A stretch of DNA of 64,000 nucleotides, taken from Occultella kanbiaonis. GTDB lineage: Bacteria > Actinomycetota > Actinomycetes > Actinomycetales > Beutenbergiaceae. A program made the position numbers and the translations under genes. How positions within the stretch are numbered: the first letter of the stretch is position 1; each line of letters begins with the position of its first letter. This document shows, piece after piece, positions 1 to 64,000 of the stretch. Location of the stretch: contig NZ_CP046175.1 of NCBI RefSeq assembly GCF_009708215.1, positions 4,526,001 to 4,590,000 of the forward strand. The letters run 5' to 3'. The notes beneath the pieces were generated by a model. It was not told the DNA's origin and searched no databases. It was given only the letters and a program-made list of their open reading frames with translations.

Positions 1-186
1 CTTGTGCGGCAGTCCCATCGAGATCCCACGGGTCCAGTTTGGACCCGCCTACTTCCATTGACAGCCGCACTGGTTTGCTCATTCTTCGGCGAGCCGCTTC
101 TTAGCCCGATCCCGACGGTCATGCTCGTCGCACTGTTGACAGCTCCATTTGCGAGAACCGCTTCCGGGAGGCCCAGTGACGTATAG
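1..186 (+). CDS. C-terminal end of a membrane protein of the polysaccharide locus (partial)
   Basis: The reading frame is open from the window edge and stops at 184-186, so only the last ~61 residues are present. They contain a hydrophobic stretch (LLPLTAALVCSFFGEPLLS, then IPTVMLVALLTA) that would form two membrane segments, followed by a short polar tail. It lies directly before and overlaps the first glycosyltransferase, so it belongs to the same operon. An O-antigen ligase or polymerase type membrane protein is a reasonable guess from position and hydrophobicity, but the visible piece is too short to identify the family. Confidence 0.55.
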   Translation, partial: LVRQSHRDPTGPVWTRLLPLTAALVCSFFGEPLLSPIPTVMLVALLTAPFARTASGRPSDV

Positions 187-1336
187 AATTCTCCAGATCA
201 GTGGAACTGCGACCGGTGGCGGATGGTTCGTCGACCAAGTCTCGGAGTTGGCGAGAAGGGGCCACCAGGTCGAAACCGTTGTTACCGGCGACGGCCCACT
301 GAAGGATCGCCTCGAGACGCTTGGAGTCAAGGTACATGTGATCCCATTCCGAGGATATCGTCCAGGCGAATTGTGGCGCGTTTGGCGAGCATATCGGCAC
401 TTGGCGAAATTGATCCGTGACGGAGAGTTCGACGTCGTGCACGCTCATCTGTACAAGACAATTATCGTGTGCCGGACGATTCTGCGTGGACGGGCACGCC
501 CTGCGTTGATATCGCAGGTGGCCGGGACGGTCCATCTGCAAAGTCCAGTGCTCTCGGCGATCGATCGTGCCACGATGCGTTGGGATACGACACTCGTGGC
601 ATCGTGTACGGATTTTGCGGAGACTTACCAGAGACTCGGTGCGCGCAATGTCCGTACGAATTTCTACGGATGCCACACGGATGCCTTTACTCCCTCGGAC
701 AGCCCCTCACCCTTTCGTGAAGAGTTCTCCTTGGGCATATCCGACATTGGTGTCGGCATGGTCGCACACATGTATCCAACCACCCTGCGCGCGTTCCAAA
801 CTGTCGGCGTCAAAGGACACGAGACATTCATCGATGCGGCCGCCATCCTCGCAGAACGCTACGACAGCTTGAGATTCTTTGTCGTCGGGGACGAGTTCAG
901 CGGGGACGGCAGTTATCGCCGCACACTGCAGCAACGTGCGGATAAACTCGTGTCGACGGACAGACTTCAATTCTTGGGACATCGGACCGACATGCGAAAC
1001 GTCCTTTCAGGCCTCGACATTCTGAGCAACCCATCCCTCAGCGAGTCCGCTTCGTATACGATGATCGAGGCTGCGCTGATGGAGAAGCCCGTTGTCGCGA
1101 CCCGTGTCGGAGGGCTGAAGGACACTGTGCTGGACGGACGAACCGGTCGACTCGTAGACCCAGCGGACGCCTCCCAGTTGGCCGAGGCCATCGGCATGTT
1201 GATCGAGGACGCTAACCTGCGGCGTGAGTTCGGAAGGACGGGCCGGCGACATGTCCTCGGGCTCTTCGACATTCACGCGACGGTCGACGTTCTTGAGGAG
1301 ATCTATGCGGACACCATCGACGGAGTCCGCCCGTGA
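176..1336 (+). CDS. Glycosyltransferase family 4 protein
   Basis: A 386-residue GT-B glycosyltransferase expected to transfer a sugar from a nucleotide sugar to a growing polysaccharide at the inner face of the membrane. The N-terminus (MTYRILQISGTATGGGWFVD) has the glycine-rich acceptor-side loop, and the C-terminal half has the GT4 E-x7-E donor-binding signature in SESASYTMIEAALMEKP followed by ATRVGGLKDTV. I chose GTG at 176 rather than the upstream TTG at 149 because GGGAGG lies 6 bases before it and it overlaps the preceding stop. Its stop overlaps the next start by four bases, so the genes are translationally coupled. The sugar transferred cannot be read from sequence. GC is lower than in most of the window. 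Confidence 0.85.
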   Translation: MTYRILQISGTATGGGWFVDQVSELARRGHQVETVVTGDGPLKDRLETLGVKVHVIPFRGYRPGELWRVWRAYRHLAKLIRDGEFDVVHAHLYKTIIVCRTILRGRARPALISQVAGTVHLQSPVLSAIDRATMRWDTTLVASCTDFAETYQRLGARNVRTNFYGCHTDAFTPSDSPSPFREEFSLGISDIGVGMVAHMYPTTLRAFQTVGVKGHETFIDAAAILAERYDSLRFFVVGDEFSGDGSYRRTLQQRADKLVSTDRLQFLGHRTDMRNVLSGLDILSNPSLSESASYTMIEAALMEKPVVATRVGGLKDTVLDGRTGRLVDPADASQLAEAIGMLIEDANLRREFGRTGRRHVLGLFDIHATVDVLEEIYADTIDGVRP

Positions 1337-2247
1337 CGAGGCGGTGGCCGCGCCTCTTGCTGAAGGCTGCGAGGGGGACTCGAGGTCGGAGCTATCCACT
1401 CTTTCCCCGCGAGACCTGGACAACGCAATACCCGCTGGACTGGCGCGGCCTGGCGGCACCGACTGATGCCCACGGTGCAGTGATGGTGGGTCAGGACGAC
1501 GGCAAGCCCTGGCTTCATCCTGTTGCGACCAGCTTCGCCCTGCTTGCGCGGCTTCAGGCCAATCCAGAGCCTTCGGACGGCACGATCATCGAGGCATCAG
1601 TCCGCAGTCTCATCGGCGCCCAGCAGTCAGATGGTTCGTGGCGCTACCCGGTCGCCGTGCCGAGGTACGGAGCACGCCCAGGATGGTCCTCCGGTATGGC
1701 CCAGGGACTCGCGATCTCTGCATTGACGCGGTCGCTCGCGGTGGTCGCGGATCCCACGCTCGCCGTCACGATCGAAGCCAGTGTCCGTCGCGCGCACGAT
1801 CACCTGATGCTGCCGACAACCGCGGGCGGTTGCTCGATCCTTGACGCTGCAGGAGCACCGTTCTTCGAGGAGTGCCCGGTCGAGCCGGTTCCCTACATCC
1901 TGAATGGCGCCTGCTTCGCACTGATCGGACTCTGGGACTTCGAGCGGGCCTTCGGAGGAGAGGCTGGCGCCCAAGCGGCGCGCCGGCTGTCTGCCCTACT
2001 GCCCGCATGGGATCTGGGGTACTGGTCACGCTACGACCTCCTATCGGGCGCCCCAAGTTCACCTGATTACCACAGTCTGCATGTTTCATTGCTGCGGATT
2101 CTCGCCGCCCTCTACGCCGAGGACTTCGCCGAGTACGAAGCCCGCTTCAGGCGGTACCGCATGTCACGACCTCGCAGATGGAAGGCGTTGGCCGTGCTCG
2201 CTGTTGAGCGGTTGGTCGTGCCAGTCGAGGTACGGCATGGGACGTGA
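1333..2247 (+). CDS. D-glucuronyl C5-epimerase family protein
   Basis: A 304-residue protein matching the C-terminal catalytic domain of D-glucuronyl C5-epimerases, which convert D-glucuronate to L-iduronate within a finished polysaccharide such as heparosan. Family landmarks appear in order: SGMAQGLAISAL (residues 120-131), FFEECP (178-182), YILNGACFALIGLWDF (188-203), YWSRYDL (230-236) and YHSLHVSLL (246-254). The start is a GTG in a GTGA overlap with the upstream glycosyltransferase. There is no obvious signal peptide, so it would act on the lipid-linked or cytoplasmic polymer, or be exported by a route I cannot see. Glycosyltransferases flank it, and a UDP-glucose dehydrogenase lies ~8 kb downstream. 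Substrate is inferred; a different uronate-containing polymer is possible. Confidence 0.85.
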   Translation: MTRRWPRLLLKAARGTRGRSYPLFPRETWTTQYPLDWRGLAAPTDAHGAVMVGQDDGKPWLHPVATSFALLARLQANPEPSDGTIIEASVRSLIGAQQSDGSWRYPVAVPRYGARPGWSSGMAQGLAISALTRSLAVVADPTLAVTIEASVRRAHDHLMLPTTAGGCSILDAAGAPFFEECPVEPVPYILNGACFALIGLWDFERAFGGEAGAQAARRLSALLPAWDLGYWSRYDLLSGAPSSPDYHSLHVSLLRILAALYAEDFAEYEARFRRYRMSRPRRWKALAVLAVERLVVPVEVRHGT

Positions 2248-3280
2248 CATGCGGACAGTTCGGCTGGTCGCGCCGCGCCGATCACCACATACACACACCT
2301 GGATGGGTGCATTCAGGTCACGCGGTTGGGAGCCTGAGCTCGTCTCGTTGACCACAGACGGCCGTGCCGTGTCTTGGTGGTTGCTTCCTTGGCGCGCACT
2401 CAGCGCCCGATTCAGTCCGAGACCGGCAGTAACCGTGTTCCAGTCCATGGGCGCCCACGGTCTCCTGGGTGCACTCCTACCGCGGTCTCGGCGGAGCGTT
2501 GTCGTGCCTTGGGGTAGCGAGGTTCAGGCGGCTCGACGGTCGCGGTGGCGCTCCTGGATCGGCGGCTTCATTCTCCGGCGGGCCGACGTCGCCCTGGTGA
2601 CGTCGCACGATATGGCGGAGACGCTGCGGACTCTCTGGTCGGCGTCGGCTCCTGAGATCATCGTCATCTCGTGGGGCGTTTCCGAAGCCGCGCTGCGGCG
2701 GCATGACCACGCAGCGGCGCGGCACGCTGTTGAGCTAGCAACGACCGCCGACCACGGAGCGACCGTCGTGCTAGCCCCACGCGGGGTCGGCAGCGTCTAT
2801 CGCCATCACGTTGTCCTCGAGGCATTCCGGCGAGCGCGCCGGACGAGGCGCGATCTCCACCTAATCGTGATCGACACCAGAGGAACGGACGTCACCGACT
2901 ACGAATCGACCGACACCGATGGAGTCACCATCCTCCCCATGCAGCCGCGGTCGGAATTTCACACACTCCTCGCCGGAGTTGACTGCGTCGTCTCGATCCC
3001 CGCCGCCGACCAGCGCTCAACTGCCGTCCTCGAAGCGATCGCCATTGGTGCGCGCGTACTTCTGAGTGACATTGCGGTGTACAGAGAGCTTCTGGTCGAT
3101 GGCGCCGATGTCGACATCCTCGGAGAACCGGTCCTAGAAGCCCTGACCCTTGCCTTTCGCTCACTCAAGCCGATGCCACCCGCTGCACGGGAGGCGAACC
3201 AACTGTGGGCCCGTACCCATGAACGAGAGTCGATCCAGTTCGATCAGATCGTGATGGCGTGCACCAAGGGCGTCCGATGA
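2237..3280 (+). CDS. Glycosyltransferase, GT-B fold
   Basis: A 347-residue protein with the two-domain layout of GT-B glycosyltransferases: an N-terminal Rossmann half (MRTVRLVAPR, then VVPWGSEVQAA near the middle) and a C-terminal half with a donor-site-like stretch (RSTAVLEAIAIGARVLLSD). The second glutamate of the E-x7-E pattern is present; the first is replaced (QRSTAVLE), so it is a divergent member. The ATG at 2237 overlaps the epimerase end by 11 bases and follows CGAGG by six bases; an in-frame ATG at 2249, just past the upstream stop, is an alternative start. It lies between the epimerase and another glycosyltransferase. The sugar transferred is unknown. Confidence 0.75.
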   Translation: MGRDMRTVRLVAPRRSPHTHTWMGAFRSRGWEPELVSLTTDGRAVSWWLLPWRALSARFSPRPAVTVFQSMGAHGLLGALLPRSRRSVVVPWGSEVQAARRSRWRSWIGGFILRRADVALVTSHDMAETLRTLWSASAPEIIVISWGVSEAALRRHDHAAARHAVELATTADHGATVVLAPRGVGSVYRHHVVLEAFRRARRTRRDLHLIVIDTRGTDVTDYESTDTDGVTILPMQPRSEFHTLLAGVDCVVSIPAADQRSTAVLEAIAIGARVLLSDIAVYRELLVDGADVDILGEPVLEALTLAFRSLKPMPPAAREANQLWARTHERESIQFDQIVMACTKGVR

Positions 3281-4494
3281 AGATCGCCCTCGTCAACCAG
3301 TACGTGGTTCCGCCCGGCGCAGGTGGCGGCTCCCGCCACTTGGACCTTGCGCGAGAATGGGCGGCGGCAGGCGACTCGGTAGAAATCGTCGCAGGTTCGT
3401 TCAACCACTTCGCACAGGAGACTCGTCAGCGGCACCGTCGCACATTCTCAGTACGCGATGGCGTTCGCATCCACCCGCTCTGGACACCGGGCTACCGTGG
3501 GAATGGCCCGCGCCGGGTTGTGGACATGGCGTGGTTCGGTGCACGTTCGGCGCTGCGTCGCCGATCCCTGAGCGACGTTGACATCGTGATCGGATCCTCG
3601 CCTCACCCGTTGGCGGCCTGCGCGGCCGCGATCGTCGCGAGGCGCTTGGACGTTCCATTCATCTACGAGGTTCGCGACCTTTGGCCGGAGACTCTGATCG
3701 ACCTCGGATCTTTACAACGCGAAGGGGTCGTCGCCCGCTCGCTCTTCGCGATCGAGGCATGGCTCGTGCGCACGGCCGCAGTCACGGTAGGGGTTCCCCC
3801 TCTCATGCGGTCGTACCTGGACTCGCGGGACCTCCACCCGCGCCGGTACGTGCACATCCCAAACGGTGCCGTGCTATCGGACGAGATCTCCAGCGACCGA
3901 CATCATCGAGCCTCGCGACTGATCGAGGATCTGGTTGCCAGAGGAAGAACGGTCTTCGTCTACGCGGGTTCGCTCGGTCGAGCGAACGGCGTCGAGGCGG
4001 CTCTCGTGGCAGCCACTCGGCTTGAGTCCCACGGCGCCGACCTCGTTGTGCTGGGGGACGGACCGGAACGTCGCGACCTTGAGGAACTCGTGGCGAAGTC
4101 GGGTTCCACGAATGTCCATTTCACCGGCCAAGTGCCCAAGCCGGTCGCCATTGCATGCATGAACGCGGCCAGCGCTTGCATCTTCCACCTTCTCGATGCG
4201 CCGGTCTTCAAGTACGGGCTCAGTCCGAACAAGCTCATCGATTACCTCGCGGCTGGACGCCCGCTGATTTACGCCGGACCCGATGTCGAGAATCCGGGCA
4301 CCCTGTCCGGCGCGTGCGTGGTAGCACGACCGGGCGACGCCGGATCGATCGCCGAGGCGATGCGATCGATCATCTCGATGCCCACCGAGGTCCGCGAGGC
4401 GTTGGGGACCAAGGCCCGCGACCATGCGATTCGGGAGCATTCAATTTCGACTCTGGCGGTTCGATACCGTGCCGTCCTGAAGCAATGTGTATGA
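3277..4494 (+). CDS. WbuB-like glycosyltransferase family 4 protein
   Basis: A 405-residue glycosyltransferase resembling the WbuB/WcaI group that acts in O-antigen and capsule assembly. It begins MKIALVNQYVVPPGAGGGSR, carries the acceptor-side FIYEVRDLWPETLID segment typical of that group, then VFVYAGSLGRANGVEA at the domain junction and the nucleotide-sugar region YGLSPNKLIDYLAAGRPLIY. The ATG lies in an ATGA overlap with the upstream stop, which decides the start. It is the last gene of a four-gene overlapping run; the next gene starts 180 bases later, probably from its own promoter. Sugar specificity cannot be assigned. Confidence 0.85.
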   Translation: MKIALVNQYVVPPGAGGGSRHLDLAREWAAAGDSVEIVAGSFNHFAQETRQRHRRTFSVRDGVRIHPLWTPGYRGNGPRRVVDMAWFGARSALRRRSLSDVDIVIGSSPHPLAACAAAIVARRLDVPFIYEVRDLWPETLIDLGSLQREGVVARSLFAIEAWLVRTAAVTVGVPPLMRSYLDSRDLHPRRYVHIPNGAVLSDEISSDRHHRASRLIEDLVARGRTVFVYAGSLGRANGVEAALVAATRLESHGADLVVLGDGPERRDLEELVAKSGSTNVHFTGQVPKPVAIACMNAASACIFHLLDAPVFKYGLSPNKLIDYLAAGRPLIYAGPDVENPGTLSGACVVARPGDAGSIAEAMRSIISMPTEVREALGTKARDHAIREHSISTLAVRYRAVLKQCV

Positions 4495-4592
4495 AGGGTG
4501 GAGCAGCACCAGTCCATCACCGGGGCCATCTTCCTCGAGGACATCGAACCGTCACGGCACCAGCCTGCACGGTGCGCGCGACCCACACACCG

Positions 4593-4598
4593 TAGTAT
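4593..4598 (+). promoter_or_regulatory. Possible -10 element (TAGTAT) upstream of the BY-kinase gene
   Basis: In the 179-base gap after the last glycosyltransferase the best -10 candidate is TAGTAT, which would give a leader of ~70 bases before the GTG start at 4674. No convincing -35 is seen, so this is tentative. Nothing else was recognised in the gap. Confidence 0.3.
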
Positions 4599-4673
4599 GG
4601 GCGGACGTGTCATCCGGCCGGGGTGATGTCATGGCCGGTTGGCTGGATGCAACCCAGTGGGCTTGGAGAATTC

Positions 4674-6257
4674 GTGGATCTGCGGGACTACCTGACACTG
4701 ATCCGAAAGCGTTGGATAGGTGTCGCGATCGTGACGCTCGCTGTTCTCGCCGTCACGTCGATCGTCACCGTCCTGTCCCCGACGAACTACACCGCTCGGA
4801 CTACCATCTTCTTCGCAGTCCAAGGGGGTGGATCCGTGAGCGACCTGGTGCAGGGCTCCACGTATGCCGAGAAGCAGGTGCAGTCGTATGCCGAGGTGGC
4901 CGTCGCTCCCATCGTCCTCGCCCCGGTGATCGACGAACTCGGGCTGAACACCACTGTCGGCGCGCTCGCCCAGCAGGTCACGGCAACAGTTCCGGCCGGA
5001 ACGGTCATCATCGAGATCTCCGTGGTCGATGAGAACCCCAGTCGAGCCGCCGACATCGCCAACGCCATCGGCTCAGAACTCTCTGTTGCAGTCGCCGCAC
5101 TGTCGCCGAGCGGACCGGATGGCGTCGAATCGGTCCGTGCAACCACGATCTCCTCAGCTACCGTACCTGCCGCCCCAAGTTCACCCAACGTCCCACGGAA
5201 CCTGCTGCTGGGAACGCTTCTTGGTGCCGCTCTCGGAGTCGGGCTCGCGATCCTCCGGGAGGTCATGAACACGAAGGTCCGAACGGAGGAGGATGTGTCG
5301 CGGGTCACAGATGCCTCGATCGTCGCCACGATCGGCTTCGACAGCGACGCATCGGCCCATCCACTCATCGTTCAGGCCGATCCGCACTCGGCCAGGGCGG
5401 AGGCATACCGTCGACTGCGCACGAACCTCCAGTTCCTGGACATCGCAGATCGCTCGCATTCCATTGTCATCACTTCGTCCCTACCGGGCGAGGGCAAGTC
5501 GACCACGTCCATCAACCTCGCCATCGCATTGGCGGAGGCCGGCACACGAGTCCTGTTGGTCGACGCAGACCTTCGGCGACCACAGGTGGCGAAGTACATG
5601 CAACTCGAAGGTCGGGTCGGGCTGACAACAGTCCTCATCGGTCGCGCTCAGCTCGCTGACGTGGTTCAGCCATGGGGCGCGGGGAATTTGCATGTCCTCC
5701 CCTCCGGCCGCGTGCCACCGAACCCCAGCGAACTACTGGGTTCAAGTGCGATGGAAACCCTCATGGAGTCAGCCGCTCAGGATTACGACGTGATTCTTCT
5801 CGATGCGCCACCCCTGCTCCCCGTAACAGACAGTGCAGTTCTTGCTGGCAAAGCGGGTGGAGCGCTCGTCGTGATCGGAAGCGACGAGTTGCACCTGAGC
5901 CAACTCGAAGATTCTCTCGAGTCACTGGAAGCAGTCGACACCCGCCTACTGGGTTTGGTGCTGAACAAGGTGCGCAAAATGCACGCTGGAAACTACGTCG
6001 AATACGACTACAGGTCCACCTATGCGTCACATGCGACACGTGGAACGCGAGCGAAGGGCCATAGGAGGCGAGGCAACCCGCGGCGGGCGCCCGAACTGGA
6101 ATCCTCACCTCGGACCACGCACCCTGTCGACGTCCGGGAACCACAATCCGTCGCCAGTGGCTCACACACCACGGGTATTTCCGGAGCCCAGGCACCACCG
6201 ACGATCCCCCCTCGGCGCGCCGGCACCGACGGTAGACGTGGCACGAGCCAGCGCTAG
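4674..6257 (+). CDS. Polysaccharide co-polymerase / BY-kinase (Wzz domain fused to tyrosine kinase)
   Basis: A 527-residue membrane protein that controls polysaccharide polymerisation and export and autophosphorylates on tyrosine. The N-terminal Wzz part has membrane segments at about residues 15-35 and 176-195. The cytoplasmic kinase follows, with Walker A PGEGKST (271-277), Walker A' LLVDADLRRP (around 296-299) and Walker B VILLDAPP (Asp377). A tyrosine cluster (Tyr441, 444, 446, 450) is the usual autophosphorylation site. The protein then continues for ~77 residues in a basic, Pro/Ser/Thr-rich tail without tyrosine, which is unusual for the family. GTG at 4674 is preferred because GGAGAA precedes it; GTG 4623 is an upstream alternative. 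The cognate phosphatase gene follows after 40 bases. Confidence 0.88.
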   Translation: MDLRDYLTLIRKRWIGVAIVTLAVLAVTSIVTVLSPTNYTARTTIFFAVQGGGSVSDLVQGSTYAEKQVQSYAEVAVAPIVLAPVIDELGLNTTVGALAQQVTATVPAGTVIIEISVVDENPSRAADIANAIGSELSVAVAALSPSGPDGVESVRATTISSATVPAAPSSPNVPRNLLLGTLLGAALGVGLAILREVMNTKVRTEEDVSRVTDASIVATIGFDSDASAHPLIVQADPHSARAEAYRRLRTNLQFLDIADRSHSIVITSSLPGEGKSTTSINLAIALAEAGTRVLLVDADLRRPQVAKYMQLEGRVGLTTVLIGRAQLADVVQPWGAGNLHVLPSGRVPPNPSELLGSSAMETLMESAAQDYDVILLDAPPLLPVTDSAVLAGKAGGALVVIGSDELHLSQLEDSLESLEAVDTRLLGLVLNKVRKMHAGNYVEYDYRSTYASHATRGTRAKGHRRRGNPRRAPELESSPRTTHPVDVREPQSVASGSHTTGISGAQAPPTIPPRRAGTDGRRGTSQR

Positions 6258-6297
6258 CCCAGATGTCGACCGCGGCACTCAACCGAGGCATACCGAA

Positions 6298-6876
6298 ATG
6301 ACGAGTCCCGAGCACTTTCCTTTCGCCGTCCTCGTGATGTGCACCGGCAACATCTGCCGGTCCCCCGCCGTCGAACGGCTCCTCACCGCCAGGCTCGACG
6401 CGAGTGTCTACGTGCGCAGCGCAGGCACTCACGCGATGGTGGGTGAGCCGATATCCGCTCCGATGCGACCACTCATCGGGGCCGCCGGGGCCAACCCCGA
6501 CCATTTCGCAGCGCGGCAGGTGACCGAGACGACCGTCCGGCAGGCGGATCTCGTGCTGACCATGACGCGTGAGCATCGGGGCGCGGCCGTGGACCTGTGG
6601 CCGGGGGCCGTGCGCCGCACCTTCACGCTGCGGGAGTATGCCCGGGCGCTCGGGTTCATCGACCTGAGCGAGGTTCCCGCCGGGTTGAGCCAGGGTCAGC
6701 GCCTGGCGGCGGTGACGCCGATGGCCGCGGTGATGCGGGGCCAGGGCCAGCCTCACGACCCGAAGGACGATGACGTGATCGACCCCTACCGGGAGTCGCC
6801 CGAGGTGTACCGGCAGTCGTTCGAGCAGTTCGAACCCGCGGTCCGGACGATCGTCAGGATCGCCCGCGGCGATTGA
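6298..6876 (+). CDS. Low-molecular-weight protein-tyrosine phosphatase (Wzb-like)
   Basis: A 192-residue cytosolic phosphatase expected to dephosphorylate the tyrosine cluster of the neighbouring BY-kinase and so cycle polysaccharide assembly. The P-loop C-x5-R is CTGNICRS with Cys15 as nucleophile and Arg21. The general-acid Asp is in the DPY motif (VIDPYRES) near the C-terminus. The ATG at 6298 is 40 bases after the kinase stop. It is some 30-40 residues longer than a typical family member, with an insertion around residues 115-150. GC rises to the window average here, so this gene may mark the edge of the lower-GC locus. Confidence 0.9.
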   Translation: MTSPEHFPFAVLVMCTGNICRSPAVERLLTARLDASVYVRSAGTHAMVGEPISAPMRPLIGAAGANPDHFAARQVTETTVRQADLVLTMTREHRGAAVDLWPGAVRRTFTLREYARALGFIDLSEVPAGLSQGQRLAAVTPMAAVMRGQGQPHDPKDDDVIDPYRESPEVYRQSFEQFEPAVRTIVRIARGD

Positions 6877-6882
6877 CGGCGG

Positions 6883-7836
6883 TCACCAAGTGGCGCCGGC
6901 GTCGCTCGAGACCAGCACCTGCTCGCCGGCCCACAGCCAGGCGGCGCCCTCGTTGAGCGCGAGCGCCACCGCGCCCGGCTGGGCGTCCGGCACCGGTGCG
7001 CACCCGGCCGCATCGCTGAGCCCCGCACCGTCACCGGTGACGAACCGGACCGCGACCCCGTCGCACCCGTCCTCCAGCGAGGCGAACAGGTAGCCGGGGT
7101 TGCTGGCGTCACTGCTGACCTGAGGGGCAAGTGCCACTGCCCCGGTCAGGCTGCCCACCGCCGCCCAGGTCGCGCCCGCGTCACCGGTCAGGTGCACGGC
7201 GCCGTCCGTGCACAGCACGGCTGCTTGGGTGTTGGTCAGGCCGGCCACATCCACGACCTGCGTGGCGCACGGCACGGCAGTGCCGCCGGGGCCGTGGACG
7301 GCATTGCGGTCCGCAGGCTCGAGGTACCAGGCGCCGGGGAGTTCGTTGTCCTGGCTCTCCCATTCTGTCCCGGCGGAGCTCGTGATCGTGAAGGACGGTG
7401 CGCAGTCCCCGGAGCCGCCGATCGCGAACGCGGTCGTCTCGTCCAGCGCCTTGAGCCGGACGACGGGAGCAAGGCCCGGATCGGCGCTCGCCCAGGTCTG
7501 GCCACCGTCGCCGCTGAACTCCACCAAGCCCGGCGTCTCACAGTCGCCCACCATGGCCCGCCATCCGATCTCCGCGGAGGCGATCGTGAGGAGCCGGACC
7601 GCCGGGACCGGTTCGACCGGCGCGGCGACGGTCGGCCCCTGCTCGGGCGCAGCAGCTGTCGTCGAGGGAGCCGGCTCCGGCGCGGTGGTGGTCGGCTCGG
7701 GCTCGGTCGGCGGGATGTACGGGTCCGCGGCCGGCGGCGTCTGCGGCCGGAACAGGAACGCGATCAGGATCACGTTCAGGACCACGAGTGCGGCCAGGCC
7801 GAGCGCGGCCAGCCGGTTCTCCTGGAGCCATCGCAT
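6883..7836 (-). CDS. Membrane-anchored Asp-box (sialidase-like beta-propeller) protein
   Basis: A 317-residue protein with an N-terminal membrane anchor (LAALGLAALVVLNVILIAFL, residues ~9-28), a Pro/Thr-rich linker (PPTEPEPTTTAPEPAP), and a domain with three Asp-box motifs S/T-x-D-x-G-x-T-W: SGDGGQTW, TGDAGATW and, at the very end, SSDAGATW. Asp boxes mark beta-propeller blades of sialidase-like and photosystem-stability-type proteins, so this is probably an extracytoplasmic binding or scaffold propeller. No catalytic residues could be recognised. The ATG at 7836 is preferred over upstream in-frame starts because TAGGAT lies 8 bases before it (leaderless type) and it starts just before the anchor. 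The protein ends exactly on the tryptophan of an Asp box, so truncation is possible. Confidence 0.7.
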   Translation of the reverse strand: MRWLQENRLAALGLAALVVLNVILIAFLFRPQTPPAADPYIPPTEPEPTTTAPEPAPSTTAAAPEQGPTVAAPVEPVPAVRLLTIASAEIGWRAMVGDCETPGLVEFSGDGGQTWASADPGLAPVVRLKALDETTAFAIGGSGDCAPSFTITSSAGTEWESQDNELPGAWYLEPADRNAVHGPGGTAVPCATQVVDVAGLTNTQAAVLCTDGAVHLTGDAGATWAAVGSLTGAVALAPQVSSDASNPGYLFASLEDGCDGVAVRFVTGDGAGLSDAAGCAPVPDAQPGAVALALNEGAAWLWAGEQVLVSSDAGATW

Positions 7837-7844
7837 GATTGTGG

Positions 7845-7850
7845 ATCCTA
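7845..7850 (-). promoter_or_regulatory. Leaderless-type -10 element (TAGGAT)
   Basis: On the minus strand CCTAGGAT ends 8 bases before the ATG of the Asp-box gene. The same CCTAGGAT precedes ugd (10630-10635) and the GH15-like gene (57760-57765), which supports it as a real -10 element placing the transcript start at or next to the start codon. Confidence 0.5.
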
Positions 7851-8026
7851 GGTGAGAGCGGCGCGCGTCCGCCCGCGGGGCGAGTTCCATCACCCGCCCG
7901 CATGCGGCTGGCTGCCGGGGTGAGGACGGAACCTCACCCACCCTTCACCCGCCGTATCGCGCGACGCGGGATCGCCTTGGGGAAGTCTGGGACCCGTTCC
8001 CGCACCCGACACCGAGGTCGTCCGTC

Positions 8027-8197
8027 ATGAGCACCAGCGCCAGGATCCGTCACCGCAGGGTCCCGGTCCCCAGCAGCCCACAGCTCGAGCGCGATCGCGC
8101 CGAGGCCGGGCCTGCGGACACCCCGGCGGACCAGCGCCAGCAGGCCGGGCCCGCGACCACGAAGACGGGACCTGCACCGGCGTTGCGACCCCGCTGA
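8027..8197 (+). CDS. Possible small 56-residue Pro/Ala/Arg-rich ORF (doubtful)
   Basis: The 440-base gap between the Asp-box gene and the helicase-associated gene holds one short ORF, starting MSTSARIRHRRVPVP and ending PALRPR, preceded by GAGGTC 8 bases before the ATG. Its composition is what random high-GC sequence gives, and no family is recognised. It is divergent from the Asp-box gene. Apart from the promoter elements at each end and a weak inverted repeat at 7980-8001 (GGGAA and TTCCC arms), I see nothing else in the gap. Confidence 0.2.
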   Translation: MSTSARIRHRRVPVPSSPQLERDRAEAGPADTPADQRQQAGPATTKTGPAPALRPR

Positions 8198-8263
8198 CCC
8201 GTCCGGGATCCCCGAGCGCGGCACTCACAGGCCGACGGGAACCGTCCGCCCAGGGTTGGCCCG

Positions 8264-8269
8264 TAGAAT
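8264..8269 (+). promoter_or_regulatory. Leaderless-type -10 element (TAGAAT)
   Basis: TAGAAT ends 7 bases before the ATG of the helicase-associated gene and there is no Shine-Dalgarno sequence, so transcription probably starts at or beside the A of the ATG. It decides the start at 8277 over the upstream in-frame start. Confidence 0.5.
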
Positions 8270-8276
8270 TGTGCGG

Positions 8277-10553
8277 ATGACCACCCGCCCGAACGCCGCC
8301 GGTCAGCCCGCCGACGGCGACACCCTCGCGGCGGCCCTGCGCGGATGGGACGACGCCCGCCTGCTGAACCTCCTGACGGAGCGCCCGGACCTGGCCAGCC
8401 CGGCGCCGAGTTCGGTGACCGCGATGATCACCCGAGCGGGCTCCCGGGCCTCGGTCAGCCGCGCCCTGGCTCACCTCGACGCTCCGACGCTGACGGTCGC
8501 CGAGGCCCTCGTGGTCGCCGATGAACCTGCCGGTGTCCCCGTGGCCCGGCTCGCTGCCCTGCTCGGCACGGACGTGACCGGCTACCTGCAGCGTCTGCTC
8601 GACGTCGCGCTGGCCACCGGCGACCTCGACGGCGCCCGGCCCGTGCCCGCCCTCGCGGAGGCGATCGGCCCGCACCCGCTGGGCCTCGGCCCGAGCCTGA
8701 GCGACCTGCCGGTCAACCTCGCCGACGGCTGGCCGACCACCAACCGGGCGCTCACCGCCGTGCTCGCGAAGGCACCGCCCGGGCCGGTCCGGATGCTCGA
8801 GGCACTGACCTGGGGCCCGCCGCTGGGCACCGTGACCAACGACATCCCGCCGGCGGCCCGGTGGCTGCTCGACGCGCACGTGCTGTACCGGATCGCGCCG
8901 ACCCAGCTGGTCCTGCCGCGGGAGGTGGCGCTCGCCGCCCGGGGTGGCCGTCTGGTCCGCGAGCTGCGCACCGAGCCTCCCCTACCCGAGGCGACCAGCC
9001 GCCCGCCGGCGACGGTCGCCGCCGAGACGGTGCGCGTCGCCGAGGAGGCGATGCACGCCGTCGGGCTGGTCCTGGACGCCTGGACGAAGGACCCGCCGGC
9101 AGTCCTGCGCTCGGGCGGCCTGGGCGTGCGGGACCTGCGCCAGGTCGCGAGCGCGCTCGAGGCGACGAGCGCCCGGGCCGCGTTCATGGTGGAGCTCGCC
9201 GGGATGCTCGGTCTGCTCGGGCACTTCCACGACGTGGACGGCAGCGTCTGGGCGCCGGTCGCCGAGGCCGAGGACTGGCGCGAGGAGCCCATGCCGACCA
9301 GGTGGGCGCGGACCGTGCGGGCCTGGCTGGACTCGCCGCGGACCCCGTGGCTGGCGGGTTCCCGCACGGACAAGGGCGTGCTCCGCTCAGCCCTGGAGCC
9401 GGACCTGGAGCGCGCCTGGGCATCCCCGCTGCGGCGGCGGGTGCTGGAGTCGGTGCGTGCCTGGCCGGAGCACGCCGCCCCGGACGCGGCGGCCGTCCAC
9501 GCGCACGTCGCCTGGCACACGGCCAGGGCGGCGCCGCCGCTGAGTGCCGTGCAGGCGATCCTCGACGAGGCCGCCACGCTCGGCCTGACCGGCGCGGGCG
9601 CCCTCGGCGAGTCCACCCGGCTGCTCCTCGACGGCGCCGGCGAGAGCGCGCTGGCGACCGCGTTCGCGCGGGACCTGCCGCCGTCGGTCGACGAGATCTT
9701 CGTGCAGGGTGACCTGAGCGGCATCGTGCCCGGCCGGCCCAGTGCCACGCTGGCGGCCCTGCTCGCGACGAGCGCCGACGTCGAGAGCCGTGGCGCCGCG
9801 CTGACCGTGCGGTTCACCGCAACCTCGATCCGGCGGGCCCTCGATTCCGGGCTCACGGCGCAGGCGCTGCTCGACCGGCTGCGGGAGGTCTCCCGCACCC
9901 CGTTGCCGCAGCCCCTGGAGTATCTGATCGCGGACACGGCCCGTACGCACGGACAGGTGCGCGTCGGCTCCGCGCGAGCGTTCCTGCGCTCCGAGGACGC
10001 CCGCGCCCTGACGGCGGTGCTCGCCGACGCCCGGCTGGCGCACCTGGGGCTGCGGCTGATCGCCCCGACTGTGCTGGCCGCGCAGGCGAGCGCGCACGAC
10101 GTCGCGGACGCCCTGCGCGCGGCGGGCGGCGCCCCGCTCCTCGAGGGCGCCGACGGCGAACTGCTGGTGCTCTCCTCCCGCGCCGTACGCGCGGCCCGGC
10201 CGGTCGCGGGCTCGACAACGCCGAGCCCGACGGCGGTGCCGCTCGCCGAGGTGGTGGCCGGCATGCACGCCGGGGAGGAGCGGGCCCGGCGGCTACTCAC
10301 CGAACGCGCCGCCCAGCCCGACCTCACCGATCCCGGCCGGTCGGTCGACCTGCTCCGTGCCGCCGCGGCGCACGGCACGGACGTGGACCTGGTGATGGCC
10401 GGCCCGAGCGGGCGCACCGAGCGGCGACGAGTCCGCCCGGTGAGTGTGGACGGTGGCCGGGTGCGGGTGCGCGACCTGAGCCGGGACTCCGAGATCACCG
10501 TTGCGGTGCACCGGATCGCGGCGGTACGACCGGTCGGCCCGGCCCCGAACTGA
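8277..10553 (+). CDS. Helicase-associated (XPB/Ssl2-like) winged-helix protein
   Basis: A 758-residue protein of the actinobacterial helicase-associated family (Helicase_C_3 type), the usual genomic partner of bacterial XPB helicase. It is expected to act in the cytoplasm in DNA repair or transcription-coupled processes, though its biochemistry is poorly known. It begins with an alpha-helical region containing LRGWDDARLLNLLTERPDL, carries a winged-helix-like stretch in its first third, and ends in the conserved domain (GHVRVGSARAFLRSEDA-like segment, EYLIADTARTHGQVRVGS). It contains no Walker motifs. In Mycobacterium tuberculosis the counterparts are adjacent (Rv0861c and Rv0862c); here the helicase lies ~15 kb downstream at 25178. 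Confidence 0.8.
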   Translation: MTTRPNAAGQPADGDTLAAALRGWDDARLLNLLTERPDLASPAPSSVTAMITRAGSRASVSRALAHLDAPTLTVAEALVVADEPAGVPVARLAALLGTDVTGYLQRLLDVALATGDLDGARPVPALAEAIGPHPLGLGPSLSDLPVNLADGWPTTNRALTAVLAKAPPGPVRMLEALTWGPPLGTVTNDIPPAARWLLDAHVLYRIAPTQLVLPREVALAARGGRLVRELRTEPPLPEATSRPPATVAAETVRVAEEAMHAVGLVLDAWTKDPPAVLRSGGLGVRDLRQVASALEATSARAAFMVELAGMLGLLGHFHDVDGSVWAPVAEAEDWREEPMPTRWARTVRAWLDSPRTPWLAGSRTDKGVLRSALEPDLERAWASPLRRRVLESVRAWPEHAAPDAAAVHAHVAWHTARAAPPLSAVQAILDEAATLGLTGAGALGESTRLLLDGAGESALATAFARDLPPSVDEIFVQGDLSGIVPGRPSATLAALLATSADVESRGAALTVRFTATSIRRALDSGLTAQALLDRLREVSRTPLPQPLEYLIADTARTHGQVRVGSARAFLRSEDARALTAVLADARLAHLGLRLIAPTVLAAQASAHDVADALRAAGGAPLLEGADGELLVLSSRAVRAARPVAGSTTPSPTAVPLAEVVAGMHAGEERARRLLTERAAQPDLTDPGRSVDLLRAAAAHGTDVDLVMAGPSGRTERRRVRPVSVDGGRVRVRDLSRDSEITVAVHRIAAVRPVGPAPN

Positions 10554-10629
10554 GCGGTTGCCGCTCCGAACCGGCCCGGCGGCTCCAGCCGTTCCGACCG
10601 ATACGGCGGCCAGCGCGGTTGACCCGACC

Positions 10630-10635
10630 TAGGAT
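10630..10635 (+). promoter_or_regulatory. Leaderless-type -10 element (TAGGAT)
   Basis: CCTAGGAT ends 7 bases before the ATG of the UDP-glucose dehydrogenase gene. It can also be read as a weak Shine-Dalgarno (AGGAT), but the same octamer at two other starts in the window favours a promoter. Confidence 0.45.
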
Positions 10636-10642
10636 GGCGATC

Positions 10643-11965
10643 ATGCATATTTCGGTGATCGGTTGTGGCTACCTCGGGGCCGTCCACGCAACCTGTATGG
10701 CAGAGCTCGGACATGACGTGGTGGGGATCGACGTCGACGCCGGCAAGGTCGACCTCCTCAACAGCGGCAAGGCGCCGTTCCACGAGCCAGGGTTCGACGA
10801 GCTCCTCGCGCGTCAGGTCAGCGGCGGGCGGCTGCGTTTCTCCACCGACTACGCCGATGTGCGCGGCGCGCAGGTGCACTTCATCGCGGTCGGCACGCCG
10901 CAGTCCGACGAGGGCTACGCCGCGGACATGACCTACGTGGACGCGGCAGTCGCGGGCCTCATCCCGCACCTGGTCGAGCACCCGGACGGGCCGACCCTGG
11001 TGGTCGGCAAGTCCACGGTCCCAGTCGGCACCGCCGCGCGGCTCGCCGCCCAGGTCGGCGGCTCCCCCGCACACCTGGTCTGGAACCCCGAGTTCCTGCG
11101 CGAGGGCTTCGCCGTGCAGGACACGCTCACCCCGGACCGCATCATCTACGGGCTCCCCGGCGACCCGGACGCCGCCGAGGCCTCCGGCGCGGTGCTCGAC
11201 GCCGTGTACGCATCGATGCTGGCTGCGGGCATCCCGCGGCTGACGGCGGACTACGCCACCGCGGAGCTGGTGAAGGTGGCCGCCAACTCGTTCCTGGCCA
11301 CGAAGATCTCGTTCATCAACGCGATGGCCGAGCTGTGCGAGGCCACCGGCGCGGACGTCACCGTGCTGGCCGAGGCGATCGGGCACGACGACCGGATCGG
11401 CCCGAAGTTCCTGCGCGCCGGGGTCGGCTTCGGCGGCGGGTGCCTGCCCAAGGACATCCGGGCGTTCATGGCCCGCGCCGGCGAGCTCGGCGTGGACCAG
11501 GCCCTGACGTTCCTGCGCGAGGTGGACACCATCAACACCCGGCGCCGCACGGCCGCCGTCGAACTCGCGCACCGCCTCCTCGGTGGCACGTTCAGCGGGA
11601 AGCGGGTCGCCGTGCTCGGTGCCGCGTTCAAGCCCGACTCCGACGACATGCGCAACTCCCCCGCCCTGGACATCGCGAACGCCATCGCCGGCCAGGGCGC
11701 CCGGGTGATCATCACCGACCCGGCCGCCGGACCGAAGCTCGCCAAGTCCCGGCCGGACATGGACGTGGCCGCGGACGCGTTCGAGGCGGCGAAGGACGCG
11801 GACCTGGTGCTCCTGCTCACCGAGTGGCGCCAGTTCCGCGACCTCGACCCGGCCGAGCTGCGCGAGGTGGTCGCCTCCCCGCAGATCATCGACGGGCGCA
11901 ACGTCCTCGACCCGGCCGCCTGGCGGGCCACCGGGTGGACCTACCACGGGGTGGGCCGCCCGTAA
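10643..11965 (+). CDS. ugd: UDP-glucose 6-dehydrogenase
   Basis: A 440-residue enzyme of the UDP-glucose/GDP-mannose dehydrogenase family, which oxidises UDP-glucose to UDP-glucuronate with two NAD+. It has the NAD-binding GxGxxG (VIGCGYLGAVHA, residues 5-16), the active-site cysteine in GVGFGGGCLPKDIRAF (Cys267), the central EFLREG substrate segment (WNPEFLREGFAVQD) and the C-terminal UDP-binding domain with LGAAFKPDSDDMRNSPAL. The ATG at 10643 is set by the -10 box 7 bases upstream. Its product is the precursor for glucuronate-containing polysaccharides, matching the C5-epimerase at 1333. A GDP-mannose or UDP-ManNAc dehydrogenase role is less likely. Confidence 0.88.
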   Translation: MHISVIGCGYLGAVHATCMAELGHDVVGIDVDAGKVDLLNSGKAPFHEPGFDELLARQVSGGRLRFSTDYADVRGAQVHFIAVGTPQSDEGYAADMTYVDAAVAGLIPHLVEHPDGPTLVVGKSTVPVGTAARLAAQVGGSPAHLVWNPEFLREGFAVQDTLTPDRIIYGLPGDPDAAEASGAVLDAVYASMLAAGIPRLTADYATAELVKVAANSFLATKISFINAMAELCEATGADVTVLAEAIGHDDRIGPKFLRAGVGFGGGCLPKDIRAFMARAGELGVDQALTFLREVDTINTRRRTAAVELAHRLLGGTFSGKRVAVLGAAFKPDSDDMRNSPALDIANAIAGQGARVIITDPAAGPKLAKSRPDMDVAADAFEAAKDADLVLLLTEWRQFRDLDPAELREVVASPQIIDGRNVLDPAAWRATGWTYHGVGRP

Positions 11966-11989
11966 CGGGCTCGACCCCACGCGGCGGGC

Positions 11990-13195
11990 TCAGGTCATCG
12001 GCACCGACTCGGCGAGCACCGTCCAGAATGCGTCGATGACCGCCGTCGGGACCGGGGCCGCCCACGCCTCGTTCGTGAGCAGGACCGCGCTCAGCCCGCG
12101 CGCGGTGTCGTTGCGCCAGGCGGACCCGAGGCCACCGTCCCAGCCGTAACTGCCCACGACCGACGGCGTCGGCGTCAGCGCGACGCCGACGCCCAGGCCC
12201 CACCCCGTGCTCCCGTCCGGGCTCGGGCTGTTGGCGGCGAGCTGGGCCTTCGTGAGCCGGTTCGTCGTCATCGCGGCGACGCTGCCCGGCAGGAGCACCC
12301 GGGTCCCGCCGCAGGCGCCGCCGTCGCGGAGCATCGCGCCGAACGCCAGCAGGTCCTCGACCGTCGAGACGAGCCCGGCGTCGCCGCCCTCGAAGGCCGG
12401 CGGCGAGGCCCACTGCCCGTCCGGGGGGTCGTAGACGCCGGCGAACCCGGTCTCGGGATCGGGCGGCCAGAAGCAGGCACCGAACCGCTCGGACTGCTCC
12501 GCCGGAACGCTGAAGCCGGTGTCCCGCATGCCGAGCGGCCCGAGCACCCGGTCGGCCAGCACGCTGCCCAGGGAGGTCCCGGTGGCCCGGCTGATCAGGA
12601 CCCCGAGCACCTCCGCGCCGGTGTTGTACAGCCACCGCTCCCCCGGTTGGTGCCGCAGCGGGAACGTACCGAGCAGCGCAAGCCACTCGTCGGCCGGCAG
12701 GTGTTGCTGCGGCGCCGGTGGGCCGGCGGACAACCCGGCCTCGGTCATCGCCTCGTCCAACGGTGTCGGTGTGCCCATCGTGGTGAAGTCCATCCCGTGC
12801 CCGAGCCGGAACGAGAGCACGTCCTCGACCGTGATCGGGCGCCTCGCGGGCTCGGTCTCCTCGAGCGGGCCGTCGGGTCGGACCAGCACGCGGCGGTCCG
12901 CGAGCTCGGGAAGGAGGTCGTCGACCGGTGCGTCGAGCGCAAGGGTGCCGTCCTCCACCAGGGCGAGCGCGGCGACGGCGGTGACCGGCTTGGTCACGGA
13001 ACTGATCCGGTAGACGGTGTCGGCCGCCGTCGACCGGGTGTGCCCGGCGTCAAGGTGACCGAGTGCGCCGACCTGGCGCTCGCCGTCGACGTCGATGCCC
13101 CAGGTGAGCCCGGGTGGGCTGCCGCCCTCGACGATCGGGGTGAGCGTGGTGGTCAGTGCCTCGGCGGCGCGGTCTGCCATGGTGCGATTGCTCAT
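11990..13195 (-). CDS. Serine hydrolase, beta-lactamase/esterase family
   Basis: A 401-residue class C beta-lactamase-fold hydrolase, probably a cytoplasmic esterase or peptidase because no signal peptide is seen. The S-x-x-K motif is SVTK (Ser66, Lys69) in YRISSVTKP, and the expected catalytic tyrosine is in RWLYNTGAEVLG. The ATG at 13195 is preferred because GGAAGG precedes it by seven bases; an in-frame ATG further upstream (13219) lacks this. The gene is monocistronic in appearance, convergent with ugd. Substrate is unknown. Confidence 0.82.
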   Translation of the reverse strand: MSNRTMADRAAEALTTTLTPIVEGGSPPGLTWGIDVDGERQVGALGHLDAGHTRSTAADTVYRISSVTKPVTAVAALALVEDGTLALDAPVDDLLPELADRRVLVRPDGPLEETEPARRPITVEDVLSFRLGHGMDFTTMGTPTPLDEAMTEAGLSAGPPAPQQHLPADEWLALLGTFPLRHQPGERWLYNTGAEVLGVLISRATGTSLGSVLADRVLGPLGMRDTGFSVPAEQSERFGACFWPPDPETGFAGVYDPPDGQWASPPAFEGGDAGLVSTVEDLLAFGAMLRDGGACGGTRVLLPGSVAAMTTNRLTKAQLAANSPSPDGSTGWGLGVGVALTPTPSVVGSYGWDGGLGSAWRNDTARGLSAVLLTNEAWAAPVPTAVIDAFWTVLAESVPMT

Positions 13196-13365
13196 CGGTG
13201 CCCTTCCGGTGGAGTGCACCCAGACAGACCCGCCGCCGGGCCGGAATTCATCGCTGCTGCCCCGTGCGGCCTCCCCCTCCCGGGTGGCCCTCCTACGGTT
13301 GCGCGACGATGCCGCGGTGGTCGAGACGTCCGCCGTCCCGCCAGGGCTGATGGGTTCGGGCGCGC

Positions 13366-14409
13366 TCAGCCCTTGCGTGAGGACGACCAGAGGTCGACCG
13401 GCGAGTCGGGCTGCTTCGCGCCGAGCACGGCCTCGATCGCCTCGAGCTCATCGCCGGAGAACTCGAGGTTGTCGAGTGCGCCGAGGCTGTCCTCCAGCTG
13501 GCCGACGCTGCTGGCCCCGATGAGCACCGAGGTCACCCGCTCGTCGCGCAGGCCCCAGGCGAGTGCGAGCTGGGCCAGGCTCTGCCCGCGACCCGACGCG
13601 ATCTCGTTGAGCGCGCGGATCTTGGCGAGCGCCTGCTCCGTGAGCTGATCCGGGTTCAGCGACTTGTGCTGGCTGGCGCGCGACCCCTCGGGGATACCGC
13701 CCAGGTACTTGTTCGTGAGCATGCCCTGGGCGAGCGGGGAGAACGCGATGCACCCGGCGCCGACGTCCTCGAGGGCGTCCAGCAGTCCCTCGGTCTCGAC
13801 CCACCGGTTCAGCATCGAGTAGGACGGCTGGTGGATCAGCAGCGGGGTGCCGAGGTCGGCAAGGATCTGCGCGGCGCGGCGGGTGTCCTCGGGCGAGTAG
13901 GACGAGATCCCGGCATAGAGCGCCTTGCCCTGCTGCACCGCGGTGTGCAGGGCGCCCATCGTCTCCTCGAGCGGCGTGGTCGGGTCGAAGCGGTGCGAGT
14001 AGAAGATGTCGACGTACTCCAGGCCCATCCGGGTCAGGGACTGGTCCAGGCTGGCGAGCACGTACTTGCGTGAGCCGCCGCCCTGCCCGTACGGGCCCGG
14101 CCACATGTCGTAGCCCGCCTTGGAGGAGATGACCAGCTCGTCGCGGAACGGCCGGAAGTCCGCGGCGAGGTGGCGGCCGAAGTTGGCCTCCGCGGAGCCG
14201 TACGGCGGGCCGTAGTTGTTCGCGAGGTCGAAATGGGTGACGCCGAGGTCGAACGCACGGCGCAGGATGGCTCGCTGCCGCTCCATCGGCACGTCGTCGC
14301 CGAAGTTGTGCCAGAGGCCGAGGGAGATCGCGGGCAGGTCCAGGCCGCTGCGGCCCACTCGGCGGTAGGTGGCGTCGTCGTAGCGGTTCGGCTCAGGGGT
14401 GTAGGTCAT
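13366..14409 (-). CDS. Aldo/keto reductase (YghZ/MgrA-like)
   Basis: A 347-residue NADPH-dependent aldo/keto reductase resembling L-glyceraldehyde-3-phosphate reductase (YghZ/MgrA). The catalytic set is visible: Asp and Tyr in FDLANNYGPPYGSAE, Lys in VISSKAGYDMW and His in DIFYSHRFD. The C-terminal cofactor segment is SVLIGASSVGQLED. The start at 14409 follows AAGGAACG on the minus strand. It is divergent from the FAD oxidase gene across a 168-base gap that holds an ECF41-like promoter facing the other way. The physiological carbonyl substrate is not known. Confidence 0.88.
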   Translation of the reverse strand: MTYTPEPNRYDDATYRRVGRSGLDLPAISLGLWHNFGDDVPMERQRAILRRAFDLGVTHFDLANNYGPPYGSAEANFGRHLAADFRPFRDELVISSKAGYDMWPGPYGQGGGSRKYVLASLDQSLTRMGLEYVDIFYSHRFDPTTPLEETMGALHTAVQQGKALYAGISSYSPEDTRRAAQILADLGTPLLIHQPSYSMLNRWVETEGLLDALEDVGAGCIAFSPLAQGMLTNKYLGGIPEGSRASQHKSLNPDQLTEQALAKIRALNEIASGRGQSLAQLALAWGLRDERVTSVLIGASSVGQLEDSLGALDNLEFSGDELEAIEAVLGAKQPDSPVDLWSSSRKG

Positions 14410-14499
14410 CGTTCCTTCTTCGGTGAAGCTGGGCATGGAATCGCCGAGCGCGGACGTGCCGGGTCCGCCGGTGTCCGGTCGTGTACCAACCGTAGTACC

Positions 14500-14526
14500 G
14501 GTCACATTCCGCTACCGCTCGTCGTC
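14500..14526 (+). promoter_or_regulatory. Candidate ECF41-type sigma promoter
   Basis: GGTCACA at 14500-14506 is followed after 16 bases by CGTC at 14523-14526. ECF41 sigma factors are reported to use TGTCACA and CGTC boxes with similar spacing; one base differs in the -35. It lies 52 bases before the ATG of the FAD oxidase gene, whose operon includes the ECF41-like sigma gene itself. Confidence 0.5.
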
Positions 14527-14577
14527 CTCCAGATGAACCGCCGTCCGGCGGTGTCATCGCAGAGGAAGGAACAACCC

Positions 14578-15946
14578 ATGACGTCAGCTCTGGACGCCTT
14601 GCGTCAGGACTTCATCGGAACGGTCATCGAGCCGGGCACGCCGGCCTACGACGGCGCCCGTCGCACGGCACTGGCCTTCGGCACTCCCGACGTGGTGCTG
14701 CGCCCGGCGGGCACGTCCGATGTGCGACGCGCCATCAGGTTCGCCGCCGCGGAACGGATACCGCTCGCGGTACGCGGGGGCGGGCACGCGTTCGCCGGGT
14801 TCGGCACCCTCGACGCCGGCGCGGTCCTCGACCTCTCGAACCTCGCGGACGTCGAGGTCGACGCGGAGACGGGACGGGTGCGCGTCGGCGGCGGCGCCAC
14901 GTGGGCCCAGGGTCACGACCGCCCTCGCACCGCACGACCTTGTCATCTCCTCCGGGGACACCTCGAGCGTTGGGGTCGGCGGTCTGACGCTCTCCGGCGG
15001 CATCGGCTGGCTGGTCCGGGAGCACGGGCTGACCCTGGACAGCCTCGTCGCGGCCGAGATCGTGACCGCGGACGCGGCGGTCCGCACCGTGGACGCCGAC
15101 CGGCATCCCGAACTGTTCTGGGCACTGCGGGGCGGTGGCGGGAACTTCGGGGTCGTGACGTCCTTCGAGTTCCAGGCACGGCCAGGGGCTGGTCTCCGGT
15201 TCGGGCGGATCGCGTTCCCGGCCGACGAGGTGGGCGCCGTGCTGCCCGGCTGGGCGGACGTCATGCGGGCGGCGCCGCACGAGCTGACCTCGATCGTGAA
15301 CCTCGCCAACCCGTTCGGGGGAGGCCGTGAGGCGCCGGTGGAGGTGGTGGTCGCGGTCCACGGTGAGGACGCGAGCGCGGCCGACCGGGTCCTCGAGCCC
15401 ATCCGCCGGCTCGGCACGATCGTCGCCGACGACGTCAACCAGCACCGGTACTCGGACATCCTCGTCGACGGCGCGATGCTCCCGCCGGGCCTGCGCATCT
15501 CGGCGAGCAACGCCTTCGTCGCCCGGGGCGGGGCGAGGGCGGCGATGGAGATCCTCGCTGGCCGGGCGCGGGACGAGGCACCGCCCGCGATCGCTGTGCG
15601 CAGTCTCGGCGGTGCGATGTCGCAGGTTCCGCCGGACGCCACGGCGTTCGGCCACCGGTCGGCGGAGTTCCTGGTCGTCATCGCGGCCGCCGGCCCGGAG
15701 GCGGTCGTCGGCGCGGCCATCGGCCGCATCCGGGACATCTGGCGGGAGCTCGGTCCGCACGTCGACGGGGCCTACGCGAACTTCCTCGACACGGCGACCG
15801 CCGCCGACGTCGAGGCGGTGTACCCGCCGCAGACGCTCCGCCGACTGCGCGGGATCAAGCGGACGTACGACCCGGGGAACGTGTTCGCCGGCAACCACAA
15901 CGTCACGCCGGCACTGGCGAACACCGCCGAACCGGCACTGCGGTAG
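14578..15946 (+). pseudogene. FAD-binding (BBE-type) oxidoreductase, frameshifted
   Basis: The reading frame starts well (MTSALDALRQDF at 14578 after AGGAAGGA) and runs through the FAD-binding PP-loop region, with RGGGHAFAG supplying the histidine expected to bind FAD covalently, up to GGGATWAQ. It then shifts: the family continuation VTTALAPHDLVISSGDT, GGLTLSGGIGWLVREHG lies in the +1 frame and runs to 15946 with the substrate-binding domain and C-terminal BBE motif (YDPGNVFAGNHN). One extra G in the run at 14910-14912 explains the break. Either the gene is inactive or the base is an assembly error. If intact it would be a ~455-residue flavoprotein oxidase. It is probably cotranscribed with the sigma gene 56 bases downstream. 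Confidence 0.8.
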
Positions 15947-16002
15947 CGTCGATGACGGCACACAGCGCGAGCCGGCTGCGAACACCGGCGGCAAGGAGCA
16001 GG

Positions 16003-16896
16003 ATGACCGGCGCAGGTAGCCCAGGTCAGGAGCGGAGCGAGGCAGTCGCGTTCGAGGCGCATCGTCGCTATCTCACGACGGTCGCCTACCGGATGCTCGG
16101 TTCGTTCACGGACGCGGAGGACGCGGTCCAGGAGGCCTGGCTGCGCCTCGAGCGGACCGATCCGACCACCATCGAGAACCTGCGTCCCTGGCTCACTCAG
16201 GTGGTGAGCCGGATCTGCCTGGACGCGCTCCGCTCCCGCGGGCGCCGCCGTGAGGAGCCGCTCGGCGAGGTGCCCGAAGAGCCGGTGACACGCGCCGCCG
16301 ACGACCCGGCGGCGACGGCCGAGATCGCCGACGCGGTCGGCTATGCCCTCATGATCGTGCTCGACCAGCTCTCACCCGACGAGCGTCTCGCCTATGTCCT
16401 GCACGACGTGTTCGGGCTCCCGTTCGGGGACATCGGCGAGGTTCTGGACCGGACCCCGCAGGCGGCACGCAAGCTCGCGAGCCGGGGCCGGGCCCGGATC
16501 CGCGGCACCGAGTCCGGCCGGCAGCTGCGCCGCAGCGGCGCGGACCGGGCCCGGCAGCGCGCGGTGGTGGAGGCGTTCCTCGCGGCCGGCCGGGATGGCA
16601 ACTTCGACGACCTGCTGGCGATCCTGCATCCCGACGTGGTGCTCCGGGTCGACCTGGGCACCGAGGCCGGCGGGGTGCGGATCGTCCGTGGCGCGGCCGA
16701 GGTCGCGAGCGGGGCGAAGCGCCACCGCGTGGGCGCCGCGGATCGCGAGTTCCGGATCGTCGAGATCGCGGACATGTTCGGCGTGCTCACCTACTCAGAC
16801 GGCAGGCCGACCGCGCTCCTCGTCATCACCTCGGAGAACGGCCTGATCACCCACCTGCACGCCCCTGCCTGGCCGCAGGAGGTTATCGAGAACTGA
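16003..16896 (+). CDS. ECF RNA polymerase sigma factor, SigJ/ECF41-like, with SnoaL-like C-terminal domain
   Basis: A 297-residue ECF sigma factor. Region 2 has the typical YLTTVAYRMLGSFTDAEDAV and AWLRLERTDP segments; region 4 is around LSPDERLAYVLHDVFGLPF and DIGEVLDRTPQAARKLASRG. From about residue 170 a SnoaL-like domain (AFLAAGRDGNFDDLLAILHPDV) replaces an anti-sigma partner, as in ECF41 proteins, where this domain tunes activity. The ATG at 16003 follows AAGGAG; an upstream ATG at 15952 is less likely. ECF41 genes commonly sit beside an oxidoreductase they control, as here. Convergent with the racemase gene, overlapping it by 14 bases at the 3' ends. Confidence 0.87.
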   Translation: MTGAGSPGQERSEAVAFEAHRRYLTTVAYRMLGSFTDAEDAVQEAWLRLERTDPTTIENLRPWLTQVVSRICLDALRSRGRRREEPLGEVPEEPVTRAADDPAATAEIADAVGYALMIVLDQLSPDERLAYVLHDVFGLPFGDIGEVLDRTPQAARKLASRGRARIRGTESGRQLRRSGADRARQRAVVEAFLAAGRDGNFDDLLAILHPDVVLRVDLGTEAGGVRIVRGAAEVASGAKRHRVGAADREFRIVEIADMFGVLTYSDGRPTALLVITSENGLITHLHAPAWPQEVIEN

Positions 16897-17542
16897 CGTC
16901 GAGGGCGTCCGCGGCAACCAGGCCCGCGGCCTTGACCGCATCCACCACGGGCAGCCCGGTGGCGGCCCGGACCGGCTCCGCCAGGTTCAGCGTGGTCAGC
17001 CCGGTGCAGGCGAACAGGATCGACGTGGCGCCGGCGTCCCTCAGCTCGGTGGCGGCCTCCACCGCCGCCCGTGCGCCCCACGCCGTGGTCAGTTCGGTGG
17101 TGCGGGTCACCCCGGCGGGCACCCGTGACGCCACGAGCCGGTCGCCGAGCACGGAGGTGACGGACTCGGGCACCTCCTCGGTGATGCCGAGCACCCCGAC
17201 GGCACCGCCCATCGCCAGCGCGCTCGCCGCGCCCGCCGATCCGGCCCCGATGACCGGCACGTCCACGGCCGCCCGGGCCCAGGTGAGGCCCGGGTCGGCG
17301 GCGCACGAGAGGATCACCGCGGCGGCCCCCTCGGCCACCAGGGCTCGGGCCGCTGCGGGCATCTTCTGGGCGGCGGCCGCGAACGTGCGGTCGTCGTGGA
17401 CGCCGTGTGGCTGGTCCGGCAAGCACGCGGTCACGGTGCGGTAGCCGTGGGTCTGCTCCAGCACTCGGCCGTGGGCCTCGAGGAACTCCCAGTCGTCGGA
17501 GGTCACGACGCGGATCACCCCGACGGTCAGTGGCGCGCTCAC
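16883..17542 (-). CDS. Aspartate/glutamate/hydantoin racemase family protein
   Basis: A 219-residue member of the Asp/Glu racemase superfamily. Two cysteines at the expected catalytic places are visible: LSCAADPG and FACTGLTT. The overall length and the pattern (VGVIRVVTSDD at the N-terminus, PVIGAGSAGAASA mid-protein) resemble hydantoin racemase-like enzymes more than glutamate racemase. The GTG start overlaps the AroM stop by four bases, so it is the last gene of the operon that begins with the transporter or M29-like gene. The substrate may be a D/L-amino acid derivative released from the imported compound. Confidence 0.82.
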   Translation of the reverse strand: MSAPLTVGVIRVVTSDDWEFLEAHGRVLEQTHGYRTVTACLPDQPHGVHDDRTFAAAAQKMPAAARALVAEGAAAVILSCAADPGLTWARAAVDVPVIGAGSAGAASALAMGGAVGVLGITEEVPESVTSVLGDRLVASRVPAGVTRTTELTTAWGARAAVEAATELRDAGATSILFACTGLTTLNLAEPVRAATGLPVVDAVKAAGLVAADALDVSSR

Positions 17543-18225
17543 AGCACGGCGCCGAGCAGTCTGGCGGCGACGGAGCGGATGGTCACCACGGTGACGTCCG
17601 GCCCGACGGCGGCGGTCGCCGCCGCGCGCATGGTCTCGTCGAAGCCCATGCAGTCGAGCACGATCAGGTCCGCCTCCGTAGCGAGCGTCGCCGCGGCCGC
17701 GGCGATCGTCTCGACCGTTTCTGTGTACGGGCTCGCCGCGGTGGCCGCGCTCGGGCGCACCCCGATGCTGGCTGCCCAGTGCTCGTATGCCTCGGCGGTC
17801 TGCTCGGGCAGCGGCCGCACCACACCCAGCCGCGCGCCGGGCCCGAACCCGCCGAGCAGGCCCCGGACGCCGTCGTGCGCCAGGCGTTCCACCCCGAACA
17901 GCGGGCGCTCATGCACCAGTGCCGGGAACAGACCGCCGCACATCAGCAGGCTCAGGTCGGCGCCGTCCTGCTCGGCCCGAGTGACGGCCTCCTGCAGCAG
18001 GGGCACCGCGCGGTCGTGACCGAAGACCGCCGAACCACCGTCGCGCAGGCGTGAGGTGAGCGCGGACTCGCCGGGGCGCGGTGCGAGGGCGGCGATCTGT
18101 TCGGCGTCGAGGCCGTCCAGGGCGCCGTACTCGCGGATGTCGTCCGCGGGCAGCACCGGGAGGATCTCGGGGGTGACATCGGTGCGAGGTGCCTGGCCGA
18201 TGGTGATCAGGGCGAGCGTGGTCAT
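17539..18225 (-). CDS. AroM family protein
   Basis: A 228-residue protein with the AroM signature IGQAPRTDV near the N-terminus and LLMCGGLFPAL mid-protein. AroM proteins share the Asp/Glu racemase fold but have no established activity. The two cysteines (MCGG and LDCMGF) sit where racemase catalytic cysteines would be. The gene starts eight bases after the S33 peptidase stop and overlaps the racemase start by four, so two racemase-fold proteins are made together. In other bacteria AroM genes are known beside shikimate genes, but there are none here, so a link to aromatic synthesis is unlikely. Confidence 0.85.
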   Translation of the reverse strand: MTTLALITIGQAPRTDVTPEILPVLPADDIREYGALDGLDAEQIAALAPRPGESALTSRLRDGGSAVFGHDRAVPLLQEAVTRAEQDGADLSLLMCGGLFPALVHERPLFGVERLAHDGVRGLLGGFGPGARLGVVRPLPEQTAEAYEHWAASIGVRPSAATAASPYTETVETIAAAAATLATEADLIVLDCMGFDETMRAAATAAVGPDVTVVTIRSVAARLLGAVL

Positions 18226-18233
18226 GGTTCCCC

Positions 18234-19529
18234 TCAGCGTCGGAGTGTGCGGATGAGCCGGTCGAGCAGGTTGCGGCCGTCCACACGGATTCCGTCGTGC
18301 TGGTAGTCGTTGGTGATGATCGGGCGGAGCCCGCGGATGGCCGCCGCGGTGGCCAGGGAGGTCTGCCGCGGGACGAACATGTCGTCGTGGTAGATCGCCG
18401 CAGCGACCGGGACGGTGTTCTCGGCGAGCACGTCGGGGTCGTACAGGGCGGGCAGGTCCGCACGGCGGGCGAGGAGGTCAGCGGTGTTCCGGAGCGGGAC
18501 CAGGGCCGGGTCCTCCTCGAACTGCCACGGGTAGATGTGCTCGCCGGTGAATCGGAACGGGGCGCCCGGGCCGGCGTCCAGTGCGAACTCGCCGAACTCG
18601 TCCCGGACCCGGTGCGCCGCCCACTGCGTGGCGCCGCCGGTGGCCGCGCCCTGGGCGTAGATGCTCTCGTGCAGCACGGCGTACAGAGGGCGCGGCGCGA
18701 AGCTCAGGGCCCTGCCGACCTCGTCGAGGAACGAGTCGGTCAGCCGGCGGGCGCCGTTGACCGTGGTGAACGGCGACTCCAGGGCGTAATGCAGCGAGTC
18801 GAAGCCGGTCCGGGTGCCAAGGTTGATCCCGAGGGTGCGCAGTCGGCGGGAGCTGAGCCGCTCCCCGGTGGGCAGGATCTCCGCCTCGCCGTCCAGGTGC
18901 GCCGCGACCGCCCGGGCCGTCTGCTCGTCCTGCGGGTGCCGGGCGAAGTACTCCAGGTTGCGGCGGGCGGTGGCGGCATACGTGAGCCGGTAGGTGTCCT
19001 CGACGGGGGTGCGCAGGCCCGGCAGCCCGGCCGTGATCATGGCTTCCCGGATCCCCGCCGGTGCCTGGGAGAGGTAGGCGGTGATGACGAAGCCGCCGAA
19101 GCTCTGCCCGAGCAGCGTCCACGGCGCGTCCCCGATGAGCTCGGTCCGCAGCGCCTCGGCGTCGGCCACGATGGCATCGGCGCGCAGGTGCGACAGGTAC
19201 TGCGCCTGCGCCACCGCGTCCCCGGTGAGGGTCTGCCGGTTCGCCGGCGTCGACCGGCCGGTCCCGCGTTGGTCCAGCAGCAGCACCCGGTAGTCCTCGA
19301 GCGCGCGGTCGAGCCAGCCACCGATCGAGTCCGGCCGGTTGGCCCGGTTACCCGGCCCACCCTGGAACCAGACCAGGTACGGATGGTGGGATCCGCCGTC
19401 GCGCACGATCTCGCGGGCGAACACGTCGATGGTGCCGGGCGTGGCACCGGTGTGGTCGAGCGGGACCTTGAGCTCGTGCTCGCGGACGTCGTGGCCGTCG
19501 ATCCGGTAGCCGGCCGTGGTCAGCGACAT
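18234..19529 (-). CDS. Alpha/beta hydrolase, S33 proline-iminopeptidase-like
   Basis: A 431-residue alpha/beta hydrolase of the proline iminopeptidase (S33) type. It has the oxyanion GGPG (VWFQGGPGNRA), the motif LLLDQRGTGRS typical of S33, the nucleophile elbow GQSFGG and a C-terminal histidine in NDYQHDG. Such enzymes release N-terminal proline or related residues from short peptides. The ATG overlaps the upstream stop (ATGA), which decides the start over longer in-frame options. It lies between the M29-like and AroM genes in a tightly packed operon, consistent with cleavage of an imported peptide. Confidence 0.88.
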   Translation of the reverse strand: MSLTTAGYRIDGHDVREHELKVPLDHTGATPGTIDVFAREIVRDGGSHHPYLVWFQGGPGNRANRPDSIGGWLDRALEDYRVLLLDQRGTGRSTPANRQTLTGDAVAQAQYLSHLRADAIVADAEALRTELIGDAPWTLLGQSFGGFVITAYLSQAPAGIREAMITAGLPGLRTPVEDTYRLTYAATARRNLEYFARHPQDEQTARAVAAHLDGEAEILPTGERLSSRRLRTLGINLGTRTGFDSLHYALESPFTTVNGARRLTDSFLDEVGRALSFAPRPLYAVLHESIYAQGAATGGATQWAAHRVRDEFGEFALDAGPGAPFRFTGEHIYPWQFEEDPALVPLRNTADLLARRADLPALYDPDVLAENTVPVAAAIYHDDMFVPRQTSLATAAAIRGLRPIITNDYQHDGIRVDGRNLLDRLIRTLRR

Positions 19530-20596
19530 CAGTAGCCCTCGACGCCGAGTCTGCGGCAGATCTCGACCAGTTCGGGGTGCACGTAGCGCCCGTCCTCCTC
19601 GATCGGGGTGCCGTCCACGAAGATGCTCGGGGACACCGCGGATCCGTCGGAGTGCGCCGGCGCGACCCACGGTTCGCCGCCGATCCAGGCTCCCTTGGTG
19701 CCGATGCCGAACTCGACGCAGCCGAACACCCGCTCGTCCTCGACGATCCGGCCGGTGGACCGCGTCACGCCGGGGTTGTAGCCGAGCGACCAGTGCGCCA
19801 CCCGGTACATGTTCGGGTCGTTCTGGGCGGCGAGCCAGTTGCGGTAGATCTGGGCATCGCGGCCCTCGCCGGCCACGTCGGTGACCACACCGTCGGCGAC
19901 CGTGAGCGTGATCGGGTTGGCGATCAGCCCGTTGTCGTCCGGCGGCCAGGCGGCGCCGTCGAAGACGATCGTGCCGTTCTGGCTCTCCTCGATCGGGTTC
20001 CAGGAAATCTGCCCCGCGAGCATCACCGACATGCCGGGCTTGTCCGCCGGGATGCCGCGCACGTGGATCGGGCGGTCGCCGGTGCGGCCGGTGATGTCCA
20101 TGCCGTTGGCGGACGTGATCCGGATCTCCTCACCGGCGCTGAGCAGCTCGACGAGCTTGTCCCCCAGCTCGCGGACGCCTGCGTAGTCGACCTTCGCCAC
20201 GGTGTCCACGAGCATCTGCACGTCCAAGCCGGTCAGGCAGGTGTAGCGGGTGCCGCGGGCCATGGCGGCGCGGAACGCGTCCGAGTGCATCAGGTAGCCG
20301 AGTTGGAGCTCGATCCAGACGTCCGCACCGAGGGCGGCGCCGGCGACCGGGGCCGGCGGCTCGATCGCGGAAGCCCACCGGGTCTCGTAACGGACGATCA
20401 CGGGGTGCGCTCCGGCGGCCATCGCCGCGCCGCCGAGCAGGTCGGCGACGCGCATGTCCGAGGACGTGTCTGTGGTGATGAGGACGTTCTCCCCCGGCTT
20501 GACGCACATGATCTCCTCGATCAGTTTGCGTGCGCCGACCATGGCCTCGAAGGACAGATACTCGCTGCGGGACTCGATTCGGTTGGTGACCTCCAT
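19529..20596 (-). CDS. M29 aminopeptidase / NicX-like metalloprotein
   Basis: A 355-residue protein related to M29 aminopeptidases and the homologous ring-cleaving dioxygenase NicX. Possible metal ligands occur in the right order: two glutamates in ISWNPIEESQNG, His and Tyr in VAHWSLGYNPG, and His-x-Asp in VAPAHSDG. The N-terminal half is the Rossmann-like half (GENVLITTDTSSDMRVADLL). Start ATG follows AAGGGAG. Peptidase versus dioxygenase activity cannot be settled by eye; the neighbouring S33 peptidase and OPT transporter favour peptidase. A small inverted repeat (GGCGG and CCGCC) lies in the 71 bases upstream. Confidence 0.75.
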   Translation of the reverse strand: MEVTNRIESRSEYLSFEAMVGARKLIEEIMCVKPGENVLITTDTSSDMRVADLLGGAAMAAGAHPVIVRYETRWASAIEPPAPVAGAALGADVWIELQLGYLMHSDAFRAAMARGTRYTCLTGLDVQMLVDTVAKVDYAGVRELGDKLVELLSAGEEIRITSANGMDITGRTGDRPIHVRGIPADKPGMSVMLAGQISWNPIEESQNGTIVFDGAAWPPDDNGLIANPITLTVADGVVTDVAGEGRDAQIYRNWLAAQNDPNMYRVAHWSLGYNPGVTRSTGRIVEDERVFGCVEFGIGTKGAWIGGEPWVAPAHSDGSAVSPSIFVDGTPIEEDGRYVHPELVEICRRLGVEGY

Positions 20597-20667
20597 GGGT
20601 CACTCCCTTCGTTTGACTTGACGTGACGGCGGAGCCGCCGCGGGGTGGTCGAGGGGCCGGCCGTGCG

Positions 20668-22338
20668 TCAGCGGAAGACGCGGCCGAGGGATGCGAGCGC
20701 GTCACCGGCGATGAGGCCCGCTCCGACGAGGGAGAGTTCCTCCTCCGCCTTGGGGCCCTTGACGTGCCGGACGACCAGACGGACCGCGAGCGCGCCCGCC
20801 ACCAGGAAGCAGGCCCAGGGCACCGAGAGGAGCAGGCCGGTGGCGAGCATGACGCCCATCTGTCGCTTCGGGCCGCCGATGGCCTGGATGAGCGCGCCCG
20901 GGATCGCCCAGATCACCAGGTTGCGCACGGCATCGGGGTCGGTCAGGCCGGCCGTGATGGTGTCCGCGTACACGACCGCCACCGGCGGGATCAGCCCGTC
21001 CTCGAAGTAGGAGCGCCACAGCAGCGCGACCACGACGAGCGCGACGACGAAGCCGACGATCGCCGAGTAGTACTGCTGGCGACGCCCGTCCCGCTCGTAC
21101 GCGTCGTACTGCGGGTGGCGGGAGTGGACCTTGCGGAGCACCCAGCCGGCCTTGAGGTCGTAGCCCATGTCGGCGAACGCCGGCCCGGTGGCCGCGCAGT
21201 ACCCGACCAGCACCACCAGGGGAACCTCCGGGAGCCCGACGACGAGGCCGATCACGAGGAAGATCAGGGTGACCGCGAACGCCGGGAACCAGCCGGAGTG
21301 CATGGCGGCGAGGCCGACGATGATCTCGTGGACGAACGCGGCGAACGCCGCGAACAGGGCCCAGCCGATGATCGCCGGGATGCTCATCTCGGTGACGAGG
21401 CCGGTGATGATGGCCAGCAGCACGGCGCCGGCGAGGAACATCACCACACCGGAGGACAGGGCTCGCCGGAGTTGCCCGGGGGTGACCGAGTCGGCGTCGG
21501 CGGGGTCGGCCGCGGTGGGGTCGGCGGCCGCGGCCTGCGCGGCGGTGTCGTCGCCGGCCCGCTGGGCCTTGCTGCGCCGGTTGCTGAGCAGGACGCCGGC
21601 CTGGATCAGGGCCACGATGCCCGCGCCGATCATGACGCCGTGCGGGATGAACTGACCGCTCAGGGAGAAGTCAGCCAGGCCGGGCAGCAGGGTGATGAAC
21701 TGGTTGACGGCGAGCCCGATGGCGAACATGAACAGGGCGACGACGTTGCCGATCAGGGCCACGCCGGCGGCGGACCCGCTGAGCCCGACCCAGGCCAGCA
21801 CCGCACCGACCACGCCGCCGCCGGCGAGCACGGCGGCGCGCTTGCCGCCCTTGTCACCGGCCTTGATGGTCTCGGCGGCGGCGATACCCGGCGGCCAGGC
21901 TGCGGTGGCCGGCAGGAACCGGGAGCCGAAGCTGCGGTAGAGCACCCAGGAGTCCACACCGAGGCCGACGACAGCGCCGATCAGCAGCGGCCAGACGAGG
22001 TCGATCCGCCCATACGCCCAGCCGATCGCCATCGGGGTCAGCAGCGCGTTCGCGGCGCCGAACGTGGCCGATGAGATCGCGGTCTGGGCCAGGTTCTGCC
22101 GGTTCGTGTCACGGAACTTCCCGAAGAACCCGATACCGATCCGGCCGATCACCATCGCGATCAGCGCGCCCACCACGGAGGTGTTCGCGGAGATGCCGAG
22201 CGTGGTGATCAGGTGCAGGCCGATGTAGGCGCCGAGGACCGAGAGCAGGACGGTGAGGATGAGCGTGGCGGGCGCGAAGGCCCGGGGGTGCACCAGCCGC
22301 TCCTCGGTCGTGGTGCTGGGCGTGGTTCGTTCGGCCAT
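20668..22338 (-). CDS. OPT/YSL family oligopeptide transporter
   Basis: A 556-residue polytopic membrane protein of the OPT family, proton-coupled importers of small peptides or metal chelates. About a dozen hydrophobic segments are visible, starting with ATLILTVLLSVLGAYIGLHL; a charged Ala/Asp-rich cytoplasmic loop (residues ~265-300) separates the two halves; and the C-terminal half has YDLKAGWVLRKVHSRHPQ and AIPGALIQAIGGPKRQMG. The ATG follows AAGGAGG. It lies 43 bases after the IclR gene and 71 bases before the M29-like gene, so it probably brings in the substrate for the following enzymes and is cotranscribed with the regulator. Confidence 0.85.
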   Translation of the reverse strand: MAERTTPSTTTEERLVHPRAFAPATLILTVLLSVLGAYIGLHLITTLGISANTSVVGALIAMVIGRIGIGFFGKFRDTNRQNLAQTAISSATFGAANALLTPMAIGWAYGRIDLVWPLLIGAVVGLGVDSWVLYRSFGSRFLPATAAWPPGIAAAETIKAGDKGGKRAAVLAGGGVVGAVLAWVGLSGSAAGVALIGNVVALFMFAIGLAVNQFITLLPGLADFSLSGQFIPHGVMIGAGIVALIQAGVLLSNRRSKAQRAGDDTAAQAAAADPTAADPADADSVTPGQLRRALSSGVVMFLAGAVLLAIITGLVTEMSIPAIIGWALFAAFAAFVHEIIVGLAAMHSGWFPAFAVTLIFLVIGLVVGLPEVPLVVLVGYCAATGPAFADMGYDLKAGWVLRKVHSRHPQYDAYERDGRRQQYYSAIVGFVVALVVVALLWRSYFEDGLIPPVAVVYADTITAGLTDPDAVRNLVIWAIPGALIQAIGGPKRQMGVMLATGLLLSVPWACFLVAGALAVRLVVRHVKGPKAEEELSLVGAGLIAGDALASLGRVFR

Positions 22339-22381
22339 GGATGGCCTCCTTCATGGGGGGATGCTTGCCGGGGACGCCCGG

Positions 22382-23134
22382 TCAGCTCCGGAGGGTCGCT
22401 CCGATGTCGCTGGCGGCGTGGCGGACGGCGTCGATCAGCTCTGTGGAGCGATCTGCCATGTACTGCGGGGGCCCGAGGGTGGTCACGGATCCGAAGACTG
22501 CTCCCTCGAGCAGGATCGGCGCGGAGATCGCCATGACCCGCTCGTCGAACTCTCCCGTCGAGACGGCGTAGCCGAGGCTGCGAACCTGCTCGTGGCGGGT
22601 CTGGAGCGCGGCCACCTCGACCGCCGGCGGGTCCTCGTCGCCGGCCGCGACCAGGATCTCGCGGGCGTCCAGCACCGTCGAGAACGCGAAGATCGCGTGC
22701 CCGGTGGCGCCGAGGTGGCCGGGGTAGGTGCGCCCGAGCGCGGTGTTGTACCGCACCATGCCCGGACCGTCGACGGCCGCGACCGTGCGGTACCGGGCGC
22801 CGTCGGGCACGCAGACGACCGTGCTCTCGCCAGTGGTGGTCGAGAGCACCGCCAGGTGCGGCTCGAGGCGGTGCCGCACGCCCTCGCTGTGTTCGGCGAG
22901 ATGGCCGAGCACCACGAGGGCCGGGCCGAGGGAGTAGCGCCGGGTGACCGGATCGAGAACGGTGAAACCCTGGGCGGCCAGCGTGGCGAGCACCCGCTGC
23001 GTCTGGGACTTGTCCAGGCCGAGTTCTCGTGCCAGCTCGGAGACGCCTCGCGTCGGGTTTTCGTGGGTGAAGGACCGAAGCACTGCGAGCGCGCGGCCGA
23101 CCGTCTGCAGGTGCCCTGCGTTGGGTGCGGCCAT
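22382..23134 (-). CDS. IclR family transcriptional regulator
   Basis: A 250-residue IclR-type regulator. Residues ~6-65 form the winged helix (VGRALAVLRSFTHENPTRG, SELARELGLDKSQTQRVLATL) and the rest is the effector-binding GAF-like domain (LGRTYPGHLGATGHAIFAF, VSTGEFDERVMAISAPI). ATG at 23134 is chosen because AGGAG precedes it by seven bases; the ORF can extend to 23155. A 20-base palindrome and a good sigma-70-type promoter lie just upstream, so it probably represses its own transcription unit, which includes the transporter. The effector is unknown but is likely the imported compound or a product. Confidence 0.9.
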   Translation of the reverse strand: MAAPNAGHLQTVGRALAVLRSFTHENPTRGVSELARELGLDKSQTQRVLATLAAQGFTVLDPVTRRYSLGPALVVLGHLAEHSEGVRHRLEPHLAVLSTTTGESTVVCVPDGARYRTVAAVDGPGMVRYNTALGRTYPGHLGATGHAIFAFSTVLDAREILVAAGDEDPPAVEVAALQTRHEQVRSLGYAVSTGEFDERVMAISAPILLEGAVFGSVTTLGPPQYMADRSTELIDAVRHAASDIGATLRS

Positions 23135-23155
23135 GCGAAGTCTCCTGTTGCTCAT

Positions 23156-23175
23156 ATCGGGTCGAGCGAACCGAT
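23156..23175 (-). promoter_or_regulatory. Candidate IclR operator (20-bp palindrome)
   Basis: ATCGGGTCGAGCGAACCGAT has 16 of 20 positions symmetrical (ATCGG-N-TCG-NN-CGA-N-CCGAT). It covers the predicted transcription start and touches the -10 of the IclR promoter, the usual place for autorepression. Confidence 0.6.
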
Positions 23176-23202
23176 ACTAGCAACACTCCCACGAGTGTGT
23201 AA
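23174..23202 (-). promoter_or_regulatory. Sigma-70-type promoter of the IclR-OPT operon
   Basis: Reading the minus strand, TTACAC (23202-23197) is followed after exactly 17 bases by TAGTAT (23179-23174). The transcript would start near 23167, 33 bases before the IclR start codon. Confidence 0.6.
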
Positions 23203-23258
23203 CGGCCGGGTTAACGCCGTCGACCGATCTGGACGGCGAGCGCGCCGACTGGACGCGA

Positions 23259-23298
23259 ACGGGGCGGGACCGCGAGCGAACTCGCGATCCCGCCCCGT
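23259..23298 (-). terminator. Strong hairpin terminator after the DUF1177 gene
   Basis: An 11-bp plus 6-bp stem (ACGGGGCGGGA and CGCGAG pairing with CTCGCG and TCCCGCCCCGT) with one mismatch and a CGAA loop. No T-run follows, which is common in high-GC actinobacteria. It separates DUF1177 transcription from the IclR promoter 57 bases further on. Confidence 0.65.
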
Positions 23299-23315
23299 CC
23301 GGCGGCAGTTGGGGC

Positions 23316-24263
23316 TCAGTCGGTGCCGACACCCTGCAGGTGCGTGGCATCCCCGTACAGACGCGTCAGGGTGGCGAACTCCTGCTCGTCGCAGAAGGAC
23401 AGCGAGCCGTCGCCGAACCCCTTCGCGACCTCGAGCGCGTAGCGGGCCGCGAGGGCGATGTCGACCTCATGGCTCGCCCCGGTCGCGGAGCCGGCCACCG
23501 CTGTGACCGCCGTCAGCGCGACACCCACCACCGGCACCTGCGCGGCCACGGCCGGCTGCAGGATCGAGTTGATGTGGTAGAGCCCGTTGGCGTAGGGCGT
23601 GATGTCCTGGGTGGACAGCGGGAACACCTGGGCCGGCTCACCGCAGACGCTCTCGTACACGGAGACCAGGTCCGGGCTGACCGGCAGGATGTAGCCCTGC
23701 CGCACGGTGGGTGAGATCGCGATGCCGCGGTGATTGATGACGCGGTTGCCCTTCGTGGTGTCGATCGAGACGATCGCGTCCATCTCCGGCAGCACCTCGT
23801 TGTCGTTCATGACGCCCATGTCCACGGGCGAGTCCATGAACGGGACCGGCTCGTGCGGACGGGTCGGCGCCCAGGCGCACACGTGCGTGCCGATGATGAC
23901 GTCCCCGGGCAGCCGATCGCCCCGGGCGTACATCTCGACCACCTTCGCCGCGGTGGCCAGGGCCGCCGTCGCCCCGTCTCCGTCGGAGACGTAGCCGATC
24001 CGCTCGGGGCGCGCACCGATCCCGCCGAGGCGCCCGATCACACCGAGGGTGCGGGCGTCCCCGCCCGAGGAGCGCCCATCCGTGCCGGGCACGCGGACGG
24101 TCACGAAGTCGGTGTGGCCCTTGTCGCCCTGCACTCTCGTCACGTCGATGCCGATCGCCTCGACCACGTCGCCGGCGAGGTCGCGCAGGTGCGCGGCGAC
24201 CCGTTCGCCGTCGACGCGCGGGTCGTCGAGGAGGTCGAGGATGGTCAGGACGTGCTTGAGCAT
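23316..24263 (-). CDS. DUF1177 domain-containing protein
   Basis: A 315-residue protein of the DUF1177 family, function unknown. Recognisable stretches are LDLLDDPRVDGERVA at the N-terminus, VQGDKGHTDFVTVRVPG, ERIGYVSDGDGATAAL, PGDVIIGTHVCAWAPTRPH and VSIDTTKGNRVINHRGI. The pattern of His, Asp and Cys in these blocks (THVC, SDGDG) suggests a metalloenzyme, but this is inference. AGGAGC precedes the ATG. It is the first gene on the minus strand of the cluster, has its own terminator, and is divergent from dipeptidase E. DUF1177 genes found next to AroM and OPT genes suggest a shared pathway. Confidence 0.85.
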   Translation of the reverse strand: MLKHVLTILDLLDDPRVDGERVAAHLRDLAGDVVEAIGIDVTRVQGDKGHTDFVTVRVPGTDGRSSGGDARTLGVIGRLGGIGARPERIGYVSDGDGATAALATAAKVVEMYARGDRLPGDVIIGTHVCAWAPTRPHEPVPFMDSPVDMGVMNDNEVLPEMDAIVSIDTTKGNRVINHRGIAISPTVRQGYILPVSPDLVSVYESVCGEPAQVFPLSTQDITPYANGLYHINSILQPAVAAQVPVVGVALTAVTAVAGSATGASHEVDIALAARYALEVAKGFGDGSLSFCDEQEFATLTRLYGDATHLQGVGTD

Positions 24264-24426
24264 GGGGGCTCCTGTTCATCGGTCAAGCGGTTGGCGGCAC
24301 CGGGCGATCGGCCCGGCGCGGCCTCAGACTAACCACCCCGGCCGAGCGGGAGGCCCCACGCCGGGTGCCGCATGCCCGGCCGGAGGTGGCACGATGAACG
24401 GGCCCGACCCCCACCGAGAGGCGACG

Positions 24427-25122
24427 ATGGAACTCCTGCTGCTGTCCAACTCCACGGCCCCGGGCAGGGGCTATCTCGAGCACGCGCAGGACGCGATCGC
24501 CGAGGCGTTCACGGGGGTCGCGCGCATCGGGTTCGTGCCGTTCGCACTCGCCGACCACGACGCCTACACCGCACAGGTCCGCCGTGGGCTGTCCTTCCTC
24601 GACGCCGAGGTGGTGGGCCTGCACGAACGCCCGGACGACCCGTTGGCCGGTCTCGACGCGGTGTTCGTCGGCGGTGGCAACTCGTTCCGGCTCTTGGACC
24701 AGCTGCAGCGGCGCGGCCTCGTCGAGGCGATCCGGGACGCCGTCGCGGGTGGGCTGCGCTACCTCGGCTCGAGCGCGGGCACCAATGTGGCGACCCCGAG
24801 CATCCGGACCACGAACGACATGCCGATCGTGGAGCCGGCCTCGTTCGCGGGCATCGGCCTGGTGCCGTTCCAGATCAATCCGCACTACCTCGACCCGGAC
24901 CCGAGCTCGAGCCATCAGGGCGAGACCCGCGACGAGCGCCTGCAGCAGTACCTGGAGGAGAACGACGTCCCGGTGCTCGCGATGCGGGAGGGCACCTGGC
25001 TGCGCCGCAGCGGCGCCTCGCTCACCCTCGGCGGCGTGGCCACCGGTGCGCGGCTGTACCGCAAGGGCGAGCCGACGGCGGAGGTCACCACGGGCTCGGA
25101 CCTGAGCAGCCTGCTGGGCTGA
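24427..25122 (+). CDS. pepE: Dipeptidase E (S51 peptidase)
   Basis: A 231-residue serine peptidase of family S51; dipeptidase E cleaves N-terminal aspartyl dipeptides in the cytoplasm. The nucleophile elbow is GSSAGTNVA, with VFVGGGNSFRLLDQL before it and the histidine in INPHYLDPDP after it. The ATG at 24427 follows GAGAGG; an ATG at 24394 is an alternative. It faces away from the DUF1177 gene across a 163-base gap in which I see only a weak TAGTCT box for DUF1177. Its function fits the peptide-degrading theme of the neighbouring cluster. Confidence 0.88.
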   Translation: MELLLLSNSTAPGRGYLEHAQDAIAEAFTGVARIGFVPFALADHDAYTAQVRRGLSFLDAEVVGLHERPDDPLAGLDAVFVGGGNSFRLLDQLQRRGLVEAIRDAVAGGLRYLGSSAGTNVATPSIRTTNDMPIVEPASFAGIGLVPFQINPHYLDPDPSSSHQGETRDERLQQYLEENDVPVLAMREGTWLRRSGASLTLGGVATGARLYRKGEPTAEVTTGSDLSSLLG

Positions 25123-25177
25123 GTGGGGTCGCACACACCCCAACGCAATCGGCGCGGACGTGGTGGAGAATGGAAGG

Positions 25178-26833
25178 ATGCCTGATGGCCCCCTGATCGT
25201 TCAGTCCGACAAGTCCCTCCTCCTCGAGATCGACCACGAACTGGCCGGCCCGTGCCGCCGCGCCATCGCTCCGTTCGCGGAGCTCGAGCGCGCGCCCGAG
25301 CACATCCACACCTACCGGCTGACCCCGCTCGGGCTCTGGAACGCGCGCGCCGCCGGCCATGATGCCGAGCAGGTCATCAACACCCTGCTCGAGTACTCCC
25401 GCTACCCGGTGCCGCACAACCTGCTGGTCGACATCGCCGAGACGATGTCCCGGTACGGTCGGCTCCAGCTGACCACCCACCCGGCGCACGGGCTCGTGCT
25501 CACCGCCACCGACGTCCCGGTGCTGGAGGAGGTGCTGAAGTCCAAGCGCACCGCCGGCCTGGTCGGTGCCCGGCTGGACGCCAGCACCGTGGTGGTGCAT
25601 CCCAGCGAGCGCGGCCACCTCAAGCAGGTCCTGGTCAAGCTCGGCTGGCCCGCCGAGGATCTGGCCGGCTACGTGGACGGCGAGGCCCACGAGATCGGCC
25701 TCGAGGAGAACGGGTGGGCCATGCGCACCTACCAGAGCGAGGCCGTCGAGAGCTTCTGGCACGGCGGTTCCGGCGTGGTGGTGCTGCCCTGCGGCGCCGG
25801 CAAGACCATCGTCGGTGCCGGGGCCATGGCGCAGTCCGGCACCACCACCCTGATCCTGGTCACGAACACCGTCAGCGCCCGCCAGTGGCGCGACGAGCTG
25901 GTCAAGCGCACCACCCTCACCGAGGACGAGATCGGTGAGTACTCCGGCTCCCGCAAGGAGGTCAAGCCGGTCACGATCGCGACGTATCAGGTGCTGACCA
26001 CGCGCCGCAAGGGCGTGTACACGCACCTGGAACTGCTCGACGCGCGCGACTGGGGCCTGATCCTCTACGACGAGGTGCACCTGCTGCCGGCGCCGATCTT
26101 CCGGATGACGGCGGACCTGCAGGCACGCCGTCGGCTCGGCCTGACCGCCACCCTGGTGCGCGAGGACGGCCGCGAGGACGAGGTGTTCTCCCTGATCGGG
26201 CCGAAGCGTTACGACGCGCCGTGGAAGGACATCGAGGCGCAGGGCTACATCGCTCCGGCCGAGTGCGTCGAGGTCCGGCTCGACATGCCGCACCACGCCC
26301 GGATGGCGTACGCCGTCGCCGAGCCGGAGGACCGGTACCGGATGGCGGCGACGGCGAAGGGCAAGCTGGACGTGGTGCGTCAGTTGGTCGCCAAGCACGA
26401 CGGCGAGCAGATCCTGATCATCGGCCAGTACCTCGACCAGCTCGAAGAGCTCGGCGAGAAGGTCGGCGCCCCCGTCATCACCGGCGCCACCACCGTGCCG
26501 GAGCGGCAGCGCCTGTTCGCCGCGTTCCGCACCGGGGAGATCACCACGCTCGTGGTGAGCAAGGTCGCGAACTTCTCGATCGACCTACCCGAGGCCGCCG
26601 TCGCGATCCAGGTGTCCGGGTCGTTCGGGTCCCGCCAGGAGGAGGCCCAGCGCCTCGGCCGGGTGATGCGCCCCAAGGCCGACGGGCGCACCGCCCACTT
26701 CTACGCCGTCGTCACCCGGGACACGGTGGACCAGGACTTCGCCGCCCACCGGCAGCGGTTCCTGGCCGAGCAGGGCTACGCCTACTCGATCATCGACGCC
26801 GAGGACCTCGCGCCCGTCGAGGACGCCGGCTGA
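25178..26833 (+). CDS. DNA repair helicase XPB
   Basis: A 551-residue bacterial XPB-type superfamily 2 helicase, a 3'-5' ATP-dependent DNA unwinding enzyme. Residues 1-170 form the damage-recognition-like N-terminal domain (DHELAGPCRRAIAPFAELE). Motif I is PCGAGKT (Lys209), motif II DEVH (298-301), and the XPB-specific RED motif occurs in REDGRED. Motifs V-VI are in VVSKVANFSIDLPEA and QRLGRVMRPKADG. The ATG is set by GGAAGG. Its usual partner protein is encoded at 8277; the 14.6 kb between the two looks like an insertion compared with mycobacteria. Confidence 0.93.
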   Translation: MPDGPLIVQSDKSLLLEIDHELAGPCRRAIAPFAELERAPEHIHTYRLTPLGLWNARAAGHDAEQVINTLLEYSRYPVPHNLLVDIAETMSRYGRLQLTTHPAHGLVLTATDVPVLEEVLKSKRTAGLVGARLDASTVVVHPSERGHLKQVLVKLGWPAEDLAGYVDGEAHEIGLEENGWAMRTYQSEAVESFWHGGSGVVVLPCGAGKTIVGAGAMAQSGTTTLILVTNTVSARQWRDELVKRTTLTEDEIGEYSGSRKEVKPVTIATYQVLTTRRKGVYTHLELLDARDWGLILYDEVHLLPAPIFRMTADLQARRRLGLTATLVREDGREDEVFSLIGPKRYDAPWKDIEAQGYIAPAECVEVRLDMPHHARMAYAVAEPEDRYRMAATAKGKLDVVRQLVAKHDGEQILIIGQYLDQLEELGEKVGAPVITGATTVPERQRLFAAFRTGEITTLVVSKVANFSIDLPEAAVAIQVSGSFGSRQEEAQRLGRVMRPKADGRTAHFYAVVTRDTVDQDFAAHRQRFLAEQGYAYSIIDAEDLAPVEDAG

Positions 26834-26847
26834 CGCCGGGCGTCATG

Positions 26848-26881
26848 GGGTCGACGGCGGCCCGTGCGTCGCGCTCGACCC
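26848..26881. terminator. Possible bidirectional terminator between convergent genes
   Basis: GGGTCGA (26848-26854) pairs with TCGACCC (26875-26881), enclosing a GC-rich loop; a second small palindrome GACGCCGGGCGTC lies at 26832-26844, across the helicase stop. Its position between the helicase and a convergent gene fits a terminator, but the loop is long. Confidence 0.3.
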
Positions 26882-27334
26882 TCACCCGGCCTGGCTGGCG
26901 GCCTGGTTCGCGCGGGCCCGCATCAGGAAGGCGATCCAGAGCAGGAAGACGGCGTCGGCGACCGGCACATCGTCGGCGATGTCCAGCGTGGGCTTGATCG
27001 ACCAGAACCCGCCGACGCTGCTGCTGCCGATCCACTGACCGTCCCGCGTGACCGCGTAGGAGCGTCGGAACGCACCCTCCGGCGCGATCTCGTACCGGGT
27101 CGTCGCTCCGATGGCGATCACCCAGTTCTGACGCCAGAAACTCGGCCGGGCGGCGCGACATCGGGCCGCCGGTTCGCCCACGATGGTGCCGATGCGCTCT
27201 GAGCCGTCCTTGCCGAACTCCCAGGGCACGCCCTCGATGACGACGCGTGCCCGTTCCGACCAGAACGACCGGTCCACGTCGGCCACGACCCGCTGATCCA
27301 GCAGCACGTGGTCCTTGTCCCAGATGGCCTGCAT
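26882..27334 (-). CDS. Hypothetical protein (possible Tubby/LURP-one-like)
   Basis: A 150-residue protein not assigned to a family with confidence. The N-terminal ~120 residues alternate short strand-like segments (VLLDQRVVADVDRSFW, VVIEGVPWEFGKDGSERI, YAVTRDGQWIGSSSVGGFW), recalling the beta-barrel of Tubby/LURP-one proteins, and the C-terminus has one hydrophobic helix (ADAVFLLWIAFLMRARA) that may anchor it to the membrane. Start ATG follows AGGGTGG on the minus strand. It is convergent with the helicase and divergent from the DUF2807 lipoprotein gene. Confidence 0.6.
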   Translation of the reverse strand: MQAIWDKDHVLLDQRVVADVDRSFWSERARVVIEGVPWEFGKDGSERIGTIVGEPAARCRAARPSFWRQNWVIAIGATTRYEIAPEGAFRRSYAVTRDGQWIGSSSVGGFWSIKPTLDIADDVPVADAVFLLWIAFLMRARANQAASQAG

Positions 27335-27425
27335 CGATCCACCCTGACATGCCGGGGCCGGCTATCCAACCCCATTCGCGACGTCCCGCGTACATCGATC
27401 CCTGCGGAGGGCGGCGGACGATCGA

Positions 27426-27489
27426 GCCCCTACTGGGGCACCCTGGGCGATCCGGGGTGCACCTCAGGGTCAGATCGGGGGATATCCCC
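27426..27489 (+). promoter_or_regulatory. Cluster of inverted repeats upstream of the DUF2807 gene
   Basis: The 230-base gap before the lipoprotein gene holds a 12-base perfect palindrome GGGGATATCCCC (27478-27489), a small hairpin GCCCC-TACT-GGGGC (27426-27439), and ACCCT/AGGGT arms around 27440-27470. These could be operator sites. A seven-codon ORF (ATG at 27490) overlaps the palindrome end. No clear -35/-10 pair was found. Confidence 0.35.
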
Positions 27490-27564
27490 ATGACGCCCGC
27501 GAGCCCAGGCTGAGAGGGTGGTGGTGGCCCGCTGGAGGGGCGGGCCACCAACTTCGGAGGAACC

Positions 27565-28281
27565 ATGCACCGCTCGCGCGTCGCCGTCGTCACCGCCATC
27601 GCCGGCCTGTCCCTGGTGCTGGTCGGGTGCGGTTCCGGCTCCGGCCCCCGCGTCACCGAGGCGCGCGACGACATCGACGCCGACGTCCACGCCATCGAGC
27701 TCGAGGGCAGCGGCGACCTGTTCCTGGAGGTCGGTGACACCCCGGAACTGCTGGTCACCGCACGCGAGAGCGTGCTGGAGGATGTCAGCACCGAGAACCA
27801 GGACGGCGTGCTCGTCCTGAACATCGACGGCGGCTTCCGGCTCTTCGGCGGCATCGGAACGGTGGACTACGAGGTGACCCTGCCCGCCGTCGAGGCGCTG
27901 AGCATCTCCGGCGCCGGGTCGATCGACGGCGAGGTCGCCCCGGGCGAGTCCCTGACCCTGGACATCCGCGGGGCGGGCGACGTCCGTATCGAGGGGGTGG
28001 ACGTGCAGGACCTGACCGTCACCGTCTCCGGGGCGGGCAGCGTGGAACTCGTGGGCACCGCGGTGAACCAGAACGTCACGATCGAGGGTGCCGGGGACTA
28101 CCTGGCCGGTGACCTGGAGTCCGAGCACGCGGTCGCGACGGTCTCGGGTGCGGGCAGCATGGACGTCTGGGTGACCGGCACGCTGGACGCCACGGTGTCC
28201 GGCGCCGGGGATATCACGCACACCGGCGGGGCCGAGGTGACCGAGGAGATCAACGGCGCAGGCTCGATCTCGGGCGACTGA
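27565..28281 (+). CDS. DUF2807 (GIN domain) lipoprotein
   Basis: A 238-residue secreted lipoprotein. The lipobox is LVLVGC with Cys22, after a hydrophobic signal peptide. The mature part is a DUF2807/GIN domain, a right-handed beta-helix-like fold, seen here as repeated SGAGS or GAGD turns (SISGAGSIDG, IRGAGDVRIEG, TVSGAGSVEL, TIEGAGDYL, TVSGAGSMDV, TVSGAGDITH), one per coil. GGAGGAACC precedes the ATG. Members are cell-surface proteins of unknown function. Transcription ends in a gap that carries a dispersed repeat. Confidence 0.87.
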   Translation: MHRSRVAVVTAIAGLSLVLVGCGSGSGPRVTEARDDIDADVHAIELEGSGDLFLEVGDTPELLVTARESVLEDVSTENQDGVLVLNIDGGFRLFGGIGTVDYEVTLPAVEALSISGAGSIDGEVAPGESLTLDIRGAGDVRIEGVDVQDLTVTVSGAGSVELVGTAVNQNVTIEGAGDYLAGDLESEHAVATVSGAGSMDVWVTGTLDATVSGAGDITHTGGAEVTEEINGAGSISGD

Positions 28282-28315
28282 GCCGCACCCGGCACCACCC
28301 ACCCGGCGCCCGGGC

Positions 28316-28343
28316 CAGAACCTCCCGCCCGAGACAGACCCGC
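28316..28343. repeat. Partial copy of the dispersed intergenic repeat
   Basis: Identical over 28 bases to the first 28 bases of the full copy that starts 39 bases later at 28355. It reads CAGAACCTCCCGCCCG and continues to 28343. Probably a partial tandem duplication. Confidence 0.7.
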
Positions 28344-28354
28344 ACGCCGCGACT

Positions 28355-28424
28355 CAGAACCTCCCGCCCGAGACAGACCCGCGGACCGTCCTACTTCAGC
28401 CGCGCGGTACTGCCTCACCGAGCC
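28355..28424. repeat. Dispersed 70-bp intergenic repeat, copy A
   Basis: Aligns without gaps to 40752-40821 with 57 of 70 identical positions, including identical ends CAGAAC and TGCCTCACCG. It lies in the gap between the convergent DUF2807 and glutamine-amidotransferase genes. Apart from this and the partial copy I see nothing else in the gap. Confidence 0.75.
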
Positions 28425-28453
28425 CCGAGCAGGCCGGCCGGTCCGGCTGCTCC

Positions 28454-29218
28454 TCAGGCGACGCGGTCGTGGACCGCGAGCACCTGGGCCACGAAGCCCT
28501 CGGCGATCTCGCGGGTCAGGGTCGCCAGTGCGTCCTCGGCGGCGGTCAGGTCGGCGGCGAGCACGTCGGTGTCCACGTCCTGGTGGGTGGCCGCCCAGCG
28601 CTGCATGAGCTCGGGGCCGGCCTCGGGGTGGAACTGCACGCCGAGGGCGCTGCCGAGCCGGAACGCCTGGAACGGGTACTGGTTCGAGCTCGCGAGCCAG
28701 ATGGCACCCTCGGGCAGGGTCGTGATCGCGTCGGCGTGCATGGACGGCGCCGATACGGTGCGGCCGAGGGCGGTGACCACCCCGCCGAGGACCGGGTCCT
28801 CGGCGGCATCGGGACGCAGCCGGAGCTCGATGACCCCGCGCTCGGGGCCGATCGGGGCGTCCACGCTCACCTGGCCGCCTCCGGCGGCGGCGAGCACCTG
28901 AGCGCCGAGGCAGATGCCGAGCACCGGCACGTCGTGCTCGATCGCGGCCAGCATGAGGTCGCCCTCGGCGGCCAGCCACGGTGCCACCTCGGTGTCATAG
29001 GCGTTGTTGGTGCCGCCGAGCACGATGAGTCCGTCGAGCTCGTCGGCGGACGGGAGGGCATCACCGCGGTCCGGTCGGACGATCCGGACCGCTACGTCGG
29101 CGAGCCAGGGCTCGAGCCGGTCGAGGGGTACCGCATCCTCGTGCTGGATCACGGTCAGCACGGGCGCGCCCTCGTGGGCGGCGTGCTCGGTGGAGTGGGG
29201 GGCGAACTGTTCGGTCAC
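28454..29218 (-). CDS. Class I glutamine amidotransferase domain protein
   Basis: A 254-residue protein with a stand-alone class I glutamine amidotransferase fold. The nucleophile elbow is GICLGAQ (Cys103) and the catalytic His is in GVQFHPEAG, so the triad looks complete. Residues 1-60 form the usual N-terminal Rossmann part (VLTVIQHEDAVPLDRLEPWL). Such GMP-synthase-like proteins either hydrolyse glutamine for a partner or act on gamma-glutamyl compounds; no partner is adjacent. The start is a GTG. It is divergent from the TPM gene across 111 bases. Confidence 0.87.
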   Translation of the reverse strand: MTEQFAPHSTEHAAHEGAPVLTVIQHEDAVPLDRLEPWLADVAVRIVRPDRGDALPSADELDGLIVLGGTNNAYDTEVAPWLAAEGDLMLAAIEHDVPVLGICLGAQVLAAAGGGQVSVDAPIGPERGVIELRLRPDAAEDPVLGGVVTALGRTVSAPSMHADAITTLPEGAIWLASSNQYPFQAFRLGSALGVQFHPEAGPELMQRWAATHQDVDTDVLAADLTAAEDALATLTREIAEGFVAQVLAVHDRVA

Positions 29219-29329
29219 TCGATCGAAGGTACCCCAGAACTCTGGATGATCGCTGAGAGCCTTCCTGGGTGGTCAGGACTGCCCGTCAACCTCGTTGCGC
29301 GAGTCGGCACGAGAAGAGAGGATCAACGG

Positions 29330-31459
29330 GTGACCCGAATCGCCCAGCCGCTGCGACTGTTCCTCGGCCTGTGTCTAGCGCTGTTCGCCGGCGCAGCGCT
29401 GGCCGGCCCCGCCCTCGCCGAGGCCCCGTTCCGTGTGGAAGGTCACGTGGAGGACCGCACCATCGAGCAGGTGACCGCCGGGGACGAGGCCGAGATCGAG
29501 GCGGCCGCGGCGCGGCTCGCGGAAGGATCCGACCTCGACCTGTTCACGGTGTACGTCGACTCCTTCGACGGCATGGACGGCCAGGCGTGGGCGGACGAGA
29601 CCGCCACGATGTCCGGCCTCGGCCAGAACGACATCCTGCTCGCGATCGCCGTGGTGGACCGCGAGTACGCGATCTCGATCGGCGAGGACCTCCCACTCTC
29701 GGACTCCCAGTTGGCCACGGTGGCGGCGGACATCGAGGACGACCTGCGGGTGGACGACTGGAGCGGAGCCGCGATCACCGCGGCGGACGGCTACCTCGAC
29801 CAGGTGAACGGTGGCGGCGGGAGCGCCGTGGTGCCGGTGCTGATCGGGGCCGGCGTGGTCGGGGGCGGCGCGTTCCTGCTGGTCCGCTCCAGCAACAAGC
29901 GCAAGCGGCAGCAGCAGGCGGCGCAGCAGCGCCCCGGGGTGCCGGGTGCCCCCGGCGGGCCGAACGCACCGGCGCCCGCGAACTCGATCGAGGCGGTGCT
30001 CGCCTCGCTGTCCACAGAGGACCTGGCCACGCGCGCCGGATCGGCCCTCGTCGGCCTTGACGACGACGTGCGCAGCTCCGCGCAGGAGCTCGGCTTCGCC
30101 CAGGCCCAGTTCGGGCTGCAGTCCACCCAGAACTTCAAGGCCGTCGTCGAGGGGGTCAAGGGCCAGCTCGCCCAGGCGTTCGCACTGCAGCAACGCCTCG
30201 ACGACGCGGCGCCGGAGTCCGAGCCGGAGCGGCGCCAGATCCTGACCCAGATCGTGCTGCTCTGCGACCAGGGAGACAAGGCCCTGGACGCCCAGGCGGA
30301 GTCGTTCGCGGAGCTGCGCAAGTTGCAGGACAACGCGCCGCAACTCCTCGACGAGATCAACACCCGGGCCGGGGAGATCGAGGCTCGGATCCCCGCCGCC
30401 CAGGCCACGCTGACCCAGCTGCGAGCCACCTATCCCGAGACCGCCCTCGTCTCCGTCGCCCGGGCCCCCGACCAGGCGGCGCAGCTCCTGGACGCGGCCA
30501 GGGACGCCGTCGGCCAGGGCCGTGAGCGCGTGACCGGCAACGACCGCGGTACCGCGGTCGCCTTCGCACACACGGCCGAGGATGCGCTGGCCCAGGCCGT
30601 GACGCTGCTCGACTCGGTCACGAACGCCCATGACAACCTCAGCCAGGCGGTCCAGCGGCTGGACGCCTCGATCGCCTCCATCACGGCCGACGTGGCCGAT
30701 GCGGAGCGGCTGGCCCCGCAGGACCCGCAGGTCGGCCCGGCCGCCGAGCGGGCCCGCTCCGCGATCGAGGCCGCCACCGCGGCGCGCCAGAAGAACGGCG
30801 ACCCGCTCGCCGCGCTCACCGAGATCGTGGCCGCGGAGCAGACCCTGGACGCGGCGCTCGCCGGGCACCGGGAGGCGACCGAGGTCCGCCAGCGCGCCGT
30901 GAGCCAGCTCGAGAACGGGCTCTCCCGCACCGACGCACTGATCCGCTCGACGAACACCTACATCGAGACCCACCGGGGCGCCGTCGGGGCGAACGCCCGG
31001 ACCCGGCTCGCCTCCGCGATCGAGTCCCTGCAGCAGGCCCGTGCGATGTCCGAGTCCGACCCGGTGCAGGCGCTGCGCCTGACCACCGCGGCGTGGCACT
31101 CGGCGAAGGCCGCGCAGGACCTTGCCGCCTCGGACGTGTCCAACTGGGAGCGCAGCCGGAGCCCGTACTCCGGTGGCGGCGGGTACTCCTCGCAGCGCGG
31201 CGTCGACCCGGGCTCGCTGATCCTCGGCGGGATCCTCGGGAACATGTTCGGCGGCAACAGCGGCGGCTACCGCGGCGGCTACGGCGGCCGGGGCGGCTCC
31301 TCGTGGGGCAGTTCCTGGGGCAGCGGTTCCTCGTGGGGCGGCGGCAGCTCGCGGAGCAGCTCCCGCAGCCGCTCCAGCAGTTCCCGGTCCAGCGGTTCCC
31401 GGCGCAGCGGCGGCCGCTCCGGGGGCGGCCGGCGTTCCGGCGGGGGCGGACGCTTCTGA
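29330..31459 (+). CDS. TPM-domain membrane protein with coiled-coil region and Gly/Ser/Arg-rich tail
   Basis: A 709-residue protein. An N-terminal signal segment (LFLGLCLALFAGAALAGPAL) is followed by a TPM domain (about residues 40-160; FTVYVDSFDGMDGQAW, DILLAIAVVDREYAISIG), a membrane helix (VVPVLIGAGVVGGGAFLLV), long Ala/Gln-rich helices likely to form coiled coils (about 230-620), and a tail rich in Gly, Ser, Trp and Arg (SSWGSSWGSGSSWGGG then Arg/Ser repeats). GTG at 29330 is set by AGAGAGGA and the signal peptide. TPM domains occur in thylakoid and membrane-maintenance proteins. A pspA gene follows within 100 bases, which suggests a joint role in envelope stress. Confidence 0.82.
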   Translation: MTRIAQPLRLFLGLCLALFAGAALAGPALAEAPFRVEGHVEDRTIEQVTAGDEAEIEAAAARLAEGSDLDLFTVYVDSFDGMDGQAWADETATMSGLGQNDILLAIAVVDREYAISIGEDLPLSDSQLATVAADIEDDLRVDDWSGAAITAADGYLDQVNGGGGSAVVPVLIGAGVVGGGAFLLVRSSNKRKRQQQAAQQRPGVPGAPGGPNAPAPANSIEAVLASLSTEDLATRAGSALVGLDDDVRSSAQELGFAQAQFGLQSTQNFKAVVEGVKGQLAQAFALQQRLDDAAPESEPERRQILTQIVLLCDQGDKALDAQAESFAELRKLQDNAPQLLDEINTRAGEIEARIPAAQATLTQLRATYPETALVSVARAPDQAAQLLDAARDAVGQGRERVTGNDRGTAVAFAHTAEDALAQAVTLLDSVTNAHDNLSQAVQRLDASIASITADVADAERLAPQDPQVGPAAERARSAIEAATAARQKNGDPLAALTEIVAAEQTLDAALAGHREATEVRQRAVSQLENGLSRTDALIRSTNTYIETHRGAVGANARTRLASAIESLQQARAMSESDPVQALRLTTAAWHSAKAAQDLAASDVSNWERSRSPYSGGGGYSSQRGVDPGSLILGGILGNMFGGNSGGYRGGYGGRGGSSWGSSWGSGSSWGGGSSRSSSRSRSSSSRSSGSRRSGGRSGGGRRSGGGGRF

Positions 31460-31552
31460 GGCACCATGAACAACCCCCGACCAACGGCAGCACGACCCGT
31501 AGATTTGCCCGTAACACCCACCACGTCTTCGCAGACGATGAAAGGAAACACA

Positions 31553-32404
31553 GTGGCTGAGAAGCAGAGCATCCTCGGGCGCATCGCCCAGTTGACCCGC
31601 GCGAACATCAACTCGCTGATCGACCGCGCCGAGGACCCGGAGAAGATGCTGGACCAGCTGGTCCGGGACTACACGAACAACATCGCCGAGGCCGAGCAGG
31701 CCGTCGCTCAGACGATCGGCAACCTGCGCCTCGCCGAGCAGGACTACAACGAAGACGTCGCTGCCGTTCGGGACTGGGGCAACAAGGCCCTCGCAGCCTC
31801 GCAGAAGGCCGACCAGCTGCGCGGCTCCGGCGACAACGCCGCTGCCGACCGGTACGACAACCTGGCCAAGGTCGCCCTCCAGAAGCAGGTCGGTTTCGAG
31901 ACCGAGGTGAAGCAGTCCGAGCCGATCCTGCGCTCGCAGAACGAGGTCGTCGACAAGCTCAAGCACGGCCTCGCCATCATGAAGGACAAGCTCGGCGAGC
32001 TGAAGATCAAGCGCGACCAGCTGGCCGCGCGTGCGAAGACCGCCGAGGCCCAGGCCAAGGTCCAGGACGCCGTCGCCTCGATCAACGTGCTCGACCCCAC
32101 CAGCGAGCTGTCCCGGTACGAGGACAACATCCGCCGTCAGGAGGCACTCGTGGCCGGCAAGGCGGAGATCGCGGCGTCCTCGCTCGACTCGCAGTTCGCC
32201 GAGCTGGAGATGACCGGTGACGCGCTCGAGGTCGACGCGCGGTTCGCCGCGCTGAAGGCCGGTGCGCTCGGGGCGGCCCCGGCCGCTCCGCAGATCACCG
32301 ACGAGCCGAGCGGGTACCAGCCCTCGGCCACGGTCGGTGAGCAGGACTACGCCGCGGCCCCCGCCGAGGAGGGTCAGCCGAGCACCGACGAGCAACGCTA
32401 CTGA
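31553..32404 (+). CDS. pspA: PspA/IM30 family protein
   Basis: A 283-residue PspA/Vipp1-type protein that polymerises on the inner face of damaged membranes and helps keep proton leakage down. The N-terminus (SILGRIAQLTRANINSLIDRAEDPEKMLDQL) is the amphipathic membrane-binding helix and hairpin start, followed by long helices (to ~residue 220) and a disordered Ala/Pro-rich tail. GTG at 31553 follows AAAGGA and gives the typical family N-terminus; a longer in-frame start exists at 31466. It lies downstream of the TPM gene and upstream of a strong hairpin, so the two probably form one operon. Confidence 0.92.
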   Translation: MAEKQSILGRIAQLTRANINSLIDRAEDPEKMLDQLVRDYTNNIAEAEQAVAQTIGNLRLAEQDYNEDVAAVRDWGNKALAASQKADQLRGSGDNAAADRYDNLAKVALQKQVGFETEVKQSEPILRSQNEVVDKLKHGLAIMKDKLGELKIKRDQLAARAKTAEAQAKVQDAVASINVLDPTSELSRYEDNIRRQEALVAGKAEIAASSLDSQFAELEMTGDALEVDARFAALKAGALGAAPAAPQITDEPSGYQPSATVGEQDYAAAPAEEGQPSTDEQRY

Positions 32405-32445
32405 GCGCTGTGCAGCACCGCCCGGTGTAGGGCGGAACGCGTTGC

Positions 32446-32481
32446 GTGGGGGCGGTACCCGGTCCGGGTGCCGCCCCCCAC
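32446..32481 (+). terminator. Strong hairpin terminator after pspA
   Basis: GTGGGGGCGG and ACCCGG on the left pair with CCGGGT and CCGCCCCCCAC on the right, around a one-base loop with one bulge and a T/G mismatch. It starts 42 bases after the pspA stop and has no T-run. Confidence 0.6.
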
Positions 32482-32564
32482 GGCGTCCGCTCGCGGGACC
32501 GCGCCCGCGGGCCGCCGAGCGAACACCCACGGCGGATCGCACCGCCGACCCATAGGGTGTGAGC

Positions 32565-33143
32565 ATGCTCGAGACCCCGACGCCCGCCCCGCGACAGACC
32601 TACCTCCTCGTGGACGGCGAGAACATCGATGCCACCCTCGGCCTGAGCGTCCTGAACCACCGGCCCACGCCGGACGAGCGGCCCCGGTGGGACCGGATCA
32701 CGGACTTCGCGAAGCAGGCCTGGGGGCAGCCCGTGACGGGTCTGTTCTTCCTGAACGCCACCTCCGGCCAGATGCCGATGAGTTTCATCCAGGCGCTGCT
32801 CGCGATGGGCTATCACCCGATCCCGCTCGCCGGGAGCGGCAGCGAAAAGGTCGTCGACATCGGCATCCAGCGCACCCTGGCGGCGCTGGAGGACCGCCAG
32901 GGCGACGTGCTGCTCGCCAGCCACGACGGCGACTTTGTGCCGCAGGTGGAACGACTGCTCGACGGCGATCGCCGGGTCGGCGTGTTGTGTTTCCGTGAGT
33001 TCGTCAGCGCGAAGCTGTCCGAACTGACCGACCGGGGCCTGAGCCTGTTCGACCTCGAGGACGACCTCGGCGCCTTCAACGCGCCGCTGCCGCGGGTGCG
33101 GATCATCCCGCTGGAGGCGTTCGACCCGCTGCGCTACCTCTAG
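32565..33143 (+). CDS. NYN domain-containing protein (putative ribonuclease)
   Basis: A 192-residue NYN/PIN-like domain protein expected to be a metal-dependent ribonuclease. The acidic residues of the active site are in YLLVDGENID, SEKVVDIGIQ and ASHDGDFVPQ, so all conserved positions look intact. TAGGGT (32553-32558) ends six bases before the ATG at 32565 and there is no Shine-Dalgarno sequence, which supports a leaderless start there over the GTG at 32559. Its stop shares the CTAG tetramer with the stop of the convergent membrane-protein gene. Confidence 0.87.
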   Translation: MLETPTPAPRQTYLLVDGENIDATLGLSVLNHRPTPDERPRWDRITDFAKQAWGQPVTGLFFLNATSGQMPMSFIQALLAMGYHPIPLAGSGSEKVVDIGIQRTLAALEDRQGDVLLASHDGDFVPQVERLLDGDRRVGVLCFREFVSAKLSELTDRGLSLFDLEDDLGAFNAPLPRVRIIPLEAFDPLRYL

Positions 33144-33484
33144 GCCCCGCCGGTCCGGGCGTGCCACCACGAGCCGATCCGCCAGTCCGTGAAGGAGGCG
33201 AGCTCGGCGAGCCGGAGCCAGACGGCCCGTCCGACCCAGGTGTGTGCGTGCAGGCCGACGACGCAGAGCAGCACCGAGGCCACCATGGAGACGGCGAGCC
33301 AGAACGAGACCCAGTGCCACGGCCACCCGGACGGCGCCAGGTCACCCGTCCCGGGCACCTGTGCGAGCACGGCCGCGACGGCCAGCGCCAGGACCGGCCC
33401 GACCGGCACGATCACGATCGAGCCCGCGAACAACCACCCCGACGGCCGGCGCGCTCGGCGCAGCCCCATCACCTGGTCATCCAT
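33140..33484 (-). CDS. Small membrane protein of unknown function
   Basis: A 114-residue protein with two membrane helices (GWLFAGSIVIVPVGPVLALA, residues ~16-40, and VSFWLAVSMVASVLLCVVGL, ~59-80) followed by a cytoplasmic or external amphipathic segment with many Trp and Arg residues (GRAVWLRLAELASFTDWRI). I do not recognise the family. ATG at 33484 is the most likely start; the frame is open further upstream. It is convergent with the NYN gene with a four-base overlap and divergent from the methyltransferase gene. Confidence 0.6.
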   Translation of the reverse strand: MDDQVMGLRRARRPSGWLFAGSIVIVPVGPVLALAVAAVLAQVPGTGDLAPSGWPWHWVSFWLAVSMVASVLLCVVGLHAHTWVGRAVWLRLAELASFTDWRIGSWWHARTGGA

Positions 33485-33560
33485 GCCCACGAGGATGGTC
33501 CCGGCCCGGCCTCGACCGATCCCAGGTTCGCACTCGCGGCCCCCGGGGCACACTGGTGAC

Positions 33561-34226
33561 ATGACTGACGGCGAGGACCCGCCCGGCTGCTGTTTCGACG
33601 ACTGGGCACGCTCGCAGTCGCGCCGCGCGCGGCGCATGGGGGCCGACGGCGTCACGTCCGCCCTGCTCGACGGCCTCGCCCGGGTGGGGCTCACCGGCCG
33701 CTCAGTGCTCGACATCGGCGCCGGAGCCGGGACCCTCGTCGTCGGTGCCCTCGAGCGGGGCGCCGCCCGGGCCACCGGTTTCGACCTCGGGCCCGGGGCC
33801 GTCGAGGCCGCGCGGGGCCTCGCCGCGGAGCGCGGGTTCGCGGCGAAGGCGCGGTTCGAGGTGGCCGACGGCTCCGTCGCCGACCTGCCGCCCAGCGATC
33901 TGGTCACCCTGAACCGGGTGATCTGCTGCTATCCCGACCCGGTCGCCCTGGTGGACCACACGGTGGCCGCGGCCGGCCGCGGCTACGCGTTCGTGCTGCC
34001 ACGCTCGTCCGGCGCGATGGGCCTGATCAACCGTGCGGTGCTGCGCGTCGGCAACCTCTGGTTCCGGGCCCGGCCCGGGGTCTACCGCGGCTACCGGGCG
34101 TTCGTGCACGACGTCACGCCGATCCATGACCGCCTGGTCGCGGCCGGGTTCCGTCGCGTGCACGCCGAGCACCTGCGCCTGGTCTGGCAGCTGGCCGTCT
34201 ACGCACGCGTCGAGGCGACGCCCTGA
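33561..34226 (+). CDS. SAM-dependent methyltransferase, class I
   Basis: A 221-residue class I methyltransferase. The SAM-binding motif I is SVLDIGAGAGTLVVGAL, with the acidic residue for the ribose in ATGFDLGPGAVEAAR. The N-terminus is cysteine-containing (PPGCCFDDWARSQSRRARRMG). The region after motif IV has LNRVICCYPDPVALVDH. Substrate cannot be deduced. The ATG at 33561 has no strong Shine-Dalgarno; CACACT lies six bases upstream. Confidence 0.82.
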   Translation: MTDGEDPPGCCFDDWARSQSRRARRMGADGVTSALLDGLARVGLTGRSVLDIGAGAGTLVVGALERGAARATGFDLGPGAVEAARGLAAERGFAAKARFEVADGSVADLPPSDLVTLNRVICCYPDPVALVDHTVAAAGRGYAFVLPRSSGAMGLINRAVLRVGNLWFRARPGVYRGYRAFVHDVTPIHDRLVAAGFRRVHAEHLRLVWQLAVYARVEATP

Positions 34227-34302
34227 GGCGACCGGACCACCGCCGTCGGGCCGGACGTTTTGCCCTTCGGGTGCCTCGCGCCGGCCGGTTCCTGGGCGAT
34301 CC

Positions 34303-34330
34303 CCCAGGCGGCTCCCAGGAAACTTCCAGA
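34303..34330 (+). promoter_or_regulatory. Three direct repeats with 11-bp period, likely response-regulator binding site
   Basis: CCCAGG (34303), CCCAGG (34314) and TCCAGA (34325) lie at exact 11-base steps, the spacing expected for an OmpR/PhoB-type dimer array. They sit 22-50 bases before the start codon of a PhoP-like regulator, consistent with autoregulation. An upstream CCTGGG (34291-34296) makes an inverted repeat with the first box. Confidence 0.6.
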
Positions 34331-34352
34331 CTTGCGCGCCACACTGGGTCTC

Positions 34353-35090
34353 ATGAGAACGAGCCAAGCCCCTGCGCCGGCCACCACCGGGACCACCGAG
34401 GCCCGCCTCCTGGTGGTCGACGACGAGCCGAACATCCGCGAACTGCTGTCCGCATCACTGCGGTTCGCCGGCTTCGAGGTCGAGGTCGCCGCGGACGGGC
34501 AGCAGGCCATGCGCCGCGCCCTGGAGATGCAGCCGGACCTGATCGTCCTCGATGTCATGCTGCCGGACCTGGACGGCTTCACCGTGACCCGCCGCCTGCG
34601 CGAGCAGGGCGCGCACTTCCCGGTGCTGTTCCTGACCGCGCGCGACGACACGGCGGACAAGATCGCCGGCCTGACCGTCGGCGGTGACGACTACGTCACC
34701 AAGCCGTTCAGCCTCGACGAGGTGATCGCCCGGATCCGGGCGGTGCTGCGTCGCGCCCAGGCGACGGCGGCGCTCGAGGACTCGATGCTGCGCGTGGCCG
34801 ACCTGGAGCTCGACGAGGACGCCCACGAGGTGCGCCGCGGCGGGCAGGAGATCGACCTGTCCCCCACCGAGTTCACGCTGCTGCGCTACCTGATGCTGAA
34901 CGCGGGCCGGGTGCTGTCCAAGTCCCAGATCCTCGACCATGTGTGGGCGTACAACTGGGGCGGCGACGGCGCGATCGTGGAGTCCTACATCTCCTATCTG
35001 CGCCGCAAGATCGACGCGCCGTTCACCCCCGACTCGCCGGCCCTGATCCACACCAAGCGGGGCGTGGGCTACGTCCTGCGCGAGCCCTGA
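34353..35090 (+). CDS. PhoP-like response regulator (OmpR family)
   Basis: A 245-residue response regulator strongly resembling mycobacterial PhoP. The receiver domain has acidic residues Asp23 and Asp24 (VVDDEPN), the phosphoacceptor Asp67 (IVLDVMLPD), FLTARDD, and Lys in DDYVTKPFS. The winged-helix DNA-binding domain follows (DLSPTEFTLLRYLMLNAG, VESYISYLRRKID, HTKRGVGYVL). ATG at 34353 gives the family start; the frame is open upstream. The sensor kinase gene begins two bases after the stop. In mycobacteria PhoP controls envelope lipids and pH response; here the regulon is unknown. Confidence 0.92.
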   Translation: MRTSQAPAPATTGTTEARLLVVDDEPNIRELLSASLRFAGFEVEVAADGQQAMRRALEMQPDLIVLDVMLPDLDGFTVTRRLREQGAHFPVLFLTARDDTADKIAGLTVGGDDYVTKPFSLDEVIARIRAVLRRAQATAALEDSMLRVADLELDEDAHEVRRGGQEIDLSPTEFTLLRYLMLNAGRVLSKSQILDHVWAYNWGGDGAIVESYISYLRRKIDAPFTPDSPALIHTKRGVGYVLREP

Positions 35091-35091
35091 C

Positions 35092-36588
35092 ATGGCCCGG
35101 CAGTCCCGGCTGCCGCTGCGGCTCCGCCTGTCCCTGATCACCGCGGGGCTGCTCCTGGTCGCGCTGTCGGTCGCCTCGTTCGCCGCCTACACGCTGCTGC
35201 AGCGGTCCTTGATCAACCAGGTCGACGAGCAGCTGCGCACCGCCGGTGTGAACACCGCCAACCAGGTGCTCGACACGCTGCAGTTCCGCGGCCCCAACGA
35301 GATGCTGCCGAGCGACTACTACCTGCGGATCATCCGCGACGACGATCCCGACCCGGTGGACATCCCGGCCACCACCGAGCACGCGGTCCCGAACATCCCG
35401 GACCTTGACGGTGTGACCGGGGACGAGTGGGCGTTCGTGACGGTGCGCTCGGTCGAGACCGGGCCGAGCTGGCGGGTCGCGGTCGCGCCGCTGGAGGACC
35501 AGACCGGCGCGGAGCAGGGTGCCATCGCGATCGCCCTGCCGCTCAGCTCCATGGACAAGACGCTCTCCCTGATGCGCCTGGTGATGGGCGGTGTCGGCGC
35601 CGGCGTCGTCATCATCGGTGCGGTAGCCGGGTACATCGCCGTGCAGCGCTCCCTGCGCGGCCTGCGCGACATCGAGAACACCGCCGCCGCGATCGCCGGC
35701 GGCGACCTGAGCCGACGGGTTCCCGCCCAGCCGACCACCACGGAGGTCGGCCGCCTCGGCGCGTCGTTCAACTCGATGGTCGCGAAGCTCGAGGCCTCGT
35801 TCGCGGCGCAGGCCGCCTCCGAGCAGCGGATGCGCAGGTTCGTCTCGGACGCCTCCCACGAGCTGCGCACGCCGCTCGCCTCGATCCGTGGCTACGGCGA
35901 GCTGTACCGGATGGGCGCCGTGCCTCCGGAGGAGGTCGGCGCCACCATGAGCCGGATCGAGAACGAGTCGGTGCGGATGGGCAATCTCGTCGGCGACCTG
36001 CTCGCCCTGGCCCGCCTCGACGAGGGCCGCGAGCTGAAGCTGACGCGAGTGGACCTGACCGCCGTCGCGGCCGACTCGCTGGCCGACCTGCGCGCACTGG
36101 ATCCCAGCCGGGACGGCACGCTGCAGGCCACCGGCCCGGTCTGGGTCGACGCCGACTCGGACCGGATCCGGCAGGTGGTGACGAACCTGATCGGCAACGT
36201 CGTGCAGCACACGCCCAGGGGCACCCCGGTGGAGATCGCGGTCCATACCGAGCCGCCGGCCCCCGGCAAGTCCCCCGCAGAGCCCCTCGCAGCCGTCATC
36301 GAGGTCCGCGACCACGGCCCCGGGATCCGCCCGGAGGACGGCGAGCGGGTCTTCGAACGCTTCTACCGGCCGGACTCCTCCAGGGCCCGCAACGCCGGCG
36401 GCGGCTCGGGCCTCGGCCTGGCCATCGTCGCCACGATCGTGGCCGCGCACGGCGGGACCGTCAGGCACCGGCCCACGCCGGGCGGCGGGACCACCATCGA
36501 GGTGCGCCTGCCGGTCCGCTCAAGCGGCGGGCGCCAGGTGGACGGCGGCCGGGTCGACGCGCGCCCACACGCGGCCTCCGGGTCGTAA
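35092..36588 (+). CDS. PhoR-like sensor histidine kinase
   Basis: A 498-residue membrane sensor kinase. A membrane helix at ~15-35 (LITAGLLLVALSVASFAAYTL), an extracytoplasmic sensor domain to ~160, a second helix (LVMGGVGAGVVIIGAVAGYI), a HAMP linker, the H-box SDASHELRTPL with His256, N-box (NLIGNVVQHTPRG), and G boxes (DHGPGIRP, GSGLGLAI). Starts two bases after the regulator stop, so the pair is cotranscribed. The last ~23 codons overlap the 3' end of the convergent molybdate transporter gene, an unusual 69-base overlap. Confidence 0.92.
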   Translation: MARQSRLPLRLRLSLITAGLLLVALSVASFAAYTLLQRSLINQVDEQLRTAGVNTANQVLDTLQFRGPNEMLPSDYYLRIIRDDDPDPVDIPATTEHAVPNIPDLDGVTGDEWAFVTVRSVETGPSWRVAVAPLEDQTGAEQGAIAIALPLSSMDKTLSLMRLVMGGVGAGVVIIGAVAGYIAVQRSLRGLRDIENTAAAIAGGDLSRRVPAQPTTTEVGRLGASFNSMVAKLEASFAAQAASEQRMRRFVSDASHELRTPLASIRGYGELYRMGAVPPEEVGATMSRIENESVRMGNLVGDLLALARLDEGRELKLTRVDLTAVAADSLADLRALDPSRDGTLQATGPVWVDADSDRIRQVVTNLIGNVVQHTPRGTPVEIAVHTEPPAPGKSPAEPLAAVIEVRDHGPGIRPEDGERVFERFYRPDSSRARNAGGGSGLGLAIVATIVAAHGGTVRHRPTPGGGTTIEVRLPVRSSGGRQVDGGRVDARPHAASGS

Positions 36589-37680
36589 CCAGTCCCCCTG
36601 CGCCTGCGCGGGTTCGAGGTCGGCGAGCAGCTCCGGTGCCCCGGCCAGCCGGACCCGGACCCCGCCGGTGGCCGGCTCGAGCCACCGCACGGTCGCCTCG
36701 AACGCGTTCGGCCCGTCGGGCCGGGCCTCGAAGAGTTCGACGGCGGAGGGCCGGAACCGCACGACGCACGCCCCGCCGTCGGGCACGTCGGGCGCACTGC
36801 GCCCCACGGGCGCGTCCGGCTCGCCGGCCGGTGCGCCGCCTCCGGCTGGGTCCGCAGCGACCCGCCCGTCCGCCACTTCGAGCACCCCGACCGAGGTGCG
36901 CACGCCGGTGCGGTCGCGGCGGCCGGCGAGCAGGTTCGTGCCCACGAGCGCGGCGGTGAACGCCGTCCGGGGCGCGCTGAAGACGGCCACGCAGCGGCCC
37001 CGCTCCACGAGCGTGCCGTCACGCAGGACGGCGACGTGGTCGGCGAGCACCACGGCGTCGAGCACGTCGTGCGAGACCACCACGGCCGTGGTGCCGGTGG
37101 CCCGGACCTGTTCGGCCAGGAGCTGCCGGATCTGCGGGGCCGACGTCGCGTCCAGCGCTGCGAGCGGCTCGTCCAGCAGCAGCACGGCGGGCTCGGCGGC
37201 CAGGGCCCGGGCGATCGCGACCCGCTGCTGCTGCCCGCCGGAGAGGGCGCTCGGACGCCGGTCACCCACGCCGTCCAGGCCGACCTTGGTCAACCAGTCA
37301 CGAGCACGCTCGCGAGCCGGCCCGGCCCGCAGGCCTGCGCTGCGCAGGCCGAACGCGACGTTCTCGGTGGCACTCAGGTGCGGGAACAGCAACGGGTCCT
37401 GACCGAGCAGGCCGATGCCGCGATGCTCGGGCGCGACCATGACGTCCGGCTCCGGGCCGCGCGGCCCGCGGCGGGTGAGGACCCGCTCCCCCACCCGCAC
37501 CGTGCCGACGGTCGGGCGGACCAGGCCGGCCAGCACGTGCAGGAACGTGGACTTGCCGGACGCGTTCGGGCCCACCACGGCCAGCACCTCCCCGGCCGGC
37601 ACGTCGAGCTCCACGTCCAGGATGAAGTGGCCCCGTTCCACCCGGACGGCCGCCGCGACCCCCGCGGCCGGCGCGGTCAC
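36520..37680 (-). CDS. modC: Molybdate ABC transporter ATP-binding protein ModC-like
   Basis: A 386-residue ABC ATPase that powers molybdate import. Walker A is GPNASGKST (a slight variant of the usual GPSGSGKT), the Q-loop is in GLLGQDPLLFPHL, the signature is LSGGQQQR, Walker B is LLLDEPLAALD and the H-loop is VVVSHD. The C-terminal ~130 residues form the regulatory or TOBE-like part. It starts with GTG overlapping the modB stop by four bases (a GTG three bases earlier is an alternative). Last gene of the mod operon. Confidence 0.88.
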   Translation of the reverse strand: MTAPAAGVAAAVRVERGHFILDVELDVPAGEVLAVVGPNASGKSTFLHVLAGLVRPTVGTVRVGERVLTRRGPRGPEPDVMVAPEHRGIGLLGQDPLLFPHLSATENVAFGLRSAGLRAGPARERARDWLTKVGLDGVGDRRPSALSGGQQQRVAIARALAAEPAVLLLDEPLAALDATSAPQIRQLLAEQVRATGTTAVVVSHDVLDAVVLADHVAVLRDGTLVERGRCVAVFSAPRTAFTAALVGTNLLAGRRDRTGVRTSVGVLEVADGRVAADPAGGGAPAGEPDAPVGRSAPDVPDGGACVVRFRPSAVELFEARPDGPNAFEATVRWLEPATGGVRVRLAGAPELLADLEPAQAQGDWLRPGGRVWARVDPAAVHLAPAA

Positions 37681-38567
37681 CACGCCTCCCGGCGGCGCCA
37701 GTCACGCAGCGCGAGCAGGATCACGAGCGAGACCACGACCAGCAGCACCGCCAGCGCGAGCGCGGAGTCCCGGGTGACCCCGGCGCCGTTGAACGCCGTG
37801 TAGATCGCCATCGGCATGGTCTGGGTGACGCCGGGCTGGTTGCCGGCGAACAGCGCGGTGGCGCCGAACTCACCGACGGCGCGGGCGAAGGCGAGCACGG
37901 TGCCCGCGATCAGCCCCGGCATGACCAGCGGCAGGGTGATCCGCCGCAGCACGGTCCAGCGGCCGGCGCCGAGGGTCGCGGCGACGAACTCGTACCGGGT
38001 GCCGGCCGTGCGCAGCGCGCCCTCGAGCGAGATCACCAGGAACGGCATCGCCACGAACGTCTGGGCCATCACCACGGCGACGGTGCTGAACGGGATCGTG
38101 ATCCCGAACATCGTCAGGACGGCACCGAGGTAGCCGTTGACACCGAACAGGTAGAGCAGCGCCATGCCGCCCACGAGCGGCGGCAGCACCAGGGGCAGGG
38201 TGACGACGATCCGCAGCACCTCCGCCAGCCGGGCCGGCGCCCGGGACATGTACAGCGCGAGCGGCACCCCGAGGACGAGGCAGCAGGCCATGGCTGCGAG
38301 CCCGGTCCGCAACGACAGGCTCAGCGCGGCCAGGGCCGCCGGGGAGGTGATCGCCGCGGGGAACGTGGCCCAGTCCACCCGCGGGAACAGGGCCGCGAGC
38401 GGCAGCAGCACGGCCGCGAGCCCGAGCACCGCGGGCACGACGAGCAGAACCGGCAGCGGGCGGGGCGCGGTGCCCCGCTCGCCACGCGAGGAGCGCGTGG
38501 ACGACGCCACGGAGGCCCGGCCGACCGGGGCCGGCGGGCCTGCGGAGTCGTCCGGGCGAGTGGTCAC
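37677..38567 (-). CDS. modB: Molybdate ABC transporter permease
   Basis: A 296-residue permease with six predicted membrane helices (VLLVVPAVLGLAAVLLPLAA and further), and the cytoplasmic EAA loop seen in FVAATLGAGRWTVLRRITLP, which contacts the ATPase. An N-terminal ~40-residue hydrophilic extension (PPAPVGRASVASSTRSSRGE) precedes the first helix and is longer than usual. It overlaps the neighbouring genes by four bases on both sides (GTGA), so the three transporter genes are translated together. Confidence 0.9.
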   Translation of the reverse strand: MTTRPDDSAGPPAPVGRASVASSTRSSRGERGTAPRPLPVLLVVPAVLGLAAVLLPLAALFPRVDWATFPAAITSPAALAALSLSLRTGLAAMACCLVLGVPLALYMSRAPARLAEVLRIVVTLPLVLPPLVGGMALLYLFGVNGYLGAVLTMFGITIPFSTVAVVMAQTFVAMPFLVISLEGALRTAGTRYEFVAATLGAGRWTVLRRITLPLVMPGLIAGTVLAFARAVGEFGATALFAGNQPGVTQTMPMAIYTAFNGAGVTRDSALALAVLLVVVSLVILLALRDWRRREAW

Positions 38568-39394
38568 GGTGCGCCGAAGCCGTACTCCGCCAGCACCGCC
38601 CGACCCTCGTCGGAGAGGACGAACTCCACGAACAGCGCGGCGGCGGGCTGGGCGTCCTCGAGCTCGACGATCGGGTAGTTGTTCACGATGTCATCGGCGC
38701 CGGTCGGCACCACGGCCTCGAGCTCGTCGGAGCGGGAGGCCACGTCGGTGCCGTACACGAGCCCCGCGCCCACGTCGCCGTTGACCACCCGCTCGGCGAC
38801 CGCCGTCACGTTCTGCTCCTGACTGACCGGAGTCCCGTCGAAGCCCGCGACCTCGAACAGTTCGGCAGTGGCGTCCCCGCAGGGCACCTCCGGCGCGCAG
38901 ATCACGAACGTGGTCTCGTTCAGGTCGGGCAGGTCGGCGATGCCCTCCGGGTTGCCGGTGGGGACGGCGATCACGAGGGTGTTCGTCGCGAACAGTTCCG
39001 GCGTGCTCGCGGCCAGGTCCGCGGTCGTGATGCGCTCCATCGTCTCCTCGTTCGCGGTCGCGAGCACGTCCGCGCTCGCGCCCTCCTCGAGCTGGGTGGT
39101 GAGGGTGGAGGAGCCGTCGTAGACGGCCGGGGCGACCTCGACGTCCGGGTACTGCTCGGCGAACGCCGCGAGCAGCTCGTCGAAGGACTCCTGCAGCGAG
39201 GCGGCGGCGAACACCGTCAGGGTGCCACCGACCTCGTCGGCGGCCTCGCCGGTCTCGGCGCCGGAGCCTGCGTCGGTCGGGTCCTCGGCACCGCCCCCGG
39301 AGGAGCACGCCACCAGGGCCAGGCCGGCCGCGGTCGCCCCGAGCAGGGCGATCAGACGACGGGGTCCGCGGCGGGTCGGGAGGGAACGGGTCAT
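38564..39394 (-). CDS. modA: Molybdate ABC transporter substrate-binding lipoprotein
   Basis: A 276-residue lipoprotein that binds molybdate outside the membrane. The signal peptide ends in the lipobox LALVAC (Cys30) followed by a Gly/Asp/Ala-rich spacer; the mature protein begins with the family motif LTVFAAASLQESFDEL and contains YDGSSTLTTQLEEGA, ADVLATANEETM, and ANTLVIAVPTGNPEGI. ATG overlaps the stop of the upstream regulator gene (ATGA). Tungstate as an alternative ligand cannot be excluded. Confidence 0.92.
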   Translation of the reverse strand: MTRSLPTRRGPRRLIALLGATAAGLALVACSSGGGAEDPTDAGSGAETGEAADEVGGTLTVFAAASLQESFDELLAAFAEQYPDVEVAPAVYDGSSTLTTQLEEGASADVLATANEETMERITTADLAASTPELFATNTLVIAVPTGNPEGIADLPDLNETTFVICAPEVPCGDATAELFEVAGFDGTPVSQEQNVTAVAERVVNGDVGAGLVYGTDVASRSDELEAVVPTGADDIVNNYPIVELEDAQPAAALFVEFVLSDEGRAVLAEYGFGAP

Positions 39395-39795
39395 CGGGAG
39401 TGCCTCTCTGCTTCCACGATCACGGTGGTCGCCTTGACGACGGCGACGGCGGTGGATCCGACCTCGAGGCCGAGGTCCCGCACGGCCTCGCTGGACATCA
39501 GCGAGACGACCCGGAACGGGCCGCACTGCAGCTCGACCTGGGCCATCACGGTGTCCGCGACGATGTTCGTGACGAGTCCGACGAACCGGTTCCGGGCGCT
39601 GCTCGCGGCTCCGGTGGGGTCCTCGGGGGCGTGCGCGAGCTCCTTCGCCCAGCGAGCCAGGTCCACCCCGGGGATCACCTGCCTGCCGGCCTCGTCACGG
39701 CCGGCGGTCAGCGACCCGGACTCCACCCAGCGGCGCACGGTGTCCGCGCTCACGCCGAGCAGCCGGGCGGCCTCACTGATCCGATAGTGCGTCAC
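39391..39795 (-). CDS. Molybdate-responsive HTH-TOBE (MerR-like HTH plus Mop) protein
   Basis: A 134-residue protein with an N-terminal excisionase-like helix-turn-helix (YRISEAARLLGVSADTVRRWVESG, start of protein) and a C-terminal TOBE/Mop domain (residues ~68-130; FVGLVTNIVADTVMAQVELQ, VVSLMSSEAVRDLGL), which binds molybdate in ModE-like sensors and molbindins. It is the first gene of the mod operon and likely represses it when molybdate is plentiful. GTG at 39795 is favoured over the ATG at 39807 because TATGCT lies 7 bases before it on the minus strand. Confidence 0.88.
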   Translation of the reverse strand: MTHYRISEAARLLGVSADTVRRWVESGSLTAGRDEAGRQVIPGVDLARWAKELAHAPEDPTGAASSARNRFVGLVTNIVADTVMAQVELQCGPFRVVSLMSSEAVRDLGLEVGSTAVAVVKATTVIVEAERHSR

Positions 39796-39802
39796 GCAGC
39801 GG

Positions 39803-39823
39803 AGCATATCAACGCATCTGCGT
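39803..39823 (-). promoter_or_regulatory. mod operon -10 element with adjacent palindrome
   Basis: TATGCT (39808-39803, minus strand) ends seven bases before the GTG start. Immediately upstream is ACGCA-TC-TGCGT (39812-39823), an inverted repeat placed where a repressor would block RNA polymerase. It could be the binding site of the HTH-TOBE regulator. It lies in the 141-base divergent gap with the SDR gene. Confidence 0.5.
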
Positions 39824-39936
39824 CCTAGATGTGCGGAAACCACTCGCACCTGCGCCACAGGGCCCGTTCGGCCGAGTGCTCCGGCGCCGGGCGAGCGGCC
39901 GTTCGCCACGCCCCGCCGTTCGTTACATTGAGGCGC

Positions 39937-40701
39937 ATGCGCATCACACCGAGCAGCGTTGCTCTCATCTCCGGCGCGGCGTCCGGCCTGGGCGAGGCGA
40001 CCGCCCGGCGCCTGCTCGCCGACGGCGCCGCCGTCGTCCTGGCGGACCTGCCGACCTCCCGCGGCGCCGAGCTTGCCGACGAGCTCGGCCCGCGCGCCGC
40101 GTTCGCCCCCACGGACGTGCGCGACGAGGCCCAGGTACGCGCCGCCGTCGCCAGGGCCGTTGAGCTCGGCGAGCTGCGCGTCGCGGTGACCTGCGCCGGC
40201 GTCGCGACCCCCGGCCGCATCCTCGGCAGGAAGGGTCTGCTCCCGCTGGACGCCTACCGCTCCGTCATCGAGATCAACCTGATCGGCACGTTCAACGTGC
40301 TGCGCCTGGCCGCGGAGGCGATGGCCGGCAACGAGGAGGTCGACGGCGATCGCGGCGTCGTCGTGATGACGGCGTCGGTCGCCGCGTACGACGGGCAGGT
40401 GGGCCAGGCCGCGTACGCGTCGTCGAAGGGTGGCGTGGTCGCGCTGACCCTCACCGCCGCCCGCGACCTCGCGGGCCTGGGCATCCGGGTGGTGACCATC
40501 GCCCCCGGGGTCATGGAGACGCCGATGATGGCGGGCCTGCCGGAGGAGACCCGCACCTCCCTCGAGGCGCTGGTGCCACACCCGTCCCGGCTCGGGCGCC
40601 CCGACGAGTACGCCGCGCTCGCCGCGCACATCGTGGACAACTCCCTGCTGAACGGCGAGGTCATCCGCCTCGACGGCGCCCTCCGGATGCCCCCACGCTG
40701 A
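39937..40701 (+). CDS. SDR family oxidoreductase (3-hydroxyacyl-CoA dehydrogenase type)
   Basis: A 254-residue short-chain dehydrogenase with TGxxxGxG-type cofactor motif ([12 protein letters not shown]), the Asp that favours NAD(H) ([11 protein letters not shown]), and the catalytic Y-x3-K in YASSKGG, with the catalytic Ser in [10 protein letters not shown]. Resembles the type 2 3-hydroxyacyl-CoA dehydrogenase (HSD17B10-like) group, which would act in beta-oxidation or branched-chain breakdown. TACATT (39924-39929) precedes the ATG by seven bases, suggesting a leaderless transcript. Divergent from the mod operon. Confidence 0.87.
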
Positions 40702-40751
40702 CCCCTTCCCTCCGGCCCGCGCCCCCGCACCTGACAGGCCACCCGCTCAGA

Positions 40752-40821
40752 CAGAACCCCCCGCCCGAATCAGAACCGCAGAACGTTCTTGTTCAGGCGC
40801 GAGGGACTGCCTCACCGATCC
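40752..40821. repeat. Dispersed 70-bp intergenic repeat, copy B
   Basis: Second copy of the repeat at 28355-28424 (57 of 70 identical, no gaps). It sits in the 211-base gap between the SDR gene and moeB, 51 bases after the SDR stop, in the same orientation as copy A. The rest of the gap shows only the -10 box of moeB. Confidence 0.75.
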
Positions 40822-40912
40822 CACTGCCAGGGCTCCGCGCCGCATGCCGGCGGCAGCCAGGCGCCCGGCCCGCGACGGCCGGAACCCCGCACGCACGGGA
40901 TACGGTGGGACC

Positions 40913-42175
40913 ATGCCGCTGCCGCCGCTCGTTGCCCCCGGTCCGCCGCTGACCCGCGCCGATTCCGAGCGGCTGGCCAGGCACCTGATGCTGCCCCAGG
41001 TCGGCGAGGACGGCCAGCGTCGGATCATGGCCGCGAAGGTGGCCGTGGTGGGCGCCGGCGGACTCGGCTCCCCGGTGCTGCAGTACCTCGCCGCCGCGGG
41101 CATTGGCACCATCGCGATCATCGACGACGACGTGGTGGAACGCTCGAACCTGCAGCGCCAGGTCCTGCACACCGTGGCCGACCTCGGCCGCCGCAAGGTG
41201 GACTCGGCCGCGGAGAGGATCACCGAGATCGCCCCGCAGGCCACCCTCATCAAGCACGCCGTGCGCCTGGACGCCTACAACGCCGAGCAGTACCTCGCCG
41301 GCTACGACGTGGTGCTCGACGGTACCGACAACTTCACCACCCGCTACGCGGTCAATGACACCTGCGCCAGGCTCGGGATCCCACTCGTGTGGGCCTCGAT
41401 CTTCCAGTTCGACGCCCAGATCTCGGTGTTCTGGTCCCGCCCGCCCGCACCGGCCACCCCGGTGACGCTGCGCGATCTGTTCCCGCAGGCGCCGCCGGAG
41501 GGTTCGGTGCCGTCCTGCGCCGAGGCCGGGGTACTCGGCGTGCTCTGCGGGCAGGTCGGCTCGGTGATGGCCGCGGAGGCCCTGAAGCTCATCGCCGGGT
41601 TCGGTGAGCCGCTGCTCGGCCGGGTCCTGGTGGTCGACGCACTGAACGCGCGCTGGAGCGAGATCCCGCTGCGCCCCGCCGCCCCAGCCATGCGGGTGCC
41701 GCCGGCCACGTACGGTGCAACCGTCACGGCGCCGCCACCCGGTGCGCCCGTCACCGTGGTCCCGCCGCCCCCGGGCGGCTATCCGGCGCCGACCGCCGGC
41801 GCCCCGCCCACCGTCGGCCCCCCGCCCGCTGCCGCGGCCCATGCGACGCACGCCACGCCGTCGGGCCCCGGGCGGATCACCCCCGCCGAACTGAACCGTC
41901 GCCTCGAGGCGCGTCGTCACCGCCAGGACGACTTCGAGCTCGTCGACGTGCGCGACCCCGTCGAGTTCGCCCAGAACTCGATCCCGGGCGCCCAGTTGAT
42001 CCCGCTGTCGTTCGCACTGACCGAGGCCGGGCGCACCGGCCTGGACACCGGCACCGAGGTCATTCTGTACTGCAAGACCGGACCGCGGGCCGACCGGGCC
42101 GCGACCGCGTTCGAACGGGCCGGGTTCAAGACCACCGTGCTGGCCGGGGGGATCGACGCATGGGAGGCCCGGTGA
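40913..42175 (+). CDS. moeB: MoeB/ThiF-type sulfur-carrier adenylyltransferase fused to rhodanese
   Basis: A 420-residue fusion, like eukaryotic MOCS3. The E1-like domain (to ~residue 265) adenylates the C-terminal glycine of a MoaD-type protein; its nucleotide loop is VAVVGAGGLGSP (residues 47-54), with RQVLHTVADLGRRKVDS and a cysteine in PSCAEAGVLGVL. A ~70-residue Pro/Ala-rich linker follows, then a rhodanese domain with LVDVRDPVEF and active-site Cys387 in LYCKTGPRADRA, which would supply the persulfide sulfur. TACGGT (40901-40906) lies six bases before the ATG. First gene of the moeB-moeA-moaC-mobA-DUF6457-moaD run. Confidence 0.9.
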   Translation: MPLPPLVAPGPPLTRADSERLARHLMLPQVGEDGQRRIMAAKVAVVGAGGLGSPVLQYLAAAGIGTIAIIDDDVVERSNLQRQVLHTVADLGRRKVDSAAERITEIAPQATLIKHAVRLDAYNAEQYLAGYDVVLDGTDNFTTRYAVNDTCARLGIPLVWASIFQFDAQISVFWSRPPAPATPVTLRDLFPQAPPEGSVPSCAEAGVLGVLCGQVGSVMAAEALKLIAGFGEPLLGRVLVVDALNARWSEIPLRPAAPAMRVPPATYGATVTAPPPGAPVTVVPPPPGGYPAPTAGAPPTVGPPPAAAAHATHATPSGPGRITPAELNRRLEARRHRQDDFELVDVRDPVEFAQNSIPGAQLIPLSFALTEAGRTGLDTGTEVILYCKTGPRADRAATAFERAGFKTTVLAGGIDAWEAR

Positions 42176-43395
42176 AGCGCTCGGTCGCCGAGCACCAGCG
42201 GGCCGTGCTGGCCGCCCTCGAGCCGTTGCAGGCCCGCGACGTGCCGCTCGGCGGGGCCGGCGGCGCGGTGCTCGCGGCGGACGTGCGCTCCCGCACGCCG
42301 ATCCCGCTCTTCGACAACTCCGCCATGGACGGCTACGCGGTGCGCCGCGCGGACCTGATCGGCGCCGGGCCGGACCATCCGGTGACCCTGCCGGTGATCG
42401 CGGACCTGCCCGCCGGGACGAGCGAGCGCCCCGACGTCGGGCCGGGCACCGTGGCCCGGATCATGACCGGGGCGCCGATGCCCCCAGGAGCGGACGCCGT
42501 GGTGCCCGTCGAGGACACCGACGCCGGCACCACCACGGTGACGATCACCGCCGAACCCGCCGAGGCGGCCCACATCCGTCGCGCCGGGGACGACCTCGCG
42601 CCGGGCGAGGAGGTGCTGCGGGCCGGCACCCGGCTCACCGCCAGGCACCTCGCGGCCGCAGCCGGCGCCGGGCACGGCACGCTGACCGTTCATCCGCGGC
42701 CCCGGGTCGCCGTCATCTCGACCGGCACCGAGCTCGTGGACCCCGGCACCACGCCCGCTTGGGGACAGATCCCGGACTCGAACTCCTACCTGCTCGCCCA
42801 GTCCGTGACCGAGGCCGGCGGCACCCCCGTGCGGATCGGCGCCGTGCCCGACGACGAGGCCGAGTTCGCGAGACTGCTAGCCGAGGTCTCCCCCGACGTG
42901 GACGCGATCGTGCTCTCCGGCGGGGTGAGCGTCGGCGCCTTCGACGTGGTCAAGGCCGTGCTCGCGCCGCTGCCGTCGATGTGGTTCGGGCCGCTCGCGA
43001 TGCAGCCGGGCAAGCCGCAGGGGTTCGGGCGCCTCGCCGACGGCACGGTCGTCTTCGCGCTCCCGGGCAACCCGGTGAGCGTGTACGTCTCCTTCGAGGT
43101 GTTCGTCCGCCCGGGCCTGCGGCGCCTGGCCGGCGACGCCGACCCGCGGCCGGTCCTGGTCGACGGCGTCGCGGAGGTGGGGTGGCGTTCGCCACCCGGG
43201 CGTGAGCAGTACATGCCGGTCGTGATGGACGACGGCGCAGGCGGGCCGGTCCGGGTGCGCCCCTCCGCGCGGCGCGGGTCGGGCTCCCACCTGGTCGGTG
43301 GGCTCGCCGGGGCGGACGGGCTCGCCCGGGTGGCCGCGGACGTCGACGAGGTCCGGGCCGGGGACACAGTCGCCGTGCTGCGGGGGGCATCATGA
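42172..43395 (+). CDS. moeA: Molybdopterin molybdenumtransferase MoeA
   Basis: A 407-residue enzyme that inserts molybdate into adenylated molybdopterin. Family motifs: DNSAMDGYAVR near the N-terminus, AGTSERPDVGPGTVARIMTG, the GTEL segment (VISTGTELVDPG), SGGVSVGAFDVVKA, and PGNPVSVYVSFEVF. The GTG start overlaps the moeB stop by four bases and follows GGGAGG. Its 3' end overlaps moaC (ATGA). It works with the Mog protein encoded at 50431. Confidence 0.93.
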   Translation: MKRSVAEHQRAVLAALEPLQARDVPLGGAGGAVLAADVRSRTPIPLFDNSAMDGYAVRRADLIGAGPDHPVTLPVIADLPAGTSERPDVGPGTVARIMTGAPMPPGADAVVPVEDTDAGTTTVTITAEPAEAAHIRRAGDDLAPGEEVLRAGTRLTARHLAAAAGAGHGTLTVHPRPRVAVISTGTELVDPGTTPAWGQIPDSNSYLLAQSVTEAGGTPVRIGAVPDDEAEFARLLAEVSPDVDAIVLSGGVSVGAFDVVKAVLAPLPSMWFGPLAMQPGKPQGFGRLADGTVVFALPGNPVSVYVSFEVFVRPGLRRLAGDADPRPVLVDGVAEVGWRSPPGREQYMPVVMDDGAGGPVRVRPSARRGSGSHLVGGLAGADGLARVAADVDEVRAGDTVAVLRGAS

Positions 43396-43868
43396 GCGAG
43401 TTCACCCATCTCGACGGCGCCGGTCAGGCCCGGATGGTCGACGTCACCGAGAAGGTCCCGACCGTCCGCTCGGCCACGGCCGAGGCGCTGGTCGAGTGTG
43501 GGCCGCACGTGGTCGCCGCGCTGCGGGAGGACTCGGTGCCGAAGGGGGACGTGCTCGCAGTCGCCCGGGTCGCCGGGATCGCCGCCGCGAAGCGGACCCC
43601 GGAACTGCTGCCGCTCGCCCACGTGATCGGGGTGCACGGGGTCGTGGTCGAGGCCGAGATCGCCGACGACGGCGTACACCTGCGCGCCACCGTCCGCACC
43701 GCCGACCGGACCGGGGTCGAGATGGAGGCCCTCACCGCGGTGAGCGTCGCGGCGTTGAACGTGGTGGACATGGTCAAGGGTCTGGACAAGTCGGTCACCA
43801 TCACCGGCATCCGGCTCCTGGCCAAGACCGGTGGCAAGTCCGGGGACTGGCACCGGGACCGGGACTGA
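43392..43868 (+). CDS. moaC: Cyclic pyranopterin monophosphate synthase MoaC
   Basis: A 158-residue enzyme that converts the MoaA product to cyclic pyranopterin monophosphate. MVDVTEKVPTVRSATA, ELLPLAHVIGVHG, and GVEMEALTAVSVAALNVVDM are diagnostic, and the conserved lysine in VDMVKGLDKS is present. Start is ATG in an ATGA overlap with moeA. MoaA is encoded elsewhere in the region at 48996. Confidence 0.95.
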   Translation: MSEFTHLDGAGQARMVDVTEKVPTVRSATAEALVECGPHVVAALREDSVPKGDVLAVARVAGIAAAKRTPELLPLAHVIGVHGVVVEAEIADDGVHLRATVRTADRTGVEMEALTAVSVAALNVVDMVKGLDKSVTITGIRLLAKTGGKSGDWHRDRD

Positions 43869-43874
43869 CGAGCG

Positions 43875-44657
43875 ATGACTGCGGCGCCGGACGTCATCGT
43901 GCTCGCCGGCGGCCGCGCGGAACGCCTCGGCGGGACGAGCAAGCCCGATGTGCGGATCGGCGGGCGGACCCTGCTGGAGCGGGTGCTCGCGGCGGCTGCC
44001 GCCGGCGCGGCCGGGGCCCGTCCCGGCGCCCCGGTCGACGACGGGACCGGCGCCACCCGGGACAGCTCCGGGGAGCCTCCGATCCGAGCGGTCGTGGTCG
44101 GGCCGCCCGCGCTCGCCGCAACCCCCGTGCCACCCGGCCTCGAGGTCCGCGTCACGAGCGAGGACCCGCCGTTCGGCGGGCCGGTGGCCGGGCTCGCCGC
44201 CGGACTGGCCGCGCTCGAGGACCGGACCACCGGGGCCATGCTCGAGCACACGGGTTCGGCACCCGAGGCGCCCATCCTCGTGCTGGCGTGCGACCTGCCC
44301 TTCGCGAGCACCGCCGTCGGCCCTCTTCTTGCGCGGTACGCGGCGCTGCGCCTCGACGAGGACGGGACGTGCGCGGAGCACGCGGGCCGCCTGCAGTGGC
44401 TGGCCGGCGTCTACCGACGCGACTCGCTGCGGCGGGCCCTCGCCGAGCTCGAGACGGTCCGGGATGCCTCCGTGCGCGCCCTGATGGCGCCGCTGCGGCT
44501 GGTCGCCGTGCCCGGTCTCGACGCCCGGGACGTGGACACCTGGGGCGATGTCGCGTACGCGCGCGACGAGGCCGGAGAGCCGCGAACCGAGGACGGCCCG
44601 TGGTCGGCCGCCGATGTGGCAGAGTCAGCTCAACGGATGGGCGAGGAGGATCGATGA
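43875..44657 (+). CDS. mobA: Molybdenum cofactor guanylyltransferase MobA-like
   Basis: A 260-residue nucleotidyltransferase of the MobA family. The GTP-binding loop is IVLAGGRAERLGGTSKPD at the N-terminus, and the metal-binding region is LVLACDLPFAS. An Ala/Gly/Asp-rich insertion (AAAAAGAAGARPG and following, residues ~37-65) interrupts the N-terminal half. It would make bis- or mono-MGD cofactor, or act on a related nucleotide. The start is 7 bases after moaC; the stop overlaps the DUF6457 gene (ATGA). Confidence 0.87.
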   Translation: MTAAPDVIVLAGGRAERLGGTSKPDVRIGGRTLLERVLAAAAAGAAGARPGAPVDDGTGATRDSSGEPPIRAVVVGPPALAATPVPPGLEVRVTSEDPPFGGPVAGLAAGLAALEDRTTGAMLEHTGSAPEAPILVLACDLPFASTAVGPLLARYAALRLDEDGTCAEHAGRLQWLAGVYRRDSLRRALAELETVRDASVRALMAPLRLVAVPGLDARDVDTWGDVAYARDEAGEPRTEDGPWSAADVAESAQRMGEEDR

Positions 44658-44941
44658 GTCGCGAACTGCCCCCGATCCAGGACTGGGTCGAGACACTGTC
44701 GGTGGAACTGGGCGTGGACCCCACTTTGGTGGACCTGCGTGCCCTGCTCGACATGACCCGGGACGTCGCCCACCACGTGGACCGCCCGGCCGCGCCCGTC
44801 AGCGCGTTCATCGTGGGCCTCGCCGTCGGTGCGGGGGCGAGCCCCGAACAGGTCCGGGCCGCGTGCGCCCGAACGGCCGAGCTCGCGATCGCGCGGGGTG
44901 GGGATCATCACTCCGACGGCGCAGCGGAGCGGAACGGATGA
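44654..44941 (+). CDS. DUF6457 domain-containing small protein
   Basis: A 95-residue protein, largely helical, of the actinobacterial DUF6457 type (ELPPIQDWVETLSVELG, LLDMTRDVAHHVDRPAAPV, FIVGLAVGAG). This domain is often found attached to MobA-like proteins; here it is a separate gene between mobA and moaD, with ATGA overlaps on both sides and GAGGAGG upstream. Probably an accessory to molybdenum cofactor synthesis; the biochemical role is unknown. Confidence 0.82.
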   Translation: MSRELPPIQDWVETLSVELGVDPTLVDLRALLDMTRDVAHHVDRPAAPVSAFIVGLAVGAGASPEQVRAACARTAELAIARGGDHHSDGAAERNG

Positions 44942-45174
44942 CGCAGGTGCGCTACTTCGCAGCGGCCGCCGAAGCCGCTGGTCGGCACGGCGAGTCGCTC
45001 GCCGCGGCCACGGTCGGGGAGCTGCGCGAACTCATGGTCGCCCGGCACGGCGAGACGCTGGAGCGGGTGCTCTCCCGTTGTTCCCTCCTGGTCGACGGGG
45101 TAGCCTCCCCCGATGACGTTTTCCTGGATGACGACACCGTGGTGGACGTGCTCCCTCCCTTCGCGGGGGGCTGA
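44938..45174 (+). CDS. moaD: Molybdopterin synthase sulfur carrier subunit MoaD
   Basis: A 78-residue ubiquitin-like protein ending in the required Gly-Gly (VVDVLPPFAGG). The beta-grasp pattern (VRYFAAAAEAAGRHGES, SLLVDGVAS) is typical of MoaD. It is adenylated by MoeB, receives sulfur and pairs with MoaE (50009). Start in ATGA overlap with the DUF6457 gene; it is the last gene of the run. Confidence 0.92.
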   Translation: MTQVRYFAAAAEAAGRHGESLAAATVGELRELMVARHGETLERVLSRCSLLVDGVASPDDVFLDDDTVVDVLPPFAGG

Positions 45175-45195
45175 GAACCTCGGAGGCTGCGGCCG

Positions 45196-46386
45196 TTGAG
45201 GCCGGCCACCGCAACCACAGCACCTGCGCAACACCCCGCACCCATCGGAGCCAGCACCACCGGAAGTCCCTCGGCCGCACCGCGCCTGCGCGCCCTTGAC
45301 GCGCTGCGCCTGCTCGCCGCGTTGACCGTGGTGCTGATGCACTTCACCACCCGGGACCACGGGCGGTGGGGCGACGGCGTGCTGCCGTACGAGCTCTTCC
45401 CCGGGCTGAGCGATGTGCTCCGGTACGGCTACGTCGGGATGCACCTGTTCTTCGTGCTCAGCGGGTTCGTGATCCTGATGTCGGCGTGGGGCCGCTCCAC
45501 GGGCGCGTTCGTCGCCTCCCGGGTGAGCCGGCTGTACCCGGCGTTCTGGGTCGCCGTGCTGATCACAGGGACCCTGCGCTGGCTGTGGCCGACGTTCGAC
45601 GCGCGGTCACCGGCCGAGGTGCTCGCGAACCTCACCATGCTGCACGAGCCGTTCGGCGTGGCGCACGTGGACGGCGTGTACTGGACGCTCTGGGTGGAGA
45701 TGCAGTTCTACCTGCTCATGGCCGTGATGGTGGCGATCGGGCTGACCAGGCGCCGCGTCCTGTTCGTCGCGACGGCGCTGCCGCTGGTGGGCACGGCGCT
45801 CACCCTGACCATGCCCGGGGCGACCGAGACCGTGACGTCACTGAGCTGGGCGTCGATGTTCGGCGCCGGGATGGTGATGTACGTGATCTACCGGGACGGC
45901 CACAGCGTGCGCCTGTGGGCCCTGGCCGCCCTGAACACCGCACAGGGGGTGCTCATCGCCGCCGTGAAGCAGACGTCGGCGATCGAGGCGATCGCCTCCG
46001 GTGCCGAGGTGTCCCCACTGATCCTCGCGCTGGCGGTCCTGGGCGCCGTGGCCGCGGTCGCGACGATCGCGTTCGTGCCCGCGATCCGGAACCTGGACTG
46101 GCGCTGGCTGACCGCGGTGGGCACGCTCACGTACCCGCTGTACCTCACCCACGAGTACGTGGGCTGGGCGGTCATCGAAGCACTGCATCCGGCGCTCGGG
46201 AAGTGGCCAACCCTCATCGTCGCCGTCGGGACGTGCCTGGCCCTGGCGTGGCTGATCCACCGGTTCGTGGAGAAGCGATGGCACCGGCCGCTGCGACGGC
46301 GCCTGGAGGCGCTGTTCTCGCCGCCGAGACCGACGGCCGGATCCCCACCCCGGCAGCGCGCGGAGTCAGTCCACCAGCCCCAGTGA
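45196..46386 (+). CDS. Acyltransferase 3 (OafA/YrhL) family membrane protein
   Basis: A 396-residue polytopic protein with about ten membrane helices. The family entry motif is RLRALDALRLLAALTVVLMHF, then FVLSGFVILMSAWGRS and the Arg-rich loop RVSRLYPAFWV. Such proteins O-acylate surface polysaccharides or lipids. The start codon appears to be TTG at 45196 with CGGAGG 10 bases upstream, 21 bases after moaD; no ATG or GTG fits. Its 3' end overlaps the convergent TetR gene by 21 bases. Its link to molybdenum genes is probably only positional. Confidence 0.85.
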   Translation: MRPATATTAPAQHPAPIGASTTGSPSAAPRLRALDALRLLAALTVVLMHFTTRDHGRWGDGVLPYELFPGLSDVLRYGYVGMHLFFVLSGFVILMSAWGRSTGAFVASRVSRLYPAFWVAVLITGTLRWLWPTFDARSPAEVLANLTMLHEPFGVAHVDGVYWTLWVEMQFYLLMAVMVAIGLTRRRVLFVATALPLVGTALTLTMPGATETVTSLSWASMFGAGMVMYVIYRDGHSVRLWALAALNTAQGVLIAAVKQTSAIEAIASGAEVSPLILALAVLGAVAAVATIAFVPAIRNLDWRWLTAVGTLTYPLYLTHEYVGWAVIEALHPALGKWPTLIVAVGTCLALAWLIHRFVEKRWHRPLRRRLEALFSPPRPTAGSPPRQRAESVHQPQ

Positions 46387-47154
46387 CCCGGTCAGTGCCT
46401 CGATCGCTTGGGCGTACAGGGCGTCCGCCGGCTCGAAGCCGCCGTGGAAATGGCCGCCGATCTCCAGGGTGACGAACCCGATGACCTGCGCCAGGGCGGC
46501 GACCCCAGCGGCGAGGCGCACCGGGGTGATGTGCGGACCGAGCAGGGCCCCGGCGCTGCGGAGCTGGGCGTTCAGGCCCGCGTCGGCGACATCCCCGACC
46601 GGCTGGGCAGGGTGCGCTGCGGCCGGGTCCGGACGGTCAGCGTCCGCGACGTCACCGGCCGGGTCGCCCGCGAGCGCCACCGCTTCGAGCGGCCGGAAGA
46701 ACGCGAGCATGACGCGTTCGGCAGGCACGGTCGTCTCCATCGGCGCGCGGTAGCCGGGCACCGGGGTGCCGTACAGCAGCGAGTACCGGTGCGGCTGGGC
46801 CAGCGCCCAGTCCCGCAGGGTCACGGCCGCGGTGGCCCACCGCTCGGCCTGGGCGGCCTGCTCGGTCCCGGTTGCGGCCGGAGCGGCCTGCTCCGGGTCG
46901 GCGAACCTGGCGTCCGCCGCGTCAAGGGCGTCGGCGAGGTCGGCGTAGGCGTCGATGATCAACGCCGTCAGCAACTCGTCACGGCTCGCGAAGTAGCGGT
47001 ACAACGCCGATGACACCATGCCGAGCTCGCGGGAGATCGCGCGCAGCGACAGCTCCCCGGCGCCCGCATCGCCGAGCTGGCGCAGCGCCTCGTCCTTGAT
47101 CTGCTGGGTGAGCTCCGCGCGTGCGATCGCACGGGCCGTTCGTGGTGCCGCCAT
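46366..47154 (-). CDS. TetR/AcrR family transcriptional regulator
   Basis: A 262-residue TetR-type repressor. The HTH is in ELSLRAISRELGMVSSALYRYFASRDELL; the C-terminal domain (from ~residue 90) is the WHG/TetR_C type with a long Ala/Asp/Pro-rich loop (DVADADRPDPAAAHPAQP). ATG at 47154 is preferred over 47172. Its gene and a membrane-protein gene start divergently across 129 bases that contain two copies of the same dyad, so it likely controls both. Confidence 0.88.
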   Translation of the reverse strand: MAAPRTARAIARAELTQQIKDEALRQLGDAGAGELSLRAISRELGMVSSALYRYFASRDELLTALIIDAYADLADALDAADARFADPEQAAPAATGTEQAAQAERWATAAVTLRDWALAQPHRYSLLYGTPVPGYRAPMETTVPAERVMLAFFRPLEAVALAGDPAGDVADADRPDPAAAHPAQPVGDVADAGLNAQLRSAGALLGPHITPVRLAAGVAALAQVIGFVTLEIGGHFHGGFEPADALYAQAIEALTGSLGLVD

Positions 47155-47195
47155 GTCGCGAGTCTGCCACATCCGAGATCGTTGCTCTTAATTGT

Positions 47196-47206
47196 GAGCA
47201 CCGCTC
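47196..47206. promoter_or_regulatory. Candidate TetR operator O1 (GAGC-ACC-GCTC)
   Basis: GAGCACCGCTC, an inverted repeat with ACC centre, flanked by TTAATTGT boxes at 47188 and 47210. The core is identical to O2; the centres are 53 bases apart (about five helical turns). It lies 42 bases from the TetR start codon. Confidence 0.65.
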
Positions 47207-47246
47207 TTGTTAATTGTTCGGCTGTGGTGCATGCTTGGCAGCAACA

Positions 47247-47261
47247 GAGAGCACCGCTCTC
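47247..47261. promoter_or_regulatory. Candidate TetR operator O2 (GAGAGC-ACC-GCTCTC)
   Basis: Perfect 15-base dyad GAGAGCACCGCTCTC, placed 22 bases before the ATG of the membrane-protein gene, so a bound repressor would block its transcription or early elongation. Confidence 0.7.
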
Positions 47262-47283
47262 CATTTGAGACCAGGAGTCCGCC

Positions 47284-48027
47284 ATGACCGCACCGAGCAC
47301 CGACCCGAACCCGCGGAGCACTGCGCCCACTGCGACGCCGACCACGGCGCCGGTCACCAACGCGACCCCCACCCACACCGAGACCCCGAGCCGCACCGGC
47401 CGCGCATCGACGTTCATCCGGGCTGCCCTGGCCGTGGCCGGCGTCCTGTTCGCGCTCTACCCGGCCGTGCGCCCATGGACCGATGAGACCACCCTGGCCG
47501 GCGCCGCGGCGTTCGCCTCACACCAGTGGGTGGCGGCCCACACGATGGGCATGGTCGCCTTCATGCTGCTCGCGGCGGCGCTGCTCGTCCGAGCCTTCGA
47601 GAGCGGCCGGGCGGGCCCGACTGCCACGCTCGCCGCCGTCGGCGCCGCGCTGGTCCTGCCGTACTACGGCGCCGAGACGTTCGGCCTGCACGCCATCGGC
47701 CTGCGCGCCGTGGCCGACGCCGATGTGAGCCTGCTCGAACTCGCCGACACCGTCCGGTACGGACCGGTGCCGATGACGATGTTCGGACTCGGCCTGCTCG
47801 CGCTCGCCGTGGCCGGGATCCTCCTCGCCCGGGACGCCTGGCGCGCCGGCGGTCTCGCGCGTGCGGGTGGGCTGCTGACCGGGGTCATGCTGGCGCTGTA
47901 CCTGCCGCAGTTCTTCGGCACCCCGGCGATGCGGATCGGGCACGGCGTGCTGCTCGCGATCGGGTGCATCATGCTCGCGATCGCCTGGGGGCGCCAAGCG
48001 GACGGGCGGGCCACGCAGACCCGGTGA
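47284..48027 (+). CDS. Membrane protein of unknown function, probably TetR-controlled
   Basis: A 247-residue protein with a ~40-residue Thr/Pro-rich hydrophilic N-terminus and six predicted membrane helices (FIRAALAVAGVLFALYPAV, MGMVAFMLLAAALLV, ATLAAVGAALVLPYYGAE, MTMFGLGLLALAVAGILLA, GLLTGVMLALYLPQFF, HGVLLAIGCIMLAIAWG). AGGAG precedes the ATG. I do not recognise a family. A repressor with its own divergent target suggests a response to a small hydrophobic molecule. Confidence 0.75.
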   Translation: MTAPSTDPNPRSTAPTATPTTAPVTNATPTHTETPSRTGRASTFIRAALAVAGVLFALYPAVRPWTDETTLAGAAAFASHQWVAAHTMGMVAFMLLAAALLVRAFESGRAGPTATLAAVGAALVLPYYGAETFGLHAIGLRAVADADVSLLELADTVRYGPVPMTMFGLGLLALAVAGILLARDAWRAGGLARAGGLLTGVMLALYLPQFFGTPAMRIGHGVLLAIGCIMLAIAWGRQADGRATQTR

Positions 48028-48043
48028 CAGCGCGAGAGCGCTG
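48028..48043. terminator. Possible bidirectional terminator between convergent genes
   Basis: CAGCGC-GAGA-GCGCTG, a perfect 6-bp stem with 4-base loop directly after the membrane-protein stop, followed by the palindrome TGACGTCA (48042-48049). The convergent inositol-monophosphatase gene ends at 48087. Confidence 0.4.
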
Positions 48044-48086
48044 ACGTCATCGCGTCAAGCGCCCTCGTGCGGAGCGGGGTCGCGCT

Positions 48087-48869
48087 CTAGCCGACCAGGC
48101 TCGCGATCGGTCCCCGGACCTCCTCGAACACGTCCGCCGAGGCGGCGCCGATGAGCCAGGGTACGCCGACCCGGCGGGGCGCGTAGGCCGACCCGTCGAG
48201 CCGCCCGGTGAAGCCCCCGGCCTCGGCCACGAGCAGCGCACCGGGCGCGTGGTCCCACGGCCAGTCGTTGCGGAAGCCGACGTAGTCCACCTCGCCGAGG
48301 GCGAGGTTCGCGTAGTCCACGCCGGCGCACATCCAGGAGTCGCCGATCCGCAGTGGCGCCGGGGCCTGGCTGCGCAGGGGTTCGCTCGAGGTCACGCCGC
48401 GCAGTTCGGCGCCGTCGGCTGGGGCACCGCGCTCGATCCGGGTCCCGTTCCGGTACGCACCCGCATCGGCCTCGGCCACGAACGCCTCCTCGCGTTCGGG
48501 CACCCAGATCCAGGAGCGCACCGGCTTCCCGCCCCGCAGCTCGGCCACCATCACCGCGTGGTCGGGGGATCCGTTCACGAAGTTCTTCGTGCCGTCCACC
48601 GGGTCGATGGTGAAGGAGTGCTCCGCCGTCGCGAACGCCTGCAGCAGCGTGTTGTCGGCGGAGGTCGCCTCCTCGCCGAGGATGAGGGCGTCCGGGTAGG
48701 CCGCCTGCAACGCCTCGGCGATGAGGATCTCACTCTCGCGGTCCGCCACGGTCACCAGGTCCCCGGGGGCCTTCTCGAACACCTGCCCCTCGGCGAGCGC
48801 GCGGAATCGCGGGGTGATGACGGTCGCGGCCGTCTCCTTCAGCAGGTCGAGGACGGCGTCGGTATCCAT
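48087..48869 (-). CDS. Inositol monophosphatase family protein
   Basis: A 260-residue Mg2+-dependent phosphatase of the inositol monophosphatase family. Metal ligands are visible in LGEEAT (Glu), FTIDPVDGTKNFV (DPVDGT motif) and WPWDHAPGALLVAEAGG (Asp). Substrates in actinobacteria include inositol-1-phosphate, histidinol phosphate and fructose bisphosphate; histidinol-phosphatase is possible. ATG at 48869 follows GGAG; a TTG at 48878 is an alternative. It separates the TetR target gene from moaA. Confidence 0.87.
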   Translation of the reverse strand: MDTDAVLDLLKETAATVITPRFRALAEGQVFEKAPGDLVTVADRESEILIAEALQAAYPDALILGEEATSADNTLLQAFATAEHSFTIDPVDGTKNFVNGSPDHAVMVAELRGGKPVRSWIWVPEREEAFVAEADAGAYRNGTRIERGAPADGAELRGVTSSEPLRSQAPAPLRIGDSWMCAGVDYANLALGEVDYVGFRNDWPWDHAPGALLVAEAGGFTGRLDGSAYAPRRVGVPWLIGAASADVFEEVRGPIASLVG

Positions 48870-48995
48870 GTGCTCCAACCTGGCAGAGTCTCACCGTCGG
48901 CCGCGACGGCGTCTCACGGCCGGTGCCGAGCCGTCACCGGCCGTTCATCGGGCGAACCCGGGGGCGGCTCGGCCTGGTCCCGTCGAACCCCTGGG

Positions 48996-50012
48996 TCAGC
49001 CCCCGATGGCACTCATCGGACGGTCCGGCTGGAGGAAGCCCGGGTCGTCGATGCCGTGACCGGGCAGCTTGCCCGCGATGCAGGTGTGCATGAGCGCCGC
49101 GATGTCGTCGTCGGTGCCGCCGCTGCGCAGGACGCCGAGCAGGTCGGACTCCTCACGGGCGAAGAGACAGTTGCGCAACTGTCCGTCCGCCGTCAGCCGG
49201 ACCCGGTCGCAGGCCCCGCAGAACGGGAGCGTCACAGAACGGATCACGCCCACGGTGGTGGGACCGCCGTCGATCAGGAACCGCTCGGCGGGAGAGGTGC
49301 CGCGGTCCCCGAACTCGGCGATCTCGAACACCTGCTCCAGCTCGGCGAGGATCTCCTCGCCGGTGACCATCGCGGCCCGGGTCCAGGTGTGGCCGGCGTC
49401 CAGCGGCATCTGCTCGATGAACCGCATCTCGGCGCCCTTGTCCCGGGCGAAGGCGACCAGGTCCACGAGCTCGTCGTCGTTCACGCCCCGCATCGCGACG
49501 GCGTTGATCTTCACGGGCGCGAGGCCAGCGGCGATCGCGGCGTCGATGCCGGCGAGCACCTCGGGGAGCTTGTCCCTGCGAGTGAGGTCGTGGAACCGGT
49601 CGCGGCGCAGCGTGTCGAGGCTGACGTTCACGCGGGTCAGGCCAGCCTCGACCAGCGGCTCGGCGAGTTGCGGCAGCCGGATCCCGTTCGTGGTCATGGA
49701 CAGCTCGAGCGGACCGTCCTCGCCGATGATCGCGGACATCCGTGCGACCACGTCCACCGCGTCCGGGCGCAGCAGCGGTTCCCCGCCGGTGAGCCGTACC
49801 TCAACGATGCCGAGTGCGGCCGCGACCTCGGCGACCCGCACGAGTTCGTCCGTGGTGAGGATGTTCTCCTTGTGCAGCCACGGCACGCCCTCGGCAGGCA
49901 TGCAGTAGGTACAGCGCAGGTTGCACTTGTCCGTGAGGGAGATCCGCAGGTCGCGGTGCACCCGCCCGTACCGGTCGACGATCGGGCTGGCCAGGTCCGG
50001 CGAGACGCTCAT
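48996..50012 (-). CDS. moaA: GTP 3',8-cyclase MoaA
   Basis: A 338-residue radical SAM enzyme, first step of molybdenum cofactor synthesis. The SAM [4Fe-4S] cluster cysteines are Cys30, Cys34 and Cys37 in DKCNLRCTYC; the C-terminal substrate cluster cysteines are in LPFCGACDRVRL and RNCLFAREE. The protein ends in the family Gly-Gly (SAIGG), which is important for activity. ATG lies in an ATGA overlap with moaE. Confidence 0.96.
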   Translation of the reverse strand: MSVSPDLASPIVDRYGRVHRDLRISLTDKCNLRCTYCMPAEGVPWLHKENILTTDELVRVAEVAAALGIVEVRLTGGEPLLRPDAVDVVARMSAIIGEDGPLELSMTTNGIRLPQLAEPLVEAGLTRVNVSLDTLRRDRFHDLTRRDKLPEVLAGIDAAIAAGLAPVKINAVAMRGVNDDELVDLVAFARDKGAEMRFIEQMPLDAGHTWTRAAMVTGEEILAELEQVFEIAEFGDRGTSPAERFLIDGGPTTVGVIRSVTLPFCGACDRVRLTADGQLRNCLFAREESDLLGVLRSGGTDDDIAALMHTCIAGKLPGHGIDDPGFLQPDRPMSAIGG

Positions 50013-50434
50013 GCCGAACCCACCCAGGTGTGGCTGCCGTCCGCGAGGTTCTGCTTCTTCCACATCGGCAGCTCCGCCTTGACGACCTCGACGAGGTCAC
50101 GGCACGCGTCGAAGGCCGCGGCCCGGTGGGCGCTGCCGGCGCACGCGACGATGGCGAGCCCCCCGACGGCGACGTCCCCGGTGCGGTGGCTCACCGCGAG
50201 TGCGACGTCCGGGTGCGCGGCGGCGACCCGCTCGGCGATCTCGGCGAGCACCCGCGGGGCGTCCGGGTGCGCGCTGTACTCCAGCCCGGTCACCGTGCCG
50301 GCCGCGTCGGGGCTGTGGTCGCGCACCGTGCCCAGGAAGCTGGCGACGGCGCCGGTACTCGAGTCGGAGACGGCGGCCACGTGTGCGGCCGCATCGAGCG
50401 GCTCGGCGGAGATCGCGGTCAGGCGCACGCTCAT
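50009..50434 (-). CDS. moaE: Molybdopterin synthase catalytic subunit MoaE
   Basis: A 141-residue protein pairing with MoaD to insert two sulfurs into the pyranopterin. Recognisable segments: FLGTVRDHSPDAAGTVTGLE at the N-terminus, HRTGDVAVGGLAIVACAGSA, and the active-site lysines in VVKAELPMWKKQ. It overlaps mog upstream and moaA downstream by four bases each. Confidence 0.94.
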   Translation of the reverse strand: MSVRLTAISAEPLDAAAHVAAVSDSSTGAVASFLGTVRDHSPDAAGTVTGLEYSAHPDAPRVLAEIAERVAAAHPDVALAVSHRTGDVAVGGLAIVACAGSAHRAAAFDACRDLVEVVKAELPMWKKQNLADGSHTWVGSA

Positions 50435-50916
50435 CCGTGGTCACCGCCGTCCAACTGGCTCAGCACGTGGGTCACGAGCGGCAGCACCACGGCCACCGCG
50501 GAGGCGGCGCCCCCCGGGGAACCGGGGGCGTTGACCACGAGCGCCCGGCCCGAGGTGCCGGCCAGTCCGCGGCTCAGGATCGCCGTCGGCACGGCGGCCG
50601 CGTCGCGGCGGCGCAGTTCCTCGCCGATCCCGGGCAGTTCCCGGTCGAGGACGCGCGCCGTCCCCTCGGGGGTTCGGTCCCGCGGCGAGATGCCGGTACC
50701 GCCGCTGGTCAGCACGAGCCGGGCACCGCCGTCGACGGCGCCCCGCAGGGCTGCCTCGACGGCGTCGGCGCCGTCCGGGACCACCTGGACCGGCCCGACG
50801 TCGTACCCCGCCTCGGCGAGCAGGGCGGCGGCGCGGGCGCCGGAGACGTCCTCGCGCTCTCCGGACGCGCACCGGTCCGAGACCGTGATCACAACCGTCC
50901 GTATACCGTTCTGCAT
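50431..50916 (-). CDS. mog: Molybdopterin adenylyltransferase (MogA/MoaB family)
   Basis: A 161-residue enzyme that adenylates molybdopterin before metal insertion by MoeA. The family motif is LVLTSGGTGISPRDRTPEG, and VVITVSDRCASGERED forms the N-terminus. Start codon ATG at 50916. First gene of the mog-moaE-moaA operon, divergent from the HD-domain gene at 51033. Confidence 0.93.
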   Translation of the reverse strand: MQNGIRTVVITVSDRCASGEREDVSGARAAALLAEAGYDVGPVQVVPDGADAVEAALRGAVDGGARLVLTSGGTGISPRDRTPEGTARVLDRELPGIGEELRRRDAAAVPTAILSRGLAGTSGRALVVNAPGSPGGAASAVAVVLPLVTHVLSQLDGGDHG

Positions 50917-51032
50917 CCAGCCAGCCTACGTCCTGGGAGCGAGGACACGGCGCGGTCACGCTCGTGCGGCCGGGGCGCCGGACCGGGGCTACGATCGCCT
51001 CGTCAGTTCAGTCGTTGAGGGAATGTGAATCG

Positions 51033-52058
51033 ATGGGCGTCATCGACGCACCACAGTGGGTCCTGTCCGCATGGCGCAGGAGTCTGGAGGCGGTGGGTGC
51101 CACCGCCGACCGCGAGGCGATCGAGGCCCGCGGGGAAGCACTGATCGGCCGATGGTCCGAGCCGGACCGGATCCACCACAACATGAAGCGGCTCATCGGG
51201 GTGCTCGCCCGGGTCGACGAACTCGCCCCGGAGACCCACCACCCGGACATCGTGCGCATCGCCGCCTGGTACCACGGGGCCGTCTTCAACGCGGCCGCCC
51301 GCGAGGCCTACGCCCACCGGGGTGGGGTGGACGAGGCGGCCTCCGCCGCCCTCGCGCGCATCGAGCTCACCGAACTCGGGGTCCCGGAGAAGGTCGTCAA
51401 CCGGATCGCGGAACTGATCTCCGTGCTGGCTCGCCACGCCGCACCGGCCACGGACATCGACGCCCAGGCCCTCTGTGATGCCGACCTCGGTGGCCTCGCG
51501 GCCGAACCGCAGAAGTACGAGGCCTACCGGCGCGAGGTGCGCGAGGAGTACCGGCACATCCCGCAGCGGGACTACCTCGAGGCCCGGCTGAGGATCGTGA
51601 CGAAGCTGCTCGGCCGGACCCACCTGTTCCGGTCCCCGCTCGGGCGGGACTGGGAGGACGCGGCCCGGGAGAACCTGAACGCCGAGCTGGCGCGCCTCAC
51701 CAGCGAACTCGCGACCCTGCCTCCGCGCGCGGAGGACGAGCCGGATCCGAACCGGGCGGACGTGGCACGTTCGGGGTCCGACCCGGACGCGGACGACGCC
51801 GGGTTCGGACTCTCCGACCAGGCGCCGGAGCCGCAGGACTCGGAACGGCCGACCCGCACGGCGGTGCCGGACGTGGACCTCCCGGCGGAGCGAGCGCCCG
51901 CCCCCGACCCGTCCCGGGCCGCGGAGGGTACGTGGCCGAACCGGCCGCCGTCGATGCGTTCAGCGGACGCGGAGCCGGCGGAGGACGAGGCGCAGCACGA
52001 GACCTCGCTGAGCCGGCCCCCACGGATGCCGGCCCGCCAGCGCCCGACCTCGGACTGA
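51033..52058 (+). CDS. HD-type hydrolase relative with incomplete metal site and disordered tail
   Basis: A 341-residue protein of the predicted metal-dependent hydrolase family (COG4339 type). Residues 40-210 align with the second half of the protein encoded at 52561: RW-EP-R, AAW-H-AV, LCDADL and VREEYRHIP are shared. However the HD dyad reads AAWYHGAV (His81-Gly82) and the upstream His motif reads RIHHNMKR, so Asp and at least one His ligand are missing; a D of LCDADL remains. The C-terminal ~120 residues are Pro/Asp/Arg-rich and look disordered. GAGGGA precedes the ATG. It may be a pseudo-enzyme or regulator. Confidence 0.75.
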   Translation: MGVIDAPQWVLSAWRRSLEAVGATADREAIEARGEALIGRWSEPDRIHHNMKRLIGVLARVDELAPETHHPDIVRIAAWYHGAVFNAAAREAYAHRGGVDEAASAALARIELTELGVPEKVVNRIAELISVLARHAAPATDIDAQALCDADLGGLAAEPQKYEAYRREVREEYRHIPQRDYLEARLRIVTKLLGRTHLFRSPLGRDWEDAARENLNAELARLTSELATLPPRAEDEPDPNRADVARSGSDPDADDAGFGLSDQAPEPQDSERPTRTAVPDVDLPAERAPAPDPSRAAEGTWPNRPPSMRSADAEPAEDEAQHETSLSRPPRMPARQRPTSD

Positions 52059-52154
52059 GCGGGCGTCCACAGCGAGCCCGTTGGTGCCGCTGCCCGCACA
52101 GCGGCACCGGTGACAACGCCGTGGCGGCTCGGTTACTCCTAGCGTCGACCTCAG

Positions 52155-52175
52155 GACCGCACACCTCGTGCGGTC
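52155..52175 (+). promoter_or_regulatory. Perfect 8-bp inverted repeat in the leader of the WXG100 gene
   Basis: GACCGCAC-ACCTC-GTGCGGTC. A TAGCGT (-10-like) box at 52140-52145 would start the transcript near 52152, so this hairpin would form the very 5' end of the mRNA, 20 bases before the start codon. It could stabilise the RNA or be a repressor site. Confidence 0.45.
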
Positions 52176-52195
52176 ATGAGATCGAGGAGACAGAC

Positions 52196-52486
52196 ATGAC
52201 CCGATTCGAGGTCGATGCGGCCGAGGTGGCCAGGGCCGGCGCGGCCGCGCGCAGTTCGGCGACCATCATCAACACCGAAGTCAGCAACATGATGCGGCAC
52301 CTGACCGCCCTGCAGTCGTCGTGGCGCGGCGGGGCGTCCACGGCGTTCGGCGCGCTGATCGTGGAGTGGCGTGCCACGCAGCAGCAGGTGGAGGCGAACC
52401 TCGAGCAGATCTCGCTGGCGCTGGATGCCAGCGCGCGCCAGTACGAGGACACCGAGTTCAACGCGACGCGGATGTTCTCCCGGTAG
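52196..52486 (+). CDS. WXG100 (ESAT-6-like) protein
   Basis: A 96-residue helical hairpin protein. The turn motif is W-x-G (Trp43-Arg-Gly45 in SSWRGGA), and the second helix ends in SARQYEDTEFNATRMF, with a Y-x3-D/E-like export signal (YEDTE). Such proteins are substrates of type VII (ESX) secretion systems. GAGGAG precedes the ATG. No secretion machinery gene is present in the window, so it would rely on an ESX system elsewhere or act inside the cell. Confidence 0.9.
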   Translation: MTRFEVDAAEVARAGAAARSSATIINTEVSNMMRHLTALQSSWRGGASTAFGALIVEWRATQQQVEANLEQISLALDASARQYEDTEFNATRMFSR

Positions 52487-52560
52487 CGCCGCCGGCGCCC
52501 GCCGCGGCGAACGTGGCGGGCGCGGGCATCGACGGGGTCCGGGCGCCCTACCCTGGAGCG

Positions 52561-53433
52561 GTGGCAGTCCTGATCGATCCGCCGATGTGGCCGGCGCACG
52601 GCACGTTGTTCTCGCACCTGGTCTCGGACGAGTCCCTGGCCGAGTTGCACGAGTTCGCGCGGCGGGCCGGGCTGCCCGAGCGCGCCTTCGACCGCGACCA
52701 CTATGACGTGCCCGCCCGTCGGCACACCGAGCTGGTGGCGCAGGGCGCCCGGCCGGTCACGGGCGGTGACCTCATCCGTGGCCTACGTGCGAGCGGCCTC
52801 CGGGTGCGGGCCCGGGACCGACGCGAGCACCTCGACGTGGCACTGACCATGCGATGGCGCCTGCTGCTGCCCGGCCACGAGGCGCTCGGCGCGGAACTTC
52901 TGGAGCGGTGGGGCGAGCCGCACCGGCACTACCACGACGGCACACACCTGCTCGCGGTGCTTGAGGCCGCCGACGCGTTGTCCGAACCCGGCCCGGCACC
53001 GGCCACGGTGCTGCTCGCGGCCTGGTTCCACGACGCCGTCTACGCCGGGGTCGCCGGACGGGACGAGCAGGACTCCGCCGACCTGGCTCGGGACCGGCTC
53101 ACCGGGTCCGGCGTCGCCGCCGCGGATGTCGACGAGGTCGTCCGACTGGTGCTGCTCACCGCCTCGCACGCTCCGGAGCCCGGCGACACCACGGGCGCGC
53201 TGCTCTGCGACGCGGACCTGTCCGTCCTCGGCCGCGAGCCGGCCGGCTACGCCCGCTACCTGGCCGCGGTGCGGGCGGACTACGCCCACGTCAGTGACAC
53301 CGACTTCGCCAACGGACGGGCCGCCGTCGTCCATCGCCTGCTTGCACTGGACCCGTTGTTCCACACCGAACGCGGCCGGAGGCTGTGGGCGGAGCAGGCG
53401 CGCGTGAACCTGCTGGGCGAACTCCCCGGCTGA
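52561..53433 (+). CDS. DUF4031 domain fused to HD-type hydrolase
   Basis: A 290-residue two-domain protein. Residues 1-~82 are a DUF4031 domain (VLIDPPMWPAHGTLFSHLVS, HYDVPARRHTELV). Residues ~100-290 are a predicted metal-dependent HD-type hydrolase (COG4339 type) with a complete-looking metal site: HRHYHDGTH (121-129), WFHDAVY (His157-Asp158) and LLCDADL. The related gene at 51033 has lost parts of this site. GTG at 52561 is preceded by TACCCT ending 6 bases upstream, so it is probably leaderless. Substrate unknown; nucleotides are plausible for HD enzymes. Confidence 0.85.
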   Translation: MAVLIDPPMWPAHGTLFSHLVSDESLAELHEFARRAGLPERAFDRDHYDVPARRHTELVAQGARPVTGGDLIRGLRASGLRVRARDRREHLDVALTMRWRLLLPGHEALGAELLERWGEPHRHYHDGTHLLAVLEAADALSEPGPAPATVLLAAWFHDAVYAGVAGRDEQDSADLARDRLTGSGVAAADVDEVVRLVLLTASHAPEPGDTTGALLCDADLSVLGREPAGYARYLAAVRADYAHVSDTDFANGRAAVVHRLLALDPLFHTERGRRLWAEQARVNLLGELPG

Positions 53434-53447
53434 GGCCGCCGTACTCG

Positions 53448-54155
53448 TCAGATCAGGCGGGCGGCAAGGATCGAGCCGAGGTTCGTCACGCCATGGAACA
53501 CCTGCGGTGGTGCGAACGTACCCAACGGCTGCGCCAGCGGTCCGAGCAGGTCGCCGCGCTGACCGAGCGGGAGTCGGTGGACCTCACCGCGCCGGTACCG
53601 GCCGAGGTTCGGGTACTGCGCCTCGGTGCCCGGGCGCAGGGAGAGTTCCAGCGCCACCACGACCCCGTCCGAGAACGGGCCACCGCGCGACCGGGAGTGT
53701 CCGTACTTGACCTCGACCGCGGCCAGGTCGGCCCAGCGAACGGCCCAGGGGTGACCCTTCGGGTCCTGGTAGTCCAGACCCATCGGCCCGATCTCGAGTG
53801 CGCGTGCCCGCAGCACCCTGGGCATCGTCAGCAGCAACAACAACCCGGCGAGCAGGAAGATCGCCCCGACGACGATCGGCACGGCACCCTGGTCCGAGGC
53901 GAGCCCGCCGAACACGGCGACGAGCCCGACCCCGAGCGTCAGCACCGTTCCGGCGACCTGGATCAGGATGCCCTTGGCGGTCGGCCTCAGGTCCACCCGG
54001 ACCGGCGCCCCCGTGCCGGTCCGGTGTGGCGCCTGCGACTGCCGTCCGGAGGATGCCCCCTGCACACTCCCCGACCAGCCGGGTTGATACCCCGGCTCCT
54101 GACTGCCTGCACCCATGGGACCCGAACCTAGTGCGCAGCCCGGCGTGGCAGCCAT
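53448..54155 (-). CDS. Membrane protein with PH-like C-terminal domain
   Basis: A 235-residue protein. A ~55-residue Gly/Ser/Gln-rich hydrophilic N-terminus leads to two membrane helices (GILIQVAGTVLTLGVGLVAV and IVVGAIFLLAGLLLLLTMP) and then a ~110-residue domain (RALEIGPMGLDYQD, VRWADLAAVEVKYG, VVVALELSLRPG) resembling the bacterial PH-type module. GGAAGGA precedes the ATG at 54155. Function unknown. It lies downstream of the groEL terminator. Confidence 0.7.
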   Translation of the reverse strand: MAATPGCALGSGPMGAGSQEPGYQPGWSGSVQGASSGRQSQAPHRTGTGAPVRVDLRPTAKGILIQVAGTVLTLGVGLVAVFGGLASDQGAVPIVVGAIFLLAGLLLLLTMPRVLRARALEIGPMGLDYQDPKGHPWAVRWADLAAVEVKYGHSRSRGGPFSDGVVVALELSLRPGTEAQYPNLGRYRRGEVHRLPLGQRGDLLGPLAQPLGTFAPPQVFHGVTNLGSILAARLI

Positions 54156-54188
54156 GGGCAGTCCTTCCCGCCCGAAACGAGGCGAAGA

Positions 54189-54212
54189 CCCCCGGTCCAA
54201 TCGGACCGGGGG
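54189..54212 (-). terminator. groEL terminator
   Basis: A perfect 10-bp stem, CCCCCGGTCC and GGACCGGGGG with a 4-base AATC loop, 54 bases past the groEL stop. On the minus strand it is followed by a partly T-rich stretch (TCTTCGCCTCGTTTC). Confidence 0.75.
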
Positions 54213-54265
54213 CCTTCGGGTGATGCGTTCGACCGGCGTGGGGCCGGGCTGCGATCCCTAGGGGA

Positions 54266-55978
<1,713 letters not shown>

Positions 55979-56022
55979 TCATGTCCCGCACCGGCGCAGC
56001 GCCTCATCTCACTGACCAGGTG

Positions 56023-56049
56023 TTGTCACTCTCAAGGCGAGAGTGCTAA
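56023..56049 (-). promoter_or_regulatory. CIRCE element 1 (HrcA operator)
   Basis: TTGTCACTC, nine bases, GAGTGCTAA. The consensus is TTAGCACTC-N9-GAGTGCTAA, so the right arm is perfect and the left arm differs at two positions. It covers the predicted transcription start region of groEL. Confidence 0.9.
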
Positions 56050-56053
56050 CGCC

Positions 56054-56083
56054 ATTATTGGCACTCTCACCCGGAGAGTGCAA
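56054..56083 (-). promoter_or_regulatory. groEL sigma-70-type promoter
   Basis: On the minus strand TTGCAC (56083-56078) and AATAAT (56059-56054) are 18 bases apart. The transcript would start near 56047, giving a leader of ~140 bases. CIRCE 2 overlaps both boxes. Confidence 0.7.
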
Positions 56084-56084
56084 G
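56058..56084 (-). promoter_or_regulatory. CIRCE element 2 (HrcA operator)
   Basis: TTGGCACTC, nine bases, GAGTGCAAG. It matches the consensus less well in the outer positions than element 1 but keeps the CACTC/GAGTG cores and spacing exactly. It covers the core promoter; centres of the two elements are 35 bases apart. No gene lies in the rest of the 319-base gap to 56222. Confidence 0.8.
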
Positions 56085-56222
56085 AAGGGCCCGACGGCGG
56101 AGGCACGGTTTCGCAGTCAGGTGAACCCGGGCGCCTGGTCGCCCCGGGCGCGCCCCGGCCCGGATGGCGGTGACGCCGGTCACGGCGACCGTCGAACGGC
56201 ACCGGTCGACCGCTCAGGAGGC

Positions 56223-57707
56223 TCAGACCGTCGAACTCGGCGCCAACGACGGCGCCCGCACCTCGAACCGCTGGGCCAGGGCCCGCCGCGCCGCGTGGTG
56301 CCCGCCCATGCCGTGCACCCCCGGCCCCGGCGGCACCGACGCCGAGCACAGGTACACCCCGGGGATCCCCGCGGCGAACGGGTCCGTACTGAGGCGGGGG
56401 CGCGCGGCCATGCCCCAGGTGGAGACCGCGCCGGCCGCGATGTCCCCGCCGATGTAGTTCTGGTTGTGCTCGGCCATCTCGGCGGCGGGCACGCACCGGG
56501 AGGTGACGACGACATCGCGGAAGCCCGGCGCGAAACGCTCGATCTGCGCGGTGACGGCCTCCGTGACGTCCACGGTGCTGCCCGCCGGCACGTGGGCGTA
56601 GGCCCAGCCGGGTCGTCGCCCGGCGACGACCCGGCCGGGATCGGCCACGCTCGGGTCCGAGAACAGCACCATCGGCGTCGCCGCATGCACGCCCTCGGCC
56701 ACGAGGGACTCGGCGTACGCCATCTCCTCGCGGGTGCCGCCCACGTGCACCGTGCTCGCCTCCCCCACCCGAGGGTCCGCCCACGGCACCGGGCCGGAGA
56801 GCACGTAGTCCACCTTCGCCGCGGCGTCGCCGTAACGGAACCGGGCCAGCGCCGCGCGGACCCGCTCCGGCATCCGCTCACCCCAGATCTCCAGCAGCGT
56901 CGCCGGAGTGGTGTCGAAGAGGTAGGCGCGTGCCCGCGGCAGCTCCCGCCAGGTGCGGACCCGGTGGCCGGTCCGGATCACCCCACCGTGCGCCTCGAGG
57001 TCAGTCCTGAGCGCGCCGATGATGGCCCCGGACCCACCGACGGGGATCGGCCAGCCGGCCGCATGCGCGTGGGTGGCGAGCATGATCGCGGTGCCGGCGC
57101 CGGCGAGCGAGGGCTGCGTGCTGATCGAGTGGGCGGCCACCCCGGTGAACAGCGCGGGGGCGACGTCGCCCCGGAACCGAGCCGACCAGGCTCGCGTGCC
57201 CTGCTCGAACAGGCGGGCGGCCGCGCCGACGGCCGCCCGCAGCCCTGTGGGCGTGAGCAGACCGGCCGGCAGGCTCCGGCGGTCGCCGAGCGCGAGCTCG
57301 GTGAGCATGGCCGAGTTCTCGACGAGGGGACCGAACAGGTCGAACCAGGCTGCGCCGTCGGGCCCCAGTTCCGCCGCCGTACGCCCGAGCGAACGGTACG
57401 CGATACCCGCCGGCCCTTCGGGCATCGGTTGGGCGTAGGCGACCTCGGGGACCCGCAGGTCCACCCCGCGGGCCGCGAGGTCGAACTCGGCGAAGAACGG
57501 GCTGGCCAGCGCGAGCGGATGCACGGCGGAACAGATGTCGTGGACCACCCCGGGGGCGAGCCCGAGATCGAGGGTGCGGGCGCCGCCGCCGACGGTCTTC
57601 TCCGCCTCGAACACGGTGACCTCGAGACCGGCCCGCGCCAGGGTGACGGCGGCGGCGAGCCCGTTCGGTCCGGAGCCGATCACCACGGCGTCCGTCTGTG
57701 CCCTCAT
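56223..57707 (-). CDS. CrtI-like FAD-dependent oxidoreductase (phytoene desaturase superfamily)
   Basis: A 494-residue flavoprotein of the phytoene dehydrogenase-like superfamily (COG1233 type). The dinucleotide-binding motif is AVVIGSGPNGLAAAVTLARAG at the N-terminus, followed by FEAEKTVGGGAR; the C-terminal signature is GIPGVYLCSASVPPGPGVHGMGG. No carotenoid genes are nearby, so the substrate is not known; related proteins include retinol-saturase-like and amine-oxidase-like enzymes. ATG at 57707. Divergent from the GH15-like gene across 66 bases. Confidence 0.85.
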   Translation of the reverse strand: MRAQTDAVVIGSGPNGLAAAVTLARAGLEVTVFEAEKTVGGGARTLDLGLAPGVVHDICSAVHPLALASPFFAEFDLAARGVDLRVPEVAYAQPMPEGPAGIAYRSLGRTAAELGPDGAAWFDLFGPLVENSAMLTELALGDRRSLPAGLLTPTGLRAAVGAAARLFEQGTRAWSARFRGDVAPALFTGVAAHSISTQPSLAGAGTAIMLATHAHAAGWPIPVGGSGAIIGALRTDLEAHGGVIRTGHRVRTWRELPRARAYLFDTTPATLLEIWGERMPERVRAALARFRYGDAAAKVDYVLSGPVPWADPRVGEASTVHVGGTREEMAYAESLVAEGVHAATPMVLFSDPSVADPGRVVAGRRPGWAYAHVPAGSTVDVTEAVTAQIERFAPGFRDVVVTSRCVPAAEMAEHNQNYIGGDIAAGAVSTWGMAARPRLSTDPFAAGIPGVYLCSASVPPGPGVHGMGGHHAARRALAQRFEVRAPSLAPSSTV

Positions 57708-57759
57708 GCTGCCATTGTTGCCTACCCGTGAGGGGGCCCGCGTCCGGGCCCGCCTGACC

Positions 57760-57765
57760 TAGGAT
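57760..57765 (+). promoter_or_regulatory. Leaderless-type -10 element (TAGGAT)
   Basis: CCTAGGAT ends 8 bases before the ATG of the GH15-like gene; same octamer as at 7845-7850 (minus) and 10630-10635. Confidence 0.5.
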
Positions 57766-57773
57766 CGACCGCA

Positions 57774-59105
57774 ATGAGTTCCCGCCGTCGCAGATTCTGG
57801 ACGCTCGCCGCCGTGGTCGCCGTGGTGGCTCTCGTCGGTGCGGCCGCAGCCGTGCGCGATCGCGGCCGCGTGGACGAGGTGGGCCTGTACACGCTCGGGA
57901 TCGGCGTCCAGGCCGACGGATCGGTGACGACGATCCCCACGGACTCCGATGCCCGGTACCTGCCCGGCACGCGGGTCATCGACCCTGGCCCGGACGCGAG
58001 CGATGCCGACCGCGAAGCCGCCGAGGCGCTGGCCGAGGCGACCAGGACGTGGCTCGACGCGGGGACCGTGCCGGGCGTCGGTGGCCCGCACGAGGAACTC
58101 GTCACGGACGCCCTTCTCGACCTGCACACGCTGACGCTCGAGGGTGGCGCCGCCGTCGCCGGCTTCTCGAGCAAATGGCGTTACGTCTGGCCACGCGACG
58201 CGTCGTTCGTGGCGGCCGCGCTCACCGTGACCGGCCACCACGAGGACGCCGTCGAGGTGTTCACGTTCCTGGACGGCGTGCAGCACCCGGACGGCAGCTT
58301 CGAGGCGCGCTACCTGCCGGACGGGTCCGGACCGCCCGATGCCCGGGGCCTGCAGACCGACGGCACCGGCTGGGTGCTCTGGGCTCTCGCATACGCGGCG
58401 GACGTGCTGGGGCCGGGCGCCGAGCGGGACGAGCTCCTGGCGACGTTCGCGCCGATGATCGAGCGGTCCACGGGCTATCTGCGGGCCCAGGTGGCGAACC
58501 CGCGGTCCCTGCCCGCGCCGTCGGCGGACTACTGGGAGCACCGCGAGAGCACCCTGACCCTCGGCACCGCGGCCCCGGTCCTGGCCGGCCTCGAGGCGTC
58601 CGCGCGGCTGCACTCCTGGCTCGGCCGCGACTCCGACGCCGCCGCCGTGGGTGCCGATGCCGACCGGCTCGAACAGGCGGTCGTGGCGAACTTCGGGCAG
58701 ACCGGGTATGGCCGCTACGCCGGACGGTCCCCACGGGACGCGGCCACCGCGTTCGTGCTGCCGCCGTTCCAGCCCGAGGCGCTGCCGGGGGCGGCCGCGG
58801 CCTGGGAGTCCTCGATCGCCGAGATGAACAGGCCCGCCGGCGGCCTCGCGCCGGGTGGGTCGTGGCCGGAGACCTCCATCTCCTGGACACCGCAGACCAG
58901 CCTGTACGCCTGGTCCGCCGCCGCGAACGGTGAGACCGCCCGTGCCGACGGATGGCTGACGTGGATCACGCAGCACCGCACCCCGCTCGGGGCGATCCCC
59001 GAGAAGGTGGGTCCGGACGGCTCCCCCGCCGGCGTCGCGCCGCTGATGTGGTCCGCGGCCGTGGTGATCCTCACCGTCGCCGAGCTCGAGGGCAACGCTC
59101 CCTGA
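57774..59105 (+). CDS. Glycoside hydrolase family 15-like protein
   Basis: A 443-residue membrane-anchored or secreted protein. The N-terminal helix (FWTLAAVVAVVALVGAAAAV) is a signal anchor; the remainder is an (alpha/alpha)6-barrel like glucoamylase/GH15, with the hallmark WRYVWPRDASF, and DGTGWVLWALAYA, SADYWEHRESTLTLGT and SWPETSISWTPQTSLYAW. The putative catalytic glutamates would be in YWEHRES and SWPETS. Substrate could be an alpha-glucan or trehalose. No transporter is nearby. Confidence 0.82.
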   Translation: MSSRRRRFWTLAAVVAVVALVGAAAAVRDRGRVDEVGLYTLGIGVQADGSVTTIPTDSDARYLPGTRVIDPGPDASDADREAAEALAEATRTWLDAGTVPGVGGPHEELVTDALLDLHTLTLEGGAAVAGFSSKWRYVWPRDASFVAAALTVTGHHEDAVEVFTFLDGVQHPDGSFEARYLPDGSGPPDARGLQTDGTGWVLWALAYAADVLGPGAERDELLATFAPMIERSTGYLRAQVANPRSLPAPSADYWEHRESTLTLGTAAPVLAGLEASARLHSWLGRDSDAAAVGADADRLEQAVVANFGQTGYGRYAGRSPRDAATAFVLPPFQPEALPGAAAAWESSIAEMNRPAGGLAPGGSWPETSISWTPQTSLYAWSAAANGETARADGWLTWITQHRTPLGAIPEKVGPDGSPAGVAPLMWSAAVVILTVAELEGNAP

Positions 59106-59156
59106 GCCCGACGGCGGAACTCGCCACCTCCAGGTCGGTCCGCCTCGGGTGGGGCG

Positions 59157-59762
59157 TCAGTTCCGGAAGGCGTCGTCCCGCAGCACCACGACGATGCCGT
59201 TCGAGGCCGCCGAGGAGTCCTCGATGAGATCGGTGACGGCGAGCAGCTCGCCGACGGCCGCAGCCTCCTCGGCCATGTCCGCGCTGGTGTAGAAGACCGC
59301 CGACGCGGTGGGCAGCTCGCGCGAGTAGTTGTCCGGCGTGACGGTCGTCCAGCCATCCTGGGTGAGGACTTCGGCGGCCTCACCGGCCAGGCCGGAGATG
59401 CCGGCGCCGTTGAGGACGTACACGGACAGGGCCCGGTCGAGGTCCGCCGGCTCGTCCGTGGTCGGGTCCACGGTGGGCTCCTCGGTGACCGGAGGCTCCT
59501 CGGTGGTGCCGTCCGTCGGGGTCGGCTCGCCCGCGTCGGCCGTGGTGGTCGGTGCTCCGGTGGGGTCGTCCCCGCCGCCGAACCCGCCGGAGAGCAGGCG
59601 CACGGCCCCGAACGCGAGCGTGGGGGCGAGGATGATCACCAGGATGAACGGCAGGAACGCTCGCCAGCGCGACTGCTGCGCGCGGTGCACGCCCTGCGGG
59701 GTCCGATCCGCGCCGAGGGCGTCGAACTCGTCCTCGGAATGCGGATAGTCCCTGTTACTCAC
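59157..59762 (-). CDS. LytR C-terminal domain (LytR_C) protein
   Basis: A 201-residue protein with one membrane anchor (FLPFILVIILAPTLAFGAV, residues ~36-54), a Thr/Pro/Glu-rich extracellular spacer, and a C-terminal LytR_C domain (LSVYVLNGAGISGLAGEAAEVL, VFYTSADMAEEAAAVGELL). LytR_C domains occur in cell-wall associated proteins; precise role unknown. The GTG start is preceded by TAACCT ending 6 bases upstream, a leaderless pattern. The order groEL - LytR_C - DUF3263 recalls the Rv0430-Rv0440 neighbourhood of M. tuberculosis. Confidence 0.87.
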   Translation of the reverse strand: MSNRDYPHSEDEFDALGADRTPQGVHRAQQSRWRAFLPFILVIILAPTLAFGAVRLLSGGFGGGDDPTGAPTTTADAGEPTPTDGTTEEPPVTEEPTVDPTTDEPADLDRALSVYVLNGAGISGLAGEAAEVLTQDGWTTVTPDNYSRELPTASAVFYTSADMAEEAAAVGELLAVTDLIEDSSAASNGIVVVLRDDAFRN

Positions 59763-59789
59763 ACCGGAAGGTTAACGGTTCGGACAGGC

Positions 59790-60083
59790 TCAGAGTTCAT
59801 TGCCGAGGCGGCGTGCCGAACGCTCGCGCTGGCGGGTGCTGCGCATCCGGCGCAGCCGCTTGACGAGCATCGGCTCGGCCGCGAGCGCCGTGGGGTCGTC
59901 GATCAGGGCGTTCAGGACCTGGTAGTACCGGGTCGCGGACATGTCGAAGAGCTCGCGGATGGCGGTCTCCTTCGCCCCGGCGTACTTCCACCACTGCCGC
60001 TCGAAGGCGAGGATCTCGGCGTCGCGTTCACTCAGTGTTGCTGCGTCCGAACTCTGCGTGGACAACACCCGCGCTGCCGACAT
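59790..60083 (-). CDS. DUF3263 domain-containing protein
   Basis: A 97-residue helical protein of the actinobacterial DUF3263 family, with [43 protein letters not shown] and a basic C-terminus ([15 protein letters not shown]). The central part resembles a helix-turn-helix, so a DNA-binding role is plausible but unproven. GAGGAGG precedes the ATG. It is 27 bases upstream of the LytR_C gene and probably cotranscribed with it. Confidence 0.88.
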
Positions 60084-60161
60084 CGTGCCTCCTCGTTCCC
60101 GGTTCCGTCGTGGACCGCCCCATCCTGCGGCGACCCGTGGTGGTTCATAGTAGGGGCAAAC

Positions 60162-60173
60162 GACACGCGTGTC
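60162..60173. promoter_or_regulatory. Perfect 12-bp palindrome (GACACGCGTGTC)
   Basis: It lies 79 bases upstream of the DUF3263 start and 153 bases upstream of ung in their 242-base divergent gap. It may bind a dimeric regulator of either gene. TAGTAG (60149-60154) nearby is not a good -10. Nothing else was recognised in the gap. Confidence 0.4.
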
Positions 60174-60325
60174 ATTCCTGCCGCGCCGGACCCGCTGTGG
60201 TACGCGATCGGCCCGATCGGTGTCGCTCCGTGCGCGTCGTCACACTCGTCGCGCTGGTCATGCCCTGTACATGGATCAGCGCCGTGGACGGTTGCTCACG
60301 GCCGTCGATCTGCCAAGGTGGACGG

Positions 60326-61024
60326 GTGAACAGCGTCAAGGAGGGCGGCCCGCGCCCGCTCACGGATCTGATCGACCCGGGCTGGGCCACGGCCCTGGCC
60401 GAGGTGGAGCCGCAGGTGCACGCGATGGGCGAGTTCCTGCGGGGTGAGGTGGCCGCCGGGCGCGGCTACCTGCCGGCCGGGGAGCACGTGCTGCGGGCGT
60501 TCACGAACCCGCTGGCCGATGTGAGGGTGCTGATCGTCGGGCAGGATCCCTACCCCACCCCTGGTCACGCCATGGGCCTGTCCTTCTCCGTGGCCCCCGA
60601 GGTGCGACCGGTGCCGCGGTCGCTGCAGAACATCTACCGCGAGCTCGGCACCGACCTCGGTCTGCCGACCCCGGCCAACGGCGACCTGTCCCCGTGGGCG
60701 GATGCCGGGGTCCTGCTGCTGAACCGGAGCCTGACGGTCCGCCCGGGTGAACCGGCGTCCCACCGGGGCAAGGGCTGGGAGGCGGTCACCGACGCCGCGA
60801 TCCGCGCGCTCGTGGCCCGCGGCACTCCGTTGGTGGCGATCCTGTGGGGCAACGACGCCCGCTCCCTGACCCCGCTGCTCGGGCGAACGCCGATCGTCGC
60901 GAGCGCGCACCCGAGCCCCCTGTCCGCCTCCCGTGGGTTCTTCGGGTCGCGTCCGTTCAGCCGCGCCAACGCCCTGCTCGTGGAGCAGGGCGGGCCGCCC
61001 GTGGACTGGTCCCTCCAGCCCTGA
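60326..61024 (+). CDS. ung: Uracil-DNA glycosylase
   Basis: A 232-residue family 1 uracil-DNA glycosylase, removing uracil from DNA in base-excision repair. The catalytic water-activating Asp74 is in [18 protein letters not shown] and the catalytic His in [28 protein letters not shown] provides the uracil-specificity Asn. GTG at 60326 follows AAGGTGG; an internal ATG is less likely. The last codons and stop lie inside a 20-bp tandem repeat. Confidence 0.95.
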
Positions 61025-61071
61025 CGCCGCCCGCCAAACCCTGACGCCGCCCCTCCAGCCCCGACGCGGCA
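61012..61071. repeat. Three imperfect 20-bp tandem repeats across the ung stop codon
   Basis: Units begin at 61012, 61032 and 61052. The shared pattern is (C/G)(C)TCCAGCC or CGCCAAACC, then C(T/C)GACGC(C/G)GC(C/A). The TGA of ung (61022-61024) is in the first unit and is repeated in the second. The array fills most of the gap before the SGNH gene. Confidence 0.75.
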
Positions 61072-61120
61072 TCGTGGATTCTCATAGCCAGGACCGCGGT
61101 GACCGGAGTAGGAAGGAGTG

Positions 61121-62029
61121 GTGAACCCCGTGCTGCATCCGGTCTCCGATCCCGCCCGCTGGTCCCGGTACGTCGCCTGCGGCGACTCCATGACCGAGGG
61201 CCTGTGGGATCCGGACCCGGACAACCCCGCCCAGGTCCGCGGTTGGGCCGACCAGCTCGCCGGCTCGCTGTCCGCACGCCGGGTCGACGCCGGCCTGGCC
61301 CCGCTGGAGTACGCGAACCTGGCCATCCGCGGGCGGCTCCTCGAGCCCATCATCGCCGAGCAGCTCCCGGTCGCTCTCGACGCCGAGCCCGACCTGATCT
61401 CCCTCGTCGGCGGCGGCAACGACCTGCTCCGGCCCGGTTCCGACCCGGACCGGATGGCTGCGATCCTCGAGGACGCCGTGCACACGATCCGGCGGGCCGG
61501 GGTCGACGTGCTCCTCGCAACCGGGACCGACACCCGGCAGGCCGGGGTGCTTCGCGCCATCCGCGGCCGGGTCGCCACGTTCAACGCGCACATCTGGTCG
61601 ATCGCCCGCCGGCACGACGCGTACGTGGTCGACGTGTGGGGCCTGCGGGCCATCCAGGACTGGCGGATGTGGGCACAGGACCGCATCCACCTCACCACCG
61701 ACGGTCACCAGCGGGTCGCGCAGGCGGCGCTGGTGGCGCTCGGTCTCACGCCCGACGACGCAGCCTGGGCCGATCCGTTGGCTCGCCTCGCGCCGGTCCC
61801 GACCGGGCAGCGGTTCCGTTCAGACGCGGAGTGGTTCGTCCGCGACGTCTACCCGTGGGCGACCCGCCGCCTACGGGGCCGTTCCTCCGGGGACGCCCGG
61901 GTGCCCAAACGACCACGGGTGGCGCCGCTGCCACCCGCCACGTCCGCGGCGACGCCGTCGGACGCCGTCAGCGAGCAGGTGCCGCCTCCGGAAGCACCCG
62001 GCCCCAGCGACACCACGGTGCCCCGGTGA
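61121..62029 (+). CDS. SGNH/GDSL hydrolase
   Basis: A 302-residue esterase/lipase-type SGNH hydrolase. Block I is YVACGDSMTEG (Ser nucleophile), block II has ANLAIRGRLLE (Gly), block III is LVGGGNDLLR (Asn) and block V is DRIHLTTDGHQRVA (Asp and His), so all four catalytic residues are present. The C-terminal ~60 residues are Pro/Arg-rich and likely disordered. Start GTG at 61121 (GTG 61118 alternative) with GGAAGG upstream. No signal peptide seen. Confidence 0.87.
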   Translation: MNPVLHPVSDPARWSRYVACGDSMTEGLWDPDPDNPAQVRGWADQLAGSLSARRVDAGLAPLEYANLAIRGRLLEPIIAEQLPVALDAEPDLISLVGGGNDLLRPGSDPDRMAAILEDAVHTIRRAGVDVLLATGTDTRQAGVLRAIRGRVATFNAHIWSIARRHDAYVVDVWGLRAIQDWRMWAQDRIHLTTDGHQRVAQAALVALGLTPDDAAWADPLARLAPVPTGQRFRSDAEWFVRDVYPWATRRLRGRSSGDARVPKRPRVAPLPPATSAATPSDAVSEQVPPPEAPGPSDTTVPR

Positions 62030-62253
62030 GCAGCAACCGCCCGGACGGGTTCTCCTACCGCGAGGTGGGTGCCGAGGTGCGGATCACCCACCACGGCCAC
62101 CACGCCACGACCCTGCGCGGTGGTCGGGCCGCCGAGTTCCTGCGAGAGGTCGAGTTCGGCGATCCCCAGGAACTGATGGCCCGGGTGACCGGGAACTACA
62201 AGCACGGCAACGAACGCACCGCGCGCAACCACCCGCGCAACCGGAGCCGCTGA
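62026..62253 (+). CDS. Small conserved-looking hypothetical protein, translationally coupled to SGNH gene
   Basis: A 75-residue basic protein (FSYREVGAEVRITHHGHHATTL, RAAEFLREVEFGDPQELMARV, ending NHPRNRSR). The GTG start overlaps the SGNH stop by four bases, the same coupling used elsewhere in the window. The first 50 residues look structured and the last 20 are basic, compatible with nucleic-acid binding. I do not recognise the family. Confidence 0.65.
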   Translation: MSSNRPDGFSYREVGAEVRITHHGHHATTLRGGRAAEFLREVEFGDPQELMARVTGNYKHGNERTARNHPRNRSR

Positions 62254-62342
62254 GGCCACCTCCCGCCGGCGTCGACCTCCGCGTCGACCACCTCACGCCT
62301 GCGGCCGGCGACGTCACCGTGCGACCCAGCACCCCGCCGTCG

Positions 62343-62762
62343 TCAGCTCGGACCGAGGTCTGCGGAGTACCAGAGCTGCGGTTCGATCCGGACCAGGAGC
62401 GGCACCCCGAACCCTGCCGCCATCTCGACGTACGCGGCCGCGCCGTCGCCCAGGTAGCGGCGTGCGATCGCGAGGTGTTCGTCTTCGGTCGCCTCCCTGG
62501 ACTCGGTGACCGGGCCCTCCACGCTCACGTACCGCACCCGCGGCGCGGACTGTTCGGCCAGCAGCGAGAACCGCCCGGCGGCCTCGATCAGGCGTGTCTT
62601 GACCGAGTCCGCGGGGGTCACCACCCACAGCGACCCGCCGGGCTCGTAGCCGTACCAGACCGGCACCACGAGCGGTCCGCGGTCCGGACCGGCGCCCACG
62701 GCGAGCGCGCCGATGTGGGGCTGGGCCAGGAACTCCTGACGTTCGGTCTCCGGCAGTCCCAT
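62343..62762 (-). CDS. Pyridoxamine 5'-phosphate oxidase family protein
   Basis: A 139-residue flavin-binding split-barrel protein (ETERQEFLAQPHIGALAV, RGPLVVPVWYGYEPGGSLWV, RFSLLAEQSAPRVRYVSVEG, ARRYLG). Members bind FMN or F420; this size fits small F420- or FMN-dependent reductases of actinobacteria. AGGAG precedes the ATG. Convergent with the small gene upstream; the 89 bases between them hold only a repeated CGTCGACC. Confidence 0.85.
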   Translation of the reverse strand: MGLPETERQEFLAQPHIGALAVGAGPDRGPLVVPVWYGYEPGGSLWVVTPADSVKTRLIEAAGRFSLLAEQSAPRVRYVSVEGPVTESREATEDEHLAIARRYLGDGAAAYVEMAAGFGVPLLVRIEPQLWYSADLGPS

Positions 62763-62972
62763 GCTGTCTCCTATCGATCGGTGGTGCTGCGGACGTTATC
62801 CGCGACCGCCGACATGGCCGGCACCCTCCGCCCGCCCGGCCGACCGCGCCGCGGTGGCTGCCCCCTCCCGCTAGCTCGCCGGTCCCGGCAGCGGCCGCCG
62901 CTGCCGAAAACCGGCGGACGCGGTCGAACCGGTGGAGACTGGAGCCAGGTAGGTGTTCGCAGGGAGGCGATC

Positions 62973-64000
62973 ATGACGGACCAACCGGTAGTCACCGAGC
63001 GCGAGGCCAGGGCCGTGGCCGAGCAGGCCCGGCCGAGCGAGTGGACCATGGAGTCGTTCGCCAAGGATCTCTACCTCGGCCAGTTCCGCCCGGACCGGAT
63101 CTGGCCGCGGCCGCCCGAGGACCCCGAACGCGAGGCCCGTGGCGATCAGTTCCTGGCCGATCTGGACGCCCACCTGCGAGAGCATCTGGACGGTCAGCGG
63201 ATCGAGACCGAGGACCGGATCTCCGACGAGGACCTTGCCGGACTGACCGGGCTCGGCGTGTTCGGCATCAAGATCCCGACCCGCTACGGCGGGCTCGGGC
63301 TCAGCCAGGTGCACTACAACCGGGCGCTGATGCTGCTCGGGACCGTGCACCCGAGCCTGGGCGCACTGATCTCGGCGCACCAGTCCATCGGGGTGCCCGA
63401 GCCGGTGAAGCAGTTCGGCAACCCCGAGCAGAAGGAGCAGTACCTGCGCCGGTGCGCCGAGGGGGCGATCTCCGCGTTCCTGCTCACGGAACCGGATGTC
63501 GGGTCGGACCCGGCCCGGCTGCAGACCGCCGCCACCCGCACTCCCGAGGGCGACTACCTGCTCGACGGTGTGAAGCTGTGGACGACGAACGGCGTCCTCG
63601 CCGAACTGCTGGTGGTGATGGCGAGGGTCGCCCCGCACGCCGACGGCAAGGGCGGGATCACGGCGTTCGTGGTGGAGGCGGACGCCCCGGGCATCACCGT
63701 CGAGCGCCGGAACACGTTCATGGGACTGAAGGGGCTCGAGAACGGATTGACCCGGTTCCACCAGGTGCGGGTGCCCGCCGGCGCGGTGATCGGCCGTGAG
63801 GGTCAGGGCCTGAAGATCGCGCTCACCACGCTGAACACGGGGCGGCTGTCCATCCCGGCGTTGTGCGTCGCGGCGAGCAAGTGGTCGCTCAAGATCGCCC
63901 GCGAGTGGGCGCTCGAGCGGGTGCAGTGGGGCCGGCCGGTCGGCCGGCACCCGGCCATCGCCCACCAGCTCGCGTTCATGGCCGCGACCACCTACGCCGA
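62973..64000 (+). CDS. Acyl-CoA dehydrogenase (partial, runs off the window)
   Basis: The first ~342 residues of an acyl-CoA dehydrogenase. The N-terminal ~45-residue lead is followed by the standard fold: GVFGIKIPTRYGGLGLSQ, AISAFLLTEPDVGSDPARLQ (FAD-binding loop), LDGVKLWTTNGVLAELLVVMA, and the start of the C-terminal helical domain (NTGRLSIPALCVAASKWSLK, WALERVQWGRPVGRHPAI). The catalytic Glu lies beyond the window end. AGGGAGG precedes the ATG. FAD-linked oxidation of an acyl-CoA is expected; chain length cannot be told. A 210-base gap separates it from the divergent PPOX-type gene; no further feature seen there. Confidence 0.92.
   Translation, partial: MTDQPVVTEREARAVAEQARPSEWTMESFAKDLYLGQFRPDRIWPRPPEDPEREARGDQFLADLDAHLREHLDGQRIETEDRISDEDLAGLTGLGVFGIKIPTRYGGLGLSQVHYNRALMLLGTVHPSLGALISAHQSIGVPEPVKQFGNPEQKEQYLRRCAEGAISAFLLTEPDVGSDPARLQTAATRTPEGDYLLDGVKLWTTNGVLAELLVVMARVAPHADGKGGITAFVVEADAPGITVERRNTFMGLKGLENGLTRFHQVRVPAGAVIGREGQGLKIALTTLNTGRLSIPALCVAASKWSLKIAREWALERVQWGRPVGRHPAIAHQLAFMAATTYA

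Follow-up and report, generated by a model that had tools for sequence, protein, structure and literature searches.

A Gene Cluster with DUF1177 and AroM in Occultella kanbiaonis as a Tentative Catabolic Module for Cyclic Dipeptides or Related Cyclic Amides

The described systems closest to the locus reported here are the non-CDPS gene clusters associated with cyclodipeptide oxidase (CDO), in which a PF01177 hydantoin racemase, AroM (PF07302), OPT transporters, Opp-type ABC importers, DUF917 proteins and peptidases recur together; purine metabolism or secondary metabolites were proposed for them, and DUF1177 is not mentioned (PMC11055893, 2024). AroM, named in a paper of 1986, is not experimentally characterised (PMC11055893). 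Hydrolysis of diketopiperazines has been described for microbial degraders of cyclo(Asp-Phe) and cyclo(Gly-Leu), a hydrolase being followed by a dipeptidase, and the degradation is inducible in S. flavovirens; the part of that account drawn on here gives the first-step enzymes as unclear and the activity as lacking an assigned gene (PMC3852281, 2013). The genera Streptomyces, Paenibacillus and Microbacterium are common to the degraders named in that part and to the carriers of DUF1177. Diketopiperazines are abundant, bioactive and resistant to peptidases, and the present cluster provides a sequence-defined candidate (DUF1177) for the first step of their degradation. No paper on a DUF1177/AroM cyclic-dipeptide pathway was found among the matches listed for open-licence PMC, judged by titles and the starts of abstracts. 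A paper on riboflavin catabolism (PMC12746152) proved, by the part consulted, to be unrelated.

The window is a stretch of 64,000 nucleotides of the Occultella kanbiaonis genome (contig NZ_CP046175.1, positions 4,526,001 to 4,590,000). Seven genes on one strand had been marked out in a first-pass annotation, and all seven open reading frames were recovered on the (-) strand at 16883-24263, each fitting its named family with the exception of the M29 label. The cluster had been taken to end at DUF1177; it extends further, and the divergent PepE gene is part of the gene set. The features are as follows:

16883..17542, (-), Asp/Glu/hydantoin racemase-family protein (PF01177, E 1e-20)
17539..18225, (-), AroM-family protein (PF07302, E 1e-62), racemase fold
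18234..19529, (-), alpha/beta hydrolase, S33 proline-iminopeptidase-like, 431 aa (PF00561, PF12146)
19529..20596, (-), M29/NicX-like putative metalloenzyme (7cn3, E 4e-7)
20668..22338, (-), OPT-family transporter (PF03169, E 2e-21)
22382..23155, (-), IclR-family regulator (PF09339 and PF01614)
23156..23175, no strand, imperfect 20-bp palindrome, candidate operator (8/10 pairs)
23242..23315, (-), long GC-rich stem-loop (inverted repeat, folding energy)
23316..24263, (-), DUF1177 protein (PF06675, E 5e-125), predicted zinc-exopeptidase fold
24427..25122, (+), PepE alpha-aspartyl dipeptidase (S51), divergent from DUF1177 (NCBIfam PRK05282 equivalog)

The M29-like, S33-like, AroM and racemase genes overlap or sit at most 8 bp apart; the OPT gene is 71 bp and the IclR gene 43 bp off, and the gap between DUF1177 and IclR is 160 bp. 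The S33-like frame is extendable to 19670, and the IclR frame holds a second in-frame ATG at 23134 with AGGAGA ahead of it.

CDO-associated clusters centre on CDO-like nitroreductases, whereas neither such a protein nor the pair of CDOA (nitroreductase) and CDOB (PF19585) was found among the nine window proteins scanned (15952-25122). A related nitroreductase occurs in only three of the fetched loci (L012, L073 and L076), and the nitroreductase proteins themselves show no PF19585. Clusters of the hyu type share with the window a racemase of the same superfamily, and some other DUF1177 loci carry hyu-like features (HyuA/HyuB, an NCS1 permease, a nitrilase-family protein), NCS1 being the family of the hydantoin transporter Mhp1. 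The window differs from hyu clusters in its PepE, S33-like, M29-like and OPT proteins and in the absence of any hydantoinase or carbamoylase family among the same nine proteins. The description of the system as undescribed is to be narrowed: AroM, the racemase, DUF917, OPT and peptidases have already been reported together, and DUF1177 is absent from that report (PMC11055893).

At least 590 relatives were found, of which the best 80 loci were kept; this choice favours close relatives of the window's DUF1177, and DUF1177 is present in every kept locus by construction. Co-occurrence was counted in 59 loci, the 21/80 without full 9-kb flanks being left out. The grouping is more than chance: members of Actinomycetota, Bacillota, Pseudomonadota and Synergistota and one haloarchaeon likewise bring these families together. 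The check for co-occurrence set by the first-pass annotation did not refute its proposal. DUF1177 is carried by 7/296 Actinomycetota genomes and an AroM match by five (four over the cut-off, three strong); both occur only in the window's genome and in G196, the weak AroM match of which lies about 317 kb away. AroM is also absent from 23/59 loci (best 80 of at least 590) and, given these two observations, is dispensable. PepE and DUF917 never occur together in the 59 loci (best 80 of at least 590; p 6e-7), and PepE and M29 do so in two (p 5e-5). Two interchangeable routes were considered on the basis of this gene exclusion and rejected, the DUF1177 tree giving only four supported independent contrasts with neither pair near significance; functional exclusion is not claimed, because the locus types may simply track lineages. 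Cross-phylum transfer as the main cause of spread is not supported, the tree needing five phylum changes against a minimum of four (counted over the 59 rows whose phylum is named; the other 14, plasmid and archaeal ones among them, are not included). Presence on plasmids and patchiness within the taxonomic family (3/20 other members) point to some mobility. The Klebsiella plasmid cluster had no near relative in E. coli records by megablast, and DUF1177 matched no phage record at E 1e-5.

AroM and the PF01177 protein both have the fold of the Asp/Glu/hydantoin racemase superfamily and its two catalytic cysteines, which are invariant in the racemase (Cys80 and Cys179, 30/30 aligned rows, rows below 150 aa being left out) and in AroM (Cys96 and Cys192, 52/52 rows). 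The nearest solved relative of the racemase is 2eq5, a Pyrococcus 'hydantoin racemase' (E 1e-51), which the AroM profile reached at E 0.009. When the two profiles were compared, only 21 columns matched, around one cysteine each; profiles did not suffice, and it took a comparison of models to link the two. Racemase or epimerase activity is putative for both proteins, and the cluster offers a testable role for AroM. The racemase never occurs without AroM in the 59 loci (best 80 of at least 590), both being present in 21, and tree-independent pairs go in the same direction at a level that is not significant.

The M29 label is weak. The M29-like protein matches no Pfam model at E 5, the M29 aminopeptidase family PF02073 included, and no NCBIfam model at E 0.01; its sole credible solved-structure match is 7cn3, a 2,5-dihydroxypyridine 5,6-dioxygenase (E 4e-7). 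Across 29 aligned rows, residues E203, E286, H315 and D317 are each kept in at least 28, and PF02073 is nevertheless matched by the archaeal cluster's homologue. The other solved-structure rows for this protein were designed ankyrin repeats (E 0.006 or worse). The S33-like hydrolase has 8jgn (AT3g61540) as a solved relative (E 9e-102) and is more distantly matched by proline iminopeptidase 1azw (E 1e-6). PepE belongs to its family with 269 bits (PRK05282 cut-off 156) and aligns with the solved alpha-aspartyl dipeptidase 7c9b (E 2e-62), the Ser and His motif regions GSSAGTN and INPHYLDPD being identical; the specificity of PepE for N-terminal Asp agrees with the PDB name. PepE exceeds the cut-off in only 3/149 genomes of the phylum, and weaker S51 matches are found in 31/149.

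DUF1177 is still without known activity, as first annotated, but its structure is no longer blank. The model adopts a predicted zinc-exopeptidase fold, that of the M28/M20/M42 and M17 catalytic domains, so that a fold-level assignment is proposed for a domain found in Bacteria and Archaea. Among the matches listed by Foldseek, TM-scores are only 0.47-0.52 on the query, and the matched proteins are mostly exopeptidases or deacylases, transferrin receptors and 5-nitroanthranilate aminohydrolase being the exceptions. In contrast to clan MH (M28/M20/M42) and M17, the ligands are largely replaced, and no sequence-level similarity was found: a sequence search against solved structures gave no hits, the best profile match (E 0.12) was a chance ribosomal/RNase P one, and the profile showed no similarity to the cluster's M20 proteins (only three M20 rows of low diversity). 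The M28 ligand set (His, Asp, Glu-Glu, Asp, His) was mapped by the order of strands, not by coordinates. Arg78 stands in place of the first His (47/47 rows), Asp94 and Asp168 are kept (47/47 each), His127-[VI]-Cys129 replaces the Glu-Glu pair (Cys in 45/47), and the last His, His265, is present in 42/47. Because the ligands are mostly lost and the fold includes non-enzymes (transferrin receptors were matched), DUF1177 may not be a hydrolase.

The cluster had first been read as serving the import and breakdown of a short peptide or a modified amino acid, and this reading is partly supported: a recurrent set that takes up and degrades some small peptide-like compound, and that includes two proteins of racemase fold, is upheld. 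We lean, at somewhat below an even chance, towards a module that breaks down cyclic dipeptides (2,5-diketopiperazines) or cyclic amides closely akin to them. The compound would be imported by the OPT transporter, whose place is taken in other genomes by an ABC importer of the Opp/Dpp type or by an NCS1 permease. AroM and the hydantoin-racemase-like protein would invert the alpha-carbon of the ring or of its product by two-cysteine proton transfer, DUF1177 with its altered metal site would open the ring to a linear dipeptide, and PepE, possibly together with the S33-like and M29-like enzymes, would cleave the latter; the involvement of PepE would imply an N-terminal Asp in the dipeptide. The IclR protein would repress the IclR-OPT-M29-S33-AroM-racemase unit. 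The analysis itself establishes the gene set, its recurrence, the predicted folds, the conserved cysteines and the family to which PepE belongs; the substrate, the activity of DUF1177, the order of steps and the regulation are what we infer, the hydrolysis of diketopiperazines from the neighbouring genes and the fold. Overall, a cluster widespread in bacteria and archaea, centred on the little-known families DUF1177 and AroM, probably imports, opens and splits small cyclic peptides and corrects their stereochemistry. Rather unlikely, if conceivable, is the bolder version in which DUF1177 is the cyclic-dipeptide hydrolase of bacteria and archaea, an exopeptidase fold with its metal site reshaped to open peptidase-resistant diketopiperazines, the paired AroM and hydantoin-type racemase are cyclic-dipeptide epimerases, and PepE is coupled to the module for cyclo(Asp-X).

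A cyclic amide rather than the plain short peptide first proposed is suggested by minority partners in other loci, namely DUF917 (16), HyuA (6), HyuB (2) and nitrilase (2 of the 59 loci; best 80 of at least 590), and by NCS1 permeases (20/59). The cyclic-amide enzymes are, however, only minority partners, and the NCS1 permeases and PucR-type regulators (16/59, same loci) would also fit ureides, hydantoins and nucleobase-like compounds; the two NCS1 permeases scanned were nearest to cytosine permease, below the cut-off. That the cluster takes up and degrades small peptides of the ordinary linear kind or N-acylated amino acids, with DUF1177 as a new aminopeptidase, dipeptidase or deacylase and the racemases allowing use of D-residues, is a possible though somewhat unlikely alternative. 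It draws on the exopeptidases and deacylases that make up most of the fold matches listed and on the OPT and Opp-type ABC importers, PepE, ArgE/DapE-type M20 and M29 proteins, whose families are those of peptides or acyl amino acids, but it has to accommodate the loss of the canonical metal ligands from DUF1177 and leaves the DUF917, HyuA, NCS1 and nitrilase partners and the paired racemase-fold proteins unexplained. Less probable is the catabolism of hydantoins, ureides or other five-ring imides and of N-carbamoyl amino acids, with damaged aspartyl compounds of the aminosuccinimide type among the candidates, in which DUF1177 would act on the ring or on the carbamoyl or imide product. The NCS1 and PucR-type counts and the 'hydantoin racemase' nearest to the window's racemase favour it, as do the loci of another Actinomycetota family (f42), where DUF1177 and an M29-like gene are joined to DUF917-HyuA-nitrilase and NCS1 (L104, L105 and L106; L103 without the last two), and the Shinella and G310 clusters, which have DUF917, OPT and AroM but no DUF1177. 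Yet DUF917 is found in 0/30 PepE loci, OPT or Opp-type peptide ABC importers are present in 35/59 loci (best 80 of at least 590), and the nine scanned window proteins include no hydantoinase or carbamoylase.

Two further explanations are much less probable than these. That the cluster takes up and recycles a metallophore built from amino acids or a conjugate resembling an opine, with OPT as a YSL-like importer of metal chelates and the hydrolases freeing amino acids, is very improbable: the transporter family does have YSL members (plasmid records read OPT/YSL), but unlike importers (ABC, NCS1) replace OPT, and no metal-uptake or metal-storage gene appears in the annotated plasmid neighbourhoods (L015 being without annotation), apart from a 'peptide/nickel' ABC label. 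A loose neighbourhood of amino-acid genes that are unrelated and share no pathway, the least probable of all, would accord with AroM and DUF1177 each being found without the other; among control genomes, E. coli has AroM only and Sulfolobus acidocaldarius DUF1177 only, Haloferax volcanii having both. Against it, 5/7 plasmid DUF1177 genes (Bacillota, Enterobacterales, haloarchaeon) adjoin AroM, and AroM lies directly downstream of 28/96 DUF1177 genes even though genomes hold at most two AroM matches each (10 genomes searched).

Control by IclR, as first annotated, relies on the palindrome directly ahead of the first IclR ATG, but a search of the DUF1177/PepE promoter region gave no site of this kind, and a strong hairpin sets DUF1177 apart. 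The palindrome pattern (at most three mismatches) has a single match in the window (0.27 expected), and the site is the only exact one in the genome; the pattern was built from its own site, so this uniqueness is no independent test. By eye, L018, L019 and L098 preserve the palindrome with at most one change, and it was not seen in L101; conservation across three Occultella loci, which are close relatives, is weak evidence for a candidate operator. A promoter scan of 16600-25300 gave no sigma-70-type match. The stem-loop lies directly 3' of the DUF1177 stop, between DUF1177 and IclR, has no T run and was not among the results of the terminator scan. Among inverted repeats whose arms lie at most 200 bp apart, it is the longest in the window, with a folding energy of -58.1 kcal/mol (z -7.2 versus shuffles), and, again by eye, its stem is absent from L019 and kept in L018 and L098.

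All seven genes that the first-pass annotation had placed on one strand were recovered on the minus strand of the Occultella kanbiaonis window (genome size 5.65 Mb), in the order, from low to high coordinates, racemase, AroM, S33-like protein, M29/NicX-like protein, OPT, IclR and DUF1177, followed by a divergent gene for PepE. The claimed families were confirmed by family searches except for the 'M29' protein, which reached no Pfam or NCBIfam model and whose sole sequence link was to a structurally solved NicX-type enzyme. The seven listed members stood, but PepE, the divergent neighbour of DUF1177, had been left out; it scored 269 bits against the NCBIfam PepE equivalog cut-off of 156 and retains the motif regions of solved alpha-aspartyl dipeptidases.

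24427-25122, plus strand, PepE

The S33-like protein (window 18234-19529) resembled Arabidopsis AT3g61540 (8jgn, E-value 9e-102) much more closely than structurally solved proline iminopeptidases (1e-6 or worse); no paper stating an activity for AT3g61540 was found in the open literature searched.

A scan of genome contigs gave at least 590 DUF1177 relatives, of which the best 80 loci were kept, and partners were counted by profile searches in the 59 of these loci with full 9-kb flanks. The neighbourhood check proposed in the first-pass annotation did not refute its reading, AroM (36 loci) and OPT (25) recurring with DUF1177 alongside IclR (40), PepE (30), ArgE/DapE-type M20 (28), racemase (21), NCS1 (20), M29-like (18), DUF917 (16), PucR (16), the peptide-ABC binding protein (13), HyuA (6), S33 (3), nitrilase (2), HyuB (2) and nitroreductase (2). 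In the 250 bp that follow each of 96 DUF1177 genes (from the 80 scan loci and 14 others), AroM was found 28 times, NCS1 19, ArgE 14, an ABC ATPase 11 and OPT 6 times; on the upstream side DUF917 was counted 21 times. As background in the phylum, AroM matched in 5/296 genomes (4 over the cut-off, 3 strong), and PepE exceeded its cut-off in 3/149, with weaker matches in 31. DUF1177 itself was patchily distributed: 4/4 genomes of the genus, 3/20 others of the family, 0/35 others of the order and 7/296 across the phylum.

The arrangement of the window was repeated in two of the three other Occultella loci (L018, L098) and, without PepE within the stretch, in the third (L019). Near-copies were present in another genus of the family (L101, racemase not found) and in Nocardioides insulae (L023, AroM and racemase not found; its genome gave no AroM match). 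Two further loci of the family (L099, L100) kept PepE, IclR, DUF1177 and AroM, with OPT-M29-S33 replaced by an ABC importer plus an ArgE-type deacylase. A tree built from 73 DUF1177 proteins required 11 state changes for OPT, 10 for ABC, 8 for NCS1, 13 for racemase, 5 for PepE and 5 for AroM, and an importer (OPT, peptide-ABC or NCS1) was present in 54/59 loci. The transporter type is thus swapped repeatedly and the importer as such is kept, and mainly for this reason DUF1177 is taken to belong to an uptake-and-breakdown pathway. An apparent mutual exclusion of PepE with DUF917 or M29 among the loci was lost in the tree test.

By family, PepE, M20 and M29-like partners would act on linear dipeptides or acyl amino acids, and plain linear peptides are accordingly a possible, if rather doubtful, substrate. 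Partners for cyclic amides or C-N bonds (DUF917, HyuA/HyuB, nitrilase family) occurred in a minority of loci; NCS1, PucR, HyuA and nitrilase would fit hydantoins or ureides, which we consider unlikely. Further partners had the racemase fold or were importers of peptides or cyclic amides. On this circumstantial evidence a cyclic dipeptide is the most likely substrate, since it fits all partners: it is a cyclic amide, its alpha-carbons can be inverted and its opening yields a dipeptide. Ring opening would deliver a linear dipeptide to PepE-type peptidases, and the presence of PepE leads us to predict cyclo(Asp-X) for clusters of that type. As described in PMC3852281, cyclo(Asp-Phe) is degraded by a Streptomyces (inducibly) and a Paenibacillus, 15 ordinary peptidases cleaved none of eleven diketopiperazines, and cyclo(Gly-Leu) is processed by a hydrolase, left unclear there, and then a dipeptidase. 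An epimerase that inverts an amino-acid residue within a fused ring, OpaE, is described in PMC7530659, and the matches of the AroM model include a structure titled OpaE, an atypical member of the Asp/Glu racemase family.

AroM, DUF917, hydantoin racemases, OPT, peptide ABC transporters and peptidases have been reported as enriched near cyclodipeptide-oxidase-like genes outside biosynthetic clusters, with purine metabolism or secondary metabolites as the suggested function (PMC11055893); its main text never uses the term DUF1177. In the open literature searched, DUF1177 appeared in a single paper, on fungal DUF1996 proteins judging by the title. The present analysis adds a definition of the module around DUF1177, a predicted fold for this protein in which the site is altered, the connection with PepE and the prediction of cyclo(Asp-X). 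The cluster looks like an undescribed modular pathway made of known kinds of parts; the first observation is confirmed, and its interpretation is partly supported and sharpened. A domain of unknown function is now placed in a predicted fold, and a direct bench test is available.

For the control by IclR that was first claimed, one candidate site was found. The imperfect palindrome ATCGGTTCGCTCGACCCGAT (8/10 pairs) abuts the first IclR ATG on its upstream side and is a candidate IclR operator for the IclR-to-racemase unit. A pattern taken from ATCGGTTCGCTCGACCCGAT itself matches exactly at a single place in the genome and, with up to 3 mismatches allowed, once in the window (0.27 expected); the palindrome is retained in L018, L019 and L098 with at most one change and was not seen in L101. 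No such site lies in the divergent DUF1177/PepE region, which is some 160 bp long and conserved also in L018 and L098, and IclR control of these two genes is therefore unproven. DUF1177 is directly followed by an inverted repeat longer than any other in the window with arms at most 200 bp apart:

23242-23315, stem-loop

It folds far better than shuffled sequences (z -7.2), and inspection by eye shows the stem retained in L018 and L098 and missing from L019. Because it has no T run and is absent from the terminator scan list, a terminator role can only be inferred.

Among the 7 DUF1177 genomes of the phylum, a clear AroM was found only in that of the window; G196 has a weak match about 317 kb away, and these genomes argue against a close coupling of AroM to DUF1177 within the phylum. 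On plasmids, DUF1177 and AroM were each found in 7 records and adjacent in 5 (Paenibacillus, Niallia, Sodalis, Klebsiella and the haloarchaeon Salinigranum). Planococcus glaciei was the source of both DUF1177 plasmids that lack AroM. The two plasmids with AroM and no DUF1177 came from Shinella and Neorhizobium; each carries HyuA and a DUF917 protein (identified in Neorhizobium solely by phmmer), together with OPT, a peptide ABC importer or both. The Klebsiella pneumoniae plasmid (L011), typed conjugative, bears a compact IclR-OPT-DUF1177-AroM-PepE-racemase set between transposase genes, which had no megablast match among 20,395 E. coli records.

Several locus variants were observed. Genome G310, from the same order, has no DUF1177 and carries an AroM-IclR-OPT-DUF917 cluster (L102); in this natural variant DUF917 may stand in for DUF1177. 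In Scopulibacillus darangshiensis (L088, about 12614-13272) AroM is split into two adjacent pieces, probably by a frameshift. A related protein of about 277 amino acids is encoded near AroM in L070 (9762-10841), L075 (9950-10780) and L097 (10641-11474); the L097 copy, when scanned, had no Pfam match. Paired DUF1177 genes, at 452 and 8995 in L047 (Leucobacter chinensis) and at 8995 and 17358 in L072 (Alkalihalobacillus sp. BA299), belong to clusters of different type, ABC versus OPT-DUF917, side by side. Elsewhere in the window, positions 1-6300 (GC 0.62-0.65 up to 6000 versus about 0.72 elsewhere) encode apparent glycosyltransferases and a chain-length-determinant/tyrosine-kinase-like protein, families being assigned by eye from translations, and look like an exopolysaccharide locus, possibly acquired.
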